A model generated the notes under the pieces. That model was not told the origin of the DNA, searched no databases, and worked only from the letters and a program-made list of their open reading frames with translations. Shown piece by piece: positions 1-64,000 of a DNA stretch of 64,000 nt. Location of the stretch: assembly GCF_021650975.2 (NCBI RefSeq), contig NZ_CP091285.1, positions 1,860,001 through 1,924,000 of the forward strand, given 5' to 3'. The first letter of the stretch is position 1. Every line of letters begins with the position of its first letter. The DNA comes from Flavobacterium jumunjinense. Its GTDB lineage: Bacteria; Bacteroidota; Bacteroidia; Flavobacteriales; Flavobacteriaceae. Both the position numbers and the translations under genes were made by a program.

Positions 1-1107
1 AGTTACTACAGACTCTAAATTCATCATGTGTCTCATGATGGAATATTCACCTGTAATTCCCATACCACCAAGCATTTGTCTTGCATCTCTAGCAATTGTT
101 AATGCCATGTCAACATTATTTCTTTTTGCCATAGAAATTTGAGCAGTAGTTGCTTTTCCTTCATTTCTTAAAACACCAAGTCTCCAAGTTAATAATTGAG
201 CTTTTGTGATTTCTGTAATCATTTCAGCTAATTTTTTTTGTTGTAATTGTGTTGCACCAATTGGTTTGTCAAATTGAATACGTTCTTTAGAGTATCTTAA
301 AGCAGTATCATAACAATCCATTGCAGCACCAATTGCACCCCATGCAATTCCATAACGAGCAGAATCTAAACATCCAAGTGGAGCACCTAGACCCGATTTA
401 TTTGGTAATAAGTTTTCTTTAGGAACTTTTACATTATCAAAAATTAATTCACCAGTAGCAGAAGCGCGAAGAGACCATTTGTTATGTGTTTCTGGGGTTG
501 TAAAACCTTCCATTCCACGCTCAACAATTAAACCGTGAATTCTACCTTCTTCATTTTTTGCCCAAACAATAGCAATGTCTGCGAAAGGAGCATTTGAAAT
601 CCACATTTTAGCACCATTCAAAAGATAATGATCGCCCATATCTTTAAAATTTGAAGTCATTCCACTTGGATTAGAACCATGATCTGGTTCTGTTAAACCG
701 AAACAACCAATGAATTCTCCAGTTGCAAGTTTTGGTAAATATTTCATTCGTTGCTCTTCGTTTCCATATTTCCATATTGGATACATAACTAATGAAGACT
801 GTACAGATGAGGTTGAACGAACACCAGAATCTCCTCTTTCAATTTCTTGCATGATTAGACCATATGAAATTTGATCTAAACCAGCACCACCATACTCTAC
901 AGGGATATAAGGTCCAAAACCACCAATTTCACCCAAACCTTTTACAATTTGTTTAGGAAATTCAGCTTTTTGAGCATATTCTTCAATAATTGGAGATACT
1001 TCTTTTTTAACCCATGCGCGTGCAGCGTCACGAACTAATTTATGTTCATCAGACAATAAGTCGTCTAAAAGGTAATAATCAGGTGATTGAAATAAATCTG
1101 GTTTCAT
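1..1107 (-). CDS. Glutaryl-CoA dehydrogenase-like acyl-CoA dehydrogenase (3' end cut by window edge)
   Basis: An FAD-dependent acyl-CoA dehydrogenase, read leftwards from ATG at 1107 and still open at base 1, so 369 codons are present and the extreme C-terminus is missing. Visible landmarks are the N-terminal helical domain, the GLTEPDHGSNP segment of the mid beta-domain, and near the window edge MLGGMGITGEYSIMRHMMNL ending in ESVVT. In glutaryl-CoA dehydrogenases this is followed by YEGT with the catalytic glutamate, which would lie just outside the window. The 'RHMMNLE' form resembles glutaryl-CoA dehydrogenase (lysine/tryptophan catabolism, oxidative decarboxylation to crotonyl-CoA) more than short- or medium-chain enzymes. 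The assignment to glutaryl-CoA is inference from these motifs. A -7-like element lies about 55 bases upstream at 1164-1171. Confidence 0.85.
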   Translation of the reverse strand, partial: MKPDLFQSPDYYLLDDLLSDEHKLVRDAARAWVKKEVSPIIEEYAQKAEFPKQIVKGLGEIGGFGPYIPVEYGGAGLDQISYGLIMQEIERGDSGVRSTSSVQSSLVMYPIWKYGNEEQRMKYLPKLATGEFIGCFGLTEPDHGSNPSGMTSNFKDMGDHYLLNGAKMWISNAPFADIAIVWAKNEEGRIHGLIVERGMEGFTTPETHNKWSLRASATGELIFDNVKVPKENLLPNKSGLGAPLGCLDSARYGIAWGAIGAAMDCYDTALRYSKERIQFDKPIGATQLQQKKLAEMITEITKAQLLTWRLGVLRNEGKATTAQISMAKRNNVDMALTIARDARQMLGGMGITGEYSIMRHMMNLESVVT

Positions 1108-1163
1108 AATTATGTCATTGGAAGTAACGCTATTAAACGTTACATTTAGTTATAAATTTACAA

Positions 1164-1171
1164 CAAAAGTA
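1164..1171 (-). promoter_or_regulatory. Bacteroidota -7 element of the acyl-CoA dehydrogenase gene
   Basis: On the minus strand this reads TACTTTTG, an exact match to TAnnTTTG. It would start transcription near 1157 and give an untranslated leader of about 50 bases. No clear -33 partner was assigned. Confidence 0.5.
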
Positions 1172-1774
1172 ATTAAAGATTTTTAACAAATCAATTGTAA
1201 AATGTTATAATTTTAAAAACTATAGAAATGATGAGATCTATGTTGCTTTAAGGTGAGTTATATTCAATAAAATGAAGATTTTTTTCTTTATTTTGCTGTT
1301 TTTTATGTTTATTTTGAAATTATCTTTTAATAAAACTTAAAATAAATGTTGTTTGTGTTCTTTTTCTTTTTATTTTAGACGTGTTCTTTTTTTAGAGAAT
1401 AGATTATATAATATTTTGATAAGTGAATTTAAAAAAAGAAATCAAGTTTTCTAATTGTATCCTTTTATTAATTGATTTAGATATAATTACTGCAAAAAAC
1501 CACAAATAATAATCGTAAAGATTTCAATTTTTATTTAGATTGAAATGACTTAGAATTTTAAACTTTAAGTTAATGATTATTAGAATTTTATTATTAATAT
1601 TTTTCTTTGTTTTATGTATATAAAGAAAGAAAAAAGTTGCTGAAGCTAATTCATTACGTGAATTGTAATGTTAGTGTATTTTATGCAATTAATGATCTAT
1701 GGATTATAGATGATTGAAACTAAAATAGTAATAAAGTTTTTGAAGTAAAGAATATTAATTAAAAATCAAATAGT
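1172..1774. other. Gene-free AT-rich stretch upstream of a leader-peptide gene
   Basis: About 600 bases of very AT-rich sequence without a convincing reading frame on either strand, no tRNA-like fold and no TAnnTTTG match pointing at the small gene at 1775. It separates two genes reading away from each other, so it must carry the promoter for the downstream peptide gene. Its unusual length in an otherwise tightly packed window may indicate eroded DNA or an unrecognised regulatory or noncoding element. I see nothing in it that I can name. Confidence 0.5.
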
Positions 1775-1969
1775 ATGTTAAAAAAAATTTTAAAACTAGA
1801 CGGAGCTCAAAAATTAAATAAGTCTGAGCAAAAAAATATTAGCGGTGGAGTAAAAATTCCTTTCCCACCTTTTGAACCAAAATTTTGTGGTGGTGACGGA
1901 AGCTTTATTTATGTAGGTGGAAAAAAAGTATGTTGCTACATTCCAGCAGATAATAATTATATTTGCTAG
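1775..1969 (+). CDS. Small double-glycine leader peptide (bacteriocin-like precursor)
   Basis: A 64-residue precursor. Residues 1-25 (MLKKILKLDGAQKLNKSEQK, then NISGG) form a typical Bacteroidota leader with the L-x-G-A-Q-x-L-N/S-K-x-E-Q-K pattern, ending in Gly24-Gly25 for cleavage by a C39-peptidase ABC exporter. The predicted 39-residue core carries four cysteines (C38, C53, C54 and the C-terminal C64), a proline-rich start and several glycines, so a disulfide-linked or otherwise modified secreted peptide is plausible. No C39 exporter, modification enzyme or immunity gene is adjacent, so it is an orphan precursor here. The leader assignment is strong; bactericidal or signalling function is inference. 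A strong terminator follows 29 bases after the stop. Confidence 0.75.
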   Translation: MLKKILKLDGAQKLNKSEQKNISGGVKIPFPPFEPKFCGGDGSFIYVGGKKVCCYIPADNNYIC

Positions 1970-1997
1970 TAAATTATAGCATGAAAACAAATAAATT

Positions 1998-2025
1998 AAA
2001 AGACTACTTCGTGTGGTCTTTTTTT
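1998..2025. terminator. Bidirectional terminator shared by convergent genes
   Basis: Stem AAAAGACTAC (1998-2007), loop TTCGT, stem GTGGTCTTTT (2013-2022) with one G-T pair, flanked by A-runs and T-runs. It ends the leader-peptide transcript. It also contains the last codons and the stop codon (2004-2006) of the minus-strand membrane protein, so the right arm is coding sequence. Confidence 0.8.
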
Positions 2026-3020
2026 ATGTAATGATTTAAAATTGACTTTACACAAAGTAGGTTTAAAGGGAATTCTATAAGTACATGTAAAATGCTTAAA
2101 AACAAAAGTAAAGAAAGTCCTAAGCTATAATTATAGAAATAAATGCTAACAGCAATTATCCATGTAAGTAAAATGTAAGCAGATTTTTTATGAGTAATTT
2201 TTTTATGCCAGCCTATAATTGATGTTTTTGAAAACCAATTTAAATAATGATAGGTATATGCAAATGAAATAAACATTTGAATTTTTAAATCGAGTATTTC
2301 ATAAAAGAAAAAATTACTTTCATGTTTATTACTTATCATTTTAGATATAGAGTTATTTAAAACATGAAAATTATTAGTAGTAAAAATAGACTTTATAGTC
2401 TCTGAAAATTGATAACTACTGTTGTCGATATTTATAAATAATAAGATTATAGGTATACTTAAGAGAAGAAGAATATTAAATGAATTTATATTGTTTTTTT
2501 CTTTTAAATTCCCATACCACATAAACAATAGTGTAAAAAGATACACATGAATAATTGTAGGAAGTAGCACACCAATAATCATTTGATAAGATGAAATCTG
2601 ATGCGAAAAATAGGCTACTAAAATTCCAATAATAATAAGTACTAATTGAATATTCCTTTTTTTTATGAATAGAAAACTAAATGCAACAACTATTGATATA
2701 AAGAACAAATGATTTGTATATTTTGGAAGGACGTATTTTAAGATTTTTAAAATAGAATAATCTTGAAATGATGAGAAAATAGAAAGATTCGTTATGCTAG
2801 GAATAGCAATAATAATGGAAAAAAACAGAATAATATAGATCCATTTTTTATCATTTAAGAAATATTTTTTCTCCTGAATCCAATTGATCTCTGTTAAATA
2901 ATGTAACGGACCTAGAATAGCATATACAATAATAAATAATTCAAACGGAAAAATATAAGCTAATCCAAAAGAAATTAGAATTAGTACTGTGTTAAGTTTG
3001 TCTATCGGAATACTTTTCAT
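2004..3020 (-). CDS. Polytopic membrane protein of unknown function with conserved-looking histidines
   Basis: A 338-residue, very hydrophobic protein with roughly nine or ten membrane segments and no signal peptide. I do not recognise the family firmly. Histidines sit at membrane-segment edges in motifs such as GPLHYLTEINW (about residue 40), TYHYLNWF and ILHVLIEFPLN near the C-terminus. This spacing of intramembrane histidines recalls the Brp/Blh carotenoid dioxygenase type of metal site, but the overall match is too weak to name it. The gene is downstream of the T9SS surface-protein gene on the same strand but separated from it by a terminator, and its stop lies inside the terminator of the convergent leader-peptide gene. 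Membrane location is secure; function is unknown. Confidence 0.7.
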   Translation of the reverse strand: MKSIPIDKLNTVLILISFGLAYIFPFELFIIVYAILGPLHYLTEINWIQEKKYFLNDKKWIYIILFFSIIIAIPSITNLSIFSSFQDYSILKILKYVLPKYTNHLFFISIVVAFSFLFIKKRNIQLVLIIIGILVAYFSHQISSYQMIIGVLLPTIIHVYLFTLLFMWYGNLKEKNNINSFNILLLLSIPIILLFINIDNSSYQFSETIKSIFTTNNFHVLNNSISKMISNKHESNFFFYEILDLKIQMFISFAYTYHYLNWFSKTSIIGWHKKITHKKSAYILLTWIIAVSIYFYNYSLGLSLLLFLSILHVLIEFPLNLLCVKSILNHYIKKDHTK

Positions 3021-3029
3021 GGTGTAAAA

Positions 3030-3067
3030 ATATCAAAAGCTCTAGATTATTCCAGAGCTTTTGATAT
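3030..3067 (-). terminator. Terminator of the T9SS surface-protein gene
   Basis: A perfect 14-bp stem, ATATCAAAAGCTCT (3030-3043) and AGAGCTTTTGATAT (3054-3067), with a 10-base loop. On the minus strand it is followed by a T-rich run. It lies between the stop at 3089 and the next minus-strand gene starting at 3020, so that gene needs its own promoter or readthrough. Confidence 0.75.
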
Positions 3068-3088
3068 TAATATTTATTTTTTAGTTGA

Positions 3089-5500
3089 TTAATACTTAAT
3101 AACCATTTTTTTACTATCAATTTTTTGATTACCTACAAAAAGAGTGTAGTTATAAATTCCAGAAGCCAAACCTTTTGTGCTGATATTTAGTTCTTTTTCT
3201 CCAGTTTCATTTAAATCTACAGTTTCAATTGTCTTTCCTAACATGTCGGTAAAGATAATTTTAGCATTATCTGTTGAAGCAGGTAAGAAATATTTAATTA
3301 TTGAATTATTATTGAATGGATTTGGAATGTTTTGGTAAAGAATTGGTCCAGAATTTCTGTTTGCTCCAAGAACAGGTGGTCCTGCAAGTGTTCCATCACA
3401 AGCACAAGCTTCAATAATATCTAAACGAGCTAAGATATCGTTAATTTGTGTTTGTTGGTTTGTGTTTTCAGTTTGAAGTGCACTTAAAATTGGTGATAAA
3501 TCAACATTTACTGAAGAGCCATTTTCAATAGCTATAGTTAAAGTGTTTCCTGATAAAGTTGCAGATGTAAGGTTTTGCGAATCAGTGTTAACATAAGCCG
3601 ATAAATCTACAGTTGAAGGATCATTTGTTAAACTTAAAATATTACCAGTTAGAGTTAAATCCTGAGCATCTGTTCCATTTAAAGAAGATAAATCTATAGT
3701 ATTCGTTCCACCAGAAATGCTTAAAGTAGATCCGGATAAAGCTAACTCTTGAGAATCAGTATTGTCTAAATAACCGCTTAAGTCTACTGTAGTAGCATCA
3801 TTTGTTAAACTTAAATTATTACCTGTTAATTCTAAATCTTGTTCGTCTGTGTTGTCCAAATAGCTGGTTAAATCGACAGTATTTGTTCCTCCAGAAAGAC
3901 TTAAAATATTACTTCCATCTACTGCTAATTCTTGGGAATCTGTATTAATTGAGCTAACCCAAGCAGCACCATCCCACACATAAAGTGCTTTGTCATCTGT
4001 ATCATAAACCATTAACCCTTCGTCAGTAGTTGTTAAACTTCCTTCTAAAGTAGTTCTTAGTGCATTAGTTAATCGGTTAATTTGAAGTCCTTTGTTGGTA
4101 TCTGCTAATTCTAAAGAAGCATTAGGGTTTGGAGTGTCTGTACCAATACCTACACTTAAAGGATTAGTAACTCCACCAAGAACCATAGTGTTATCATTAA
4201 CTGCTGTAGCAGCATTACCAATGGCAACAGCGTTATTCCCTTGTACATTTGAAGAATGTCCAATTGCGATATTATTAGTTGGAAGTAACGTTCCAGGATC
4301 AGTAGAAGTAGCTCCATAACCTAAAACAATCGTTCCATTAGCTTGAGCAACTGAGTTTGAGCCTATCGCAATAGCTTGTGTATTGTCGATGTCAACTACA
4401 TTTCCTATTCCAACACTGTAGGATTGTGAATTGTTTACTTGGTAACCAATTCCTACAGAATAATCTGCATTAGCATTCATATTTGTTTGATATCCCATTC
4501 CAATGGCACCAGTACCTCTCAGGTCCATATCATTTCCAATACTAACAGAGTATTGAGCGTTATTATAAATACTATATCCCATCATTATGACATCATTATT
4601 ACCTACTGTATTTGCAGCTCCAATAAAAGTATTTCTACTTCTAACGGTGTTGTTAAAATCAGAAAAAGCTCCCATACCTACATTGTCTTCTCCTTCTCTG
4701 TTTGAAAATCCAGTAGCTCTTCCTACATAAGTATTTCGATTTGCATTAGTAGTACTGTTTGTTCTGTTGTTGTCCCAACCTGCTTCCGCTCCAATAAAAG
4801 TATTGTTGTCTGCGTATTCGGTTGCAACTCCTGATGCAGCACCAACAAAGGTATTGTAAATACCAGTGCCCACATCTATTCCAGAGGAATCTCCTAATGC
4901 AGTATTATGATGACCAGTATCTATATCACTCATAGATTCGCTTCCTACACCAACATTTCTATACCCTGTCCCATTTGATCCAGCGGAGCCATATCCGCCA
5001 GCTTCATTTCCAATAAATACATTTTTGTATCCTGTTACAATTTTACTTCCAGCATCTTCTCCTATAAAAGTGTTTTCATATCCTGTAGTGTTACTAGTTC
5101 CTGATTCTTCTCCTATAAAAGTGTTGTCATAACCAGTAGTATTGTTTTCACCTGATTCAGCTCCAAAAAAAGTATTATCGCCTCCAGTTGTATTAAAATA
5201 TCCAGATTGCCAACCTATAAAAGAGTTGTCGAAGCCAGTAGTGTTTGAATATCCAGCTTGATAGCCGATTGCTAGAAATTCGCTGGTTGTCACACTTCTT
5301 CCTGCCTGATATCCTATTAAAGTAGTTCCAGAGCCTGAAGTTAAAAAACTTCCTGTACTGTCGCCATACATAGTGTTAAAGTCACCAGAAGTAATGGATA
5401 TTCCAGAGCCTGTTCCTTGTACTTCATTTAATGTTTGAGCCTTTGAAAACGCTAAGGTTAACAGCCCAATAATAAACGAAAAGAGTAATTTTTTTTTCAT
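3089..5500 (-). CDS. T9SS-secreted surface protein with YadA-head-like repeats
   Basis: An 803-residue secreted protein. Residues 1-21 are a signal peptide ending in FSKAQ. About residues 60-300 hold degenerate repeats of roughly 15-20 residues built on NTFIGxxSGxxNTTGxxN, resembling the left-handed head repeats of trimeric autotransporter adhesins. They continue as AIGxNSxAxxNG-type repeats to about residue 445. A tail-fibre-like segment follows (GIGTDTPNPNASLELADTNK to DKALYVWDGAAWVSS), then beta repeats of the DSQELALSGSTLSISGGTN type. A short CAC linker precedes a type A T9SS sorting domain at about 727-803 (NPFNNNSIIKYFLPA to KKMVIKY). The T9SS signal shows outer-membrane export and surface attachment or release; adhesion is inferred from the repeats. 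A terminator follows at 3030-3067. Confidence 0.85.
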   Translation of the reverse strand: MKKKLLFSFIIGLLTLAFSKAQTLNEVQGTGSGISITSGDFNTMYGDSTGSFLTSGSGTTLIGYQAGRSVTTSEFLAIGYQAGYSNTTGFDNSFIGWQSGYFNTTGGDNTFFGAESGENNTTGYDNTFIGEESGTSNTTGYENTFIGEDAGSKIVTGYKNVFIGNEAGGYGSAGSNGTGYRNVGVGSESMSDIDTGHHNTALGDSSGIDVGTGIYNTFVGAASGVATEYADNNTFIGAEAGWDNNRTNSTTNANRNTYVGRATGFSNREGEDNVGMGAFSDFNNTVRSRNTFIGAANTVGNNDVIMMGYSIYNNAQYSVSIGNDMDLRGTGAIGMGYQTNMNANADYSVGIGYQVNNSQSYSVGIGNVVDIDNTQAIAIGSNSVAQANGTIVLGYGATSTDPGTLLPTNNIAIGHSSNVQGNNAVAIGNAATAVNDNTMVLGGVTNPLSVGIGTDTPNPNASLELADTNKGLQINRLTNALRTTLEGSLTTTDEGLMVYDTDDKALYVWDGAAWVSSINTDSQELAVDGSNILSLSGGTNTVDLTSYLDNTDEQDLELTGNNLSLTNDATTVDLSGYLDNTDSQELALSGSTLSISGGTNTIDLSSLNGTDAQDLTLTGNILSLTNDPSTVDLSAYVNTDSQNLTSATLSGNTLTIAIENGSSVNVDLSPILSALQTENTNQQTQINDILARLDIIEACACDGTLAGPPVLGANRNSGPILYQNIPNPFNNNSIIKYFLPASTDNAKIIFTDMLGKTIETVDLNETGEKELNISTKGLASGIYNYTLFVGNQKIDSKKMVIKY

Positions 5501-5521
5501 CTTTTATGGTTTTAGTTTTAA

Positions 5522-5529
5522 CAAAAATA
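5522..5529 (-). promoter_or_regulatory. -7 element of the T9SS surface-protein gene
   Basis: Minus-strand TATTTTTG, an exact TAnnTTTG match 22 bases upstream of the ATG at 5500, implying a very short leader. Confidence 0.45.
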
Positions 5530-5644
5530 GTGAATTCGTAAAGAAAAGGCGATTTAAATATATTAAAATCACTATTTGACGATAAAATGCATTTGTTATT
5601 GAAGATTATTCTGCTATATTGCATTAAATTTATCCCGTTTTAAA

Positions 5645-8600
5645 ATGAAAAAAAGTAAAAAGTTCATAGAGGTAATACTATTTGCTCTTGTGTTTTTAGT
5701 CTACCTGTTTTCTGCGTCTAAAACTATTACTTTTTGGGATAGTGCAGAGTTTGTAACCAGTAACTATCATTTGCAAGTAACGCACCCTCCTGGCGCATCG
5801 TTTTACACACTTCTATGTAATTTTATAATGCTCTTTTTTCCAGCAAGCTGGGTCGCTTTAATTAGTGCTATGTTATCAGCTTTCTTTGGTGCTTTAACAG
5901 TTGTTTTTTTGTATCGAATTACCCAATTAATTGCTCTTAGAATAGTTCAAAAAGATAGTTCAAAACAAGTTTTAATTCTTACTCATCTTTGTGGTTTATT
6001 AGCAGCTTCAACTTTGGCTTTTTCAAATACTTTTTGGACAGTTGCTACGGAAACAGAAGTGTATACTTTGTCTTCATTCCTTCTATTACTCACTTTCTAT
6101 TTAATGATTTTGTGGAATGATTGTAATAATGTAGTGCAATCGAGAAGGTTAATGTTTTTTCTGTTGTTCGTACTTGGAATTTCGATTGGAGTGCATTTAA
6201 TAAATCTTTCAGTTATAATACCATTATCTATTTTGTATGTAAATAAAAAGAAGAATTTAGGCTGGAAACAAATAGTTGTTTCTTTGTTTTTGAGTGTTTT
6301 TCTTTTTCTGTTTATTTATAATATAGGTATTCAAGGTTTTTTAAAAATTGCTTCTTTTGTAGATGTGAAATTGGTTAATAATTATAATTTACCAGTAAAT
6401 TCTGGATTGTTTATATTGATTGTTTTGTTTCTATTTATGGTTTTTTATGGATTGAATAGGGCAAAAAAGAAGAAAAACATAAGAATATATAACATAATTT
6501 TAGGGACACTTTTTTTTGCTATTGGCACGAGTACTTATATTATTCCAATTCTTAGGAAAGATGTAGTTACTCCATTTTCTAATTCAATTGAGACAAGTAA
6601 TCAATTGTTGAATTATTTGAAAGCAAAACAGTTTGGAGTAGATAATACACCTCTTGTTAAAGGGACAATTTTCAATGCTCCGTTAGACAAGGATTTGCCT
6701 TTCCTCAATGATGAAGAAATATTAACTTATAACCAAGAGAGTCAAAAATATGAGGTTGTTGATGATGGTAAGTATAGTAAAATAAACTATGCTAATGAAT
6801 ACGATATGTTTTTCCCAAGAATGTATAGTCAGAAACCATTAAGTGCAGTTGGTTATTCTAATTGGGTTGCTATTAAAGGTGAGAAAATTAGTTATCCTGT
6901 TCAAGGGAAAATGACAGATTTGTTAAAACCTACTTTTAGTGAAAATTTGCAGTTCTTTAAAAATTATCAAGTAGAATGGATGTACTTGAGGTATCTATAT
7001 TGGAATTTCATTGGGAAGCAAAATGAGAATAAAGGAACAGGAGAAATTTTTAATGGAAACTGGATTAGTGGATTCAACTTTATTGATAAGAGTAGAATTG
7101 GAGACGAAACAGTTATCCCGAGTCGCTATAAGAACGATAAAAGTAATGATGCTTATTATTTTTTACCGTTTATGTTGGGATTGATAGGATTATGGTCGTT
7201 AAGAAAAAATAAAGCCTACTTAATTACTACTGTAGTTTTCTTCCTAACTTTTGGAATAGGAATAACAATTTATCTTAATCCATTGCCAGAAAGTGTTTTA
7301 GTTAGAGAAAGAGATTATATCTTTCTTGGTTCCTTTCTCATCTTTTCAATGTGGGTAGGCTTTTCAATCTTAACATTAAATGAATGGTTAACAAAAATTA
7401 AATCCCAGCAAATCAGAGTTACAATAATAAGTCTTTTTGTGTTGTTGGCATCCCCTTTGCAATTATTGGCTAAAAACTGGAATAATCATCAAAGAAGTAA
7501 CGATACTTTTGCATACGAATTAGCTGAAAAATATTTAGACTCTTGTCCTAAAGGTGCAATATTAATTACAAACGGAGATAACTTTACTTTTCCGTTATGG
7601 TATCTACAAGAAGTTGAAAGCTATAGAGATGACATTCGTGTGATTAATTATGATCAATTAAATATTGAAAACTACATAGATAAGCTAAAATGTAAAAGTT
7701 TAAACTCAGAACCATTGAAGGTTAGTTTTCTAAGAGAAAATTATATTGAGGGTACTCCTAAATTATTTCCACTTAAGAAAGAAACTGAAAAACCAGTAGA
7801 TTTATCTCAATTATTTCAGTTTTTAAACAATGAAAAAACTAAGATTAATTGGAACGGTAAGCAACAACATTATATTCCTGGAGATTTATTTTCAATTAAT
7901 GTTGATACAATAAAAAAGGTCTTTTCTAATTTTAATATTAAAGAATTAAAAGCAAACTATAATTCGAAAATTCTATTCAAATATTCAAAGAATTTTTATC
8001 AGTTAAAAGATATTATGTTGTTCAATATAATTCAAGAAAATATTAATGAAAAACCAATTTGTTTTGCAATAAATGGAGCTACAGATCATTATGTAGGTTT
8101 TCAAAATAATTTAATACACAGAGGGTTTGTAGAGCAATTAATCCCTATTGTAAGAGATAGTAAGGTGTTAAATCCGAAAATTGTAGCTTTAAATCTGTGT
8201 GATGAAATTTTGATGAAAGGAGTCAGTTTTGAAGAATTAAAAACAAAAACAAATTTTATTAAATCAGAAAATATAGAGTATACACAAATTATATTAAGAA
8301 AGAACTACTATTTTCTTGCTCAGGCATTAATCGAGGAAGGAAAGAATAAGGAAGCAAAACAGGTTTTAGATAAGTGTATGACAATGTTTCCAAATTACAC
8401 AATACCATTCAAACAATATTCCTTTGCATTAGGGAAACTCTATTATAGAATTGGAGAGAAACAAAAAGGGAATGAGGTTTGTTTGTTGAGTATGAAGAAT
8501 ATTTGGGAAGAATTACAATGGATAACGTCATTTAATCCAGAAGTTAATCAAATTATAAATGTAAAGAAAGCTGTAAAAATAAAAGACATTTACTTGCAAA

Positions 8601-8713
8601 TGATTAATCAACTGAATCATTACAATCAGGAAGAAGCTAAAAAGAAAATGATTGAAGCAGATAGTTTTGTAAAGCGATTTTCAATTTGGGAAATAAAAAA
8701 TAGTCCATACTAA
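5645..8713 (+). CDS. DUF2723 (GT117, TMEM260-like) membrane protein
   Basis: A 1,022-residue protein of the DUF2723 family, related to protein O-mannosyltransferase-type GT-C enzymes. The N-terminal half is polytopic. The first extracytoplasmic loop carries the diagnostic FWDSAEFVTSNY segment (W31, D32, E35) and HPPG at 47-50, the acidic site expected to act on a lipid-linked sugar. Further membrane segments run to about residue 610. The C-terminal 400 residues are soluble, with a helical TPR-like segment around 885-945. In the family, eukaryotic TMEM260 is a protein O-mannosyltransferase; in Flavobacteriaceae a role in protein O-glycosylation is plausible but inferred. It stands alone between two divergent or terminated neighbours, with a terminator at 8742-8767. 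Confidence 0.85.
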   Translation: MKKSKKFIEVILFALVFLVYLFSASKTITFWDSAEFVTSNYHLQVTHPPGASFYTLLCNFIMLFFPASWVALISAMLSAFFGALTVVFLYRITQLIALRIVQKDSSKQVLILTHLCGLLAASTLAFSNTFWTVATETEVYTLSSFLLLLTFYLMILWNDCNNVVQSRRLMFFLLFVLGISIGVHLINLSVIIPLSILYVNKKKNLGWKQIVVSLFLSVFLFLFIYNIGIQGFLKIASFVDVKLVNNYNLPVNSGLFILIVLFLFMVFYGLNRAKKKKNIRIYNIILGTLFFAIGTSTYIIPILRKDVVTPFSNSIETSNQLLNYLKAKQFGVDNTPLVKGTIFNAPLDKDLPFLNDEEILTYNQESQKYEVVDDGKYSKINYANEYDMFFPRMYSQKPLSAVGYSNWVAIKGEKISYPVQGKMTDLLKPTFSENLQFFKNYQVEWMYLRYLYWNFIGKQNENKGTGEIFNGNWISGFNFIDKSRIGDETVIPSRYKNDKSNDAYYFLPFMLGLIGLWSLRKNKAYLITTVVFFLTFGIGITIYLNPLPESVLVRERDYIFLGSFLIFSMWVGFSILTLNEWLTKIKSQQIRVTIISLFVLLASPLQLLAKNWNNHQRSNDTFAYELAEKYLDSCPKGAILITNGDNFTFPLWYLQEVESYRDDIRVINYDQLNIENYIDKLKCKSLNSEPLKVSFLRENYIEGTPKLFPLKKETEKPVDLSQLFQFLNNEKTKINWNGKQQHYIPGDLFSINVDTIKKVFSNFNIKELKANYNSKILFKYSKNFYQLKDIMLFNIIQENINEKPICFAINGATDHYVGFQNNLIHRGFVEQLIPIVRDSKVLNPKIVALNLCDEILMKGVSFEELKTKTNFIKSENIEYTQIILRKNYYFLAQALIEEGKNKEAKQVLDKCMTMFPNYTIPFKQYSFALGKLYYRIGEKQKGNEVCLLSMKNIWEELQWITSFNPEVNQIINVKKAVKIKDIYLQMINQLNHYNQEEAKKKMIEADSFVKRFSIWEIKNSPY

Positions 8714-8741
8714 ACATAAACTTCATCATAAGTTAATACAC

Positions 8742-8767
8742 AAAAACAGGTAATTGTACCTGTTTTT
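8742..8767 (+). terminator. Terminator of the DUF2723 gene
   Basis: Stem AAAAACAGGTA (8742-8752), loop ATTG, stem TACCTGTTTTT (8757-8767), continuing into a T-run. It isolates the oxidase island downstream. Confidence 0.8.
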
Positions 8768-8784
8768 TTAGTTCTTTATTTGGG

Positions 8785-8792
8785 TAATTTTG
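8785..8792 (+). promoter_or_regulatory. -7 element of the amino-acid-oxidase island
   Basis: TAATTTTG, an exact TAnnTTTG match directly after the preceding terminator and 23 bases before the ATG at 8815. It would drive the LodA-like and LodB-like genes together. Confidence 0.5.
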
Positions 8793-8814
8793 AAAGAAAC
8801 AAAACAAATAAAAC

Positions 8815-10710
8815 ATGGGAACAGATAAAACAATTCAAAGTGTTGCAATTTATCCAGCTGTCGGAATTGCAAGAATAGGGAATTCATCAGAATATTATTT
8901 TGCATCCGATTTGCCAAATGCGATTGAAAAACCAGATGGTGGTTTTAAGGATAATGAAGGGAAAGTAAAAAAACAAGTAGCTCGATTCAGGATTTATGGT
9001 TTCAATGCTGAAGGTGAAGTTGTAAGAGAAATTACGGCTGCTGAAGCGAAAATTGGTTGGAGAGTGCATGTTGCAAATGTAAAGTCAGCTTGGTATGAAT
9101 TTAATAACGCATTAGATCTTGAAGGATATGCAATTCCATCAACTTTTAGAAATGGAAATGTAAAAGGAGACGATAGAGAACAACTAGTAATTAATCCTGG
9201 AATAAAAAAAATAGAGGGCAGAAGCGAGAAAGGAAAACCTGAATATGAATTAACTGGCGGGAAATTTTACGGAAAAAATGTCCCTCTGGGTAAGATAGAA
9301 ACAGATGAAGAAGGAAGATTGCTTTTCTTTGGAGGAGATGGAGATTCTGCTTCTTATGATAATAAACCAGCAACGACTTTTGCAAATAATGTGGGATGGC
9401 ATGATGATACTTCTGATGGGGTTATTAGAGCCTCGGTAGTTATTGATGGTAAAATTTTTGAAGCAGAACCAGCTATGGTTGCTGTAACGCCACCAAATTT
9501 TGGACCAGGACTTTTTGGAGTTGTTACAATGTATGATGTAGTTTTAAATTTATTTATAGAAGAATTTAATTACCCAGATCCTACAATAATTAATGGAGTA
9601 AATTTTTGGGAACACATTTATCCAGTTTTAGAACGAATGACGAACACACAGTGGGTTAATCAAGGGTTTTTCATGCTTTTTGGGAAAAATTCGCCTTCAG
9701 ATTTTACAAATCCAGAATTGTTGAATAAACTATCAGATCCTTCAGAAGAGGCAAAATCAGAAAGAGAAAGGATATTTAATTGGTTAAGAGACCCAAATAG
9801 TACTATTGCTGAACCGAAGAAAATTCCACCTTTTTATGGAGATGGTTTCGGAGATTACACAAATATTGCTTTAGACGATTTGCCAATTACCAAAACTCAA
9901 TATAAATGGTTTGAAAAATGGGCAAAAGGAGATTTTAATAACAATAAAATTGAAGAAATTACTTCATTCAACGAATTAACGGCAGACCAACAAATCAAAG
10001 CATTAAATAGTGCTCCATTTGAAGAATGTCTAGGTGGTCCATTTCATCCAGGAATAGAGCTAACATGGCCAATGCGTAATGCAAAAATGTGGAAAGAACC
10101 TTTTAGGTTGAATGTGTTACCAGAAAATGAAATGCCTAATTTAGATTATGGTAGCCTATTAAGTCCTGCGATTGCTTTAGCAGATGACGGACCTTTATCA
10201 GCAAGCGGACCTGGTTCTTTAACAAGATGGTTGGGTGTGCCTTGGCAAACAGATGAAGCAAGTTGTTTGTCGGGTTATGATACAACAACCTATTTGCCAT
10301 TGCCTTCATTTTGGGCTGCGAGAGTTCCGAATCAAATACTAAGTGAAGATAGTTATACCAGAATGAGTGATAAAAAAATGAATATTGGTCAACGATTGAA
10401 ACATTTTGATTATCGTCAAGATTGGTTAAGAGAGTTTGGAACACAATATCTTCCAAAAATTAATAAAATGATTAGCGAATGGCATGATTTAGGAATTATT
10501 GCAGAAACTGAACATGTGAATCAAGATACAGAATTCTTGCCAGATAGAGTTTGGAAAGAAACAAGAATGGCATATACTTCTATAGATCCAACAATGGAGC
10601 AAGTAAGATATGCAGAAAGAGTAGAACAAGAACGATTATTGAAATCAGCACATTCAGATTCAAATAGACGAACTAAGAAGCGTCCATTCTATGGTAGAAA
10701 TGAGCGATAA
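8815..10710 (+). CDS. LodA/GoxA-like CTQ-dependent amino-acid oxidase
   Basis: A 631-residue protein of the LodA family (marinocine-type L-lysine epsilon-oxidase and glycine oxidase GoxA). These use a cysteine tryptophylquinone cofactor made from the enzyme's own Cys and Trp and release H2O2 and ammonia. The family start is clear (SVAIYPAVGIARIGNSSEYY), as are the PFHPGIELTWPMRN segment and, near the C-terminus, PWQTDEASC followed by LPSFWAARVPN. I take C484 and W500 in these motifs as the likely cofactor pair; this needs alignment. There is no signal peptide, as is usual in this family. The 20-base overlap with the downstream LodB-like gene fits co-expression with the maturation flavoprotein. 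Substrate cannot be read from the sequence. Confidence 0.85.
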   Translation: MGTDKTIQSVAIYPAVGIARIGNSSEYYFASDLPNAIEKPDGGFKDNEGKVKKQVARFRIYGFNAEGEVVREITAAEAKIGWRVHVANVKSAWYEFNNALDLEGYAIPSTFRNGNVKGDDREQLVINPGIKKIEGRSEKGKPEYELTGGKFYGKNVPLGKIETDEEGRLLFFGGDGDSASYDNKPATTFANNVGWHDDTSDGVIRASVVIDGKIFEAEPAMVAVTPPNFGPGLFGVVTMYDVVLNLFIEEFNYPDPTIINGVNFWEHIYPVLERMTNTQWVNQGFFMLFGKNSPSDFTNPELLNKLSDPSEEAKSERERIFNWLRDPNSTIAEPKKIPPFYGDGFGDYTNIALDDLPITKTQYKWFEKWAKGDFNNNKIEEITSFNELTADQQIKALNSAPFEECLGGPFHPGIELTWPMRNAKMWKEPFRLNVLPENEMPNLDYGSLLSPAIALADDGPLSASGPGSLTRWLGVPWQTDEASCLSGYDTTTYLPLPSFWAARVPNQILSEDSYTRMSDKKMNIGQRLKHFDYRQDWLREFGTQYLPKINKMISEWHDLGIIAETEHVNQDTEFLPDRVWKETRMAYTSIDPTMEQVRYAERVEQERLLKSAHSDSNRRTKKRPFYGRNER

Positions 10711-11800
10711 TATATTCTTCAATATAATTATAATTGGTGGTGGTCCTGCAGGAATAGCTGCAGGACTCACTATTACATCACGATGTTTATCTTGTGTAAT
10801 TGTTGAAGCGAATCAAATTAGCGATCAAAAATTAGGTGAATGTCTTCCTCCGAATTCTCTTCCTTTGTTTAAAAAAATGGGATTAGAATCATTACTTCAA
10901 GATGAGCAACATCATCCTTATTATGGAAATAAATCAGTTTGGGGAAATGATAAAATTGAAGAGAAGCTATTTCTTTTTGATAAGTTTAGTCAAGGGATTT
11001 TATTAAATAGAAATTATTTTGAAAAACAACTAAGAGAGGTTTCAAAATTAAATCATCTACAATGGCTTGAAGGATATACTTTTTATTCTGTTGAAAAAGA
11101 AAATGATGTAACAAAAGTAGTATTGAAATCTAAAACCAATACTAAAACACTTTATTGTAATTATATAATAGATGCAACAGGAAGAAAGGCTTCTGTTTGT
11201 AGAAAATTGGGTGTTAATAAGAATACAATAGACGAATTGACTTCATTAAACTTTAAATACAAGATTAAGAAACCTGTTCCTTTTTTTGTTTTTACAGAAA
11301 GCTTAGAAAATGGATGGGTTTATGTTTCACCTTCAGAAAAAGATTTTCTAACTGTAATGATTTTTACAGATTTAGACCTAATTCCTTCTAAAAAAGAGGA
11401 AAAGGAGTTTATAGAGAGACATATCAATAATTCAGTTCTAATTCAAGAAATACTAAAAAAAAACGACATCGAACCTGAGATTTTAGATTTAAAAACACGT
11501 GTAGCAAATACAACTTGTTTGAATGTGCCTTTTGGAGAAAATTGGATTGCTATTGGAGATGCTGCCTATTCGTTCGACCCATTGTCATCTTATGGAATTA
11601 CTTCTGCTTTAGCGGCTGGTTATTATGGAGGTCATGCGGTTTCTGATGCAATTTCTGGAAAAACAGAAGCCTTAGAAACGTACCATTTTATAATGGATAA
11701 TGCATTTCTAAATTATAAAATTCAATTGAAAGAACAGTATGCTACAGAGAAGAGATGGAAAGAGAAAACCTTTTGGAAAAGAAGATTAAACTATAATTAA
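10691..11800 (+). CDS. LodB-like FAD protein for quinone-cofactor maturation
   Basis: A 369-residue FAD-dependent oxidoreductase. The N-terminus holds the dinucleotide-binding GGGPAG (16-21) and a halogenase/geranylgeranyl-reductase-type flavin fold; the second FAD motif, GDAAYSFDPLSSYGI, is near residue 290. It overlaps the LodA-like gene by 20 bases in another frame. LodB proteins are needed to form the CTQ cofactor in LodA, and this exact gene pairing is the main evidence for that role here. An alternative start is Met4 (10700), which would reduce the overlap. It is slightly odd in lacking any following immunity or transport gene. Other flavoprotein monooxygenases share the fold, so partner context carries the call. 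Confidence 0.85.
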   Translation: MVEMSDNIFFNIIIIGGGPAGIAAGLTITSRCLSCVIVEANQISDQKLGECLPPNSLPLFKKMGLESLLQDEQHHPYYGNKSVWGNDKIEEKLFLFDKFSQGILLNRNYFEKQLREVSKLNHLQWLEGYTFYSVEKENDVTKVVLKSKTNTKTLYCNYIIDATGRKASVCRKLGVNKNTIDELTSLNFKYKIKKPVPFFVFTESLENGWVYVSPSEKDFLTVMIFTDLDLIPSKKEEKEFIERHINNSVLIQEILKKNDIEPEILDLKTRVANTTCLNVPFGENWIAIGDAAYSFDPLSSYGITSALAAGYYGGHAVSDAISGKTEALETYHFIMDNAFLNYKIQLKEQYATEKRWKEKTFWKRRLNYN

Positions 11801-11903
11801 AGCGATGAATATTAACTTTTTTTACAGAAAAGTAGTAAGGTTTATTGATAATATCGTTTTAATTTAGTAGGAAACTCATATAACAGAACAACAAATAAAC
11901 AAC

Positions 11904-12379
11904 ATGCGAAAAAATGAAAGTCATTACAAAGTTATTGTAGTTGGAGAGGGAGCTATGGGATTAATTTCCGCATATCAATTAAATAATAGAGAAGTTAAAA
12001 CGTTAGTGTTAGAGCAATTCACATTTAAAAATCAATTAGGAAGTTTAGCTGGTGTTTCTCGTCAATTTAGAATTCCTTATCTAGATGCTGATATACTTTT
12101 CAGTGGATTGAAAAACATTTGAAAGGACTAGACTCAAAACCATATTACACGTCAACTTGTTTGGTAGCGTTGAGCGATATTTCAAATAAAGAATTAATAA
12201 TAGATTTCGCTCCTAATTATGTGCCAAACTATAAAAAATTGTGATTTATGCTACAGGTTGGGCAGCAAAATTCACTCCTTTTTTAGGTAAAATTTTATCA
12301 GATTTAGCTTTAGACGGAGAAACACATTTTTGATATTACCCCTTTTAAATTAGGAGGAGATTACTTTAAAGCAATATAA
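11904..12379 (+). pseudogene. Remnant of a sarcosine/N-methyltryptophan oxidase-type (SoxA/SolA) flavoenzyme
   Basis: The intact-looking 72-codon frame at 11904-12122 is the N-terminus of an MSOX-type FAD oxidase (YKVIVVGEGAMGLISAYQLN, then GVSRQFRIPY). It then loses frame. In another frame, 12110-12243 continues with QWIEKHLKGLDSKPYYTSTC and DFAPNYVPNYKKL before a stop. Downstream, 12243-12379 encodes IYATGWAAKFTPFLGKILSD and LALDGETHF, and after a further shift DITPFKLGGDYFKAI, which is the family's C-terminal end. A full gene is near 370-390 codons, so well over half is deleted. It is therefore a decayed third flavin oxidase inside the island, not a functional small protein. Confidence 0.85.
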
Positions 12380-12405
12380 ACAAAATAGTTAAAAAATAGT
12401 TTAGT

Positions 12406-14175
12406 ATGAAGAATCATAAAAATATTCCATTAAATAACGGAATGTCTCGCGACATGAAAATTGAAGTTGCAATTGTAGGAGCAGGAACATCAGGATTATA
12501 TACTGCCTTTCGCTTAACTCAAGAAAAAAAACATGAAGCTAAAGATTTGCAAATTTTTGATATGAACTCAAGAATTGGTGGAAGATTAGAGTCTGTGAAA
12601 ATACCTGGTATGGATTTTTGGGGAGAGCTTGGAGGAATGAGATATCTTACTTCACAAGAGATTGTGACTACCTTAATTGAAGGATATCCATTATCGGAGT
12701 CCGATTTAGAAAAAAGAACAGCAGTTTTAGATTACCCAATGACTCCAATTCCATTTCCAATGGGTGATCCAGCAGATTTATTGATGTATCTTAGAAAAGA
12801 AAGATTCAAGCAAGATGCTTGGGAAGTGGCACAGCAAAAGGGACAAAAATTCCAAACGCGCTTCTATTTAAATCAAGATGATTGTGGATTTAGTGGAGAT
12901 CAGTTGTTTAATAAAATAATCTATGATGTCTTAATGTCAGACCCTTGGTTTGTTCAAAAGTATGGAGATAAGGTTTTTAAATATACTACTTATCGATATG
13001 AATTTCAATTGACAAGTAGAGATTGGGATGATATTAAGCCGAATTTAGAATACCGTTTTGTTGGTTCTCCTTATAATAATAGAAAGGTTAATGATATCGG
13101 TTTTTGGAACTTAATTAAAGATCAAGTATCTCAAGAAGGATACGTTTTTCTTGCCAATGCAGGAGGATATTATTCAAATACAATCAATTGGAATTCTGCA
13201 GAAGCTTTTCCTTATATGGTTGGAGATTTTTCAAGTAGTCCAACATATAAAACAATTGAAGAAGGTTATGATAGTATAGCTTATGCTTTAGCAAATCAAT
13301 ATTTAATGAATGAAGGGGCTTGTATTTGGTCTGAAAACAAATTGCTTACATTTAATAGAGAACATGTAAATAGTACTACTCATAAATATGAATTAGTGTT
13401 TTTAAATCTTCAATCCAATGAAGAATGGAAAGTGTATGCAAACACATTAATATTAGGTATGCCTAGACAATCTCTGGAATTGTTAGATCAGAATAATTTC
13501 TTTTTTGATACTAATATAAGAGAAGAGTTAAATGAGAATATACGTTCCGTAATAAAAGAACCAGCATTTAAGATACTTATGGGGTTTGAATATCCTTGGT
13601 GGAAAAAAGCACTAGATATAGATTCTGGTCATTCAATTACCGATTTACCAATGCGTCAATGTTATTATTTTGGTACAGATGAAAATAATGATCATTCAAT
13701 GTTGTTAGGTAGTTATGGTGATATGGAGACAGAAACATTTTGGAAAGCATTATCAGATGATAAAGTTTTGTTTGAAGTAAGACCTACGAAATCGGCATCG
13801 CTTTTAGAATTAGAAGAATTGAATGATGTTCAAGCTACTCAAATGATGGTGAATGAATTGATGAATCAATTGAGAGAGCTTCATGGACCCGATGTTGTTA
13901 TTCCAGATCCATATGTTACATGGTTTAAAGATTGGACAGATGCGCCTTTTGGAGCAGGTTATCATGCATGGAAGGCAGGTTTTTCTGTAAAACATGTAAT
14001 GCCATATATGAGAAAGCCTTTAGAAGAGGAAGCGATTCATATTATTGGAGAAGCTTATTCGGATCAGCAAGGTTGGGTGGAAGGAGCTTTTTGTGAAGCA
14101 GAAAAGATGCTTCAAGAATACTTCGAGATGAATCGCCCAGAATGGTTAAGTCCAGATTATTATTTGGGTTGGTAA
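12406..14175 (+). CDS. Flavin-dependent L-amino-acid oxidase (amine oxidase family)
   Basis: A 589-residue FAD enzyme of the flavin monoamine oxidase/L-amino-acid oxidase superfamily. It has VAIVGAGTSG (residues 21-30), the GGR motif at 58-60 (SRIGGRLESV), the substrate-domain LGGMRY segment, and the C-terminal FAD motif IIGEAYSDQQGWVEGAF. There is no signal peptide. Such enzymes convert L-amino acids to keto acids, NH3 and H2O2, and secreted or released versions are antibacterial in marine bacteria. It is the third oxidase-type gene in a row on this strand (after the LodA/LodB pair and a dead one), which suggests a shared role, but its substrate is unknown. ATG at codon 17 is an alternative start. 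A strong terminator follows at 14191-14220. Confidence 0.8.
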   Translation: MKNHKNIPLNNGMSRDMKIEVAIVGAGTSGLYTAFRLTQEKKHEAKDLQIFDMNSRIGGRLESVKIPGMDFWGELGGMRYLTSQEIVTTLIEGYPLSESDLEKRTAVLDYPMTPIPFPMGDPADLLMYLRKERFKQDAWEVAQQKGQKFQTRFYLNQDDCGFSGDQLFNKIIYDVLMSDPWFVQKYGDKVFKYTTYRYEFQLTSRDWDDIKPNLEYRFVGSPYNNRKVNDIGFWNLIKDQVSQEGYVFLANAGGYYSNTINWNSAEAFPYMVGDFSSSPTYKTIEEGYDSIAYALANQYLMNEGACIWSENKLLTFNREHVNSTTHKYELVFLNLQSNEEWKVYANTLILGMPRQSLELLDQNNFFFDTNIREELNENIRSVIKEPAFKILMGFEYPWWKKALDIDSGHSITDLPMRQCYYFGTDENNDHSMLLGSYGDMETETFWKALSDDKVLFEVRPTKSASLLELEELNDVQATQMMVNELMNQLRELHGPDVVIPDPYVTWFKDWTDAPFGAGYHAWKAGFSVKHVMPYMRKPLEEEAIHIIGEAYSDQQGWVEGAFCEAEKMLQEYFEMNRPEWLSPDYYLGW

Positions 14176-14190
14176 AAAAACTCACAAAAG

Positions 14191-14220
14191 AAAGAGGCTG
14201 TTATTTCTAACAGCCTCTTT
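14191..14220. terminator. Terminator after the L-amino-acid oxidase gene
   Basis: A perfect 13-bp stem, AAAGAGGCTGTTA (14191-14203) and TAACAGCCTCTTT (14208-14220), with loop TTTC, T-run on the right and A-run on the left. Its symmetry suits convergent genes. Before the IS insertion it would also have lain about 25 bases downstream of prc. Confidence 0.85.
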
Positions 14221-14229
14221 TTATATTCT

Positions 14230-14253
14230 TGTCCCGTCCTGAAATAAGTTGAC
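14230..14253 (+). repeat. Left inverted repeat of the IS3-family element
   Basis: TGTCCCGTCCTGAAATAAGT plus TGAC. It matches the reverse complement of 15517-15540 except at four positions: three near the outer end and one inside. Confidence 0.85.
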
Positions 14254-14269
14254 ATAAAATCGACTTATT

Positions 14270-14662
14270 ATGAATAAATCAGAAAACAGGCCAGCAAAGC
14301 GTAGTCAACGCGATTATAATCTGGGCTTTAAATTAGCTGTTATTTCTCAAGTAGAAAAAGGCGAACTTACCTATAAGCAAGCTCAAAAGAAGTATGGAAT
14401 TCAAGGTAGAAGTACAGTTTTGGTTTGGTTAAGAAAATTTGGTAATTTAGATTGGAGTAACCTCAAGCTTTTGTTTATGGTCAAATCTAAAGAAACTCCA
14501 GCCCAAAGCATTAAAAGATTAGAGAAAGAATTAGCTGATGAGAAGCTTAAAAACACAGTGCTAAACACCATGATTGATATCTCAGATAGTCAATACGGTA
14601 CTCAAATTAGAAAAAAGTTTTCACCCAAACCATCCGACGCATCCAACAAGAAGAAGGCATAA
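14270..14662 (+). CDS. IS3-family transposase OrfA
   Basis: A 130-residue protein with an N-terminal helix-turn-helix of the transposase IS3/IS911 type (DYNLGFKLAVISQVEKGELT, then KKYGIQGRSTVLVWLRKFG) and a C-terminal leucine-zipper-like helix (SIKRLEKELADEKLKNTVLN). It binds the IS ends. Near its 3' end the heptamer A AAA AAG (14611-14617) is in the phase needed for a -1 ribosomal slip into the OrfB frame. That yields the OrfAB fusion transposase, after which OrfB-frame sequence continues without a stop. OrfA alone ends with TAA at 14660-14662. Confidence 0.9.
   Translation: MNKSENRPAKRSQRDYNLGFKLAVISQVEKGELTYKQAQKKYGIQGRSTVLVWLRKFGNLDWSNLKLLFMVKSKETPAQSIKRLEKELADEKLKNTVLNTMIDISDSQYGTQIRKKFSPKPSDASNKKKA
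14611..14617 (+). promoter_or_regulatory. A6G programmed -1 frameshift site of the transposase
   Basis: AAAAAAG read as AGA AAA AAG in OrfA; a -1 slip enters the OrfB frame, which stays open through KKVFTQTIRRIQQEEGIS into the OrfB start at 14665. This is the canonical IS3-family arrangement. Confidence 0.8.
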
Positions 14663-14664
14663 GT

Positions 14665-15501
14665 ATGTCCAGAACTTGTAGATTGTTTGGGGTAAGCCGA
14701 CAAGCTATTTATCAGCAGGAAGCACGTTGTTTAGAACGAGAGAAAGAATTATTAATAGTAAAGCAACTCGTTGAAAAACAAAGAAGAATTATGCCTCGAT
14801 TAGGCACAAGAAAACTTTATTTTTTACTAGAACAATCTTTTGTTGAAAATAGAATTAAAATCGGGAGAGATGCATTTTTTGCTTATTTGAAAAGAGAAAA
14901 AATGCTAGTTAAACCAATGAAAAATTACACAAAAACCACCTTTTCTAAACACTGGTTACGTAAGTACCCCAATTTATTTAAAGATATCGATATCAACAGA
15001 ATAGAACAGGTTTTTGTTAGTGACATAACTTATATAAAATCTAATAAAAGAACTCATTATCTATCATTAGTTACAGATGTTTTTAGCAGAAAAATAGTTG
15101 GTTATCATTTGAGTGATGACATGAGTGCAGAAAGTGTGGTTAAGGCCTTAAGAATGGCAGTAAAAAACAGAAAAACAAACCTTCAATTAATACATCACTC
15201 AGACAGAGGTTTACAATATTGTTCTAAAATTTATCAAAATGAATTAACCAAAAATAATATTATTGCTTCTATGACCGATGGCTATGATTGTTATCAAAAT
15301 GCTCTAGCGGAAAGAATAAATGGTATTCTAAAACAAGAATTCCTCATATACAAATGTAAATCAGGTGATGAACTTAACCTTTTAGTTAGAGAGTCTGTGG
15401 AATGCTATAATAGTAAAAGACCTCATTTGAGTTTAAATATGAAAACACCTAACTTTGTATATGAAAAAACCAGTGAAGTTAACTTCACTGGTTTTAATTA
15501 A
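14665..15501 (+). CDS. IS3-family transposase OrfB (DDE catalytic domain)
   Basis: A 278-residue integrase-core protein. The HTH_21-type N-terminus (CRLFGVSRQAIYQQEARCLE) is followed by an rve domain with the DDE triad: D in FVSDITYIKS, D in HHSDRGLQYCS and E in NALAERINGILKQEF. It can be made alone from ATG at 14665, which lies 2 bases after the OrfA stop, or as the OrfAB fusion by frameshift at 14611-14617. Its last codons (SEVNFTGFN) are encoded by a 30-base perfect palindrome that also works as a terminator. No stop or frameshift damage is visible. Confidence 0.92.
   Translation: MSRTCRLFGVSRQAIYQQEARCLEREKELLIVKQLVEKQRRIMPRLGTRKLYFLLEQSFVENRIKIGRDAFFAYLKREKMLVKPMKNYTKTTFSKHWLRKYPNLFKDIDINRIEQVFVSDITYIKSNKRTHYLSLVTDVFSRKIVGYHLSDDMSAESVVKALRMAVKNRKTNLQLIHHSDRGLQYCSKIYQNELTKNNIIASMTDGYDCYQNALAERINGILKQEFLIYKCKSGDELNLLVRESVECYNSKRPHLSLNMKTPNFVYEKTSEVNFTGFN
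15466..15495. terminator. Palindromic terminator inside the transposase 3' coding end
   Basis: AAAACCAGTGAAGTT (15466-15480) is followed directly by its exact reverse complement (15481-15495), with TTTT-rich sequence on both sides. It ends IS transcription. On the other strand it now also lies first in the path of the prc transcript, with six T's after the hairpin on that strand. Confidence 0.75.
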
Positions 15502-15516
15502 TTTATTGTAAAACTC

Positions 15517-15540
15517 GTCAACTTATTTTAGGACGACTCA
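15517..15540 (-). repeat. Right inverted repeat of the IS3-family element
   Basis: The reverse complement begins TGAGTCGTCCTAAAATAAGT and pairs with the left end. It is followed at once by the TCT target duplicate and, 14 bases further on, by the prc stop codon. Confidence 0.85.
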
Positions 15541-15554
15541 TCTTTAATAATTGA

Positions 15555-17705
15555 TTAATTCAATTTTTCAAAAATTCCTTTTTTATTTTTAGTGTAAACA
15601 ACACTTTTGAAATCGATTTTTTCAACATCGTTTAACACATTCAACGCTTCATCTAGATAAATATCTTTTTGAAGATCTTCATGCCAACGATCTCTTTTTT
15701 CTTTTAGAAGTGAATCTTTTTTGAAAAGTTCGAGTTCAGATGGAAGAGAATTAAAAACTAATTTATTGTTATATTCAGAAAGTGATTTGAATTTTCTTAG
15801 TTTGTTGTCAATAATTTCCATTTTAATTTCAAATTTTTCTAAACTTAACTCAAAACTATTGTCATCTTTTCTTTCATATATCCATTTCGCATTCTCTTCA
15901 ATTAACTTGAAGTTATCATTTCTTTTGATTCTTTCGTTACTATTTGAAATAACAGTTTCAAAACCTGAAAAAATTGGTTTGTATGGAGCAGCATCAATTT
16001 TGTCCCATGGTAAAGCATTTTCTTCATCTCTTTCTCCCATATCTAAATAGGCAAAACGATCTGGAAATACAATGTCACTTAAAACACCTTCTCTTTGAGT
16101 TGAACCACCATTAATTCTATAGAATTTTTGAGTAGTCGTTTTTAAAGCTCCTAAATCACCGTATGAATTGCTTCTTACAAATTGATTTAAGTCTACAAGG
16201 TTTTGAACAGTTCCTTTTCCATATGTATGTTTACTTCCAACAACAAGACCTCTTTTGTAATCTTGAATTGCTGCAGCAAAAATTTCAGAAGCAGAAGCAG
16301 AGAAGTTATCAACCATTACAACAAGTGGACCTGTCCATTGAACACCAGGATCTTTATCTGAAAGAATGTCTTTTTTACTTCCAGAAGATTTAACTTGAAC
16401 TACTGGGCCTTGCTCAATAAATAAACCTGTCATGTTAACAACAGTTTCTAATGAACCTCCACCGTTACCTCTTAGGTCAATAATAATACCTTCAATTTTC
16501 TCTTTCTTTAGTTTTTCAATCTCAACAGCAACATCTTTGTATGCGTCTCTTTTGTCTTTGTTGTCAAAACTGATGTAAAATTTCGGTAAGTAAATAACTC
16601 CGAATTTTTTTCCTTCTTTATCAACAACTGCAGATTTTGCAAATGTTTCTTCTGTTTCAACTTCATCACGAATAATAGAAATAACAGTGATAGAACCATC
16701 AACTTTTTTAACAGTTAAACGAACCTCAGTACCTTTTGAGCCTTTAATTTTTTTAACAACATCATCTAGTCTCATTCCTGCAATATCAACAGGATCTCCT
16801 TTTCCTTGTGCTACTTTCAGTATCACATCTCCAGACTCTAATTCTTTACCTCTCCAAGCAGGCCCACCAGAAATTAATTCAGAAATTTCAACAGCATCAT
16901 TTTTCTTTTGTAAACGAGCACCAATTCCTTCGAATTTTCCACTCATGCTTATATCAAACTTATCTTTTTCTTCTGGAGAAAAGTAAAAAGTATGTGGGTC
17001 AAATTGTTCAACAATAGAATTGATGAAAATGGAATACCAGTCGTTACTATCAAGCTCTTTCTCGATAAAGTCAAAATAATCATTTAGTGATTTAAGAGAA
17101 CTTTCGCGAGCTTCTTTTTCAATTTCAGCAAAACTTTTTTCTTTATAAGAACTATCGTTTTTCTTTTTGTCTTTTTCTAATTTTTGTTTGTCGATAATAG
17201 TAGAAAGTGCAGACAATTTTAGCTGTCTTCTCCATCTATTTTTTAAATCCTTGTCGTTTTTTGCGTAAGGTTGATTTTCATAATCTGTACTTATTGATTC
17301 ATCTATAGAAAAATCAAAAGGTTTAGCTAGTACAGCTTTATAAATCGATTTAGATTCGTTCACTCTTTTTATTAATCGAGTGTTAGTTAAGTAAAAGAAA
17401 GATAAGTCTTTATTTTTGATCATATCATCAATTACATGCTTGTATTGATCAAATTCTTTAATATCTGAATCTAAAAAAAATCTTTTTGTAGGATCTATCC
17501 CGTTAAGATATTTGTTATAAACCCTTTTAGAGAAGTTATCATTAATCTCAACAGGACTATAATGCCCCTTCTCTAAAACATAAGTCAGTAACTCTAAAAG
17601 TAATTTATCTTTCTCTGGGTCTTCGGTTTTGGTAGTAGGAACAAAGCTCCATAGAACTGCAGATAAGGCAGTTACTAGCAAAATAACCTTATAATTTCTT
17701 CTCAT
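15555..17705 (-). CDS. prc: Carboxy-terminal (tail-specific) processing protease, S41 family
   Basis: A periplasmic Ser/Lys protease that trims or degrades envelope proteins from their C-termini. I place the start at ATG 17705 (MRRNYKVILLVTALSAVLWS), which gives a signal peptide and 716 residues. The open frame runs upstream to 17840 but that extension is charged and not secretory; MTQIVDF at 17726 is another option. Order: N-terminal TSP helical domain, PDZ domain (GKFEGIGARLQKKNDAVEIS and GDVILKVAQ), then the S41 core with catalytic Ser in VDNFSASASEIFA and Lys in HTYGKGTVQNL. The C-terminal DUF3340-like domain follows. An IS3-family element ends only 14 bases after its stop, cutting it off from the likely ancestral terminator. 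Divergent from surE. Confidence 0.92.
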   Translation of the reverse strand: MRRNYKVILLVTALSAVLWSFVPTTKTEDPEKDKLLLELLTYVLEKGHYSPVEINDNFSKRVYNKYLNGIDPTKRFFLDSDIKEFDQYKHVIDDMIKNKDLSFFYLTNTRLIKRVNESKSIYKAVLAKPFDFSIDESISTDYENQPYAKNDKDLKNRWRRQLKLSALSTIIDKQKLEKDKKKNDSSYKEKSFAEIEKEARESSLKSLNDYFDFIEKELDSNDWYSIFINSIVEQFDPHTFYFSPEEKDKFDISMSGKFEGIGARLQKKNDAVEISELISGGPAWRGKELESGDVILKVAQGKGDPVDIAGMRLDDVVKKIKGSKGTEVRLTVKKVDGSITVISIIRDEVETEETFAKSAVVDKEGKKFGVIYLPKFYISFDNKDKRDAYKDVAVEIEKLKKEKIEGIIIDLRGNGGGSLETVVNMTGLFIEQGPVVQVKSSGSKKDILSDKDPGVQWTGPLVVMVDNFSASASEIFAAAIQDYKRGLVVGSKHTYGKGTVQNLVDLNQFVRSNSYGDLGALKTTTQKFYRINGGSTQREGVLSDIVFPDRFAYLDMGERDEENALPWDKIDAAPYKPIFSGFETVISNSNERIKRNDNFKLIEENAKWIYERKDDNSFELSLEKFEIKMEIIDNKLRKFKSLSEYNNKLVFNSLPSELELFKKDSLLKEKRDRWHEDLQKDIYLDEALNVLNDVEKIDFKSVVYTKNKKGIFEKLN

Positions 17706-17872
17706 AAAATCAACAATTTGGGTCATTAATAATTTTTTAACTAAGGTACATAAAATATCATGCCAATATGTTGCAATGTACAATATTTTTTTCAAAAAAA
17801 CCAATTTTTTTATTTGTACTCTCTTGATTTTCGGTTCCATTTAAATTATTTAAATTAGCAAAAAAATAATTC

Positions 17873-18643
17873 ATGAAGAAACCACTCATTCTGGTAACAA
17901 ATGACGATAGTATTGTGGCTCCAGGAATTCGCTTTTTAATTAGCGTAATGAAAGAGATAGGAGATGTGATAGTTGTAGCTCCAGATAGTCCGCAAAGTGC
18001 TATGGGACATGCGATAACAATCAATAATACGCTTCACATTGATAAGGTAAATTTAGACAAAGATATAGAACATGAATACAGTTGTTCGGGTACACCTGTA
18101 GACTGTGTAAAAATGGCAGTTCACGAAATTTTAAAGCGTAAGCCAGATTTATGTGTTTCGGGAATTAATCATGGTTCAAATTCCTCTATAAATGTTATTT
18201 ATTCAGGGACAATGAGTGCAGCTGTGGAAGCAGGAATAGAAGGCATTCCTGCTATTGGTTTTTCACATTTAGATTATGGATGGGGAACCGATTTTGAACC
18301 GACAAAAGAATATATTAAAAAGATAACTTTGGAAGTTTTAGAACATGGTTTGCCTGAAGGAGTTGTCTTGAATGTGAACTTTCCAAAAACAGAAGAAGAA
18401 CCAATAAAAGGCATTCAGGTTTGTCGTCAAGCGAAAGCAGCTTGGGTTGAGAAATTTGATAAAAGAACCAACCCTCAAGGTAAAGAATATTACTGGTTAA
18501 CAGGGGAATTCGTGAATTTAGATAAGGGTGAAGATACAGACGAATGGGCATTGAAAAATGGTTATGTTTCAGTGGTTCCTGTTCAATTCGATTTAACGGC
18601 ATATCATGCAATACAAACACTTAATTCTTGGAATTTAAAATGA
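17873..18643 (+). CDS. surE: 5'/3'-nucleotidase SurE
   Basis: A 256-residue metal-dependent nucleoside-monophosphate phosphatase of the SurE family, of full length. The metal-site motif LVTNDDS is at residues 8-13 onward (N10, D11, D12), followed by the family's APDSPQSAMGHAIT loop and SGINHGSN with its further metal ligand. SurE removes phosphate from nucleotides in stress and stationary phase. It starts a tight run of plus-strand genes: its TGA overlaps the ATG of the next gene (ATGA at 18640-18643), so the two are probably translationally coupled. It is divergent from prc, and I could not assign a clear promoter in the gap. Confidence 0.93.
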   Translation: MKKPLILVTNDDSIVAPGIRFLISVMKEIGDVIVVAPDSPQSAMGHAITINNTLHIDKVNLDKDIEHEYSCSGTPVDCVKMAVHEILKRKPDLCVSGINHGSNSSINVIYSGTMSAAVEAGIEGIPAIGFSHLDYGWGTDFEPTKEYIKKITLEVLEHGLPEGVVLNVNFPKTEEEPIKGIQVCRQAKAAWVEKFDKRTNPQGKEYYWLTGEFVNLDKGEDTDEWALKNGYVSVVPVQFDLTAYHAIQTLNSWNLK

Positions 18644-18912
18644 AAAAAACAGACATATTAATAGGGTTTCTAATTGGTCTATTTGGCGCTTTTTTAGGAA
18701 CATATCTTTCCTTATCATTTTTTACAGAGCAAGGTTTTGTAGAAGGATTTAGATTGATGAAACAAGGTGGAAATATTGGTAAAGTGATAACATTAGGAGC
18801 AATTCCTAATTTGATTATTTTCTTCTTTCTTTTGAAAAAAAACAAAGATTTGATGGCACGTGGGATTGTCTTGTCTATGTTCATTTTAACAATAATAACA
18901 TTAATTTTATAA
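18640..18912 (+). CDS. Small membrane protein, DUF4199-like size, unknown function
   Basis: A 90-residue protein with three predicted membrane segments (DILIGFLIGLFGAFLGTYLS; VITLGAIPNLIIFFFLL; GIVLSMFILTIITLIL). I do not recognise a named family. The start ATG at 18640 overlaps the surE stop by ATGA; an earlier in-frame TTG (18628) exists but the coupled ATG is more likely. The next gene starts 1 base after its stop, so it sits inside an operon of envelope-related genes (surE, this, a histidine phosphatase, lpxB). Function unknown. Confidence 0.75.
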   Translation: MKKTDILIGFLIGLFGAFLGTYLSLSFFTEQGFVEGFRLMKQGGNIGKVITLGAIPNLIIFFFLLKKNKDLMARGIVLSMFILTIITLIL

Positions 18913-18913
18913 G

Positions 18914-19435
18914 ATGAAAAAATCGATCCTAGTTTTATTTTTTTGTACATTATTTAGCTTTGCACAAGAAACAACAGTGACTGATTCTGTTGCAGAGAAA
19001 AATGTGATAACAAAGATTATTTTGCTTCGTCATGCAGAAAAAGAAAAAGATGGAAGTAAAGATCCTAAATTGTCTAAACAAGGAATGTTGAGAGCAGAGA
19101 AGCTGAATTTTATGTTGTCTGACTTTTCAATTGATAAATTATTTTCTACAGCTTATATTAGAACTCAAAAAACATTGGGAGCTATTTCACAATCTAGAAA
19201 TATCACAATATCGAATTATGAAGCTAGAGATAAGAATTTTGCTGAACAATTAGTGAGAAATGAAATGGGTAAAACTATCATTGTTGCAGGTCATTCAAAT
19301 ACAATTCCAGCATTGGTTAATGTATTAATAAAAGAGGATAAATATAAAGATTTGTCTGAAGAAGAGTACGGTAAGTTATGGATTTTGACATTTTCTAATG
19401 AAGAATTGATAGATTGTAGTTTATTTAACTTTTAG
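18914..19435 (+). CDS. Secreted histidine phosphatase (phosphoglycerate-mutase/SixA-like)
   Basis: A 173-residue protein with an N-terminal signal peptide (MKKSILVLFFCTLFSFAQ), so probably periplasmic. It carries the histidine phosphatase signature LLRHAEKE with the phospho-acceptor H40 next to R39, the mid motif STAYIRTQKTLG, and the second histidine in VVAGHSNTIP-type context (VAGHSNT). The small size and RHAE form resemble SixA-type or general phosphatases rather than glycolytic mutase. Substrate cannot be inferred. It lies 1 base after the preceding membrane protein and 11 bases before lpxB, within one operon. Confidence 0.85.
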   Translation: MKKSILVLFFCTLFSFAQETTVTDSVAEKNVITKIILLRHAEKEKDGSKDPKLSKQGMLRAEKLNFMLSDFSIDKLFSTAYIRTQKTLGAISQSRNITISNYEARDKNFAEQLVRNEMGKTIIVAGHSNTIPALVNVLIKEDKYKDLSEEEYGKLWILTFSNEELIDCSLFNF

Positions 19436-19446
19436 ATTTTATCCAT

Positions 19447-20562
19447 ATGAAATATTATATAATAGCAGGTGAAGCATCAGGAGATTTGCATGGTGCAAAT
19501 TTGATGAAAGCGATCCTTAAAAAAGATTCAAATGCGGATATTCGATTTTGGGGTGGTGATTTAATGCAAAATGCGGGAGGTGTTTTGGTTAAACATTATC
19601 GAGATTTAGCATTTATGGGATTTTTAGAAGTAGTGATGAATTTAAAAACCATTTTAAATAACATCAAAATTTGTAAAGATGATATTGAAAAGTTTCAACC
19701 AGATTTAATTATTTTTATTGATTATCCTGGTTTTAATATGAGAATTGCAACTTGGGCAAAAGAAAGAAAAATACCGACACATTATTATATATCACCACAA
19801 ATTTGGGCTTGGAAAGAAAGTAGAATTAAGGCTATTAAACGAGATGTGGATTATATGTATGTAATTCTTCCATTCGAAAAAGATTTCTATGAAAAGAAAC
19901 ATAATTTCCCTGTTGAATTTGTAGGTCATCCATTAATTGATGCAATTAAAGATCGAAAAAGCATTGATGAATCTGTTTTTAGAAAACAGCATCAATTAGA
20001 TAAAAAACCAATAATTGCACTTTTGCCTGGTAGTAGAAAACAAGAAATTACAAAAATGCTTTCTGGTATGTTATCAGTTGTAAAAGATTTTCCAGATTAT
20101 CAATTTGTAATTGCAGGAGCTCCAAGTCAAGACTATTCTTTTTATGAGCCTTTTCTGAAGAAAAAAAATGTACATTTTATATCGAATAAAACCTATGATT
20201 TATTGAGTGTTTCTCATGCAGCATTAGTTACTTCAGGAACAGCTACATTAGAAACAGCTTTGTTTAAAGTGCCAGAAGTGGTTTGTTATAAAGGAAGTTG
20301 GGTTTCCTATCAAATAGCAAAGCGCATTATCACATTAAAATATATTTCTTTGGTTAATTTAATTATGGATGAAGAAGTTGTTACAGAACTGATTCAAGAT
20401 AAATTTAATACGAAGAATATAAAAAGCGAACTTCATAAGATATTAAAAGGAGAAGATCGTGAGGAAATGATTAATTATTATGATGAATTGGAACAAAAAT
20501 TAGGAGGAAATGGAGCTAGTGAAAAAACAGCGAAATTAATTGTATCGTCATTAGAAAAATAA
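19447..20562 (+). CDS. lpxB: Lipid-A-disaccharide synthase
   Basis: A 371-residue GT19 enzyme that joins UDP-2,3-diacylglucosamine and lipid X to form the lipid A disaccharide at the inner membrane. Typical landmarks: MKYYIIAGEASGDLHGANLM at the N-terminus, WGGDLMQNAGG, DYPGFNMRIA, YISPQIWAWKESR, FVGHPL and LLPGSRKQEI, then TSGTATLETAL. The length is normal for the family. It follows the histidine phosphatase by 11 bases in the surE-led operon and is the one clear LPS gene of that operon. Confidence 0.96.
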   Translation: MKYYIIAGEASGDLHGANLMKAILKKDSNADIRFWGGDLMQNAGGVLVKHYRDLAFMGFLEVVMNLKTILNNIKICKDDIEKFQPDLIIFIDYPGFNMRIATWAKERKIPTHYYISPQIWAWKESRIKAIKRDVDYMYVILPFEKDFYEKKHNFPVEFVGHPLIDAIKDRKSIDESVFRKQHQLDKKPIIALLPGSRKQEITKMLSGMLSVVKDFPDYQFVIAGAPSQDYSFYEPFLKKKNVHFISNKTYDLLSVSHAALVTSGTATLETALFKVPEVVCYKGSWVSYQIAKRIITLKYISLVNLIMDEEVVTELIQDKFNTKNIKSELHKILKGEDREEMINYYDELEQKLGGNGASEKTAKLIVSSLEK

Positions 20563-20566
20563 TCTT

Positions 20567-20574
20567 TACTTTCG
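20567..20574 (+). promoter_or_regulatory. Candidate -7 element before the NlpC/P60 pair
   Basis: TACTTTCG followed by C, a TAnnTTyG-type variant common before Bacteroidota genes, 22 bases before the ATG at 20597. Confidence 0.35.
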
Positions 20575-20596
20575 CACAAAATTAATCATTTTCATT

Positions 20597-21244
20597 ATGA
20601 GAAAAATTATATTTATTGTCCTAGTAGCTTTCTCTTTTGCGAGTTGTAAAACTAACGCAATTATGATTCAAAATAATGAAGAAATACAAGATGAGGCTGC
20701 TGGTAATTATGAGATTAGCTTAGATGTTACTTATAAAGACAGTTTAGTAAAAATAAAAAAAACACTTCCAAAACCAGAAAAGACTGTTTTTTTAAAGAAA
20801 AGATTAAAAGAAAAAGAAAAAGCAAGATTTAATGACATTGTTGAAGATATTGATGATTTTTTAATTCGAGCTAAAATAATCGATAGCGCAAAAGTATATG
20901 TTGGTACTCCTTATCATTATGGAGGAATGAGTGAAAAGGGAATTGATTGCTCTGCATTAATCTATAGAGCTTATCAAAAAAATGATTTTTCCGTCCCTAG
21001 AACATCTATTGCACAGAGTGAATTAGGGGAAAAAGTAAAACCTAAAAAAGCAGATATTGGCGATTTAATTTTCTTTAGAACAACTCGAAGAAAGAGGATT
21101 TCTCATGTTGGTATGGTTGTTGAGAATTATAATGGAGATATTAAATTTATTCATGCTTCATCGAGTAAAGGTGTAATGATTTCTTCATTGGAAGAGGCTT
21201 ATTTTAAGAAAAGATTTGTGAAAATTAAACGATTAATACTATAA
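20597..21244 (+). CDS. NlpC/P60 (C40) peptidoglycan peptidase, lipoprotein, copy 1
   Basis: A 215-residue lipoprotein; the lipobox ends at C17 (FSFASCKTN). The C-terminal NlpC/P60 domain (about 92-215) contains the catalytic cysteine C118 in GIDCSALIYRAY, H170 in RISHVGMVVENY and H186 in FIHASS. Enzymes of this type cut within the peptide stems of peptidoglycan. A lysine-rich linker of about 70 residues separates anchor and domain. The paralogue follows 5 bases downstream, so the two arose by tandem duplication and are probably co-transcribed. Confidence 0.9.
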   Translation: MRKIIFIVLVAFSFASCKTNAIMIQNNEEIQDEAAGNYEISLDVTYKDSLVKIKKTLPKPEKTVFLKKRLKEKEKARFNDIVEDIDDFLIRAKIIDSAKVYVGTPYHYGGMSEKGIDCSALIYRAYQKNDFSVPRTSIAQSELGEKVKPKKADIGDLIFFRTTRRKRISHVGMVVENYNGDIKFIHASSSKGVMISSLEEAYFKKRFVKIKRLIL

Positions 21245-21249
21245 TAATT

Positions 21250-21882
21250 TTGAAAAAAATACTACTCTTTATTGTTGTAATAAGTTTTGTAAGTTGCAAA
21301 ACACAGTCAAATATTGTTACGTCTAAAAAAGAGGCTAAAGCAAAAGGCATATACATATATGACTATTCTGTAAACAGAGACACTAAAGTAGTAAAAGTAG
21401 CAAAGGGTAAAAAAAGTAATAATTCTGTAGCAAAAACAGAAATACAACCAGAAGAAGAAAAGTCTTTGTATAGAAATAATAACAAAGCAAATTCCCTTGC
21501 TTTTGAAATTGTTGATTATGCACGCGATAATCTTGGTGTTAAATATAGAACAGGAGGAACAACAAGGAAAGGAATGGACTGTTCCGGATTAGTATTTAGT
21601 ACATTCGGAAATTATGACATTTCATTGCCTAGAACCTCTATAGATATGTCCAGACATGGAGAAAAAATTAAAAGGGATGAAGCACAGCCAGGTGATTTAA
21701 TTTTCTTTAAAACTAATGGAAGAACGGTTATTAATCATGTTGGAATTGTTACTCAAATTAGAGAAGATGGTGAAATTGAATTCATTCATTCATCTACACG
21801 TAGAGGTGTTATTATTTCTTCCACTGCGGATAATTATTATTCGAAAACCTATGCGCAAGTGAACCGTGTTTTAAGTAATTAA
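21250..21882 (+). CDS. NlpC/P60 (C40) peptidoglycan peptidase, lipoprotein, copy 2
   Basis: A 210-residue paralogue of the preceding gene. The start is TTG at 21250 (TTG AAA AAA ATA), 5 bases after the previous stop; it gives a proper lipoprotein signal with lipobox cysteine C16 (SFVSCKTQ), and no ATG is available upstream. The NlpC/P60 domain has C111 (GMDCSGLVFSTFG), H163 (VINHVGIVTQI) and H180 (EFIHSS). Divergence between the two copies is highest in the linker between lipid anchor and domain. Role in cell-wall remodelling is from family knowledge; target bonds are unknown. Confidence 0.9.
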   Translation: MKKILLFIVVISFVSCKTQSNIVTSKKEAKAKGIYIYDYSVNRDTKVVKVAKGKKSNNSVAKTEIQPEEEKSLYRNNNKANSLAFEIVDYARDNLGVKYRTGGTTRKGMDCSGLVFSTFGNYDISLPRTSIDMSRHGEKIKRDEAQPGDLIFFKTNGRTVINHVGIVTQIREDGEIEFIHSSTRRGVIISSTADNYYSKTYAQVNRVLSN

Positions 21883-21898
21883 TCTTCATATTTAGAAA

Positions 21899-23911
21899 AT
21901 GAATGTATTAAAATACCCAATGATTACAATCTCAATTAGTTTTGTAATAGGTATTTTAGTTAATTATTTTTTTCTTTTATCATTTACCCAAATTTCATTA
22001 TTCGTATTTTTTTTCTTCTCTATATTTCTTTTTACTTTTTTTAGAGCAAGGAAAGAACTCTTTCAAGATATTTATTTCGGATTCAATTGTTATTTATTAG
22101 TAGCTTCATTAGGTTCGATGGCGCATTATTTAAATAGCGATTTGAATTATGAGAATCATTATTCTAAAATAATGGTTAATGAAAAGAATGAAATAATTGG
22201 AACTGTTTCAACCATTATTAAAGCGAATGAAAAATACAATAAGTACATTGTAGCTTTAGAAAAATGTAATAACAAAAAGAGTATTGGAAAAATACTTTTG
22301 TACTATTCAAAAGAAGATACCTTAGGATTAAGAGTTGGACAAAGGATAGTATTCTATGAAAAATTGAATAAAACTCCAAAAGCATTTAATCCGAATCAAT
22401 TTGATTATTCAAAGTATCTTGAAAAACAGAATATTTACCATCAAGTTTTTTGTAAACAGAATAAAATTGTAAAATTAGGAGTAGTAAAGGGCTATGAGTA
22501 CTTTTTTCAAGAAATGAGAACTAAACTGAGGGAAAGTTTTTCCATTCATGGTTTTGATGTAAAGACGAGGTCAATTTTAGAGGCTTTAATCCTTGGACAA
22601 AGAAGTTATATGGATAAAGAAACAATGAATGATTATTCTAAAGCAGGAGTTATTCATATTCTAGCCATTTCAGGACTACATATAGGTATTCTTTTTGTTT
22701 TCTTATCAGGTTTGTTGAAACCACTTGAAAAAAAGAAATACGGTAGGTATTTAAAGTTAATAATAATTATTACTCTTTTATGGGGTTTTGCGATTATTAC
22801 AGGTTTTTCAGCTTCTGTGGCTAGAGCGGTAACACTATTTACTTTTGTCAGTATTGGAAAATTTTATTATCGCCAACTTGGTGTTTATAATGGAATTGCA
22901 ATTTCAGCTTTGGCTTTGTTAGCTTATAATCCAAATTTTATTTTTGATATAGGTTTTCAACTAAGTTATTCGGCTGTAATCTCAATATTATTATTTCAGC
23001 CTTTTTATGAGAAAGCCTATTTTACGAAGAATAAAGTAGGTATCTATTTTATAGATATAATTCTAGTTTCTTTAGCTGCTCAAATTGGTGTTTTGCCCTT
23101 AAGTTTGTATTACTTTAATCAGTTGCCATTGCTTTTTTTGGTTGCAAATCTATTGGTTATTCCTGTTGCAAGTGGTATTCTAATAATTGGAATAATAACA
23201 CTGATTTTAAATTTCGTTTTTCAACCTTTAGCCGTAATATTAGGTAAAATAATTACCTATCTAATTTGGTTAATGAATAATTATGTTGCCTATATCTCAA
23301 AGATTGAAAAAGGTAGTATAAATAATATTTCTTTCAATTTATTATTAGTGGTTTTATTGTATTTGTTTATTATTGCACTTGTCTTTTTGATGTATAATAG
23401 GAAATGGTATGCCTTTCGAAATCTAATTTTTAGTATATTATTGTTTCAAGTAGCCTATGTTTTGATAAAAAAGAATGAAGCTAATTATGATGAATTTTTA
23501 GTTTATAATAGTAAAAAGAGTTTAATTTCAATTAAGCGAAAAAATCAAGCTATTTTTTATACAAATTCTGAAGGAAATAATAATATTATCATTGATGACT
23601 ATATTCAAAGTACGTTTATAGATTCAGTTAAGATAGAACCATTGCAAAACGTTTTACTTTATAATGATAGAAGAGTTCTAATTATTGATAGCAATTCAGT
23701 GTATAGGATAAGTTTAAAACCAGATATTGTTGTTTTAACATATAGTCCTAAGATTAATTTAGAACGACTTATAAGTGAAACTAAACCACAAATTATAATA
23801 GCAGATAACAGTAATCCATTTTATAAAATTGAACAATGGAAAACTACTTGTAGAAAAGAAAAAATCCCTTTTCATGCAACAGCAGAAAAGGGATTTTATA
23901 GATTAAAATAA
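21899..23911 (+). CDS. comEC: ComEC/Rec2-family DNA-uptake channel protein
   Basis: A 670-residue polytopic membrane protein. The N-terminal DUF4131 region is followed by the Competence domain with the hallmark HILAISGLHIGILF segment and several membrane helices. The C-terminal soluble part is short and has no metallo-beta-lactamase HxHxDH motif, as in other flavobacterial ComEC proteins I know of. ComEC carries single-stranded DNA across the inner membrane during natural transformation, though many Bacteroidota carry it without known competence. It ends 2 bases from the convergent thioredoxin-like gene. A 13-bp terminator-like hairpin lies inside its own last codons (23861-23897). Confidence 0.88.
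   Translation: MNVLKYPMITISISFVIGILVNYFFLLSFTQISLFVFFFFSIFLFTFFRARKELFQDIYFGFNCYLLVASLGSMAHYLNSDLNYENHYSKIMVNEKNEIIGTVSTIIKANEKYNKYIVALEKCNNKKSIGKILLYYSKEDTLGLRVGQRIVFYEKLNKTPKAFNPNQFDYSKYLEKQNIYHQVFCKQNKIVKLGVVKGYEYFFQEMRTKLRESFSIHGFDVKTRSILEALILGQRSYMDKETMNDYSKAGVIHILAISGLHIGILFVFLSGLLKPLEKKKYGRYLKLIIIITLLWGFAIITGFSASVARAVTLFTFVSIGKFYYRQLGVYNGIAISALALLAYNPNFIFDIGFQLSYSAVISILLFQPFYEKAYFTKNKVGIYFIDIILVSLAAQIGVLPLSLYYFNQLPLLFLVANLLVIPVASGILIIGIITLILNFVFQPLAVILGKIITYLIWLMNNYVAYISKIEKGSINNISFNLLLVVLLYLFIIALVFLMYNRKWYAFRNLIFSILLFQVAYVLIKKNEANYDEFLVYNSKKSLISIKRKNQAIFYTNSEGNNNIIIDDYIQSTFIDSVKIEPLQNVLLYNDRRVLIIDSNSVYRISLKPDIVVLTYSPKINLERLISETKPQIIIADNSNPFYKIEQWKTTCRKEKIPFHATAEKGFYRLK
23861..23897. 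terminator. Terminator hairpin inside the comEC 3' coding end
   Basis: A perfect 13-bp stem, AAAATCCCTTTTC (23861-23873) and GAAAAGGGATTTT (23885-23897), with an 11-base loop. On the minus strand it is followed by TTTTCTTTT, so it suits the convergent thioredoxin-like gene whose stop is at 23914-23916. Confidence 0.65.
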
Positions 23912-23913
23912 TT

Positions 23914-24378
23914 TTATTTCTTTTTTGAAACAATTCCATCTGCAACGGCTAGCCATTTTTCAGGTCCACCAGCAACATATCCAGTACTTCCCAATCCATT
24001 TAGATTCATTTTACCTTCGTCACTTTTTTTAGGAGTAACAAACCAAACAGTAGGATATCCTCTAACTTGGAATATACTTTGTAATTGGCTGTTCTGAGCT
24101 TTTATGGTAGCATCTTGAGCTGTTCTTCTAGGAAAATCTAACTCTACTAAAATCACATTTTCTTTTGCCCATTTTCCAAATTCTGAAGTTTTTAAAACCT
24201 CTTTTTGTAATCGAATACACCAACCGCACCAATCTGAACCAGTAAAGAAAAGTAGCATTGGCTTTTTCTCTTTAATAGATAATTCAGAAGCTTTGTTCAT
24301 ATCTGTATGCCAAATTAGTTCTTGAGCATTGCTCATGCTAAAACTTATCAAAAACAGTACTAAAAATATCTTTTTCAT
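23914..24378 (-). CDS. Periplasmic thioredoxin-fold protein (CGWC)
   Basis: A 154-residue secreted protein: signal peptide ending at SNAQ, then a thioredoxin fold with redox motif C51-G-W-C54 (GSDWCGWCIRLQKEV) and the cis-proline loop VRGYPTVWFV. This is the thioredoxin_7/DUF255-like class common in Bacteroidota, with a probable role in thiol-disulfide exchange in the periplasm. Partners are unknown. It is convergent with comEC (2-base gap) and must terminate inside the comEC coding end. A minus-strand -7 element lies at 24403-24410. Confidence 0.85.
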   Translation of the reverse strand: MKKIFLVLFLISFSMSNAQELIWHTDMNKASELSIKEKKPMLLFFTGSDWCGWCIRLQKEVLKTSEFGKWAKENVILVELDFPRRTAQDATIKAQNSQLQSIFQVRGYPTVWFVTPKKSDEGKMNLNGLGSTGYVAGGPEKWLAVADGIVSKKK

Positions 24379-24402
24379 TTTCCTTTTAATTAAACGTTAT
24401 AA

Positions 24403-24410
24403 CAAAATTA
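24403..24410 (-). promoter_or_regulatory. -7 element of the thioredoxin-like gene
   Basis: Minus-strand TAATTTTG, exact TAnnTTTG, 25 bases upstream of the ATG at 24378. Confidence 0.45.
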
Positions 24411-24437
24411 GGCAAAAAGAATGCCAACATTTGTTTG

Positions 24438-26243
24438 TTATCTAACACCATGCATTAGTTTTTTTATAATTGGAGTCATTAAAATAGAGAATAAACCAAC
24501 GATAACAGATACTATAGTTAACATCCAAAAGAAGTAACTTAGCCCATGTTCGTTAGCAATTTTATCAATATTTTCTCCAAATTTACCAGCACCTTTCATA
24601 CCAATTGCAACCGCTAAATACCAAACTCCAAACATGAATGCAATCATTCTTGCAGGCACTAATTTACTTACGTATGATAATCCTACAGGAGAAATACATA
24701 GTTCTCCCATTGTATGGAATAAATAGACAAGAATTAACCAAATCATACTTACTGAAGCAGTTTTTGCTCCAGGCTCAATTCCTGTTGCTCCAATTGCAAC
24801 ACATGCCATACCTAAAGCTAATAATCCCATACCAATACCATATTTCATATTTGCATTTGGGTTGTATTTGCTTTCCCACCATTTAGAAAATAATGGTGCT
24901 AATGCAATTATAAATAAGGAATTCAAAGTAGAGAACCAAGTTGCTGGTACTTCTGTAACACCTTCTGTTACCTTATCTATTTTCAGCATCTGTAAAGTAG
25001 CATCTGATAAGTCTATAAAGCCAGCAGTATAGAAATCTTTAAGTAACATCCAAATTGCAATTGCCCAGATGATTACAAAACTTGCTGCCAAAATAAGGTT
25101 AGCGACTGCGTAATTCTTAAAAGTTTGTTTGAATAATAAGTACAATACCCAAGTAATTATCGCTAATGGAACTACTGTTATAAGTGAATTGATAATTAAG
25201 AAAAAAGTACTCCAGCTTCCTTCTAATACTCTATCTGTATAATCACTTGCAAATATTGTTAATGAGTTAGGTGACTGTTCGAAAATAGCCCAAAAGAATA
25301 TTGTTAAGAATGCAAAAAACGTTACTGCAATTAATTTTTCTCTTGTAATTTGAGAATATTTCATTAATCTTATTACTAATAAAATAACAAATAAAATCAG
25401 TGCTGAAACAATTGCTATATTATTACCGTTTTCTCCTAGGAATCCGAATATGTTTACAGCTCCTCCAGAGATTTTAGAAGCAGGATCATTAATAATCCAT
25501 AATAATCCTAATATCGAACTAATAGCAATTATTCCTAATTCTAAAGGTGTAAATGGGTTTCTTTTATCAGTGTCTTCTGCTTCAGACTTTGCTTTGCTTT
25601 CAGCTGTTGGCTTTAGACCGATATTACCAAAAATATTTTGTGATAACCAAAATTGTAACATTCCAAAGAACATGAAAATTCCAGCTAAACCAAATCCATA
25701 ACTCCATCCTACCTTTTCACCTAAATATCCACAAAGAAGAATACCGAAAAATGCTCCAGCGTTTACACCCATGTAAAATAATGTGTAGGCTCCGTCTTTC
25801 TTCTCAGGTCTATCTTTATACATTTCAGAAATAATAGAGGTCATATTTGGTTTAAAAAAACCATTTCCAAATACTAATAAGACTAAACCTAAATAGATAG
25901 AGAATTCGGTTTCAATTGCCATGGAAGCATGACCTAAAGTCATTAATACAGCTCCAACAACTACAGCCCATCTAAATCCGATTATTTTATCTGCAAAATA
26001 GCCTCCTAACATAGTAGATAAATATACTAAACCTACATATGAACCAAAAAGTGCCGATGCATTTTCTCTAGTCCATTCCCAACCGCCATCTATAAAAGAT
26101 GATGTTAAAAATAATATTAAAAGTGAACGCATTCCGTAGAAAGAAAAACGTTCCCACATTTCTGTGAAGAATAATACAAATAATCCTGCTGGGTGCCCTA
26201 AGACAGGGTTTTTGAAAAACTGATCTGTTGAATTTTGACTCAT
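24438..26243 (-). CDS. POT-family proton-dependent peptide transporter, copy 1
   Basis: A 601-residue inner-membrane MFS transporter of the POT/PTR family that imports di- and tripeptides with protons. The N-terminal ExxERFxYYG-type motif is present ([16 protein letters not shown]), followed by GGYFADKIIGFRWAV and the PTR signature region GNGFFKPNMTSIISEMY; GELCISPVGLSYVSK marks the C-terminal half. It is longer than the next copy because of a central cytoplasmic insertion (about 220-245) and a longer helical middle. Together with the copy at 26269-27774 and the dead copy at 27821-28045 it follows the DPP-IV gene on the same strand, forming a peptide-use cluster. Confidence 0.93.
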   Translation of the reverse strand: MSQNSTDQFFKNPVLGHPAGLFVLFFTEMWERFSFYGMRSLLILFLTSSFIDGGWEWTRENASALFGSYVGLVYLSTMLGGYFADKIIGFRWAVVVGAVLMTLGHASMAIETEFSIYLGLVLLVFGNGFFKPNMTSIISEMYKDRPEKKDGAYTLFYMGVNAGAFFGILLCGYLGEKVGWSYGFGLAGIFMFFGMLQFWLSQNIFGNIGLKPTAESKAKSEAEDTDKRNPFTPLELGIIAISSILGLLWIINDPASKISGGAVNIFGFLGENGNNIAIVSALILFVILLVIRLMKYSQITREKLIAVTFFAFLTIFFWAIFEQSPNSLTIFASDYTDRVLEGSWSTFFLIINSLITVVPLAIITWVLYLLFKQTFKNYAVANLILAASFVIIWAIAIWMLLKDFYTAGFIDLSDATLQMLKIDKVTEGVTEVPATWFSTLNSLFIIALAPLFSKWWESKYNPNANMKYGIGMGLLALGMACVAIGATGIEPGAKTASVSMIWLILVYLFHTMGELCISPVGLSYVSKLVPARMIAFMFGVWYLAVAIGMKGAGKFGENIDKIANEHGLSYFFWMLTIVSVIVGLFSILMTPIIKKLMHGVR

Positions 26244-26268
26244 ATATTTATTATTGTTAGTTAGTTTT

Positions 26269-27774
26269 TTATTTTTCGTTATCTTCAGCTCCGTGAGTTA
26301 AGCGTTGTAGAGGTTTTAATAATAGTATGAAGAGTGTTCCAATAATTAGAGTAAATATGAATATACTTAAAAACACAGAATATTCTCCAAAATCACTTGC
26401 AGATTCACCTACTATTCCTGCAACCTTGTTACCTAATCCTGTTGCAGCAAAATAAACCCCCATCATTAATGAGGCATATTTTGCAGGAGATAATTTTGTA
26501 ATAAAGGATAACGCTACTGGTGAAATACATAATTCTCCAATAGTATGGAATAGGTATGCTAAAACAAGCCACATCATACTAGATGTTCCTGATTTTTCAA
26601 ATTGCATTGCAGCAAAAACCATGAAAATAAAACCAAACCCCATTACAATTATTCCGACTGCCATTTTAAATAAAGACGATCCTTCCTTTCCTTTTAATTT
26701 TCTGTTAGCCCAATAACCTGCTATTGCTGTCGCTAAAAGAATAATAAAGCCTGCATTCAAACTTTGGAACATTACAGTTGGAATTTCTAATCCAAATAAA
26801 ATTCTATCTGTTTTTGTGTCAGTATATAAATTCATTAGTCCCCCTGCTTGCTCAAAGGCTCCCCAGAATATAATCACCATTATAAAAGAAAGTAAAAGCA
26901 CTAAAAAACGATCTTTTTGTATTTGATTATTTAAATCTTTATAAACCATCATTAATAATGATGTAATTATTGTTAAAAATAAAAACAATAAGCCATAACC
27001 CCATCCGAGTTTGTACCATCCAATTAGTGAAACTATTGAAAGAAATATAGCAATTACAAGTTGTTTTTGTGATTTAAATAATTTTTCAAATAAAAGACCA
27101 TATGAAACGGAGTTTTCTTCCTTTGTTTGAGGTTGTAAATTTCCAACATGAATTAAATATTTTTGCCCCCAGATATAGACTAAAAGTCCAAAAACCATAG
27201 CAATACCTGCTAGACCAAAACCAGCATGCCAGCCCCACTTTGCAACAACTCCGCCTATAACCAAGGTTGCTAATAATGACCCTGTATTTATCCCGATATA
27301 AAAAATACTAAACCCTTTATCCCTTCTTATGTCACCTTCTTTATAAAGTCCACCAACCATAGTCGAAATGTTTGGTTTTAATAATCCCACACCTAATATA
27401 ACTAATGCTAAGCCAGTGTAAAATGCCCAAGGATCAGTTAATACAAGAACACCATGACCTATACAAAGAATGATTGCACCTAAAAGGACTGATTTTTTCT
27501 GACCAAGAACTTTATCGGCTATCATCCCTCCTGGAATAGACATTACATATACTAGCATTGTGTACCATCCATAAAGAGCTAATGCTTCTTTGCTGCTCCA
27601 GCCTAGACCTGGACCTCTTTCGTCTCCTATGGTTTGTGTTGTCATATATAAAACAAGTAAAGCTCTCATTCCATAATAAGAAAAACGTTCCCACATTTCT
27701 GTGAAAAATAGTATATAAAGACCAATTGGGTGTCCGAATAATTCTTTTTGATTAACAGTGTTTGTATTGCTCAT
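26269..27774 (-). CDS. POT-family proton-dependent peptide transporter, copy 2
   Basis: A 501-residue paralogue of the preceding transporter. It carries FTEMWERFSYYGMRALLVLY, GGMIADKVLGQKKSVLLGA, GVGLLKPNISTMVGGLY and GELCISPVALSFITKLSP, all in the normal order for POT proteins, with about 12-14 membrane segments. It lies 25 bases upstream of copy 1 on the same strand and downstream of the DPP-IV gene, so peptide release and import are probably co-regulated. Which peptides each copy prefers cannot be told from sequence. Confidence 0.93.
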   Translation of the reverse strand: MSNTNTVNQKELFGHPIGLYILFFTEMWERFSYYGMRALLVLYMTTQTIGDERGPGLGWSSKEALALYGWYTMLVYVMSIPGGMIADKVLGQKKSVLLGAIILCIGHGVLVLTDPWAFYTGLALVILGVGLLKPNISTMVGGLYKEGDIRRDKGFSIFYIGINTGSLLATLVIGGVVAKWGWHAGFGLAGIAMVFGLLVYIWGQKYLIHVGNLQPQTKEENSVSYGLLFEKLFKSQKQLVIAIFLSIVSLIGWYKLGWGYGLLFLFLTIITSLLMMVYKDLNNQIQKDRFLVLLLSFIMVIIFWGAFEQAGGLMNLYTDTKTDRILFGLEIPTVMFQSLNAGFIILLATAIAGYWANRKLKGKEGSSLFKMAVGIIVMGFGFIFMVFAAMQFEKSGTSSMMWLVLAYLFHTIGELCISPVALSFITKLSPAKYASLMMGVYFAATGLGNKVAGIVGESASDFGEYSVFLSIFIFTLIIGTLFILLLKPLQRLTHGAEDNEK

Positions 27775-27820
27775 ATTTTAATTTTTCTAAAAGAGAATTA
27801 GTTGTTTTTGTATATTTTTA

Positions 27821-28045
27821 TATTTTATCTGAAATTCTACCGCCAATAACAGTAGATGCATATACAGCGGCAGCAGCGACGTCTTTTTAGGCTAAGGCTT
27901 TGAAAATTTCATTTACCGTATAGAGCATTAATAGAGCTCTAATTCCATAGAAACTAAATCGTTCCCATAGTTCTGCGAAAAATAAATAAAATAGACCTTT
28001 TGGGTGTCCGAGAAGTTCTTGCTGTTGACTTGCCTTGTTGTTCAT
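27821..28045 (-). pseudogene. Truncated third POT transporter remnant
   Basis: Starting from ATG at 28045 the minus strand reads a POT N-terminus ([36 protein letters not shown]), then hits a stop after 52 codons (KALA-stop). In the same frame it resumes as AAAAVYASTVIGGRISDKI, which matches the GG-x-x-AD-K part of the next loop, with the intervening residues deleted. Nothing resembling the remaining about 430 residues is left. It starts 2 bases after the DPP-IV stop and precedes the two intact copies, so three POT genes once followed the protease. Confidence 0.85.
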
Positions 28046-28046
28046 G

Positions 28047-30218
28047 TTATAGTTTTTCTAAAATGAAATTTGTCATTTTTGTATATAATTGCAGTCTAGT
28101 TTTTCCACCATAAATTCCATGATTTTTGTCTGGATAAATAGCCCAATCAAATTGTTTGTTTGCTTGAATTAAAGCCTCAACCATTTTCATTGTGTTTTGA
28201 ACATGTACATTGTCATCTGCTGTTCCATGAATTAAAAGGTAGTTTCCTTTTAGTTTTTCAACATGATTAATTGGTGAGTTATTGTCATATCCACTAGCAT
28301 TTTCTTGTGGTGTTTGCATGTATCTTTCAGTGTAAATACTGTCATAATATCTCCAGCTAGTTACTGGTGCTACAGCAATTGCTGCTTTAAAAATATCTGC
28401 TCCTTGAAAAATACAGTTTGAAGACATAAAACCACCATAACTCCAGCCGAAAATTCCAATTCTTGATTGATCAACATACGCATAATTTCCAATTACTTTA
28501 GCTGCGTCAATTTGATCTTCAACTTCAAACTTGCCTAATTCTTTATAAGTACATTTTTTAAACGCTGCTCCTTTATATCCTGTTCCTCTTCCATCTACAC
28601 AAACTATAATGTAGCCTTTTTGAGCTAACATATAGTACCAATAATCGTTGTATGAATTCCATTGATTTGTTACAGACTGAGAACCTGGTCCAGAATATTG
28701 ATACATGAATACTGGGTATTTTTTTGAAGCATCAAAATTCTTAGGTTTAATCATCCAAGCATTTAATTCATGACCTTTCTCTGTAGTTAATGTAAAGAAC
28801 TCTTTTGGAGCAACATTATACCTTGCTAGTTTTTCTTCTGCTTCATTATTAGAAACAATCTCTTTAATCGTGTTTCCAGATTTAGATTCGTTCAATGTAT
28901 AAAGTGGCGCATTGATTGCGCTAGAATATGTGTTTATGAAGTATTGAAAATTTGGACTAAAAATAGCGTTGTTAGTTCCTGTTTTAGAAGAAAGTCTAGT
29001 TTTCGATTTTCCGTTGATTTTAACAGAATAAACATCTCTATTTATTGACCCATTTTCAACAGATTGATAGTAGATAGTTTTGTTTTTCTCATCAAAACCA
29101 TAATAATTAGTTACTTCCCATTTACCTGATGTGATTTGTTTTTTTAGTTTACCAGATTTATCATAATGATATATATGATTGAAGCCGTCTTTTTCGGAAG
29201 TCCAAATAAAACTATTGTCTTCTAAGAAGGTAAGATTGTCAGTAATGTCAATATATGCTTTATCTGTTTCATTTAAAACAATTTCAGTATTTCCAGAGTT
29301 TGCATCAACAAAATGTAAATCCAAGTTGTTTTGATGACGGTTTATAACTTGAACACTAAGGGTGTTTGCTTCATTTGTCCATTTAATTCTAGGAATATAG
29401 AAATCGTTGTAGTCACCAAGGTTAATTTTTTTAGAAACATTAGATTTTAAGTCATAAACATGTAGAGAAACATTTGCATTTTTTTCTCCTGCTTTTGGAT
29501 ATTTAAAAACATATTGTGAAGGATATAAACCTTCATTGTACATATCCATAGAAAATTCAGGCACTTCTGTTTCATCAAAACGAATAAAAGCAATTTTATC
29601 ACCAGACATATTCCAATCATACGCTTTTACAAAAGCAAACTCTTCTTCATATACCCAATCAGTAATTCCATTTATAATTGCGTTTTTCTTTCCATCAGTC
29701 GTAATTTGTAAATGTGTTTTTGAAACAACATCATAAACATATAAATCATTTTCAAAAGCATAAGCAATTTTAGAACCATCAGCTGAGAAAGTTGGTTCTT
29801 GAATTTGTTTATCTGTAAACTTTGTTAGGTTTTTAGTTGGAATATCATATACGAAATAATCAGCAGTAAAAGAATGTCTGAAAATTTGATTAGTGTTTGT
29901 GGCAATAAGTATTTTACTCTCAGTTTTATCAAAAGTATAACTATCAATCGACTGTAGTTCACTATGATTTTTAGTATCTATGAGGTTGCTTACTTTTTCA
30001 AGAGTCTTGAAGTCGTATAAATCAATCTGTGTTGACTTAGTTTGTCTGTTGGAATTTAATACGGTGTATTGATTTGTATTCTTCATTGCTTGAAGTTCGT
30101 CCATTCCAGAAGTTCTAAATGATCCAGACCAAATCTCTTCAAGTGTGATATTTTGTTGTGCAGTAACTGAAAAAGAAGTTACAAACAAGAATAATGCGGT
30201 AAAATTCTTTAATAACAT
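28047..30218 (-). CDS. Dipeptidyl peptidase IV (S9 family)
   Basis: A 723-residue secreted serine peptidase that removes X-Pro/X-Ala dipeptides from N-termini. A signal peptide ([13 protein letters not shown]) is followed by the DPPIV_N beta-propeller (about 90-440) and the alpha/beta-hydrolase domain (about 490-723). The nucleophile is in [13 protein letters not shown], the Asp in [14 protein letters not shown] and the His in [11 protein letters not shown]. The propeller contains the WVYEEEF double-glutamate that holds the substrate N-terminus. Downstream on the same strand lie one dead and two intact POT transporters, so released dipeptides can be imported by the products of the same cluster. 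Confidence 0.93.
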
Positions 30219-30275
30219 ATGTAGTTTTTTTTATTAAAAACCCCCAATAATATGAATTTTTTGCGACATATCCAT

Positions 30276-30283
30276 CAAATTTA
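30276..30283 (-). promoter_or_regulatory. -7 element of the DPP-IV/POT cluster
   Basis: Minus-strand TAAATTTG, exact TAnnTTTG, 57 bases upstream of the ATG at 30218. Confidence 0.45.
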
Positions 30284-30349
30284 ACTTATTTTGGTCGCTA
30301 TATTTTTTTTTTATACATTTATAGAATAAACCACCTGCTATTATCTTTT

Positions 30350-33300
30350 ATGGTTAAATTTTACTATTTAATTTTTTTTTCATTATTTCTGCTATCCTAT
30401 ACCCTACATGGTCAGCAATATAATTTTGAAATAATAAATCAAGAAAGGGGATTTCCTTCCTCTTCAGTCAACAAAATTCTTAAGAGTAATGATGGCTTAC
30501 TGTGGTATGGAACAAATGGAGCAGGATTGGTTCGTTATGATGGAAACAGCTTTATTCATTACAACCGATTTAAAAATTTAGAAAATCTTTTTATCACAGA
30601 CATTATCGAAGATAAAAATAAAAATCTGTTGCTAACAACGAGATACAAAGGTTTATTTGTCTTTGATGGAAGGAAAATCATTAAAGAAATTGATTATATC
30701 AAGTATAATGATGAAATTGATGTTGTCCAAAAACTTGTAAAAATCAATAATAAAATTTATGGAATATCTTCCAACAGAATTTATCTGATTAATGATGATT
30801 TTACTATTAAGCCTGTACTTAGTATTTTTGATAAAAAAATAACAAAAATAAATTCTATTACTGCAATTGGGTCAGACAGTTTTATTGTTGCCACAGATAT
30901 TGGGTTGTATCAATATTTGAATAATAATTTTTTTCTTATCGACTTTGAGGGAAATAATATTTGCCTTTCGGAGAATAATAAGACATTTAATTATGTTGGA
31001 GACAAGAATGGGAACATTTATATTATTCAGTTTAGTAATGAGAAATATATTTATAATCGATTAATTACAACGATTAAAGATTCTGACGGTAATAATTTCA
31101 ATATCGACAATATATACAGAGCAAATTCTGGAAATATTTGGATATCGAGTAAAGGATTTGAAGGTGTTGGAGTGCTTTACAAGAATGGAAGTCATTTAAT
31201 TATTAATAAGAAAAACGGTTTTCCTAGAACTGAAATAAATACCATTTTTGTAGACAATAGTAGTTTGTTTATTGGTTCTAATTCACTTGGAGTAATTCAA
31301 TTTAGTGATCAGACTTTTGTGAAATATAATGAATCTCCAGAGTTAAGTTCAAAATCAATACATGCCGTTGTAGAAAGAGATGATCATTTGTTTGTCTATA
31401 GTTTAGACAATGGATTAAACATGTTTAGAAAAGAAGGTTTTTTTATATTGGATTTTGAGAAGAGAATACCTGTAAAAGAAAAAATAAATTTATTATTTAA
31501 ATCTAAAAATAATGAAGTAGTAATAGGCTCTAAGAGAGGATTATGGACCTATGTTTCAGATTCTGTAAATACCGTTATTCCGGAAATCTATGTAGAAGAC
31601 ATTAAACAAGATGAAAAAGGTAGATTCTGGATAAGTACAAAAGGAAATGGATTATTAATTACAGATTCAGCATTTAATATAAAGTACAGGCTTTTTACAA
31701 ATGCAAAAGTTTGTTACAACTCTATATATGTAAAAGATAATCTTTGGTATGTTTCAACATCATTAGGCTTGCATGAAGTTTTCGAAGAAAATGGAACGTT
31801 TGTTATAAAGGATAAATTAATAAAAGATTTATTGTTTTTAACCACCAAAGACAAGCATAATACAATTTGGTATTCAGGAGAAAACACGATTTATTCGGTA
31901 AATAATGGAAATGTAAAATCGTTTGGCACAAAAGACGGTCTGTCTTCCACATTAGTTTATACCTTAACAGGAATTGGGAATAATATTTTAATTGGTTCTA
32001 ATTTTGGTTTAGAAAAAATAATTTCAGACGATAAAGGTAACGTGTTCAATGTAGAAAGTTTAAATTCTACAAATATGTTTGATGGTGTTGAAACCAATAT
32101 GAAATCAGATTTTATAGATAGTAATGGTAATATATATTTTGGAACAGTAAAAGGGTTGTACAAGTTTTATTTTAAAAATAAAAATTCAAGAAGGCACGTT
32201 CCAATATTTTTAACTCGATTTCTTGTTAATAATAAAGATTGGGAAACTACAGATAACAAGTATTTTAATGTTCCAAAAAGAAATACTTCTTTTGCGCATA
32301 ACGAAAGTACATTAACATTTCATATAGGTCAAATTAATAATTCATTACTTCAAAGTAATTATTATTCATTTAGATTAAAAGGGTTGAATAGCTTGTGGAC
32401 GAAACCGTCTAAAAGTAAAGAGGTTAGCTATCATAATCTTCCTCCTGGAAGCTATACATTCTTTGTGAAAGAAGTAGATGTTTTAGGGAACGACATGGGA
32501 AACTCAACATCCTATACTTTTAGTATAAATCCACCTTTTTATGCGTCTTGGTGGTTTGTTTTTCTTTTGTGTTCGTTAATAATTATAGCTTTTAATTATT
32601 TAGTAAGAGATTCATCAAAGTACAATAAAGATTTTGTGAAAAGCATTTCTGAAAATGAAATGCAGTCTGACTTGAAAAGTTATTTCCTATACATTGGTAT
32701 TATAATAATATTCACACAACTAGCCTATTTTATCTTTGAAATCTATAACGAGAAGGAACTTGTAATAAAAACAGTATTAGGATTTTGTTCTTTATTCCTT
32801 TATTTTCTTTCCTATATTAGAAAAATCAGAGTCAATTTAGAACGAATATTTACGGTTTTCTTCATTATTATAACAATAATTGTCTTTACGAATTTGACAT
32901 ATTCGGAAGTTACTTTTATAAATTTCTCAGAATTTTTGTTATTGATATTCTTCTCTTATAATGTTTTTAGAAAATTTAGCAACTATATCGTCTATACACT
33001 AATTATAATAGCTGCGCTGCTATGTTTCTTTATAATTCAAGCAGAAAACAAAGGAGTGTTTATTCAATTAATTAGTGCAACATTTGTAATTTTAATCATT
33101 AATTTTTCAAGGAGAATTAATTTTTTAAATACCCACGATCGATTGGTTTTTACAAATAACATAATCAACCAATCAAACTCACTTACTATTGCTAGCGATA
33201 AACTTGGTAATATAGTTTTTTGTAGCGATTCTGTTCAAAAAGTGTTGGGTTATAATGTGGAAGATGTAATGGGACATGGGTTTTGGAGGCTGACAGAGGA

Positions 33301-36300
33301 TAAAGAATTCGAACAGATCAATTATAATGATAAGTTTGTGCCTAATACAGTTCATGTTAGAAAGCTTAAATTGAAGAATGGAGAATATAAATTTATTCAA
33401 TGGAGCGATTTTAAATATTCAGATAACTTATTTATTGCAACAGGTCACGATGTAACTCAGAAAATTATTGCAGAAAAAGAATATCAAACATTAATTCAAA
33501 ATGCACCAGATATTATTTATGATGCTAATAAAGACGGAATTATAACATTAATAAATGAAGCTTCAAAAAGAGTTTTAGGATTCGAACAAAATGAAATTGT
33601 AGGGAAGCATTTCTCAGATTTCTTGTCAGATGAAGAAAAAATAAAAGCATTAGAATTCTATAAGAAAAAAAATAGAGGAAAAACGGATTTCGATTCCTAT
33701 GTAATTCCTTTAAAAAACCGCAAAGATGAAACATTGTGGTTTTCGCAAAAAGTAAGAATGAAACACGATTTTGAAAATAAAATTTCAGGTTTTTCATGCG
33801 TACTTAGAGATATAACAAATACTAAGAAATTAGAAGAGCAAATAATTTATAAAAACAACATATTAACACAGCTTTCAAAATATACAAATAAATTAATTCA
33901 AAAAGACAATATCGATGAAATATTCGATGACTCATTGGGACAATTAACTGTAGCAATAAATGCAGATAGAGTGTGTTTCTATGAGTTCAATATTGAACAA
34001 AGTCATGTAAGTCAAAAATTCGAATGGTTTGCTTTAGAAGATAAATTGAATATCAATAACCCTGATTTTCAAGATTTAGATATTAATAATTGTTCAGATA
34101 TGTTCAATTCTTCTTTTAAAAATCAATCTTTCTCAATTACGGTTAAAGAAATAGAGGATGATTCTTTTAGACAGAAAATTGAAGAAAGAGGAACTAAGTC
34201 ATTGTTGTTAGTGCCTGTTTTTCATGTTGATAGGTTAATTGGCTATTTAGGGTTTGATAGTTTTTATGAGGTAAGAGAATGGGGTAAAGAAGAAATTATT
34301 ATCCTTGAAACCTTAGCTAATAATATTGCAACTTCAATTATAAGAATCAAAAACGAAAGAGCGCTTCAAGAAAGTGAAGAGAAATTTAAACTTCTCGCGA
34401 ATAATATTCCTGGGGCAGTTTACTTAGTCAAATGCGACGAGAAGCGTACTAAAGTTTATTTGAATAAAGAAATTGAAAAATTGACAGGGTATTTAATGTC
34501 TGAATTTTTTGAAGGAACAATTGGATTAACCGATTTGTATCATCCTGAAGATAAACTTAAGGTAATGCAGGAAATTCAATACGCTATAACTAATCAGAAA
34601 GCATTTTTTATAACATCGAGATTGGTTAAAAAAGATGGAACAATAGTTTGGGTAGAAGAACACGGTGAGGGAATATTAGTAGATGGAAAAACAGAATATT
34701 TAGAAGGAGTTTTAATAGATATAACCGAAAGAAAAAAAGCAGAAGAGGCAATTTTAGCAAGAGAATTAGCTGAGACATCAAACAAAGCAAAATCGGAGTT
34801 TTTGGCCAATATGAGTCATGAAATTCGCACACCTTTAAATGGTATTATTGGCTTTAGTAAGTTGTTGTTAAATACCAGTATAACAGAAATTCAACATCAA
34901 TATCTTCAAACAGTAAACCAATCGGCAGAATCACTACTAGATGTTGTTAACGATGTATTAGACTTGTCGAAAATTGAAGCAGGAAAGCTAACTTTACATG
35001 AAAGTAAAACAAATCTACATAATATAATTAACCAATCTGTCGATATGGTTAAATATACAGCACATCAAAAAAATATAGAGATAATTGTAAATGTTCAAGA
35101 ATATATAGAATGTACAATCTGGAGTGATGAAGTGCGTCTTAAACAAATTCTACAAAACTTATTAAGTAATGCAGTTAAGTTTACATTAAAAGGTCAAATA
35201 GAGCTTAATGTTGCTGCTCGAAAAACTTTAGAAGGAACATCGATTATTGATTTCCAAGTGAGAGATACTGGAATAGGGATAAAACCAGAAAATAAAGATA
35301 AAATTTTAGAAGCATTTTCACAAGAAGATAGTTCAACAACAAGAAATTTTGGAGGAACAGGATTAGGACTTTCTATAACAAATAGTTTACTGAAATTAAT
35401 GAATAGTCATCTAAAAATAGAAAGTGAAATTAAAAAAGGAAGTACATTCGGATTTGAAATTGAATTAAGAACATCGCCTTGCGAAACTCATGTAGTGCTT
35501 TATAATAATAAGTTCGAAAATGCATTAGTTGTAGAGGATAATAAGTTAGTGTGCGAAGTGATAAAACGAATGTTTAATAATCTAAAAGTACCTTGTACAG
35601 CTATTTCTTCAAAAAATAATATAGTAGAAATAATAAAGGAAGCAAAGGAATACGATTTGATTTTAGTTGATTATGAATTTTTGTCTAAAAAAACAATCTT
35701 AGAAATAATAGATGTTGTTAGTATTAGGAAAAAGACACATCTCTTAATAATGCAAAATTCCACTTCAGATTTCATTGCAAACAAGAATATAACAAATGTT
35801 CAGAACATAATAAAGCCTTTAAAGATTTATGTTCTTCAAAACTATCTAAATAAAATAAACAATCCAGTCAAAAAAAACGCAAAAGAAACGTTGCAATTTG
35901 TAAATAAAAAAATGCCAAAAGTATGTGTGTTAATTGTTGAAGATAACAAAGTAAACATGTTGCTAACAAAAACATTAGTAGCGAAAAGTTTTCCAAATAC
36001 AATCATACATGAAGCAACAAATGGTTTAGAGGCAATAGAAGTCTTTAAAAATGCTAATCCAGATATTATATTAATGGATATTCAAATGCCTGTAATGAAT
36101 GGATATGAGGCAACAGAAATTATTAGAAAGATCAATTCTGAAATAGTTATAATTGCATTAACGGCAGGAGTAATTACAGGTGAAAAAGAGAAATGTCTAG
36201 ATTTAGGAATGAACGATTTCATATTAAAACCAATAGACAAGCGACATTTCGATAATACATTAATAAAATGGATAAATGCAGTACAAAAAATATCCATTTA

Positions 36301-36301
36301 G
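30350..36301 (+). CDS. Giant hybrid sensor kinase (propeller, PAS/GAF, HisKA, two receivers)
   Basis: A 1,983-residue hybrid two-component protein. Signal peptide (ends LHGQQ), then a periplasmic two-bladed-propeller (Reg_prop) sensor to about 640, a Y_Y_Y domain (about 643-727) and a membrane helix (about 730-752). A second multi-helix membrane block lies at about 777-920. The cytoplasm holds PAS (about 934-1037), PAS (1044-1160), GAF (1164-1337), PAS (1344-1463), HisKA with phospho-histidine H1490 in NMSHEIRTPLNG, HATPase (N-box NLLSNAVKFT, DTGIGI, GGTGLGLS), a divergent receiver (1722-1837) and a canonical receiver with D1910 (ILMDIQMPVMNG). It lacks the AraC-type output of canonical hybrid two-component regulators, so a separate partner (phosphotransfer or response regulator) must act. 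Ligand unknown. Confidence 0.9.
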   Translation: MVKFYYLIFFSLFLLSYTLHGQQYNFEIINQERGFPSSSVNKILKSNDGLLWYGTNGAGLVRYDGNSFIHYNRFKNLENLFITDIIEDKNKNLLLTTRYKGLFVFDGRKIIKEIDYIKYNDEIDVVQKLVKINNKIYGISSNRIYLINDDFTIKPVLSIFDKKITKINSITAIGSDSFIVATDIGLYQYLNNNFFLIDFEGNNICLSENNKTFNYVGDKNGNIYIIQFSNEKYIYNRLITTIKDSDGNNFNIDNIYRANSGNIWISSKGFEGVGVLYKNGSHLIINKKNGFPRTEINTIFVDNSSLFIGSNSLGVIQFSDQTFVKYNESPELSSKSIHAVVERDDHLFVYSLDNGLNMFRKEGFFILDFEKRIPVKEKINLLFKSKNNEVVIGSKRGLWTYVSDSVNTVIPEIYVEDIKQDEKGRFWISTKGNGLLITDSAFNIKYRLFTNAKVCYNSIYVKDNLWYVSTSLGLHEVFEENGTFVIKDKLIKDLLFLTTKDKHNTIWYSGENTIYSVNNGNVKSFGTKDGLSSTLVYTLTGIGNNILIGSNFGLEKIISDDKGNVFNVESLNSTNMFDGVETNMKSDFIDSNGNIYFGTVKGLYKFYFKNKNSRRHVPIFLTRFLVNNKDWETTDNKYFNVPKRNTSFAHNESTLTFHIGQINNSLLQSNYYSFRLKGLNSLWTKPSKSKEVSYHNLPPGSYTFFVKEVDVLGNDMGNSTSYTFSINPPFYASWWFVFLLCSLIIIAFNYLVRDSSKYNKDFVKSISENEMQSDLKSYFLYIGIIIIFTQLAYFIFEIYNEKELVIKTVLGFCSLFLYFLSYIRKIRVNLERIFTVFFIIITIIVFTNLTYSEVTFINFSEFLLLIFFSYNVFRKFSNYIVYTLIIIAALLCFFIIQAENKGVFIQLISATFVILIINFSRRINFLNTHDRLVFTNNIINQSNSLTIASDKLGNIVFCSDSVQKVLGYNVEDVMGHGFWRLTEDKEFEQINYNDKFVPNTVHVRKLKLKNGEYKFIQWSDFKYSDNLFIATGHDVTQKIIAEKEYQTLIQNAPDIIYDANKDGIITLINEASKRVLGFEQNEIVGKHFSDFLSDEEKIKALEFYKKKNRGKTDFDSYVIPLKNRKDETLWFSQKVRMKHDFENKISGFSCVLRDITNTKKLEEQIIYKNNILTQLSKYTNKLIQKDNIDEIFDDSLGQLTVAINADRVCFYEFNIEQSHVSQKFEWFALEDKLNINNPDFQDLDINNCSDMFNSSFKNQSFSITVKEIEDDSFRQKIEERGTKSLLLVPVFHVDRLIGYLGFDSFYEVREWGKEEIIILETLANNIATSIIRIKNERALQESEEKFKLLANNIPGAVYLVKCDEKRTKVYLNKEIEKLTGYLMSEFFEGTIGLTDLYHPEDKLKVMQEIQYAITNQKAFFITSRLVKKDGTIVWVEEHGEGILVDGKTEYLEGVLIDITERKKAEEAILARELAETSNKAKSEFLANMSHEIRTPLNGIIGFSKLLLNTSITEIQHQYLQTVNQSAESLLDVVNDVLDLSKIEAGKLTLHESKTNLHNIINQSVDMVKYTAHQKNIEIIVNVQEYIECTIWSDEVRLKQILQNLLSNAVKFTLKGQIELNVAARKTLEGTSIIDFQVRDTGIGIKPENKDKILEAFSQEDSSTTRNFGGTGLGLSITNSLLKLMNSHLKIESEIKKGSTFGFEIELRTSPCETHVVLYNNKFENALVVEDNKLVCEVIKRMFNNLKVPCTAISSKNNIVEIIKEAKEYDLILVDYEFLSKKTILEIIDVVSIRKKTHLLIMQNSTSDFIANKNITNVQNIIKPLKIYVLQNYLNKINNPVKKNAKETLQFVNKKMPKVCVLIVEDNKVNMLLTKTLVAKSFPNTIIHEATNGLEAIEVFKNANPDIILMDIQMPVMNGYEATEIIRKINSEIVIIALTAGVITGEKEKCLDLGMNDFILKPIDKRHFDNTLIKWINAVQKISI

Positions 36302-36309
36302 TATCTTTG
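36302..36309 (+). promoter_or_regulatory. -7 element of the HMG-CoA reductase gene
   Basis: TATCTTTG followed by C, an exact TAnnTTTG match directly after the sensor-kinase stop and 25 bases before the ATG at 36335. Confidence 0.55.
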
Positions 36310-36334
36310 CAGACTTATTAAGAAAGTAGAATTC

Positions 36335-37651
36335 ATGACTCAAAACATTAAAGGTTTCTCAAAATTATCAAAAGAAGAGAAAGTAGATTGGATAGTTAAA
36401 ACTTATTTCTCAACCCCAGAAACAGCAAAAGGAATAGTTAGTCAATATTGGAATAGCAATGAAAGTTTGCAAAAACTACATGATGAGTTTATAGAAAACA
36501 CAATTACAAACTTCTATTTGCCCTACGGAGTTGCTCCAAACTTTATTATAAACAATAAAAGTTATACGGTTCCAATGGCAATCGAAGAAAGTTCGGTTGT
36601 TGCTGCAGCATCAAAAGCGGCAAAATTTTGGGGTGAAAGAGGCGGGTTTAAAGCAACTGTAATCAACACAGAAAAAATTGGACAAGTACATTTTCTTTTT
36701 AATGGAAATTCAGAAAAATTGCAATCTTTTTTTAATGCAATTAAACCGAAATTCTTTACAGAAACCGAAAATTTTACCAAGAACATGCAAAAGCGTGGAG
36801 GTGGAATATTAGATATAGAATTAAGAAATAAAACGGAAGAATTAGATAACTATTATCAGCTTCATGCTACTTTTAATACGAAAGATAGTATGGGAGCAAA
36901 CTTCATAAACACGTGTTTAGAGCAGTTTGCAAAAACATTAGAAAACGAAGCGCAAGATTTTTTAGATTTCACAGAAAACGAAAAAAATATTCAAATAATA
37001 ATGAGTATTTTGAGTAACTATGTGCCAAACTGTGTAGTTAGAGCAGAAGTTTCATGCCCAGTTTCCCAAATGAGCGAAGATGCATCAATAGATGCTAAAG
37101 AATTTGCAGAAAAATTCGTAAATGCAGTTAAAATAGCAGAAATAGAACCTTACAGAGCGGTAACGCACAATAAAGGAATCATGAACGGGGTAGATGCAGT
37201 AGTTTTGGCTACAGGTAACGACTTTAGGGCTGTAGAAGCAGGGATTCATGCCTATGCAAGTAAAACGGGGCAGTATCGAAGCCTGTCACATGCGAAAATA
37301 GAAGACGATATCTTCACTTTCTGGATAGAAATTCCATTAGCATTAGGGACAATAGGAGGTTTAACTTCTTTACATCCTTTGGTTAAATTTTCACTTGAAA
37401 TGTTAGGTAATCCAAGTGCAGAAGATTTAATGAAGATAGTTGCAGTAACTGGCTTAGTGCAAAATTTTGCCGCAGTTCGCTCGCTAACAACAACAGGGAT
37501 ACAACAAGGACACATGAAGATGCATATAAACAATATACTGAATCAGCATAAGGCAAGTAAAGAAGAGAAAGTACAAGTTATGGAGTATTTCAAAAACGCA
37601 ACAATCTCACACAGTTTAGTCGTAGATTATTTAGAAGGACTAAGAAAGTAA
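36335..37651 (+). CDS. Hydroxymethylglutaryl-CoA reductase, class II
   Basis: A 438-residue reductase converting HMG-CoA to mevalonate, of the bacterial class II type. The catalytic glutamate lies in AIEESSVVAAASKAAKF (E84/E85), the lysine in HNKGIMNGVDA, the aspartate in ATGNDFRA and the histidine in QQGHMKMH. The 'GxxGG' nucleotide segment LGTIGGLTSLHPLV is also present. In the mevalonate pathway this supplies isoprenoids; a GHMP kinase follows 130 bases downstream. It is transcribed after the giant sensor kinase but has its own -7 element, so linkage to that kinase is positional only. Confidence 0.93.
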   Translation: MTQNIKGFSKLSKEEKVDWIVKTYFSTPETAKGIVSQYWNSNESLQKLHDEFIENTITNFYLPYGVAPNFIINNKSYTVPMAIEESSVVAAASKAAKFWGERGGFKATVINTEKIGQVHFLFNGNSEKLQSFFNAIKPKFFTETENFTKNMQKRGGGILDIELRNKTEELDNYYQLHATFNTKDSMGANFINTCLEQFAKTLENEAQDFLDFTENEKNIQIIMSILSNYVPNCVVRAEVSCPVSQMSEDASIDAKEFAEKFVNAVKIAEIEPYRAVTHNKGIMNGVDAVVLATGNDFRAVEAGIHAYASKTGQYRSLSHAKIEDDIFTFWIEIPLALGTIGGLTSLHPLVKFSLEMLGNPSAEDLMKIVAVTGLVQNFAAVRSLTTTGIQQGHMKMHINNILNQHKASKEEKVQVMEYFKNATISHSLVVDYLEGLRK

Positions 37652-37657
37652 TCTTTT

Positions 37658-37770
37658 TTAGGAGCTAATTCCTGCTGTTCGCTATATCTGTCATTGCGAG
37701 AAATGCATTGATTTTTAAATACATAAGTTCAAATCTCGCAATGTCAGGATGTCGCTTCCATCAGGGCTAA
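37658..37770 (+). repeat. Extragenic repeat-like element with internal inverted repeat
   Basis: A 113-bp insert between the HMG-CoA reductase and GHMP kinase genes. Its ends read TTAGGAGCTAATTCCTGCTG and CGCTTCCATCAGGGCTAA, which I recognise as resembling extragenic repeat modules seen in other Flavobacterium genomes (from memory, not searched). Inside, TGTCATTGCGAGA (37689-37701) pairs with TCTCGCAATGTCA (37734-37746) at 12 of 13 positions. The end of the element supplies a spurious in-frame ATG (37749) upstream of the kinase gene. Confidence 0.6.
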
Positions 37771-37781
37771 AACCAATCAAT

Positions 37782-38699
37782 ATGAAAGAACAAATTTTTT
37801 ATAGTAATGGAAAACTACTCCTAACAGGGGAATATGTTGTGCTCGATGGGGCAAAAGCCTTAGCGGTGCCAACAAAATTCGGTCAAAACTTGGTAGTTAA
37901 TCAAGGGAAAAATAAAGAAATTAGTTGGGTAAGCTATGATTCAGATAAAACAATATGGTTTCAAGATGTGCTTACTTTTCAGGAAATTCAAAAAAAAGAA
38001 ACAGAAGGCACAAATTCTAAGGTAAAAAATACACTTTTAGAAATTTTACATCAAGCCTTTATTCAAAATCCTGGCTTTATTAATAATTCAGATGGGTATG
38101 TTATCGAAACGCATTTAACATTTCCAAGATTATGGGGGCTAGGAACATCTTCTACTTTAATCAATAACTTAGGACAATGGTTGCAAATAGATGCTTTTGA
38201 ATTGTTGCAAAAAAGTTTTGGAGGTAGTGGGTACGATGTTGCATGTGCTCAAAATAACCACCCTATAATTTATTCTATAGAAAATAATAAATCAAAATTT
38301 CAAATTGTAGATTTCGAACCTTCGTTTAAAGAAAATATACACTTCGTTTATTTAAATAAAAAGCAAAGTAGTAAATCCGCAATTTCAAATTATATAACAA
38401 AACGACATAGAGTCGATACTATTATTTCAGAAATAGATCAAATTACTCAAGATGCATTAAAAACAAGCGAAGGGCGAGCATTTGCATTGTTGATGGAAAG
38501 ACATCAAGTTATAATGAGTAATGTTCTAGAAACTGAAACAGTGAAAGAAATGTTATTTCCAGATTTTAAAGGGATTGTAAAAAGTCTTGGAGCTTGGGGA
38601 GGTGATTTTGTTATGGTGTTGTCTAAGCAAAGCCCTAAAGAGTATTTTATAGAAAAAGGATATACTACAATATTAAGCTATGATGAAATGGTTTTGTAG
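37782..38699 (+). CDS. GHMP-family kinase of the mevalonate pathway
   Basis: A 305-residue GHMP kinase. The start is placed at ATG 37782 (MKEQIFYSNGKLLLTGEYVV); the in-frame ATG at 37749 belongs to a repeat element and adds only MSLPSGLKPIN. The N-terminal GKLLLTGEYVVLDG motif, the ATP-loop region WGLGTSSTLINNL and GGSGYDVACAQ fit mevalonate/phosphomevalonate kinase relatives. In Flavobacteriaceae this gene commonly follows HMG-CoA reductase, so a role in phosphorylating mevalonate or phosphomevalonate is likely, but which step is uncertain. A strong terminator follows at 38725-38748. Confidence 0.85.
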   Translation: MKEQIFYSNGKLLLTGEYVVLDGAKALAVPTKFGQNLVVNQGKNKEISWVSYDSDKTIWFQDVLTFQEIQKKETEGTNSKVKNTLLEILHQAFIQNPGFINNSDGYVIETHLTFPRLWGLGTSSTLINNLGQWLQIDAFELLQKSFGGSGYDVACAQNNHPIIYSIENNKSKFQIVDFEPSFKENIHFVYLNKKQSSKSAISNYITKRHRVDTIISEIDQITQDALKTSEGRAFALLMERHQVIMSNVLETETVKEMLFPDFKGIVKSLGAWGGDFVMVLSKQSPKEYFIEKGYTTILSYDEMVL

Positions 38700-38724
38700 A
38701 AAACTATAAATTATTGGAAATAAA

Positions 38725-38750
38725 AAAACCACTCGTTTGAGTGGTTTTTT
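38725..38750 (+). terminator. Terminator of the GHMP kinase gene
   Basis: Stem AAAACCACTC (38725-38734), loop GTTT, stem GAGTGGTTTT (38739-38748), then more T's. The convergent tRNA genes end immediately to its right, so it can serve both. Confidence 0.85.
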
Positions 38751-38753
38751 TTG

Positions 38754-38826
38754 TGGTACCTCCAGGAATCGAACCAGGGACACATGGATTTTCAGTCCAT
38801 TGCTCTACCAACTGAGCTAAGGTACC
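38754..38826 (-). tRNA. tRNA-Phe (GAA), second of tandem pair in transcription order
   Basis: A 73-nt cloverleaf on the minus strand: acceptor GGTACCT pairing with AGGTACC plus A73, D-arm TAGCTCAGTTGGTAGAGC, anticodon loop CTGAAAA with anticodon GAA, and T-arm GGTTCGATTCC. CCA is not encoded. Identical to the copy at 38891-38963. Confidence 0.95.
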
Positions 38827-38890
38827 ATTTTGTTCAAAGAACAAATAAGATTATAACGATATTTTAGAATCTACTTTTAGTAGTAATTTG

Positions 38891-38963
38891 TGGTACCTCC
38901 AGGAATCGAACCAGGGACACATGGATTTTCAGTCCATTGCTCTACCAACTGAGCTAAGGTACC
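38891..38963 (-). tRNA. tRNA-Phe (GAA), first of tandem pair
   Basis: A 73-nt cloverleaf identical to the downstream copy, 64 bases apart from it, anticodon GAA, CCA not encoded. It lies directly behind a strong Bacteroidota promoter at 38985-38992, so the two copies are probably cut from one transcript. Confidence 0.95.
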
Positions 38964-38984
38964 ATTGCTTTGTTTTAGCGAGTG

Positions 38985-39014
38985 CAAATATATAACGCTT
39001 TTTTAAATATCCAA
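38985..39014 (-). promoter_or_regulatory. Promoter of the tandem tRNA-Phe transcript
   Basis: Minus-strand -7 TATATTTG (38985-38992), exact consensus followed by C, with TTG at 39012-39014 as -33 at 19 bases spacing. It lies 22 bases upstream of the first tRNA. Confidence 0.65.
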
Positions 39015-39040
39015 GACATTTTTTTAAAAAAATCATTTTG

Positions 39041-39048
39041 TATATTTG
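39041..39048 (+). promoter_or_regulatory. -7 element of coaX and the downstream operon
   Basis: TATATTTG followed by C, exact consensus, 20 bases before the ATG at 39068. It lies across the alternative TTG-started extension of coaX, which argues for the ATG start. Confidence 0.6.
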
Positions 39049-39067
39049 CGAACCGAAAATCTTAATA

Positions 39068-39805
39068 ATGCTTTTAACTATAGATATTGGTAATACAAGG
39101 ATTAAATGTGCTGTCTTTGAGTATGATAAAATTTTATTTAAAGAGAGCTTTGTGAGAAATGATGCTGAAAAAAAAATAAAAGAAATTTTTTATAATTTTC
39201 CAGAAATAGTAAATTCAATATCATCTTCAGTTGGTAATCTAGATAAAGAAACATTTTTATTAATAGAAAAGAACTCCAATTTAACCGTTGTATCTAATCA
39301 AACAAGAATGCCATTTCAGAACAAATACAGTACGCCAAATACTTTGGGGGTAGACAGAATGGTATTAACTGCTGGTGCGTCTATAAAATACCCAAAGAAA
39401 AATTGTTTAATTATCGATGCAGGAACTTGTGTTACTTATGATTTTATTGATGAAAACAACAACTATTTAGGAGGTGCAATTTCACCAGGTATTAAGTTAC
39501 GTTATGATAGTTTACACAATTATACAGCTAAATTGCCGTTATTAGAAAAAAAACATCCAAATAATTTTGTTGGAAACTCAACGGATGAGGCAATTCATTC
39601 AGGTGTTATCAATGGAGTAATCAGTGAAATAGAGGGATTCGCATCACAATATTTTCTTAAATATGAAGATTTAACAGTAATTTTAACAGGAGGCGATGCG
39701 GAATTTTTGGCTAAAAGATTAAAAAGCACCATATTTGCCAATTCAAATTTTTTACTAGAGAGTTTGAATTTATTATTTACTTATGTACAAAGAAAAAATG
39801 ACTAA
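39068..39805 (+). CDS. coaX: Type III pantothenate kinase
   Basis: A 245-residue ASKHA-fold kinase phosphorylating pantothenate, the first step of coenzyme A synthesis. Motifs: MLLTIDIGNTRIK at the N-terminus, NTLGVDRM, LIIDAGTCVTYDFI and GGAISPGIKLRYDSL, then a C-terminal ILTGGDAEFLAKRL. The frame can be extended upstream to TTG 39038, but that region carries the promoter, so ATG 39068 is used. Its 3' end overlaps the next gene by 8 bases, starting an operon of envelope genes that runs through to the corC-like gene. Confidence 0.93.
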   Translation: MLLTIDIGNTRIKCAVFEYDKILFKESFVRNDAEKKIKEIFYNFPEIVNSISSSVGNLDKETFLLIEKNSNLTVVSNQTRMPFQNKYSTPNTLGVDRMVLTAGASIKYPKKNCLIIDAGTCVTYDFIDENNNYLGGAISPGIKLRYDSLHNYTAKLPLLEKKHPNNFVGNSTDEAIHSGVINGVISEIEGFASQYFLKYEDLTVILTGGDAEFLAKRLKSTIFANSNFLLESLNLLFTYVQRKND

Positions 39806-41048
39806 AAAATTAATTGTTTTTGTAACACTTTTATTTTGTGTTATAGGTTACTCGCAAGAAGGTACTTCATCACCATATTCATATTATGGTTTAGGTGAAG
39901 TTAAATTTAGAGGTACTCAAAGCTCAAGAGCCATGGGAGGCTTAGGTATTCAAGGGGATAGTATTTCTCTTAATTTACTAAATCCAGCTTCATATTCGCA
40001 TTTAAGATTAACAACATTAGCAGTTGGTGCAACGTCAACATTTACTAATTTAGAGAATGAAACTGAAAAAGGAAAAGCGAAAAGAACAGGCTTAGATTAT
40101 TTAGCAGTTGGTATTCCTATGGGTAAATTTGGTGCTTCTTTAGGTGTTTTGCCTTATAGTGCAGTTGGATATAAGTTAAAAAGCTCAACTACAATAGACG
40201 GTCAAGTTGTAGAGAAAAGTTTTACAGGAGAAGGAAATATAAATAAGGTGTTTTTTGGTTTAGCATACAGTGTAAATAAAAAATTAAGTTTAGGTTTCGA
40301 TGTTCAATATAATTTTGGAGATATTCAAAATGAAAGTATAGAGAATAACACGTCAATTACTTTGTCTGGAAGAGAAAGAAATACTTCAAGAATATCAGGT
40401 AGCTCATTTAATATTGGGGCCTTGTATACTACAAAATGGAAAGAAAAATACGACATTTATACTAGTTTTGTGTTTTCTCCAGAAGCAAGATTAAATTCAA
40501 CAAACGAGCGCAATCTTGCAACAGTTACTTTTACGGGTAACGGAGCAGAAATTGTCAATGATAATATTGATATTGCAGTACCAAATTCAAAATTGTCAAT
40601 TCCAACTAAATTAGCTTTAGGATTAGGTTTGGGTGAAAAAAACAAATGGTTAGTTGGTTCAGAGGTTACTTTTCAAAGTAGTAGTCAAATATCAAATAGA
40701 TTTAGAGATGAAGATGCTGATGTAGCTTATAAGAATTCGCAAAAATTTGTATTAGGTGGATTTTATATACCTAAATTCGATTCGTATACAAGCTATTTAA
40801 GTAGGGTTGTTTATAGAGCTGGGGTTAGATATGAAAATACTGGCTTGGTGATAAAGAATAAAGAGATTAATGACTATGGCATGAATTTTGGTCTAGGATT
40901 ACCGCTAGGATATTCAAAAATAGATGTAGGTTTCGAATTCGGTGTAAGAGGAACTACATATTATAACTTAGTAAGAGAAAACTATTTTAATTTAAGTATA
41001 GGTTTATCTTTAAGTGATAAATGGTTTAAGAAAAGAAAAATTGATTAA
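39798..41048 (+). CDS. Outer-membrane beta-barrel protein (FadL/PorV-like)
   Basis: A protein of 416 residues from ATG 39798 (MTKKLIVFVTLLFCVIGYSQ); an upstream ATG at 39783 would add MYKEK before the signal peptide. After cleavage it begins EGTSSPYSYYGLGEVKFRGT, then SRAMGGLG and NPASYSHL, a signature shared by flavobacterial outer-membrane proteins related to PorV/FadL barrels. The rest is amphipathic beta sequence ending in aromatic-rich strands. The barrel call is good; transport substrate or T9SS role is unknown. It overlaps coaX by 8 bases and precedes a TPR protein by 21 bases. Confidence 0.75.
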   Translation: MTKKLIVFVTLLFCVIGYSQEGTSSPYSYYGLGEVKFRGTQSSRAMGGLGIQGDSISLNLLNPASYSHLRLTTLAVGATSTFTNLENETEKGKAKRTGLDYLAVGIPMGKFGASLGVLPYSAVGYKLKSSTTIDGQVVEKSFTGEGNINKVFFGLAYSVNKKLSLGFDVQYNFGDIQNESIENNTSITLSGRERNTSRISGSSFNIGALYTTKWKEKYDIYTSFVFSPEARLNSTNERNLATVTFTGNGAEIVNDNIDIAVPNSKLSIPTKLALGLGLGEKNKWLVGSEVTFQSSSQISNRFRDEDADVAYKNSQKFVLGGFYIPKFDSYTSYLSRVVYRAGVRYENTGLVIKNKEINDYGMNFGLGLPLGYSKIDVGFEFGVRGTTYYNLVRENYFNLSIGLSLSDKWFKKRKID

Positions 41049-41069
41049 TAAATTTTATAATTAGTATAT

Positions 41070-42440
41070 ATGAAAACTAAATTATCTTTATTATTTGTAG
41101 CAACGATTGGTTTTTTTGCAAATGCACAAAATAGCGATGCTTGTACAGAGACTTTAAGTTTAATGGGTTCTTCCGTTAGGGCAAACGACCCAGCAGGTTA
41201 TGATTACCTAGCGACATTGAGAAAAGATTGTGCTTCTTTTGATAAAAGAGTTTATTCTTATGGTGAATTTGCTATTAAGCAAAAAATTGAAAGAGTAGAA
41301 GGCGCTGAAAAAGAAAAATACGTTCGTGATTTAATGAGTTTTTATGATGAAAACTTAACGCACTTTCCGGAAACAGCAGGTAGTGTTGATATGAAAAAAG
41401 GTTTGACTTTGTTTAATTATAAAGTTGGAAATAACGAAGAAATCTTTGCTTTTTTAGATAAAGCTTTTAAAACAGATAAAGAAAATTTCGATTCTACAAG
41501 AGCTTTATATGCTTACTTCGAAATCTTTGTAAATGATTATAAAGGAGAGAAAAAAGGAATTACGCTTCAACAAGTATTTGATAAATATGATGATATTTAT
41601 GAGAAATTAGCGTTACAAGAAAAAGAATATTCAGATGCTAAAGATGTTTTAATAGCAAAAGAAGAAGCAGGTCAAGAATTAGATGCAAAAGAGGCGAAAG
41701 CGAAAGGAAAATACGAAGCGAATTTAGAGGATATAGCTATAGTTACATCAAGTATGGATGGAATTATTGTTCAATTGTCATCATGTGATAAATTGATTCC
41801 TTTTTATCAAAAATCATTTGATGAAAATGTTGGTAACAAGCAATGGTTGCTGAGAGCTGCGGATCGTTTAGAAGCTAAAGAATGTGACGGTGATCCATTG
41901 TTTTCTAAAATTTCAGAAGCGCTTTATAAGTTAGACCCAAGTGCGGAAGCTGCTTATAAGTTAGGTGTTGTTGAGTATCAAAAGAAAAATATCACTAAAG
42001 CAATGAGCTATTTTAATCAAGCAGCAGATTTGTTTACAGATAGTGGTAAGAAAGCAAATGTGTATATGAAAATGGCTACTATTTATTCTAGATCAAGTAA
42101 AAGTCAAGCAAGAAATTACGCAAGAAAAGCATTGCAAGCTAAACCTTCATATGGTAGAGCGTATATGTTGATTGGTGATTTATATGCTGGTAGCTTGAAT
42201 GATTGTGGAACAGATCCATTTAGTAAGAGAGCTATTTATTGGTTAGCGGCACAGTATTGTGATAAAGCAGCTTCGGTAGATTCTTCTTTAAGAGGAACGG
42301 CTTCGAGTAGAGCAGCAAATTACAGAGCATCTGCGCCTTCTAGAGCAGAAATTTTTAATCATAAAGATGGAAACATGTCTGGAAAAAGAATTTCTTTTAA
42401 CTGTTGGGTTGGAGAAAGTGTAACGGTTCCTTCTCTATAA
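41070..42440 (+). CDS. Secreted TPR-repeat protein
   Basis: A 456-residue periplasmic protein: signal peptide (LLFVATIGFFANAQ), then a long helical protein with a central charged segment (about 190-230, KEYSDAKDVLIAKEEAGQEL) and C-terminal tetratricopeptide repeats (SAEAAYKLGVVEYQKKNITK; then YMKMATIYSRSSKSQARNYA and GRAYMLIGDLYAG). Five or more cysteines occur in conserved-looking places (DACTETLSLM, LRKDCASF, SSCDKLIPFY). It is likely a scaffold for an envelope assembly, since it lies between an outer-membrane barrel gene and lptC in one operon. Partner unknown. Confidence 0.8.
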   Translation: MKTKLSLLFVATIGFFANAQNSDACTETLSLMGSSVRANDPAGYDYLATLRKDCASFDKRVYSYGEFAIKQKIERVEGAEKEKYVRDLMSFYDENLTHFPETAGSVDMKKGLTLFNYKVGNNEEIFAFLDKAFKTDKENFDSTRALYAYFEIFVNDYKGEKKGITLQQVFDKYDDIYEKLALQEKEYSDAKDVLIAKEEAGQELDAKEAKAKGKYEANLEDIAIVTSSMDGIIVQLSSCDKLIPFYQKSFDENVGNKQWLLRAADRLEAKECDGDPLFSKISEALYKLDPSAEAAYKLGVVEYQKKNITKAMSYFNQAADLFTDSGKKANVYMKMATIYSRSSKSQARNYARKALQAKPSYGRAYMLIGDLYAGSLNDCGTDPFSKRAIYWLAAQYCDKAASVDSSLRGTASSRAANYRASAPSRAEIFNHKDGNMSGKRISFNCWVGESVTVPSL

Positions 42441-42441
42441 T

Positions 42442-43002
42442 ATGAGAAAAAAAAATAGAAATATAATATTTAATATAGTCACAGTAATAATCACTGTGAC
42501 TATGTTTTTTTCATGTGAAGGGTCTTTAAAAGATGTTCAGAAGTTTAATAAATCTTCTTTTTTGCCAGCAGGTGAGGTAGATTCGGTTAATTTAAAATAT
42601 ACAGATTCAGGACGTGTTAAGTCTATTCTTAAAAGTGAAAAAATGTTGGATTATAGTAATATACCAAATGCTTTTACTGAATTTCCAAAGGGAGTAGAGG
42701 TAACGATGTTTGATGCTAATAATAAAACAACAGTTATAGAATCGGATTATGCAATTTCGTACAAACGTACAGATATTATTGATTTACAAGGTAATGTGAC
42801 TATAACTTCAAGCGATGGTAAGAAGTTAGAAACATCTCAGTTGTATTTTGATCAAAAAAATGAATGGTTTTTTACTGAAAAACATTTTAAATATACAGAT
42901 AATGCAGGAGGTTTTCTTCAGGGGCCCGGTGTAGACTTTAGTAAGGACTTTAAAATCTTCAATATGCAAACGAGTAGTGGAGAAATCAATAGTGTAGAAT
43001 AA
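42442..43002 (+). CDS. lptC: LPS export protein LptC
   Basis: A 186-residue single-pass periplasmic protein of the LptC type, which hands lipopolysaccharide from the LptB2FG transporter to LptA. The N-terminus is a membrane segment ending at C25 (MFFSCEG), so it may be a lipoprotein, as in many Bacteroidota. The beta-jellyroll region contains PKGVEVTMFDANNKT, the family's IIDLQGNVTITSSDGKKLET segment and QLYFDQKNEWFFTEK. It starts 1 base after the TPR gene's stop, so is in the same operon. The family match is moderate because LptC is poorly conserved. Confidence 0.8.
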   Translation: MRKKNRNIIFNIVTVIITVTMFFSCEGSLKDVQKFNKSSFLPAGEVDSVNLKYTDSGRVKSILKSEKMLDYSNIPNAFTEFPKGVEVTMFDANNKTTVIESDYAISYKRTDIIDLQGNVTITSSDGKKLETSQLYFDQKNEWFFTEKHFKYTDNAGGFLQGPGVDFSKDFKIFNMQTSSGEINSVE

Positions 43003-43032
43003 AACATTTTATTTTTTGTCAATTAATTTCCT

Positions 43033-43040
43033 TATTTTTG
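43033..43040 (+). promoter_or_regulatory. Candidate -7 element before the small membrane gene
   Basis: TATTTTTG, exact TAnnTTTG, 17 bases before the ATG at 43057. The possible -33 TTTG at 43015-43018 is closer than usual. Confidence 0.35.
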
Positions 43041-43056
43041 ATGAAAATTTGAAAAA

Positions 43057-43242
43057 ATGAATTATTTAAAATTTATACAATATTTCTATTTGCTTTTTGG
43101 TGTTTTCTTTTTTTATGAAGCATTTAGAAGATATCAAAATAATGAAAGTTACCTTATGAGTATTGTAATTGCAGTAGTCGCAATAGGAATGTTCTTCTTT
43201 AGAAGACACTTTTATAATAAACAGAAAAATGGTCAAAAGTAA
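43057..43242 (+). CDS. Small two-helix membrane protein
   Basis: A 61-residue protein with two predicted membrane helices (FIQYFYLLFGVFFFYEAFRR and YLMSIVIAVVAIGMFFF) and a short basic C-terminus (RRHFYNKQKNGQK). No known family recognised. It lies between lptC and the CNNM/CorC-type gene, 3 bases upstream of the latter, so it is probably part of that operon. Its function is unknown. Confidence 0.65.
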   Translation: MNYLKFIQYFYLLFGVFFFYEAFRRYQNNESYLMSIVIAVVAIGMFFFRRHFYNKQKNGQK

Positions 43243-43245
43243 TAT

Positions 43246-44514
43246 ATGGAAATAGCGATTATTGTTATTTGTTTACTACTTTCAGCCTTTTTCTCTGGAA
43301 TGGAAATTGCTTATATTTCTTCCAATAAAGTATATCTTTCTATAGAAAAAAAACAGCAAAATTTTAACGCAAAAATTTTATCTAAATTAACAGAAAAACC
43401 ATCTCAGTTTATCACTTCGATGTTGGTTGGAAATAATGTTGTTTTGGTAATTTATGGAATTTATTCGGGTGATTTATTGATGAATTGGTTAACTTCTTTT
43501 AGTTATGCTTTTTCTCCATTTGTAAGTCTCCTACTTCAAACACTGCTTTCTACTGCAATAATTTTAATGACTGCAGAGTTTTTGCCAAAAGTGTTCTTTC
43601 AGATATATGCAAATTCTTTTGTGAAGTTATTTGCAGCACCAGCTTATGTCTTTTATCAATTATTTTTTTGGGTTTCTAAGTTTATTATCTGGATTTCAGA
43701 TTTTATTTTGAAAAAATTCTTTAAAACAGATGGAGATCAAGTGCAAGACTATTTTAGTAAGGTAGAGCTGGGGAATTATATTACGGAACAAATGAATAGT
43801 ATTTCTCAAGATCATGAAATTGATTCAGAGATTCAGATTTTTCAAAATGCATTAGAATTTTCAGACTTAAAAGCAAGAGATATTATGACACCTCGTACTG
43901 AGATTTCGGGTGTAGATATTTCAGATTCAGTTTCTGAGTTGAGAACTTTGTTTGTAAGTACAGGATACTCTAAAATAATTGTTTACCAAAATTCGATTGA
44001 TGATATTTTAGGATATGTTCATTCTTTTGAATTATTCAAAAAGCCAGAGACAATAAAGTCTATTATGATGCCTATTGAGTATGTTCCAGAAACTATTTTT
44101 GTAAAAGATTTGTTGGATATTCTAACTAAAAAAAGAAAAAGTATGGCAATTATTCTAGATGAGTATGGTGGTACATCTGGAATTATTACCGTTGAAGATA
44201 TTATTGAAGAGTTGTTTGGGGAAATTGAAGACGAACATGATTTAGATGAAGCTCTAATAGATGAAAAAATTGAGAATGATGCTTATCTTTTCTCGGGAAG
44301 GTTAGATGTTGAATTTATAAATCAGAAATATGGCCTAGGAATACCAGAAAATGATTCCTATAGTACTTTGGGTGGTTTTATTGTTCATAATACAAAAGAA
44401 ATTCCTCAAAATGAAAAGAAAATTAGGATTGAAAACTTTGAAATTACGATACATTCTGCTTCAAATAAAAAGATAGAATTGGTTAGACTTTCAATCTCAG
44501 AAGAAAAACAATAA
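43246..44514 (+). CDS. CNNM/CorC-type membrane protein with CBS pair
   Basis: A 422-residue inner-membrane protein of the 'hemolysin family' (CNNM transporter/CorC-like). Order: N-terminal DUF21 membrane domain with three or four helices (SAFFSGMEIAYISSNKVYLS), a helical linker ending in LKARDIMTPRTE, a CBS pair (about 210-330; VAIILDEYGGTSGI-type segment SMAIILDEYGGTSGIITVED), and a C-terminal CorC_HlyC domain (DAYLFSGRLDVEFIN). Members are implicated in divalent-cation (Mg/Co) export or regulation; hemolysin is a historical name. It follows the small membrane gene by 3 bases. Confidence 0.88.
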   Translation: MEIAIIVICLLLSAFFSGMEIAYISSNKVYLSIEKKQQNFNAKILSKLTEKPSQFITSMLVGNNVVLVIYGIYSGDLLMNWLTSFSYAFSPFVSLLLQTLLSTAIILMTAEFLPKVFFQIYANSFVKLFAAPAYVFYQLFFWVSKFIIWISDFILKKFFKTDGDQVQDYFSKVELGNYITEQMNSISQDHEIDSEIQIFQNALEFSDLKARDIMTPRTEISGVDISDSVSELRTLFVSTGYSKIIVYQNSIDDILGYVHSFELFKKPETIKSIMMPIEYVPETIFVKDLLDILTKKRKSMAIILDEYGGTSGIITVEDIIEELFGEIEDEHDLDEALIDEKIENDAYLFSGRLDVEFINQKYGLGIPENDSYSTLGGFIVHNTKEIPQNEKKIRIENFEITIHSASNKKIELVRLSISEEKQ

Positions 44515-44554
44515 GAAAAAGACAAAAAATTAATAGAAATTTTAACTTTTCTGT

Positions 44555-44584
44555 TTTGTTATTAAATAGATAATTGTATTTTCG
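44555..44584 (+). promoter_or_regulatory. Promoter of the PpiD-like gene
   Basis: -33 TTTG (44555-44558) and -7 TATTTTCG (44577-44584), a one-base variant, with 18-base spacing, ahead of the ATG at 44614. Confidence 0.45.
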
Positions 44585-44613
44585 CTCACTGAATAAAATT
44601 AAATTAATATAAA

Positions 44614-46701
44614 ATGGCAGTTTTATCTAAAATTAGACAACGTTCATTCTTTCTAATCGTAATTATCGCTTTAGCATTGTTTTCATTTGTTTTAGCTGAT
44701 GTTATCAAATCTGGAAGCTTTGGTTCAAACTCAAATAATATTGGATCTGTAGATGGGACAAATATTGCATCACAAGAATTCATGAAGAAAGTAGCTCAAG
44801 TTGAGCAACAAGCACAGCAAGGGCAAAACATGAGTTCTACTCAAGCAATGAATACTGTGTGGGAACAAGAAGTTAGAAGTATTTTGGTTGGAGGAGAAAT
44901 TGAAAAAATCGGATTAGGTATCGGAGATGAGCAAATTATTAACGTTATAAAAGCAAATCCATATTTTTCTCAAAATCCACAGTTCTTAAATGAAGGTGGG
45001 AAATTTGATGAAAGTAAATTTAAAGAATTTGTAAAGTCAATTAAAAATGACCCTAATCAGGATCGTTGGATTCAATGGAAGCAATTTGAAAAAGATGCTG
45101 AAAAATCTGCTGTAGAGCAACTGTATTATAATATGGTTAAAGGTGGTGTTTATACTACTAAAGCTGAAGGTAAATTTAAGCATGAATTAGATAACAAGAA
45201 AGCTGATTTTGATTATGTAACTGTTGGTTTTTCAACAATTAATGATGATCAAATTAAAGTTTCTGATGATGAAGTTATGGCATATATGAAAAAGAATGCT
45301 AAAAAATACAAATCAGAAGAAACTAGAAGTATTGACTTCATCTTATTAGAGAAAAAACCTTCTACAAAAGATGAAAAAGATTTAGAAACTGAATTCTATA
45401 ATTATGTTAACGGTGGAGAAGGTGTTCCTGCGTTTAAAGATGTAGAGGTTGAAAAGTTAGCTGCTTTTGTAAATAAAAATTCTCAAACGCCTTATGATTC
45501 TACTTATATTTTAAAGAAAAATTTGCCTATTGAGTTTCAAGAGCAATTGTTTAACTTAACAGAAGGTGAAGTTTTTGGACCTTATTTAAATAACGGTAAT
45601 CAATCTTTATCAAGACTTGTAGGTAGAAAATCTAATTCAGGTGCAAAAGCAAGTCATATCCTATTGTCTTTTGATGGTGCACAAAGTCCTACTTCAACAA
45701 GAACTAAAGAAGAGGCTCAGGCATTAGCAAATTCATTGTTAGCACAAGCTAAGTCTAATCCTGATGGTTTTGCAGCTTTAGCTTCGGCTAATTCTGATGA
45801 TCCAGGGTCAAAAGATAAAGGTGGAGAATACGATAATATCGCTCCAGGTCAAATGGTTCCAACTTTTAATGATTTTGTTTTTAATAACCCAGTTGGATCA
45901 ATTGGAGTTGTAGAGACGGATTATGGATTCCATGTTATTAAAGTATCAGCTAAGTATGATGCAGTTCGTTTAGCTACAATTTCTAAAAAAGTTGAAGCAT
46001 CAAACGAGACTATTGATAATTTATATAGTCAAGCAAGTAAATTCGAAGAAGCAGTTAGAGGTAAAAACTTTGAAGAAGTAGCAAAAACTTCTAAATTTAC
46101 AGTACTTCCTGCTGCTAATATTAAATCTTCAGATGAATATATTCAAAGTTTAGGCGCACAAAGAGAAATTGTTCGTTGGACTTTTAACAATGAAACAGAA
46201 TTAGGAGATGTTAAACGTTTTGAAACTCCAACTGGATTTGTTGTTGCTAAATTGAAAAGTAAAAATGACACTGGTTTATTATCTATGGATGTAGCTAAAG
46301 AATCTATAGGTGTTATTTTAAGAAATGAGAAAAAAGCAGAGCAAATTAAAAAGAAAATGACTGGGACTTCTTTAGAAGATATTGCAAAGAGTTCTGGTGG
46401 ATCTGTTTTAACTGCTGCAGGTGTTTCTTCTGGAAACCCGTTAATTCCTAATGTAGGTTTAGAGCCTAAAGTTGTTGGGACTGCATTTAGTTTAGCAGAA
46501 GGGAAGTCGTCTAAGTTGATTGTAGGTAATTCGGGTGTATTTATGATTAAATCTAAGAAAGTAAGTGCTGCACCAGCATTAGATAACTTTTCTACATTTA
46601 TTACTCAAGAGAAATCGCAACAAGCTTCTTCTTCTCAGTCTAGAGCATATCAAGCTATTAAAGAGAAAGCGGAAATTAATGATAATAGAGCTAGATTTTA
46701 A
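44614..46701 (+). CDS. Membrane-anchored peptidyl-prolyl isomerase/foldase (PpiD/SurA-like)
   Basis: A 695-residue periplasmic folding factor anchored by one N-terminal helix (SFFLIVIIALALFSFVLADV). A SurA_N_3 helical region follows (about 30-200), then a parvulin-type PPIase domain at about 340-450 (AKASHILLSFDG and DPGSKDKGGEYDNIAPG, then YGFHVIKV), then another mixed domain resembling a second, degenerate parvulin or chaperone part. PpiD-like proteins help newly exported envelope proteins fold. It lies just after the CNNM/CorC-type gene but with its own -7-like element, and ends at the terminator 46719-46756. Confidence 0.9.
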   Translation: MAVLSKIRQRSFFLIVIIALALFSFVLADVIKSGSFGSNSNNIGSVDGTNIASQEFMKKVAQVEQQAQQGQNMSSTQAMNTVWEQEVRSILVGGEIEKIGLGIGDEQIINVIKANPYFSQNPQFLNEGGKFDESKFKEFVKSIKNDPNQDRWIQWKQFEKDAEKSAVEQLYYNMVKGGVYTTKAEGKFKHELDNKKADFDYVTVGFSTINDDQIKVSDDEVMAYMKKNAKKYKSEETRSIDFILLEKKPSTKDEKDLETEFYNYVNGGEGVPAFKDVEVEKLAAFVNKNSQTPYDSTYILKKNLPIEFQEQLFNLTEGEVFGPYLNNGNQSLSRLVGRKSNSGAKASHILLSFDGAQSPTSTRTKEEAQALANSLLAQAKSNPDGFAALASANSDDPGSKDKGGEYDNIAPGQMVPTFNDFVFNNPVGSIGVVETDYGFHVIKVSAKYDAVRLATISKKVEASNETIDNLYSQASKFEEAVRGKNFEEVAKTSKFTVLPAANIKSSDEYIQSLGAQREIVRWTFNNETELGDVKRFETPTGFVVAKLKSKNDTGLLSMDVAKESIGVILRNEKKAEQIKKKMTGTSLEDIAKSSGGSVLTAAGVSSGNPLIPNVGLEPKVVGTAFSLAEGKSSKLIVGNSGVFMIKSKKVSAAPALDNFSTFITQEKSQQASSSQSRAYQAIKEKAEINDNRARF

Positions 46702-46720
46702 TGATAAAATAAGCTTAAAA

Positions 46721-46753
46721 AAAAGATCCGTTGAAATTTTCAGCGGATCTTTT
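46721..46753. terminator. Bidirectional terminator between convergent genes
   Basis: Stem AAAAGATCCGTTGA and TTTTCAGCGGATCTTTT-type partner, with one G-T pair, around 46721-46753, flanked by A-run and T-run. It serves the PpiD-like gene and the convergent Rieske-like lipoprotein gene. Confidence 0.8.
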
Positions 46754-46756
46754 TTT

Positions 46757-47194
46757 TTAGTTATAAACTCTTAACGTGGTAGAGTTTATTTGTTGCACTC
46801 TGTATTGTTTCATTGGGTATTCTTTTCCAGGGGCTAATCCTGTAAAGAAACTATATTCGGTATCATCACATGGGCATTTAGCCTTTATCCCGTTAATTGT
46901 CATAGTTGAACATGTAGAGAGTACTTGGTTTGGGCATGCAGCATCAAAAGCTTTGTAATTTCCACCTCCAGCATTGAAAACGAAAACACCTCTAATTCCT
47001 GCTGCACCATTGTTTACGTAAACTACATTGGTATCAAAAACTAATTGACTATATTGTGGTAAGTTTAGATTTAATGTTACGTCAACTGGAAAGTTTGGTA
47101 AATAGGGATTACTGTTGTTAATTTTATCATCTTTCGAACAACTGATTGATAAGCCAATCATGATAAAAAATATTATGCTTTTTCTTATTTTCAT
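46757..47194 (-). CDS. Rieske-like lipoprotein lacking the cluster histidines
   Basis: A 145-residue lipoprotein from ATG 47194 (lipobox C19 in IGLSISCSKD); the frame extends to 47215 but then adds MIFKIYS. The fold and sequence order look like a small Rieske [2Fe-2S] protein: AFDAACPNQ in place of C-x-H, then IKAKCPCDDTEYSFFTG in place of C-x-x-H-(S)-x-F. Both histidine ligands are replaced (N89, D110), while C87, C107 and C109 remain, plus C95. So a Rieske cluster is unlikely unless the site is rebuilt. Function unknown; I know of similar flavobacterial proteins with this pattern. It is convergent with the PpiD-like gene. Confidence 0.75.
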   Translation of the reverse strand: MKIRKSIIFFIMIGLSISCSKDDKINNSNPYLPNFPVDVTLNLNLPQYSQLVFDTNVVYVNNGAAGIRGVFVFNAGGGNYKAFDAACPNQVLSTCSTMTINGIKAKCPCDDTEYSFFTGLAPGKEYPMKQYRVQQINSTTLRVYN

Positions 47195-47212
47195 GCTATA
47201 AATTTTAAATAT

Positions 47213-47220
47213 CAAATTTA
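47213..47220 (-). promoter_or_regulatory. -7 element of the Rieske-like lipoprotein gene
   Basis: Minus-strand TAAATTTG, exact TAnnTTTG, 19 bases upstream of the ATG at 47194. Its location inside the upstream extension supports that start. Confidence 0.45.
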
Positions 47221-47279
47221 ATTTATTTAAATTTGACTAGCTAAAAATCAGACATAAATTAAAATTAAAAAATAATTAT

Positions 47280-47287
47280 TACCTTTG
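47280..47287 (+). promoter_or_regulatory. -7 element of greA
   Basis: TACCTTTG, exact TAnnTTTG, placing the transcript start near 47293, at the foot of the hairpin 47295-47316 and about 50 bases before the greA ATG. Confidence 0.55.
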
Positions 47288-47294
47288 TAGAAGG

Positions 47295-47316
47295 GAATCC
47301 CACTTTGGTGGGATTC
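47295..47316 (+). promoter_or_regulatory. Hairpin at the extreme 5' end of the greA message
   Basis: A perfect 9-bp stem, GAATCCCAC (47295-47303), loop TTTG, GTGGGATTC (47308-47316), followed by TTTCTATTTT. From the predicted start point it forms within the first bases of the leader, so it could protect the 5' end or act as an early attenuator. Role is inference. Confidence 0.55.
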
Positions 47317-47343
47317 TTTCTATTTTATATAAAGAATGAACTT

Positions 47344-47820
47344 ATGAGTACAGTATCTTATTACACAGCAGAAGGTTTGAAAAAACTAAGAGATGAAGTT
47401 GAGCAATTAAAAAGCATTGAAAGACCAAAAGCATCACAGGCTATTGCGGAGGCTCGAGATAAGGGCGATCTGTCTGAAAATGCAGAATATGATGCGGCTA
47501 AGGAAGCGCAAGGGTTACTTGAAATGAAGATTTCTAAAATGGACGAAATTTTGGCAAATGCTCGCTTAATTGATGAATCACAATTAGATTTATCAAAAGT
47601 ACTTGTGTTGTCAACTGTTAAAATAAAAAATCAAACTAATGGTATGGAAATGACATATACATTAGTTGCAGAAAGTGAAGCGAATTTAAAAACTGGAAAA
47701 ATTTCAGTTACTTCACCAATAGGAAAAGGTTTGTTAGGGAAAAAAGTAGGTGAAATTGCCGAAATTAGTGTTCCTAATGGTGTGTTAAAATTTGAAATCA
47801 TAGAAATATCAAGAGAATAA
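47344..47820 (+). CDS. greA: Transcription elongation factor GreA
   Basis: A 158-residue factor that rescues backtracked RNA polymerase by stimulating RNA cleavage. The start is ATG 47344 (MSTVSYYTAEGLKKLRDEVE); an in-frame extension to 47305 runs through the leader hairpin and is not used. The N-terminal coiled coil with the acidic tip (GDLSENAEYDAAKEAQ) and C-terminal GreA_GreB domain (SPIGKGLLGKKVGEIAEISV) are complete. A -7 element and 5' hairpin lie upstream; the HIT-protein gene starts 1 base after its stop, so the two share a transcript ending at 48215-48241. Confidence 0.95.
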   Translation: MSTVSYYTAEGLKKLRDEVEQLKSIERPKASQAIAEARDKGDLSENAEYDAAKEAQGLLEMKISKMDEILANARLIDESQLDLSKVLVLSTVKIKNQTNGMEMTYTLVAESEANLKTGKISVTSPIGKGLLGKKVGEIAEISVPNGVLKFEIIEISRE

Positions 47821-47821
47821 T

Positions 47822-48211
47822 ATGGCGTCTATTTTTACTAAGATAGTAAATGGTGAAATTCCATGCTATAAAATAGCAGAGGATGATAATTTTATAGCTT
47901 TTTTAGATGTTAATCCAAATGCTAAAGGACATACTTTGTGTGTGCCTAAAAAAGAAATAAATAAAATCTTCGATATGGAAGATGATTTGTATTTAGGACT
48001 TATGGCTTTCTCTAAAAAAATTGCAAAAGGCATAGAGAAGACAATAGAATGTAAAAGAGTAGGTGTTGCGGTTGTAGGGCTTGAAGTTCCTCATGTACAC
48101 GTGCATTTAATTCCTTTACAAGATATGGATGATATGCGTTTTCAGAGGAAGGTAAGTTTAGAAAAAGAAGAATTTGAAGCTTTAGCTAAAAAGATAAGTC
48201 AAAATATTTAA
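47822..48211 (+). CDS. HIT-family purine nucleotide hydrolase (Hint-like)
   Basis: A 129-residue histidine-triad protein that hydrolyses adenosine 5'-phosphoramidate-type substrates. The triad H91-V-H93-V-H95 lies in VPHVHVHLIPL; the N-terminal FTKIVNGEIPCYKIAEDDNF and GHTLCVPKKE are typical. The length is normal. It is 1 base after greA and probably co-transcribed. A terminator with a 9-bp stem follows at 48215-48238. Confidence 0.92.
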   Translation: MASIFTKIVNGEIPCYKIAEDDNFIAFLDVNPNAKGHTLCVPKKEINKIFDMEDDLYLGLMAFSKKIAKGIEKTIECKRVGVAVVGLEVPHVHVHLIPLQDMDDMRFQRKVSLEKEEFEALAKKISQNI

Positions 48212-48214
48212 ATT

Positions 48215-48240
48215 AAAATCCTGTTAAAGCAGGATTTTTT
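48215..48240 (+). terminator. Terminator of the greA-HIT operon
   Basis: Stem AAAATCCTG (48215-48223), loop TTAAAG, stem CAGGATTTT (48230-48238), then a T-run. Confidence 0.8.
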
Positions 48241-48265
48241 TATTCTGAAAAATATAATAACAAAA

Positions 48266-48293
48266 AAAAAGTTCTGCAATTGCAGAACTTTTT
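48266..48293 (-). terminator. Terminator of the cold-shock protein gene
   Basis: A perfect palindrome, AAAAAGTTCTGCAA joined to TTGCAGAACTTTTT (48266-48293), with T-runs both ways. It lies about 40 bases downstream of the minus-strand cold-shock gene. Confidence 0.75.
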
Positions 48294-48335
48294 AGTCTTT
48301 CTAGGTAATCAAAAAATAATAATGATATAAATATA

Positions 48336-48536
48336 TTAGTCTTCGATAACTACTACTTGAGCAGCTACTTTACCTTTTCTTCCTTCTTCTTCTTCGTAAT
48401 TTACTCTTTCTCCTTGAGTTAATGACTCAACTCTCATTCCACTTGCGTGTACGAAAATGTCTTTTCCTGTTTCTTCATCTGTGATGAAACCGTAACCTTT
48501 TTCTTCATTGAAGAATTTAACTGTGCCTATTCGCAT
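48336..48536 (-). CDS. Cold-shock domain protein (CspA family)
   Basis: A 66-residue single-domain nucleic-acid-binding protein. RNP1 is KGYGFITD and RNP2 DIFVHAS, in the usual order (GTVKFFNEEKGYGFITDEE). Cold-shock proteins melt RNA secondary structure. Compared with the usual Csp it has an acidic insertion near the C-terminus (NYEEEEGRKGK). A minus-strand -7 element lies at 48567-48574 and a palindromic terminator at 48266-48293, so it forms a single-gene unit. Role in cold or growth-phase response is from family knowledge. Confidence 0.92.
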   Translation of the reverse strand: MRIGTVKFFNEEKGYGFITDEETGKDIFVHASGMRVESLTQGERVNYEEEEGRKGKVAAQVVVIED

Positions 48537-48566
48537 GTTGTAATGTAAAAATAATTAATAATACTC

Positions 48567-48574
48567 CAAAGATA
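48567..48574 (-). promoter_or_regulatory. -7 element of the cold-shock protein gene
   Basis: Minus-strand TATCTTTG, exact TAnnTTTG, 31 bases upstream of the ATG at 48536. Confidence 0.5.
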
Positions 48575-48613
48575 TACTTATTTGTGAAACAAACACAGTT
48601 TTGAGTGAAAAAA

Positions 48614-48847
48614 TTATTGATTTTCAGACTTTTCCTTTTCTGGAGCATTATTTTTTAACACATAATCTTTAATATTTTTGTTACGATACCTATGATAAAT
48701 GAATAATGGCATTAAGACTAAAGCAAGTAATAGTACGCCTAAACCTACCCATTTGTCACCATCTGCACTATTAATATTCTTTAGATAATAACCGTAGATT
48801 ACTAATGCGAAAAAAGAAAAAAGTAAAAACCTAAGTATGTATTTCAT
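48614..48847 (-). CDS. Small two-helix membrane protein
   Basis: A 77-residue protein with two hydrophobic helices (YILRFLLFSFFALVIYGYYL and WVGLGVLLLALVLMPLFIYH) followed by a basic, then charged tail (RYRNKNIKDYVLKNNAPEKE). No family recognised. It is 15 bases downstream of the aspS terminator on the same strand, so it is either reached by readthrough or has an unseen promoter. Function unknown. Confidence 0.65.
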   Translation of the reverse strand: MKYILRFLLFSFFALVIYGYYLKNINSADGDKWVGLGVLLLALVLMPLFIYHRYRNKNIKDYVLKNNAPEKEKSENQ

Positions 48848-48862
48848 AATTAAAGAAAATTA

Positions 48863-48887
48863 AAAAAGGCTCAATTTGAGCCTTTTT
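48863..48887 (-). terminator. Terminator of aspS
   Basis: Stem AAAAAGGCTCAA (48863-48874) with TTGAGCCTTTTT (48876-48887), flanked by T-runs on both strands, 3 bases beyond the aspS stop. Confidence 0.8.
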
Positions 48888-48890
48888 GAG

Positions 48891-50636
48891 TTATTTTAAA
48901 CGAATATGTAATTCGTCTAATTGTTTGTTGTCAATTTTTGCAGGTGCATCAATCATAACATCTCTACCTGAATTATTTTTTGGAAAAGCAATAAAATCGC
49001 GAATTGTTTCCTGTCCGCCTAAAATAGAAACTAATCTATCTAAACCAAAAGCTAAACCACCATGAGGAGGAGCTCCAAATTCGAAAGCATTCATTAAGAA
49101 ACCGAATTGAGCTTCAGCTTCTTCTTTGCTAAAGCCTAATAAATCAAACATTCTTGCTTGAAGTTCTTTATTATGTATACGAATTGAACCACCACCAATT
49201 TCATTTCCATTTAAAACCATGTCATACGCGTTGGCTCTTACTTTTCCTGGTTCAGTTTCAATCAATTTGATGTCTTCTGGTTTTGGAGATGTAAATGGAT
49301 GATGCATTGCGTGGTAGCGTGCACTTTCTTCATCCCATTCAAGTAAAGGGAAGTCAATTACCCATAATGGTGCAAATTCGTTAGGTTTGCGTAAGCCTAA
49401 ACGAGTTGCTATTTCCATACGTAAAGCAGAAAGCTGTGCTCTCGTTTTATCCGCGTTTCCGGATAATACTAATATTAAATCACCAGGTTTGGCATTGGTT
49501 GCTTCTGCCCATTTTTTTAAGTCTTCTTGATCGTAAAACTTGTCTACAGAAGATTTAAATGTTCCATCTGCTTCACATTTTACATACACCATTCCTAGAG
49601 CACCAACTTGTGGTCGTTTCACCCATTCGATTAACGCATCTATTTCTTTTCTTGAATAAGAAGCACAACCAGGAGCTGCAATACCAACAACTAATTCTGC
49701 ACTATTGAATACTGAAAAATCTTTATGTTGAGCGATTGCGTTTAACTCTCCAAATTTCATTTCGAAACGAATGTCTGGTTTGTCGTTTCCATATGTTTTC
49801 ATTGCATAATCGTAAGTTATTCTTGGGAATTTTGCAACTTCTACACCTTTAATTTCTTTTAGCAAATGACGAGTCAATCCTTCAAACATATCTAATATGT
49901 CTTCTTGTTCAACAAAAGCCATCTCACAATCTATTTGTGTAAATTCTGGTTGACGGTCTGCCCTTAAGTCTTCATCACGGAAACATTTTACAATTTGAAA
50001 ATATTTATCCATTCCACCAACCATCAATAATTGTTTGAATGTTTGTGGAGATTGAGGTAAGGCATAGAATTGTCCTTCGTTCATTCTGCTAGGTACAACA
50101 AAATCACGTGCTCCTTCTGGAGTTGACTTTATTAGATAGGGTGTTTCAACTTCGCAAAATCCTTTATCAGAAAGAAATTTACGAACTTCCATACTTACTT
50201 TATGACGGAATAATAAATTATTTTTTACTGGGTTTCTACGGATGTCTAAATAACGATATTTCATTCTTAGGTCTTCTCCGCCATCTGTTTCGTCCTCAAT
50301 TGTGAAAGGAGGAACCATTGCTTGGTTTAAAACAGTAAGTTCTGAAACTAAAATTTCAATTTCACCTGTTGGCATGTTTGGGTTTTTAGACTCTCTTTCG
50401 ATAACCTTACCTTTAACCTGAATAACGAATTCTCTTCCTAATGATTTCGCTTTCTCAAAAACATCTTTATTAGTTCGTTCTTCATCTAAGATTAACTGAG
50501 TGACTCCATACCTATCACGAATGTCGACCCAAATCATAAAACCTTTGTCTCTTGATTTTTGTACCCAACCAGCTAATGTTACTTCTGTATTTATGTGTGA
50601 AGCATTTAGTTCTCCACAAGTATGACTTCTATACAT
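48891..50636 (-). CDS. aspS: Aspartyl-tRNA synthetase
   Basis: A 581-residue class II tRNA synthetase charging tRNA-Asp with aspartate (bacterial type). The N-terminal OB-fold anticodon-binding domain is followed by the catalytic core: PQTFKQLLM in motif 1 context, [18 protein letters not shown] (motif 2) and [11 protein letters not shown] (motif 3), with the bacterial GAD insertion domain between motifs 2 and 3. Length is typical. A -7 element (TACTTTTG on the minus strand at 50653-50660) lies 17 bases upstream, giving a very short leader. Its 3' end is followed within 3 bases by a strong terminator. Confidence 0.96.
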
Positions 50637-50652
50637 TTTCTTAAAATTTATG

Positions 50653-50660
50653 CAAAAGTA
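50653..50660 (-). promoter_or_regulatory. -7 element of aspS
   Basis: Minus-strand TACTTTTG followed by C, exact consensus, 17 bases from the start codon, implying a nearly leaderless message. Confidence 0.5.
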
Positions 50661-50693
50661 ATAACAAATATTAATTTTATCGCTTAAATTTAT

Positions 50694-50701
50694 TAGATTT
50701 G
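50694..50701 (+). promoter_or_regulatory. -7 element of the TlpA-like thioredoxin gene
   Basis: TAGATTTG, exact TAnnTTTG, 30 bases before the ATG at 50731. Confidence 0.4.
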
Positions 50702-50730
50702 GTTTTTATTTTAAACTCAATATAAGTGTT

Positions 50731-51744
50731 ATGAAAAAAGTAATCCTATTATTTTTATTTGCTATAGTATCTACATATGCTCAAGATAGCAGTGAAATGG
50801 TCTCTTTTGAAGGGAAAATAGCAAATCGTAATTCAGATTCTATAGTTGTTTCTTCTGGAAGAAATTTTGGAAAGACTATAAAACTGAATAAAAAAGGTGA
50901 ATTTAAGGATGCATTTGAAATTCCAGCTGCTGGTTTATTTCAAATATTCGATGGAACTGAAGCAACTTTAGTATATTTAAAAAGCGGATATAATTTGAAG
51001 TTAACAATGGACGCAAAGAAATTTGATGAATCTATTGTTTATTCTGGAAATGGTTCTAAAGAGAATAATTATTTAGCTAAAAAAGCATTATCTGATGAAG
51101 CTTTTGGTATTGTGGCGGAAGACTTGATGAAAGAGGATCAAGCTGGATTTACAAGAGGTTTAAACAAGAAAAAAGAAAGTGATTTAGCAAATCTTAGTAG
51201 TGCAGATATAGATGCAGACTTAGTTGCTTTATTGAATCCTATGATTGAGCAAGATGCAAAAATGTTTGCACAATATTATGGACAAAAATTAGAGGCTAGT
51301 AAAATGGCAGGAACTTCTTTTCCTTCGTTTAGTTTTGAGAATCATAAAGGAGGAATGTCTAAAATTAGTGATTTCAAAGGAAAATTAGTTTATATAGATG
51401 TTTGGGCAACTTGGTGTGGACCATGTAGAGCTGAGATTCCATTTTTGAAAAAAGCTGAAGAAAAATACAAAGGAAAAAATATAGAATTTGTTAGTATATC
51501 TATTGATTCGAAGAAGGATTATGATAAGTGGAAAAAATTTGTTATAGACAAGAAACTTGGAGGAGTTCAATTAATTGCTGAGAATGATTGGAATTCTGAT
51601 TTGGTGAAAGCATTAAAAATTAGTGGTATTCCAAGGTTTATTTTAGTAGATGTTGAAGGTAATATTATGATAGCTGATGCGCCAAGACCATCTTCTGAAG
51701 CTTTTAATTCTGCTTTAGATGAGCTTTTAAACTATAAAGGATAA
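50731..51744 (+). CDS. TlpA-like periplasmic thioredoxin with N-terminal DUF4369-like domain
   Basis: A 337-residue secreted protein: signal peptide (LFLFAIVSTYAQD), a beta-rich N-terminal domain of the DUF4369 kind (about 25-125) and a TlpA/ResA-type thioredoxin domain with C229-G-P-C232 in VWATWCGPCRAEIPFLKK; the cis-proline is in SGIPRFILVD. Such proteins reduce disulfides in the periplasm, often for cytochrome or envelope proteins. A terminator with a 12-base stem follows at 51762-51791. It is divergent from aspS. Confidence 0.88.
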   Translation: MKKVILLFLFAIVSTYAQDSSEMVSFEGKIANRNSDSIVVSSGRNFGKTIKLNKKGEFKDAFEIPAAGLFQIFDGTEATLVYLKSGYNLKLTMDAKKFDESIVYSGNGSKENNYLAKKALSDEAFGIVAEDLMKEDQAGFTRGLNKKKESDLANLSSADIDADLVALLNPMIEQDAKMFAQYYGQKLEASKMAGTSFPSFSFENHKGGMSKISDFKGKLVYIDVWATWCGPCRAEIPFLKKAEEKYKGKNIEFVSISIDSKKDYDKWKKFVIDKKLGGVQLIAENDWNSDLVKALKISGIPRFILVDVEGNIMIADAPRPSSEAFNSALDELLNYKG

Positions 51745-51761
51745 GACAAAGAGATAATATT

Positions 51762-51793
51762 AAAAAGTCGATGTGAAAGCATTGACTTTTTTT
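51762..51793 (+). terminator. Terminator of the TlpA-like gene
   Basis: Stem AAAAAGTCGATG (51762-51773) with one G-T pair, loop TGAAAG, partner CATTGACTTTTT (51780-51791), then more T's. Confidence 0.75.
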
Positions 51794-51827
51794 AAATTTT
51801 CAATGTTACCAAATTGTTAACTTAATG

Positions 51828-51859
51828 TTTGTTTATTGTAAAATAGTTTATTATATTTG
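51828..51859 (+). promoter_or_regulatory. Promoter of the YwqK-like MORN gene
   Basis: -33 TTTG (51828-51831) and -7 TATATTTG (51852-51859), exact consensus, spaced by 20 bases, 37 bases before the ATG at 51896. Confidence 0.6.
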
Positions 51860-51895
51860 TTATAATAATTACTTAACCTATTAAAATATAGACAT

Positions 51896-52240
51896 ATGAA
51901 AAATATAATAATCACAGCATCTTTATTAATCTCAAGTTTAATGTTTGCTCAAAAGGTAGAACCAAAGTTCGAAGCAGTTGATAATATGGTTAAGGCTACT
52001 TATTATCATGATAACGGTCAAGTGAAACAAGAAGGTTTCTATTTGGATGGAAAATTACATGGTGAATGGATTTCATATAATGAAAGTGGTGTTAAGCAGA
52101 CTATTGGTGAATATAATAAGGGAAATAAAGTTGGTAAATGGTTTTTCTGGAATACAGATAAATTAAGTGAAGTAGACTTTTCTGATAGTAGAATTGTAGC
52201 AATAAAAAAATGGTCTAGTGAAACATTAGTTAAAAACTAG
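51896..52240 (+). CDS. Secreted MORN-repeat protein (YwqK-like)
   Basis: A 114-residue protein with a signal peptide (SLLISSLMFAQ) and MORN_2 repeats typical of YwqK-type proteins: YYHDNGQVKQEGFYLDGKLH, GEWISYNESGVKQTIGEYNK and GNKVGKWFFWN. The database label 'toxin-antitoxin YwqK family antitoxin' is often given to such Bacteroidota proteins, but nothing nearby looks like a toxin and the protein is exported, so I give no antitoxin role. Its own promoter (51828-51859) and terminator (52262-52291) make it a single-gene unit. Function unknown. Confidence 0.75.
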   Translation: MKNIIITASLLISSLMFAQKVEPKFEAVDNMVKATYYHDNGQVKQEGFYLDGKLHGEWISYNESGVKQTIGEYNKGNKVGKWFFWNTDKLSEVDFSDSRIVAIKKWSSETLVKN

Positions 52241-52261
52241 ATTTCAATAAAAATTATAAAT

Positions 52262-52291
52262 AAAAAAGATGGTAAAATTTACCATCTTTTT
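52262..52291. terminator. Bidirectional terminator between convergent genes
   Basis: AAAAAAGATGGTAAA with its partner TTTACCATCTTTTTT at about 52262-52291, a stem with T-runs on both strands. It serves the MORN gene and the convergent sensor kinase gene. Confidence 0.8.
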
Positions 52292-52313
52292 TTGTTGAAG
52301 GTATTTTCTTTTT

Positions 52314-53465
52314 TTATAGGTTTTTATAATAGCTCACTTGTATTGTTGTTCCTTTTCCAATCTCAGAGGCAATAACTTTAATTCTCCCTTTGTGATAATC
52401 TTGAACAATTCTTTTTGTTAATGATAAACCTAGTCCCCAACCTCTTTTTTTAGTAGTAAAACCGGGTTCAAATATTTTATTGAATTGGTTTTTTGGAATT
52501 CCTTTTCCAGTGTCCGTAATCTTGATTTTTATAATATTTACATCATCAATGATGTTTATATCTAATTTCCCTTTTCCTTTCATGGCATCGATAGCATTTT
52601 TAACAAGATTTTCAATTGTCCAGCTGTGGAGTATTGGGTTGATGGGAATCTGTATAGGGTATTCAGGACCGGAGAAAGAAAAAACAACATGTTTGGAGGT
52701 TCTGGCTTTAAGATATTCGTAAGAGTTCTTAGTCTCATCAATAATATCTTTTATTTCAAGAACAGGTTCGCTACCAATTTTCGAAAAACGATCTGTAATG
52801 GTTTGCAAACGATTGATGTCTTTTTCAATTTCTTGAATGGTACTTTCTTCTACATTGTCTAATTTTAAAATTTCTAACCAACCAATTAATGAAGATAAAG
52901 GCGTGCCAATTTGATGAGCTGTCTCTTTTGCCATTCCTGCCCAAAGTTTATTTTGAGTAGCCATTTTTGTGGCTCTATAGAAATTGTATACTACAGCTCC
53001 AAATAAAATGATAATCAAAACTAAAGCAATTGGATAATATTTTAATTTGTTCAGTAATGGAGAATTTCCATAATATAATAGATGATAAGTGTCATCAGAA
53101 AGAGACATTTTAATTGGCATGTTTTCTGTTTTAATCTTATCAAAAAGCTTCTTTAATAAAATACTATCATTGGCAATCTCTTCTTCAATATTATTGTTGT
53201 TGAGTATAACGTTATCATTGTTAATAACAATCATAGGGTTTGTACTATTGGCGCTTATAATTTTAAACGGCAATTCAACATCGGTATATTCATTAGCATT
53301 AGCTAAGTTTTTTTGAGCATCCGCCCATAATTCAACTTTTAAACGTTCTTCGTTTTTAAAAATCTGAAAGAAAGTATAGGTGTTCCAAAGTATGATGATT
53401 ACAATTAGGAAGGAAGATAATATTATGAACCAACGTGTGATGTTTCTTTTTTCGTAAAATTGCAT
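52314..53465 (-). CDS. Membrane sensor histidine kinase
   Basis: A 383-residue kinase with an N-terminal membrane helix (RWFIILSSFLIVIIILWNTY, about 11-35), a small periplasmic domain (about 40-140), a second helix (YPIALVLIIILFGAVVYNFY) and a cytoplasmic kinase. The H-box is unusual in form but clear: AKETAHQIGTPLSSLIGWLE with H184; the HATPase part has NLVKNAIDAM, DTGKGIP and GWGLGLSLTKRI. No HAMP or receiver domain and no response regulator next to it. It faces the MORN gene across a bidirectional terminator and is divergent from the flavin reductase gene. Signal unknown. Confidence 0.88.
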   Translation of the reverse strand: MQFYEKRNITRWFIILSSFLIVIIILWNTYTFFQIFKNEERLKVELWADAQKNLANANEYTDVELPFKIISANSTNPMIVINNDNVILNNNNIEEEIANDSILLKKLFDKIKTENMPIKMSLSDDTYHLLYYGNSPLLNKLKYYPIALVLIIILFGAVVYNFYRATKMATQNKLWAGMAKETAHQIGTPLSSLIGWLEILKLDNVEESTIQEIEKDINRLQTITDRFSKIGSEPVLEIKDIIDETKNSYEYLKARTSKHVVFSFSGPEYPIQIPINPILHSWTIENLVKNAIDAMKGKGKLDINIIDDVNIIKIKITDTGKGIPKNQFNKIFEPGFTTKKRGWGLGLSLTKRIVQDYHKGRIKVIASEIGKGTTIQVSYYKNL

Positions 53466-53601
53466 AGGAAATATTTGTTAGTAAAAATACTAAAAAAAGT
53501 AATTAAGTATATAGGGATCTATTAATACTGAAACGTAATTATTAAAAACTTATTTTGTTTTTAATAGAAAAGAGAAGAATTTTATATAAATGCCTTTTCA
53601 A

Positions 53602-53632
53602 TTTGGGTTGAGATTAAAATTGTGTAATTTTG
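53602..53632 (+). promoter_or_regulatory. Promoter of the flavin reductase gene
   Basis: -33 TTTG (53602-53605) and -7 TAATTTTG (53625-53632), exact consensus, spaced by 19 bases, 17 bases before the ATG at 53649. Confidence 0.65.
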
Positions 53633-53648
53633 TAAAAATATTTTCAAA

Positions 53649-54524
53649 ATGATATCAATAGACCCAAAGGAAATAGCACCAGCAAAATTACAAGGATACC
53701 TTCAAGGAGCCGTTGCACCGAGACCAATTGCATTTGCAAGTACGCTCGATGAAAACGGAAATCCAAACTTGTCTCCTTTTAGTTTTTTTAATGTTTTTAG
53801 CTCTAATCCTCCAATTTTGATTTTTTCACCAGCAAGGAGAGTCAGAGATAATTCAATAAAACATACGTTAATCAATTCTAAAAGCACTAAAGAAGTTGTT
53901 ATTAATGTGGTTAATTATGATATTGTTCAGCAAATGTCATTATCAAGTACAGAATATCCAGATGGTGTAAATGAATTTGAAAAATCAGGTTTAACCATGG
54001 TTAAGTCGGATATTGTGAAACCATTTAGAGTAGCAGAAAGCCCTGTTCAGTTTGAATGCATAATTAATGAAGTTATAGCATTAGGAGATCAAGGTGGTGC
54101 TGGAAATTTAGTAGTTTGTGAAGTAGTTAAAATTCATATTAACGAAGCGGTTTTAGATGAAAATGGAACAATAGATCAACATAAAATTGATTTGGTTTCT
54201 AGAATGGGTGGAAATTGGTACAGTAGAGCTAATATGGGAATGTTTGAAGTTGAAAAACCTATTTCAACCTTAGGTATAGGTGTAGATGCAATTCCTGTAG
54301 AAGTTAAAGAGAGTAATGTTTTTACAGGTAATGATTTAGGAAAATTAGGAAATATTGAAGCAATTCCTTCTGAAGAAGAAATTACTATCTTTGCAAAAGA
54401 TAATTTTGAAATAAAAGCTGTTTTGAGCTCAGATGATGTATTGAAAAAGTATCAATTAGCCAAAAAATATTTAGATAATAACGATACTAAAAGTGCGTGG
54501 CAAGTACTTTTAGCAAAAAAATAA
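53649..54524 (+). CDS. Flavin reductase-family (FMN-binding) protein
   Basis: A 291-residue protein of the flavin reductase-like/FMN-binding split-barrel family. The N-terminus QGAVAPRPIAFASTLDENGN and NLSPFSFFNVFSSNPPI are the family's FMN-binding segments. A C-terminal extension of about 80 residues (from about residue 210) is beyond the core barrel, and its function is not clear. It probably binds FMN and reduces or transfers it, but the substrate is unknown. It starts a plus-strand run with DUF3127 (12 bases on). Confidence 0.85.
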   Translation: MISIDPKEIAPAKLQGYLQGAVAPRPIAFASTLDENGNPNLSPFSFFNVFSSNPPILIFSPARRVRDNSIKHTLINSKSTKEVVINVVNYDIVQQMSLSSTEYPDGVNEFEKSGLTMVKSDIVKPFRVAESPVQFECIINEVIALGDQGGAGNLVVCEVVKIHINEAVLDENGTIDQHKIDLVSRMGGNWYSRANMGMFEVEKPISTLGIGVDAIPVEVKESNVFTGNDLGKLGNIEAIPSEEEITIFAKDNFEIKAVLSSDDVLKKYQLAKKYLDNNDTKSAWQVLLAKK

Positions 54525-54536
54525 AATTTTTAAGAG

Positions 54537-54911
54537 ATGGAAGTAACAGGAAAAGTAAAGGTAATCAACCCGGTACAACAAATTAGTGCAACGTTTAAGA
54601 AAAGAGAGTTAGTTGTAACAACTGAAGAGCAATACCCTCAACATATAATGATTGAGTTTACTCAAGATAAAACAGATTTGTTGAATAACTATAATCAAGG
54701 AGAAGAAGTAAAAGTTTCTATCAATTTAAGAGGTAGAGAATGGGTTAATCCACAAGGAGAAACTAAATATTTTAATTCTATTCAAGGTTGGAGAATCGAA
54801 AAAATGCAATCAGAAGCTCCTTCAGGGCAAGTGCCACCTATGCCAGCTGCAGACGCTTTTGAACCTGCAACTAACTTTAATGAAGAAGAACACGACGATT
54901 TACCTTTTTAA
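54537..54911 (+). CDS. DUF3127 protein
   Basis: A 124-residue soluble protein of the DUF3127 family (EVTGKVKVINPVQQISATFK, then VSINLRGREWVNPQGETKYF). It resembles a small single-stranded-DNA-binding OB-fold protein, with an acidic, proline-containing tail ending EEEHDDLPF. That tail (DDLPF) resembles the acidic SSB C-terminal tip, which recruits repair proteins, so a DNA-binding role is a fair hypothesis, not shown. It follows the flavin reductase gene by 12 bases. Confidence 0.8.
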   Translation: MEVTGKVKVINPVQQISATFKKRELVVTTEEQYPQHIMIEFTQDKTDLLNNYNQGEEVKVSINLRGREWVNPQGETKYFNSIQGWRIEKMQSEAPSGQVPPMPAADAFEPATNFNEEEHDDLPF

Positions 54912-54943
54912 TCAAGAGAAAAGAGAATAGAATATAGAAAAAA

Positions 54944-54981
54944 GAAGTCATTCGATAATTAAAACTTATTTGAATGACTTC
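54944..54981 (+). terminator. Terminator-like hairpin after DUF3127
   Basis: Stem GAAGTCATTC (54944-54953) and GAATGACTTC (54972-54981) with an 18-base loop, followed by CTAATTTTT. The arms are nested in a longer imperfect inverted repeat of A/G-rich and T/C-rich flanks. Confidence 0.55.
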
Positions 54982-55044
54982 CTAATTTTTAGTACATTCT
55001 TCTATCTATTTTCTTTCATCTATATTCTTTTATCTTTTTTTTAA

Positions 55045-55680
55045 ATGTATTTTCTAACAAAAGACCTTTATTTCCCACCCGTTGAAGAAGCTTCACCTGA
55101 GGGTATTATTGCTATTGGAGGCGACTTATCTATTGAGCGATTACTGTTGGCATACAGAAGTGGTATTTTTCCTTGGTTTGAAGATGACGAACCTATAATG
55201 TGGTGGGCTCCAGAAGAGCGTATGGTGCTGCTTTTTGAAGATTTAAGAATAACCAAAAGTATGCGTAATGTTTTTAATAAAGAGGAGTTTAAAGTAACAT
55301 TTAATAAAGATTTTAGAGCAGTAATAACTAATTGTCAAGTAATAAAACGAGAAGGTCAAAATGGAACTTGGATAACCGAAGATATGGTGGAAGCTTATTG
55401 TAAACTACATGAATTAGGTTATGCTAAATCTGTTGAAGTTTGGCAAAATGAGGAACTAGTTGGCGGTTTGTATGGGGTAGATTTAGGTCATATTTTTTGT
55501 GGAGAAAGCATGTTTTCTAAAGTTTCCAACGCTAGTAAAGTTGCTTTTATAACGTTAGCACAAAAACTTCAAAAAGCAAATTACAGACTGATTGATTGCC
55601 AAGTTTATAATGATCATTTAGCCTCTTTAGGTTGTGTGGAAATTGATAGGGAAGATTTTATGATGGTTTTAAATTATTAA
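55045..55680 (+). CDS. aat: Leucyl/phenylalanyl-tRNA-protein transferase
   Basis: A 211-residue enzyme that adds Leu or Phe from tRNA to proteins with N-terminal Lys/Arg, marking them for ClpAP by the N-end rule. Family motifs: RSGIFPWFEDDEPIMWWAPE near the N-terminus, GTWITEDMVEAYCKLHELGY, SVEVWQNEELVGGLYGV and FCGESMFSKVSNASK. Length is somewhat short but typical for Bacteroidota. The start ATG at 55045 follows a T-rich leader. Confidence 0.93.
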   Translation: MYFLTKDLYFPPVEEASPEGIIAIGGDLSIERLLLAYRSGIFPWFEDDEPIMWWAPEERMVLLFEDLRITKSMRNVFNKEEFKVTFNKDFRAVITNCQVIKREGQNGTWITEDMVEAYCKLHELGYAKSVEVWQNEELVGGLYGVDLGHIFCGESMFSKVSNASKVAFITLAQKLQKANYRLIDCQVYNDHLASLGCVEIDREDFMMVLNY

Positions 55681-55712
55681 TTGTGTAGTTTTATACTTTA
55701 ATATAAGTTAAA

Positions 55713-58130
55713 ATGAAGTCTTACCTATTGCTATTGTTCTCTATTTTATCCTTTGGACAAACGTCTATAAAAGGAGATCTTAAATATTTAGAAAGTAATG
55801 ATTATTCCTTCTTAAATAAAATATTAGAAAACAAACGAATCGTTTTATTAGGTGAACAGTCACATGGAGATGGTGCTACTTTTGATGAAAAAGTTGAGAT
55901 TATCAAATATTTACATGAAAAACTAGGATTCAATACTATTGCTTTTGAAGGTGGTTTCTATGATAATTACAAAGCGAGTCAGCTTTTTTTGAACAAAAAA
56001 GAGAATAGTAGTATCTATAATGAATCTATTTTTTCAATTTGGTCAGACACACAATCTTTCCAAGACTTATTTCTTTATATTGAAGAGAGAGCCAAAAATA
56101 AAGATACCATAAGAATTACTGGTTTTGATTGCCAAGAAGGAGTTCTGTTTGAGAAATATTTTATATCCGATTTAAAAACAATTTTTGCTTCAAGGAAAAT
56201 AAAAGTAAGTCCTTTACAAATTGAAAAAATAGAAAAAGCCTTTGTTTATCGAGATTTAGATCTAATTGCTTTTAGTAAAACTGATTCAATTTCTTTATAT
56301 AAGGATTTTGATTATATTGTAGGTGCATTTGAAAAAATGACTACTTTAACTTTGCATGAAAAAATCATTCAACAAGTTTTTAAAAGTAGTTTAGCCAACG
56401 TGAATTTTGAAATCGCTCAAATTCAAAAACAAAAAATAGCCGTTCAAAACCCAAGAGACGAGCAAATGGCTCAAAATTTTATTTTTTTAGCAGAAACCTA
56501 TCCAAAAGAAAAAATTATAGGTTGGGGCGCTTCTTATCATTTTGCGAAAGAAATAAGCAATTTAGAAATAGATACGCTTACAGAAGACTATTTTAGTCAA
56601 CAATCCGATTTAGAAAAGAAAGCAACAGGTTATACTGATTATAAAAAAGGAGAAGGAAAGCAACTTCTTGAAGGAGGTGTTCCAATGGGTAAGTTGTTGA
56701 AGGAACATTTTAAAGAAAAAATGTATACCATTGCTTTTTCATCTTACGAAGGTAATTATGGTATAGTAAATTCCAATACTTATCCTATTTTAACACCACC
56801 AGAAAATAGTATTGAAAAGCAACTTTCAAATCAGGATAAAGCTTTTTTTGAGTTTGATGACGAAAAGAAGGAGTCTTTCTATTGTTTAGCTTTAGGAAAT
56901 ATGCCTATTAAAGGTAATTGGCAAACTAATTTTGATGCTTTAGTTTTCATTAAAAAATCGTATCAACCTTCAGTAAGAAAATATAATGAAAGTGATTTTA
57001 AGAAAGGTAGTTTTTCTGGTTTTATTGCCAAAGGATATGTTTTTGATAAAGAAACTAATTTGCCTATCAATACTGTAGAAGTAGTTTGGGGAAACAATGA
57101 GAAAGCAACTCTTACAAAAGAAAATGGTTCTTTTGAGTTTATTATTGACACTTCCGATTTAACTAAGTTTTTAAAAGTGAATGCTTTTGGATACGCTTCC
57201 GATTCTATTCAGGTAAACCTAGAAAAAAAAAGCTATGAATTCAAACTCAATAAAAGTAAACTAGGAGGAATTGTTCTTGATGAAGTAGTTTTGAATTCTG
57301 ATAAAAAGGAACTAATTGCCATTAATATTATTAAAAAAGCGAAATCACAACTAAAAGAAAACTATTATCAAAAAGGATACAATCAAACGTTTTATTACAA
57401 ACAAAATAGCATTAAAAATGAAGAAGAAACCATAAAAGACGAAGCTATTATTACATTTTATAATCCGAAAGGAATAAATAGTGGTAACGATAAGGTTTAT
57501 GGTAAGGTTGACAAGTTAAAAAAAACGCCCAATAAAGAGGAGAAATATACTTTTACTGGAGCTTTTGGTTTGATTTCTCTTTGGAATAGAGAGCTCATCA
57601 CGATAAAGTCAAATCCTTTATATAGAACTAATTCTTATACTTACACGAAAGAAGGTTTTGAAACTATAAAAGGAAAGAAAGCTTACAAAATTCATTTTAA
57701 AAATACTTCTCCAGGTTCTTATTCAACAGGATATGGTTATCCAGCACCAAAAAGTTCATCGGGTTACTTATATATAGATTGTGACTCTTTTGCAGTATTG
57801 AAATATGAGCATAGTGTGGAAAGAGCACCTTTTGATTTGAAAGACGATTCCAATAGAACGGTTTCCTATTCACATACAATTTCGGAAACGTATCAATATA
57901 ATAATGGATTTTATTTTATTGATGAATTAACAGAGACTCAAAAAAACAACATTACATCAACTATTGATGAGCACTATTTAATGATTACTTATACTAAAAC
58001 TACATTAAAATCTACTGGTTTAGAGGTGAAAAATTTAGAAGTAATTAAAGAACCATTAAAGCTGAATTTTGGAGCTAGCACCACTTTCAATGAAGATTTA
58101 GTGTTTTGGGAATCGATGAAGAATTTTTAA
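55713..58130 (+). CDS. Secreted erythromycin-esterase-like protein with carboxypeptidase-regulatory-like domain
   Basis: An 805-residue secreted protein: signal peptide (LLLLFSILSFGQ), then an erythromycin-esterase/EreA-like domain (about 25-410) with LLGEQSHGDGATFDEK (E48, H51) and IAFEGGFYDNYKAS. A carboxypeptidase-regulatory-like beta domain follows (about 430-515; GYVFDKETNLPINTVEVVW). The C-terminal 290 residues (DEVVLNSDKKELIAINIIKK onward) are of a type seen in Bacteroidota surface proteins. EreA-like domains in this phylum usually have no proven macrolide activity, so resistance should not be assumed. It follows aat by 32 bases and a small membrane gene follows by 12. Confidence 0.82.
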   Translation: MKSYLLLLFSILSFGQTSIKGDLKYLESNDYSFLNKILENKRIVLLGEQSHGDGATFDEKVEIIKYLHEKLGFNTIAFEGGFYDNYKASQLFLNKKENSSIYNESIFSIWSDTQSFQDLFLYIEERAKNKDTIRITGFDCQEGVLFEKYFISDLKTIFASRKIKVSPLQIEKIEKAFVYRDLDLIAFSKTDSISLYKDFDYIVGAFEKMTTLTLHEKIIQQVFKSSLANVNFEIAQIQKQKIAVQNPRDEQMAQNFIFLAETYPKEKIIGWGASYHFAKEISNLEIDTLTEDYFSQQSDLEKKATGYTDYKKGEGKQLLEGGVPMGKLLKEHFKEKMYTIAFSSYEGNYGIVNSNTYPILTPPENSIEKQLSNQDKAFFEFDDEKKESFYCLALGNMPIKGNWQTNFDALVFIKKSYQPSVRKYNESDFKKGSFSGFIAKGYVFDKETNLPINTVEVVWGNNEKATLTKENGSFEFIIDTSDLTKFLKVNAFGYASDSIQVNLEKKSYEFKLNKSKLGGIVLDEVVLNSDKKELIAINIIKKAKSQLKENYYQKGYNQTFYYKQNSIKNEEETIKDEAIITFYNPKGINSGNDKVYGKVDKLKKTPNKEEKYTFTGAFGLISLWNRELITIKSNPLYRTNSYTYTKEGFETIKGKKAYKIHFKNTSPGSYSTGYGYPAPKSSSGYLYIDCDSFAVLKYEHSVERAPFDLKDDSNRTVSYSHTISETYQYNNGFYFIDELTETQKNNITSTIDEHYLMITYTKTTLKSTGLEVKNLEVIKEPLKLNFGASTTFNEDLVFWESMKNF

Positions 58131-58142
58131 TTACAGTAAATT

Positions 58143-58343
58143 ATGATAGTTTTTTTAACGGGTGATATTTCGGGTTTACTACTTTCATTATTACTATTAT
58201 CCTTAGTAATAGGATTGATTGTATTTGTGATTATAAACTTTTTTATAAAAAATAAAGTACGATTTATTTGGAAGTTACTTTTCATTATTGTCTTTATTTT
58301 CTTCTTGTTTGTCTTGCTATTAAGAAGGGTTAGTTCTTTTTAA
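58143..58343 (+). CDS. Small two-helix membrane protein
   Basis: A 66-residue protein with two hydrophobic helices (LSLLLLSLVIGLIVFVIINF and WKLLFIIVFIFFLFVLLLRR) separated by a short basic loop. No known family recognised. It starts 12 bases after the erythromycin-esterase-like gene, and its last 4 bases overlap the end of the convergent thiF gene. The hydrophobic pattern and position support a real gene, but evidence is thin. Confidence 0.55.
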   Translation: MIVFLTGDISGLLLSLLLLSLVIGLIVFVIINFFIKNKVRFIWKLLFIIVFIFFLFVLLLRRVSSF

Positions 58344-59050
58344 AACTTCAACTTAATAAAACTCCATTCTAAAGTATTGAAAATAATCAGTTCATTGGTT
58401 AAACAAGGTAAATTAGTAATAATTTTTAAGGTTTCGTGAGCCATCATAGTGCCAATTATTCCTGGCAATGTTCCTAAAACACCATTTAAACTGCAATTCG
58501 GGACATCCTCGGGATTGGGTGGTACTGGAAATAAATCGCGAAGGTTTTTACTGCCTTTGTTATTAAAAACTGCAATTTGCCCCTCAAATTTTAAAATACT
58601 TCCATAAATTAAAGGTTTGCCCAATTTTACACATGTATCGTTAACCAAGTAACGAGTGGCAAAATTATCGCAACCATCTATAATTATGTCAAATTGAGAA
58701 AGTATGCTTTCGCAATTATCACTAGTTATTTTTTCTTCAAACGGAATGTAATTGATTGCTGGATTCAGTTTTTTTAATACCTCTGAAGCGGTAGTTGTTT
58801 TTGGTAGTTCGATGTGGTTTTCGTTATATAAAACTTGTCGGTGTAAATTAGATAATTCTACGAAGTCAAAATCTACTATGCCAATTGTTCCAACACCAGA
58901 AGTTGTTAAATATTGTAATATTGGACAACCTAAGCCACCAGCACCAATTACTAAAACTTTAGCATTTTTTATTTTTTCTTGTCCTTCGTTACCAATTTCA
59001 GGCAACAACATGGGTTTCGTATAACGTAAATAATCTTGAATACTAAGCAT
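58340..59050 (-). CDS. thiF: ThiF/HesA/MoeB-family adenylyltransferase
   Basis: A 236-residue E1-like protein: nucleotide motif VIGAGGLGCP (36-41), FDFVELSNLHRQVLY with the conserved Asp and Arg, IDGCDNFATRYLVND, and the candidate catalytic cysteine in DVPNCSLNGVLG. In the thiamine operon it adenylates the C-terminus of the ThiS sulfur carrier, which would be needed with thiG and thiH next to it. It lies last in the operon, 39 bases downstream of thiH. No rhodanese domain is fused. Its 3' end overlaps the convergent small membrane gene by 4 bases. Confidence 0.88.
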   Translation of the reverse strand: MLSIQDYLRYTKPMLLPEIGNEGQEKIKNAKVLVIGAGGLGCPILQYLTTSGVGTIGIVDFDFVELSNLHRQVLYNENHIELPKTTTASEVLKKLNPAINYIPFEEKITSDNCESILSQFDIIIDGCDNFATRYLVNDTCVKLGKPLIYGSILKFEGQIAVFNNKGSKNLRDLFPVPPNPEDVPNCSLNGVLGTLPGIIGTMMAHETLKIITNLPCLTNELIIFNTLEWSFIKLKF

Positions 59051-59089
59051 TGTTTACTCTTAATTTATAATTTCTTTAAATTCACATTT

Positions 59090-60235
59090 TTAAAACTTTT
59101 CCACTTCATAACTTTCGACTTTATGACCAAATGTCCTATCCCAATCTTTCCAAACAGGTTCGTATCCTTTTTGACGAATAATAGTTGCTATTTCATCAGC
59201 CGAACGTTCATCACTGGTTTCAAATTGTTCTAAGGATTGTTTGTCCACACTATAACCGCCTGGATTTGTTTTGGAACCAGCACTCATGGTTGTTGTTCCA
59301 ATGGGAATAATATTGTCTCTGAATTTCTCGTTTTCTCTTGTGGAAACAGAAATTTCTATATCAGGATTCCAAATGCGATAAGCACAAATTAATTGGGTTA
59401 AATCCTTGTCGTCCATAATAAAATTAGGTTCAATAATGCCTTCAGCTGGGCGAAGCCTTGGAAAGGAAACAGAATATTTACTTTGCCAATAGGTTTTTTG
59501 TAAATAGTCCAAATGTAGTGCGTTGAAAAAACTATCGGTTCTCCAGTTTTCTAATCCTAACAAAACACCTAATCCAATTTTATGAATACCTGCTTTTCCA
59601 ACGCGATCTGGTGTGTCTAAACGATAGTCAAAATTTGATTTTTTCCCTTTTGGGTGGTATTTTTTATACACTTCTTCATGATAGGTTTCTTGATATACCA
59701 AAACGGTATGCACACCAGCATTGTGTAAAGCCACATATTCTTCTTCCTCTAGTGGTTGTACTTCGACTGAAATATTAGCAAAGTGTTTTTGAATAATTGT
59801 TATTGCATTTAAGAAATAATTGATGTTTACCGTATAGTTCGCTTCTCCTGTAACCAATAGAACATGATCAAAACCAGCTTCTTTTAGTACTTTTATCTCT
59901 TCTTTTATCTCTTTATCATTTAGCGTTTTTCGTTTGATTTTATTGTCTAAACTAAAACCGCAATAGGTGCAAATGTTTTGACATTCATTACTCAAATACA
60001 TAGGAGCATACATTTGAATGGTTTTTCCAAAGCGTTGCTTTGTAAGTACATGACTTTTTTGTGCCATGACTTCCAAATAATTTTGAGCCACTGGAGAAAT
60101 TAAATTTAAAAAATCATCGACTGTACATTTGTTTTTGGAAAGACTTTGTTCCACTTCTTTAGCAGTTACAGAATAGATTTTTTCTTGAATAGAATTCCAA
60201 TCGTATTTTTTGAATATTTCGTTGAATGTGTTCAT
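59090..60235 (-). CDS. thiH: 2-iminoacetate synthase (tyrosine lyase)
   Basis: A 381-residue radical-SAM enzyme that splits tyrosine into 2-iminoacetate and p-cresol for the thiazole of thiamine. The CxxxCxxC motif C85-x3-C89-x2-C92 (NECQNICTYCGFS) is complete, and the BATS-type C-terminal part is intact (PGGYSVDKQSLEQFE). Use of ThiH rather than glycine oxidase ThiO marks the tyrosine-dependent route. It lies 53 bases downstream of thiG, the largest gap in the operon, and upstream of thiF. Confidence 0.95.
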   Translation of the reverse strand: MNTFNEIFKKYDWNSIQEKIYSVTAKEVEQSLSKNKCTVDDFLNLISPVAQNYLEVMAQKSHVLTKQRFGKTIQMYAPMYLSNECQNICTYCGFSLDNKIKRKTLNDKEIKEEIKVLKEAGFDHVLLVTGEANYTVNINYFLNAITIIQKHFANISVEVQPLEEEEYVALHNAGVHTVLVYQETYHEEVYKKYHPKGKKSNFDYRLDTPDRVGKAGIHKIGLGVLLGLENWRTDSFFNALHLDYLQKTYWQSKYSVSFPRLRPAEGIIEPNFIMDDKDLTQLICAYRIWNPDIEISVSTRENEKFRDNIIPIGTTTMSAGSKTNPGGYSVDKQSLEQFETSDERSADEIATIIRQKGYEPVWKDWDRTFGHKVESYEVEKF

Positions 60236-60288
60236 GTTATTTTGTTCATAATAGGAGATTAATTACTTTTTACTAATCACTAAGGACT

Positions 60289-61059
60289 CTATTCATTTAA
60301 AAAAGCAGTTAACGGACTTGATGCTTGTGCGAAACTAGAAACCGAACCCAATTGCGCTTCATATGCTTTTCGACCAGCAATTACTGCTTCTTTAAAAGCT
60401 TCTGCCATTAATCTTGGATTTTGTGCAACAGCAATTGCTGTATTTACTAAAACTGCGTCTGCACCAATTTCCATGGCTTTTGCAGCATCAGAAGGAGCAC
60501 CAATTCCGGCATCAATAATGACAGGAACTTTACTTTGTTCGATAATAATCTCTAAAAAATCAATTGTTTTTAGTCCTTTGTTACTTCCTATGGGTGAACC
60601 CAATGGCATAACTGCTGCTGTGCCAACTTCTTCTAAACGTTTGCATAAAACCGGGTCGGCATGAATGTAAGGTAATATTATAAAACCTAGTTTGGCTAAT
60701 TCTTCTGTTGCCTTTAAGGTTTCAATAGGATCGGGTAATAAATATTTGGGATCGGGATGAATTTCTAATTTTAAAAAGTTGGTTTCAAAAGCTTCTCTGG
60801 CTAATTGGGCTGCAAAAACTGCTTCTTTCGCATTTCGAGCACCAGAAGTATTTGGTAATAAATTGATATTGGGATGTTTTAAATGGGAAAGAATAGCGTC
60901 TGTTTCGGTTTCAAAATCGACACGTTTTAAGGCTACTGTGACCAATTCGCTTTCCGAAGCCAAAACTGCTTCTTCCATTTGTTGGTTGGAACCAAATTTT
61001 CCTGTTCCTAAAAACAAACGAGAAGTAAAAGTGGTATCTGAAATTTTAAATGTTGACAT
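60289..61059 (-). CDS. thiG: Thiazole synthase
   Basis: A 256-residue TIM-barrel enzyme that forms the thiazole phosphate from 1-deoxy-D-xylulose 5-phosphate, 2-iminoacetate and ThiS-thiocarboxylate. Typical segments: [29 protein letters not shown] (with the Schiff-base lysine region), [20 protein letters not shown] and [20 protein letters not shown]. Length is typical. It overlaps thiE by 14 bases and precedes thiH. Confidence 0.95.
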
Positions 61060-61669
61060 ATAATTTTTCGTTGAGAGTGGTTGTTATTATTGGGTTTTGT
61101 GTTAGTAAACCTGAAACGGCAATACCATGAAGACCTGTTTGTATAAGCGCATCAATATCTTCTAAAGTAATGCCTCCAATGGCAATAAGTGGAATTTTAA
61201 TTTGATCTTCAGCCATTTTATTTAGAATAATTTTATAACCTTCTAAACCTAAAATGGGACTTAATTTTTCTTTAGTAGTAGTAAAACGAAATGGACCAAG
61301 ACCTATGTAATCGCATTTTTCATTTGCTCTTTGTAGAACATGTTCAAATGTATTGGCTGTTCCACCAATGATTTTTTGGTTACCCAAAATGGCACGAGCA
61401 TCTTTAATTCGCATATCGTCTAAGCCCAGATGAACACCATCTGCATCAATTTGGTAAGCCAAATCTACTTTGTCATTAATAATGAAAGTCGCTTTGTATT
61501 GATTACAAAGTTGTTTGGTTTTTTCGGCAACAGTCAAAAGTTCATTGTAATTTCCGTTTTTAAAACGCAATTGAATCCAATCGCAACCGTTGTCTAATGT
61601 TTTTTGAATGTTATACAATTGTTCGTCAACTGTATTTCCTTGTGAGATATAGTGTAATTTGCTAATCAT
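61046..61669 (-). CDS. thiE: Thiamine-phosphate synthase
   Basis: A 207-residue TIM-barrel enzyme coupling HMP-PP with thiazole phosphate. The pyrophosphate-binding and substrate motifs are present: [29 protein letters not shown] and [11 protein letters not shown], then [13 protein letters not shown]. It is the canonical copy. A second TenI/ThiE-like gene lies two genes upstream (62390-62977). It overlaps thiD by 8 bases and thiG by 14, so all three are translationally coupled. Confidence 0.93.
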
Positions 61670-62417
61670 GATGGTATCCTAATAAAGTGTTGTTGGAAAG
61701 AAGTAATTTTTCAATGTAAACCTTAGCTTTTTGGCATGAGGTAGTAGTGTCAATTCCCAAAGCTAAATTTGCTGTAATTGCAGATGATAAAACACAACCT
61801 GAACCATGTTTTTCATTAGCCAAAGTTGTAGTTGGAGCGAGTTTTATGAATTCGTTTTTGATAGATAAGTAGTCAACTCCTTTTTCGTTTGTATTATGAC
61901 CTCCTTTTAACAAGACATCACAATGTTTGGAAAGAAGTACTGCTATGGTTTCAGCATTAATTCCTTTGGTAGATAATTGCAAAATTTCCTTATAATTGGG
62001 AGTAATCAAATCGATTTTTTTTAGAATTTCTTCTAATTTGGCTTGGTTTTCAATCTGTAAAAAGTCGAATGTTGTACTGGATTTTAAAACAGTATCCCAA
62101 ATGATTTTTGTTTTTTGCGAATGCTTTTTTATTTGGAAAACAATGTGTTCTAAATAATCCAAGGAAGGAACAATCCCAATTTTCACCGCTTTAATTTCGT
62201 ATTTATTAAATAGAGTAGTTATCGATTCTAATACAAAATCAATTGCAATCCATTCCATTTTGATGAATTCGTTTTCTGTTTGAATGGTATTTCCTGTTAT
62301 AATTGCCAAACCATAAACCTGATGTTGCTCGAATGTTTTCACATCGGCTAAAACACCAGCTCCACCAGAAGGATCAAAACCAGCAATACTTAAAACGAAT
62401 GGGCGATTTGTTGACAT
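61662..62417 (-). CDS. thiD: Hydroxymethylpyrimidine (phosphate) kinase
   Basis: A 251-residue ribokinase-fold enzyme phosphorylating HMP and HMP-P. The N-terminal VLSIAGFDPSGGAGVLADVK and the TGNTIQTENEF segment are typical, and the C-terminal anion-hole motif is KHGSGCVLSSAITANLALG. Slightly shorter than the Escherichia enzyme. It overlaps the upstream TenI/ThiE-like gene by 28 bases and the downstream thiE gene by 8. Confidence 0.93.
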   Translation of the reverse strand: MSTNRPFVLSIAGFDPSGGAGVLADVKTFEQHQVYGLAIITGNTIQTENEFIKMEWIAIDFVLESITTLFNKYEIKAVKIGIVPSLDYLEHIVFQIKKHSQKTKIIWDTVLKSSTTFDFLQIENQAKLEEILKKIDLITPNYKEILQLSTKGINAETIAVLLSKHCDVLLKGGHNTNEKGVDYLSIKNEFIKLAPTTTLANEKHGSGCVLSSAITANLALGIDTTTSCQKAKVYIEKLLLSNNTLLGYHHD

Positions 62418-62977
62418 ATTTTAAAGTTTTCTATTGGGTTTTTACTGTTCCAAATAGTTCCAAGTAAAGCGAAATCATCAAAGCCATTGGTGAGTACTTC
62501 CTCAATGTTTTCCACTGAAACACCTCCTAAAGCAATTAATTTTGTATTTTGATTGGTTCGTTTCTTTATTTCTTCGAATGCATTTTTCGTTGGTACATAA
62601 TTCTGTTTTGAAATACTTGGATAAATTGGACTTAAAAAGGCATAATCAAAAGCCTTTGTTAAACCATTAAAAGCTTCTATCGAATGTACCGATGTTGAAA
62701 GAAACCTAACAGGTTTTTGAAACCTGTTAGGTTTAGCAAGTCTATCTTTTTCTGTAAAATGAAGCCTATCGATCTTAAATTCTTCTGCTAAATCATGACG
62801 TTGATGCAAAACCAATTTGGAATAATAGCTCGAATTTATTTTTGATAGAAATAAACGCAATTCCTCTTTCGAATAATTCGGTTTTCGAATATGAAATAGC
62901 TCCATGCCTTCTTCAAAAAGAGAATGAATTATGTTTATTTCATTTACTATTTCTATTGGATTCGAAATTACAATCAT
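62390..62977 (-). CDS. TenI/ThiE-like protein with an in-frame palindromic insert
   Basis: A 195-residue TIM-barrel protein related to thiamine-phosphate synthase and the TenI aminotransferase-like isomerase. I use ATG 62977 (MIVISNPIEIVNEINIIHSL); the frame extends to GTG 62995, which lies in repeat-like intergenic DNA. Recognisable parts are LFHIRKPNYSKEELR, LHFTEK, STSVHSIEAF, then YAFLSPIYPSISK and LIALGGVSVENIEEV. Between LHFTEKDRL and RFLSTSVHS lies about 11 codons encoded by a 33-base perfect palindrome (62702-62734). It lacks several canonical ThiE catalytic residues, so TenI-like thiazole isomerisation is the better guess, as seen in other Bacteroidota thiamine operons. Confidence 0.8.
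   Translation of the reverse strand: MIVISNPIEIVNEINIIHSLFEEGMELFHIRKPNYSKEELRLFLSKINSSYYSKLVLHQRHDLAEEFKIDRLHFTEKDRLAKPNRFQKPVRFLSTSVHSIEAFNGLTKAFDYAFLSPIYPSISKQNYVPTKNAFEEIKKRTNQNTKLIALGGVSVENIEEVLTNGFDDFALLGTIWNSKNPIENFKICQQIAHSF
62702..62734. repeat. Palindromic repeat within the TenI/ThiE-like gene
   Basis: AAACCTAACAGGTTT (62702-62716), spacer TTG, then its exact reverse complement AAACCTGTTAGGTTT (62720-62734). The form is one I recall as a dispersed palindrome in Flavobacterium genomes. Its 33 bases keep the reading frame. Confidence 0.8.
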
Positions 62978-62995
62978 ATCATTTTGACTAATCAC

Positions 62996-63021
62996 TAAGT
63001 ACTAACGACTAATTACTAATA
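62996..63021 (-). other. Short gap with TTAGTnATTAG-type low-complexity sequence
   Basis: On the minus strand this reads TTAGTAATTAGTCGTTAGTA and continues CTTAGTGATTAGT, a short imperfect direct repeat between thiC and the TenI-like gene; a related run lies between thiG and thiH (about 60262-60280). It explains the non-native GTG-started extension of the TenI-like frame. Confidence 0.45.
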
Positions 63022-63999
<978 letters not shown>

Positions 64000-64000
64000 T

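Follow-up and report, generated by a model that had tools for sequence, protein, structure and literature searches.

A LodA-type quinoprotein cassette beside the surviving half of a NikD–lysine oxidase pair in Flavobacterium jumunjinense

Three described systems resemble parts of the locus considered here. The CTQ quinoprotein oxidases of the LodA/GoxA family are represented by GoxA (PlGoxA, PDB 6byw) and LodA (3weu), and the sections of PMC4417212 drawn on here describe the LodA/AlpP-type proteins (group IA) as antimicrobial and the group II proteins, of the Kordia algicida type, as being without a Tat motif. The second system is the AncLLysO/CaLLysO family of L-lysine alpha-oxidases (PDB 7eih, 7eii and 7eij), treated in the consulted parts of PMC8405998 as enzymes for use in assays, with no pathway assigned to them; CaLLysO has a kcat/Km for lysine more than 15-fold that for arginine, and the published products of AncLLysO are 5-aminopentanoate and 5-aminopentanamide, not piperideine-2-carboxylate (P2C), with 5-aminopentanoate far exceeding the other measured product in vitro when H2O2 is not removed. 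The main text of that paper makes no mention of piperideine, picolin, sarcosine, operon or gene cluster, and the parts consulted do not describe the linkage and fusions to NikD set out below. The third is the NikC/NikD route of nikkomycin biosynthesis, in which an L-lysine 2-aminotransferase is followed by NikD, the enzyme that turns P2C into picolinate (PMC4021061, as far as its consulted text goes).

Here, we analyse positions 8815-14175 of a 64,000-nucleotide stretch of F. jumunjinense DNA (the window), where a LodA-like gene, a LodB-like gene, an oxidase remnant and an L-amino-acid oxidase gene all lie on the + strand, forming the single strand-coherent block originally predicted. Two unrelated enzyme cassettes adjoin in this block, one made up of LodA and its maturase, the other of what survives of a NikD-LLysO pair, and we consider it fairly probable that the best explanation is one of independent cassettes, lodA-lodB on the one hand and a nikD-llysO lysine-to-picolinate module that has lost NikD on the other.

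The LodA-LodB cassette

The first gene (8815..10710, +) encodes a protein of 631 aa which, judged by its two Pfam domains, its Cys, Trp and Asp positions and the adjacent maturase gene, is a member of the LodA/GoxA family of CTQ quinoproteins. LodA_N scores 240.3 bits (cut-off 26.3) and LodA_C 118.7 bits (cut-off 25), and PDB GoxA is matched at E=2.7e-52. The Cys and Trp expected to form CTQ (C484 and W500) and the Asp that precedes them (D480) fall in the part of the alignment that holds the cofactor of PlGoxA, and all three are invariant in 21 aligned sequences, that of the window included. While these features are common to GoxA, LodA and the window protein, the latter scores below both equivalog cut-offs, reaching 459.4 bits with the GoxA glycine oxidase model (NF038173, cut-off 750) and 175 bits with the LodA lysine epsilon-oxidase model (NF038172, cut-off 600). 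The scores suggest that it lies on the GoxA rather than the LodA side of the family, and identity as an antimicrobial lysine epsilon-oxidase was ruled out by model score. The protein probably belongs with the group II proteins, a K. algicida locus being 61% identical. A search of viral contigs for LodA gave no match.

The second gene (10691..11800, +), whose start overlaps the end of the lodA-like gene by 20 nt, encodes a LodB/GoxB-type flavoprotein maturase of 369 aa, recognized by the NCBIfam LodB and GoxB models at 218 and 217 bits, both below the cut-off of 400. A LodB match lies 3' of LodA in 24 of the 25 fetched loci, the other (L025) ending early at a contig edge. The original prediction of a LodA-like oxidase with a LodB partner is borne out by both reading frames and their family scores, and the pair would comprise a CTQ quinoprotein oxidase and the flavoprotein that builds its cofactor, the former predicted to deaminate some amine or amino acid with release of NH3 and H2O2.

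Some LodA proteins have an extra N-terminal domain, termed catalase-like in Table 3 of PMC4417212 (as consulted in part). Elsewhere in the genus there are LodA proteins with such a domain, and in four of the five nearest LodA relatives in the genus a homologous gene of ~340 aa stands separately, directly upstream of lodA; the window strain and G410, its nearest LodA relative, differ in having neither the domain nor the separate gene next to lodA. For one of the separate ~340-aa proteins neither Pfam nor NCBIfam gave a match, and PF00199 was absent from the domain in two fused proteins, so the name ‘catalase-like’ is here that paper's own. A PF00199 profile search of the whole F. jumunjinense genome likewise gave no match, in agreement with the earlier remark that no catalase is adjacent; a KatG-like open frame of 731 aa with two PF00141 matches lies 1.5 Mb from the locus.

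The NikD-LLysO pair and its remains in the window

The L-amino-acid oxidase of the original prediction is encoded by an intact open reading frame (12406..14175, +, 589 aa), followed directly on its 3' side by a terminator-like inverted repeat and T run seen on inspection of the sequence (14193..14222, +), and can be specified further as a predicted FAD-dependent L-lysine alpha-oxidase (LLysO). Its best solved relative is AncLLysO (7eih), with 1064 bits over 586 residues, and it keeps the positions of AncLLysO R76, E383, K387, Y516 and Q552 together with the plug loop 251-GGYY-254, in AncLLysO numbering converted by hand from the window/7eih alignment; the roles of the AncLLysO substrate residues are given in the consulted text of PMC8405998. 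Full-length similarity and the retained R76, E383 and plug loop place it in the LLysO family as a close relative with its predicted substrate-binding positions kept. Its dN/dS is 0.06-0.08 in two of five pairs and, since dS is saturated in the other three, says little on recent constraint.

Between lodB and the LLysO gene lies the remnant of another oxidase gene (11904..12376, +). Codons 1-60 are matched at 11904-12089 and codons 301-393 at 12092-12370, with ~240 codons deleted between them, several stops and a frame change within the C-terminal portion, and a search of the strain's own genome at E<=1e-5 found only these pieces and no intact NikD-type copy. The gene had been read as a dead MSOX-type oxidase, and while it is indeed broken, its intact relatives assign it to the NikD type, as the first gene of a NikD-LLysO operon. 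In L096, the intact relative encoded 5' of LLysO reaches 286 bits against structures of NikD, compared with 102 for MSOX and 91 for MTOX, and a profile of 11 gives 315 vs 122. Positions R51, R54, E102, Y260, C323, W357 and K360 are kept in 24/24 separate and 45-46/46 fused proteins, among which we take the Glu, Tyr, Trp and Lys to be active-site residues and the Cys to link the flavin; for the Tyr this is partly seen in the alignment with NikD structures, 3hzl differing there. By proximity to NikD over MSOX and MTOX, and by these positions, the intact relatives are classed as NikD-type. D278 is present in 24/24 separate and 35/46 fused proteins and Glu at E385 is absent from 4/46 fused ones, so not all need share a substrate. 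The NikD set excludes an MSOX-type protein (L008) and the LLysO set a distant oxidase (L009).

The conserved unit is NikD-LLysO, not LodA with an L-amino-acid oxidase. An intact NikD-type gene lies directly 5' of a close LLysO gene in 24 of 27 other genomes at a gap of -11 to +23 nt, 11 of them from the genus sample (-11 to +23 nt) and 13 from the order sample (11-16 nt); the remaining three have a 956-aa NikD-LLysO fusion, a NikD remnant and no NikD, so that NikD is tied to LLysO, fused or not, in 25/27. Close LLysO in the genus means 72% identity or more, 27 of 40 matches being weaker and dropped before counting. The genus sample comprises 398 genomes, the strain's own included; 13 of these have an intact NikD-type gene, adjoining an intact LLysO in 11 and LLysO fragments in two (G185 and G224). 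With three LLysO loci lacking an intact NikD (the window, G642 and G159) and two NikD loci lacking an intact LLysO, either gene may be of benefit by itself, or the pair may be prone to decay. The original prediction had overlooked that its ‘dead MSOX’ gene and amino-acid oxidase form one unit.

Fusions of at least 890 aa make up 45 among the 120 proteins listed, from Bacteroidota (examples being Aquimarina aggregata and Echinicola jeungdonensis) to a Thermoanaerobaculia MAG, and the tree of fused and separate proteins needs several fusion or fission changes. The pair is also present, as overlapping genes, on a plasmid of Staphylococcus pasteuri; on a plasmid of Scytonema, a relative of LLysO is encoded close to an NRPS gene, with no NikD match within the 11.7 kb fetched. 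Among the titles and abstract openings listed from the open-licence PMC literature, none reported a NikD-LLysO operon or fusion.

To the right of LLysO lies an IS3-family insertion sequence (14230..15540, +; ORFs 14270-14662 and 14665-15501, the second matching NCBIfam transpos_IS3 at 239 bits). As a copy flanks LLysO on this side only, a composite transposon carrying LLysO was ruled out. The element and the broken nikD raise the possibility that the whole stretch beyond LodB is functionless, acquired DNA in decay, with LLysO the next gene to go. The IS3 occurs in eight copies at 100% identity among those listed for the genome, the partner gene has been lost in four other genomes, and the window LLysO branch has a slight excess of unique changes (Tajima chi2 0.62-4.9 over six outgroups). 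As that excess passes 3.84 with one outgroup of the six, and as LLysO retains an intact frame, its checked positions and its own terminator-like repeat, we regard general decay as rather unlikely, though it stands best among the alternatives to independent cassettes.

A predicted route from lysine to picolinate

In the proposed route, LLysO would oxidise the alpha-amino group of L-lysine to give 2-oxo-6-aminohexanoate, which would cyclise to P2C, and the NikD-type enzyme would then carry out a four-electron oxidation of P2C to picolinate, for a predicted net reaction of L-Lys + 3 O2 -> picolinate + NH3 + 3 H2O2. The NikD-type second enzyme and the predicted P2C and picolinate would be shared with the nikkomycin route, which differs in that its first step is an aminotransferase, where here it would be the FAD oxidase LLysO, and in that NikD-LLysO makes up a compact two-gene unit of its own, frequently fused; inspection of the fetched loci by eye revealed neither nucleoside-antibiotic genes nor picolinate-using genes beside the pair.

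Because AncLLysO favours 5-aminopentanoate over its other measured product in vitro when H2O2 is left in, quick capture of P2C by an adjacent or fused NikD would protect such a pathway, as would removal of H2O2 by the product of the FMP-type peroxidase gene that neighbours LLysO in some relatives. Six of the 12 genus loci other than that of the window have this gene beside LLysO, and a seventh has a partial ORF at 69%; the L102 protein scores 620 bits with the NCBIfam model and the others are 77-79% identical. In the window's own genome the best scores are 43 and 28 bits (cut-off 300). With its NikD destroyed, LLysO here should yield only P2C, 5-aminopentanoate, NH3 and H2O2.

The NikD-type partner could instead be a general oxidase of imines or N-methyl amino acids, such as sarcosine or pipecolate, serving simple breakdown of lysine for nitrogen and carbon rather than picolinate formation. 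The top NCBIfam names, ‘amino oxidase’ and N-methyl-L-tryptophan oxidase, both at a sub-cut-off 178 bits, and the lack of a NikD model among the listed matches would fit this, as would the need for a pipecolate oxidase if P2C were reduced to pipecolate. Against it, the NikD match beats MSOX by 183 bits and MTOX by 195, in the alignment with MSOX the invariant Glu position is gapped and the invariant Trp position is a His, and the pipecolate oxidase model reaches just 33.5 bits; we find a general oxidase unlikely. By analogy with DmgAA7, for which a two-electron product is proposed in the consulted text of PMC11446937, NikD-type homologues might also stop at such a product, or act on another imine.

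Picolinic acid is a metal chelator and a building block. On balance, we lean towards the broader proposal that LLysO and the NikD-type enzyme, as a pair or one polypeptide, form a picolinate synthase of several bacterial phyla and perhaps some protists, turning lysine into picolinate with three H2O2, spread by islands and small plasmids and repeatedly joined and split, the window holding a relic without the second enzyme. Computation establishes the family assignments, the residue conservation, the linkage in operons and fusions, the break in nikD and the occurrence of LodA-LodB without LLysO in G410, while the substrates, picolinate as product and any ecological role are inferred. If correct, the proposal would give the LLysO family a physiological role, define an O2-driven conversion of lysine to picolinic acid by two enzymes, and predict a named small molecule from genes of Bacteroidota and staphylococcal plasmids whose products are annotated as ‘FAD-dependent oxidoreductase’ and the like; the repeated fusion makes it cheap to test.

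Juxtaposition of LodA and LLysO

The original prediction took LodA and the amino-acid oxidase to be grouped for a shared killing role, with H2O2 from both acting on competitors. Release of H2O2 and NH3 by both intact enzymes is plausible from their families and the active-site positions they keep, the group IA LodA/AlpP proteins offer an antimicrobial precedent, and the two genes co-occur above expectation, a LodA-family match (E<=1e-10; 25/398 genus genomes) being found in 5/13 genomes with close LLysO vs 20/385 others (Fisher p=6e-4, relatedness uncorrected), so that some tie between the cassettes is possible. Some LodA relatives also have a flavin amine oxidase of another type (PF01593) nearby, its gene being the immediate 5' neighbour of lodA in Lacihabitans (L009) and standing three genes upstream of lodA in each of three related Aquimarina loci. 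Conservation of the grouping, which the original prediction had itself named as a check, is nevertheless not supported, the genes being adjacent in one of the five genus genomes that have both, that of the window strain, sharing a contig at a distance of 11-12 kb in G101, and lying about 3 Mb apart in G404 and on separate contigs in G075 and G307. With LLysO tied to NikD elsewhere, LodA scoring on the GoxA side, no signal peptide visible by eye and LodA-LodB kept without LLysO in G410, a peroxide-based partnership is quite improbable, and the neighbouring peroxide-forming enzymes are better read as belonging to separate cassettes, one of which survives only in part.

In G410, whose LodA is 86% identical, LodA-LodB occupies the identical chromosomal site without LLysO, and the juxtaposition therefore looks secondary; G410 by itself fits either insertion in the window strain or loss in G410. 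The stretch missing from it by blastn (11786..15554) holds the NikD remnant, LLysO and the IS3, and blastn of window positions 1-24000 against locus L090 gives homology at 8743-11785 and 15555-21686. Directly after LodB, G410 has a tail-specific-protease gene, and the window's protease gene carries TSP_NTD and Peptidase_S41 domains.

The predicted lysine oxidase and its decayed NikD-type partner

Four elements follow one another on the forward strand of this genome (4.68 Mb, 2 contigs), as the original prediction had described: a LodA-family open reading frame (ORF; 8815-10710, with Pfam and NCBIfam support), a LodB-type ORF starting inside it (10691-11800), a wrecked gene recognised by sequence matches (11904-12376) and an intact 589-aa oxidase (ORF call, 12406-14175), 3′ of which sequence and models indicate a terminator-like repeat and then an IS3 element. 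Among solved structures the 589-aa oxidase matches AncLLysO best, with 1064 bits across 586 residues; this is a reconstructed L-lysine alpha-oxidase (LLysO) whose natural relative, CaLLysO, is reported to prefer lysine (PMC8405998). The positions of R76, E383, K387, Y516 and Q552 and the plug loop GGYY (AncLLysO numbering, converted by hand) are kept in the window protein, as in all 27 separate LLysO proteins when it is counted in.

The wrecked gene comes from a family of about 400 codons and matches only codons 1-60 and 301-393, some 240 codons being missing, with stops and frame changes downstream of the deletion; these several lesions make sequencing error unlikely, and the own-genome search found no second copy. 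Its identity is given by its counterparts elsewhere. Among 398 genomes of the genus, own included, 40 matched LLysO at E<=1e-10, and the 13 with at least 72% identity were counted; in 11 of the 12 others LLysO is immediately preceded by an intact gene 395-406 codons long, at a spacing of -11 to +23 nt. One copy of this gene (L096) scores 286 bits against structures of the imine oxidase NikD vs 102 bits against MSOX, the comparison oxidase, while a profile of all 11 gives 315 vs 122 bits. The exception, G159, shares flanking gene clusters with the NikD-bearing G272, so that its NikD-type gene was probably lost. In a sample of 395 genomes from the order (E<=1e-100), 16 matched, and of the 15 besides our own, 13 have a NikD-type gene 11-16 nt upstream of LLysO, G464 encodes both in one 956-aa fusion and G642 retains only a C-terminal NikD remnant. 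Over 27 other LLysO genomes there are thus 24 adjacent NikD genes, one fused, one remnant and one without. The converse search found an intact NikD-type gene in 13 of the 398 genus genomes, 11 of them beside intact LLysO and two beside LLysO fragments. These two loci, L161 (G185) and L162 (G224), display the reverse decay, and in L162 an FMP-type peroxidase gene lies next.

Fused proteins and a plasmid-borne pair

With the fusion as protein query, 7997 candidates were scored and 427 fell at E<=0.001; of the best 120 of these, 45 are at least 890 aa long, and all of these span 85% or more of the query. Their named sources include Aquimarina, Echinicola, Saprospiraceae, Cyclobacteriaceae, Cytophagaceae, Kordia and Thermoanaerobaculia records, together with three EukProt entries that are possibly contaminants. 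Aligned with the G464 protein (46 in all), 45-46 of 46 keep the seven NikD positions R51, R54, E102, Y260, C323, W357 and K360, as do 24 of 24 separate proteins. Of the 46 fused proteins, 35 have the Asp at D278, and 42 have the Glu at E385 of the LLysO part. A midpoint-rooted tree built by a quick method from 87 LLysO domains, with some branches long, requires the label 'fused' to change 7 times, and well-supported branches force at least 5 of these changes; 'alone' was assigned to any protein of LLysO size regardless of gene neighbourhood. In this tree the separate Flavobacterium-like pairs make up a single group, and fused proteins make up its sister group.

Outside the Bacteroidota, a tblastn search of plasmids with the fusion gave 39 records. 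Five of them, all from Staphylococcus, contain a single region that spans 80% or more of the query and is annotated as two FAD-dependent oxidoreductases. In the one examined, from S. pasteuri, two genes lie in the same order with a 4-nt overlap and keep 8 of 8 NikD and 8 of 9 LLysO positions. This plasmid (L159) is small and mobilizable, and its gene table, perhaps incomplete, lists an SDR gene and the pair besides mobilisation and replication genes.

A predicted route from lysine to picolinate

The families, residues and linkage of the NikD-LLysO pair are shown by the sequence analysis. The chemistry they suggest is that LLysO would convert lysine to 2-oxo-6-aminohexanoate, cyclising to piperideine-2-carboxylate, which the NikD-type enzyme would oxidise to picolinate. 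The latter step is known from nikkomycin biosynthesis, where an aminotransferase performs the first (PMC4021061), whereas LLysO would do so here; the predicted module is a variant of this known lysine-to-picolinate route, half lost in the window. Without catalase, AncLLysO yields over 15-fold more 5-aminopentanoate than 5-aminopentanamide, which its authors ascribe to H2O2 (PMC8405998), and this would explain why a NikD that captures the intermediate, whether adjacent or fused, and an FMP-type peroxidase are of benefit. Such a peroxidase gene (620 bits for the L102 protein, NCBIfam cut-off 300; others 77-79% identical to it) lies beside LLysO in 6 of the 12 other genus loci, and a seventh has a partial ORF at 69%. 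In G101 (L099), one of the six, it is on the opposite side, before NikD; G159, another of them, is the locus without NikD. One peroxidase query found no match in any of the 15 order loci.

The adjoining quinoprotein cassette

The 631-aa quinoprotein contains both LodA domains (Pfam) and scores 459 bits with the GoxA model vs 175 with LodA, below the equivalog cut-off in both. Its CTQ region, TDEASC...PSFW, aligns with PlGoxA, and D480, C484 and W500 are invariant across 21 sequences, this one included. It probably belongs with the Kordia algicida-type proteins of group II, described as unclustered and without a Tat motif (PMC4417212); a K. algicida locus is 61% identical, although K. algicida also has another LodA, from a different group. 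Of 25 loci retrieved, 24 have LodB 3′ of LodA, and the remaining one (L025) is truncated by a contig edge. Against G410, the nearest relative, LodA is 86% identical (dN/dS 0.074) and LodB 67% (dN/dS 0.26).

Directly upstream of lodA, four of the five nearest genus relatives (G395, G306, G321, G404) carry a gene of about 340 aa that is absent there from the window strain and G410. One such protein shares 40-46% identity with the N-terminal region of two LodA fusions found elsewhere in the genus; domains of this kind have been termed catalase-like (PMC4417212). PF00199 matched neither the one separate protein searched with nor the two fusions, and that separate protein had no Pfam or NCBIfam match. 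Judged by homology, the two forms are the same partner, separate or fused. The separate form, homologous to the fused domain, directly precedes lodA in L016, L017 and L091-L094.

Why the two cassettes adjoin is addressed by G410, where blastn homology spans 8743-11785 and resumes from 15555, the missing 11786-15554 leaving lodA-lodB at the same site without NikD-LLysO. Either the cassette was inserted in the window lineage or G410 lost it, insertion being favoured because LLysO distribution is scattered. The IS3 element is probably recent, given 8 copies at 100% identity among the own-genome matches listed. LodA occurs in 5 of 13 LLysO genomes of the genus vs 20 of 385 others (p=6e-4, uncorrected for relatedness), an excess by which the two may be loosely associated. 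The original prediction of two peroxide formers was sound in its chemistry, but their common role in killing competitors is unsupported. In Aquimarina (L003, L005, L006) and Lacihabitans (L009), another amine oxidase (PF01593) lies upstream of lodA, next to it or near, and the same loci carry a gene for an indolepyruvate-decarboxylase-like ThDP enzyme (256-265 bits, below cut-off), possibly forming an amino acid-to-aldehyde module linked to the quinoprotein.

A whole-genome search of the host gave no PF00199 match; a KatG-like open frame of 731 aa, matched twice by PF00141, lies at C1:344248-346107. The same genome has a second LodA-LodB locus (C1:3822000-3838000, L108), where lodA and lodB are separated by a 147-aa gene and preceded by one encoding a tyrosinase domain (PF00264); this locus resembles the group ID operon described in PMC4417212. 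Upstream of the cassettes, the window encodes an 803-aa repeat-rich protein (3089-5500, reverse strand), whose C-terminal region resembles, by eye, a type IX sorting domain, and a 1022-aa TMEM260-like membrane protein (5645-8713, forward strand; Pfam 135 bits).
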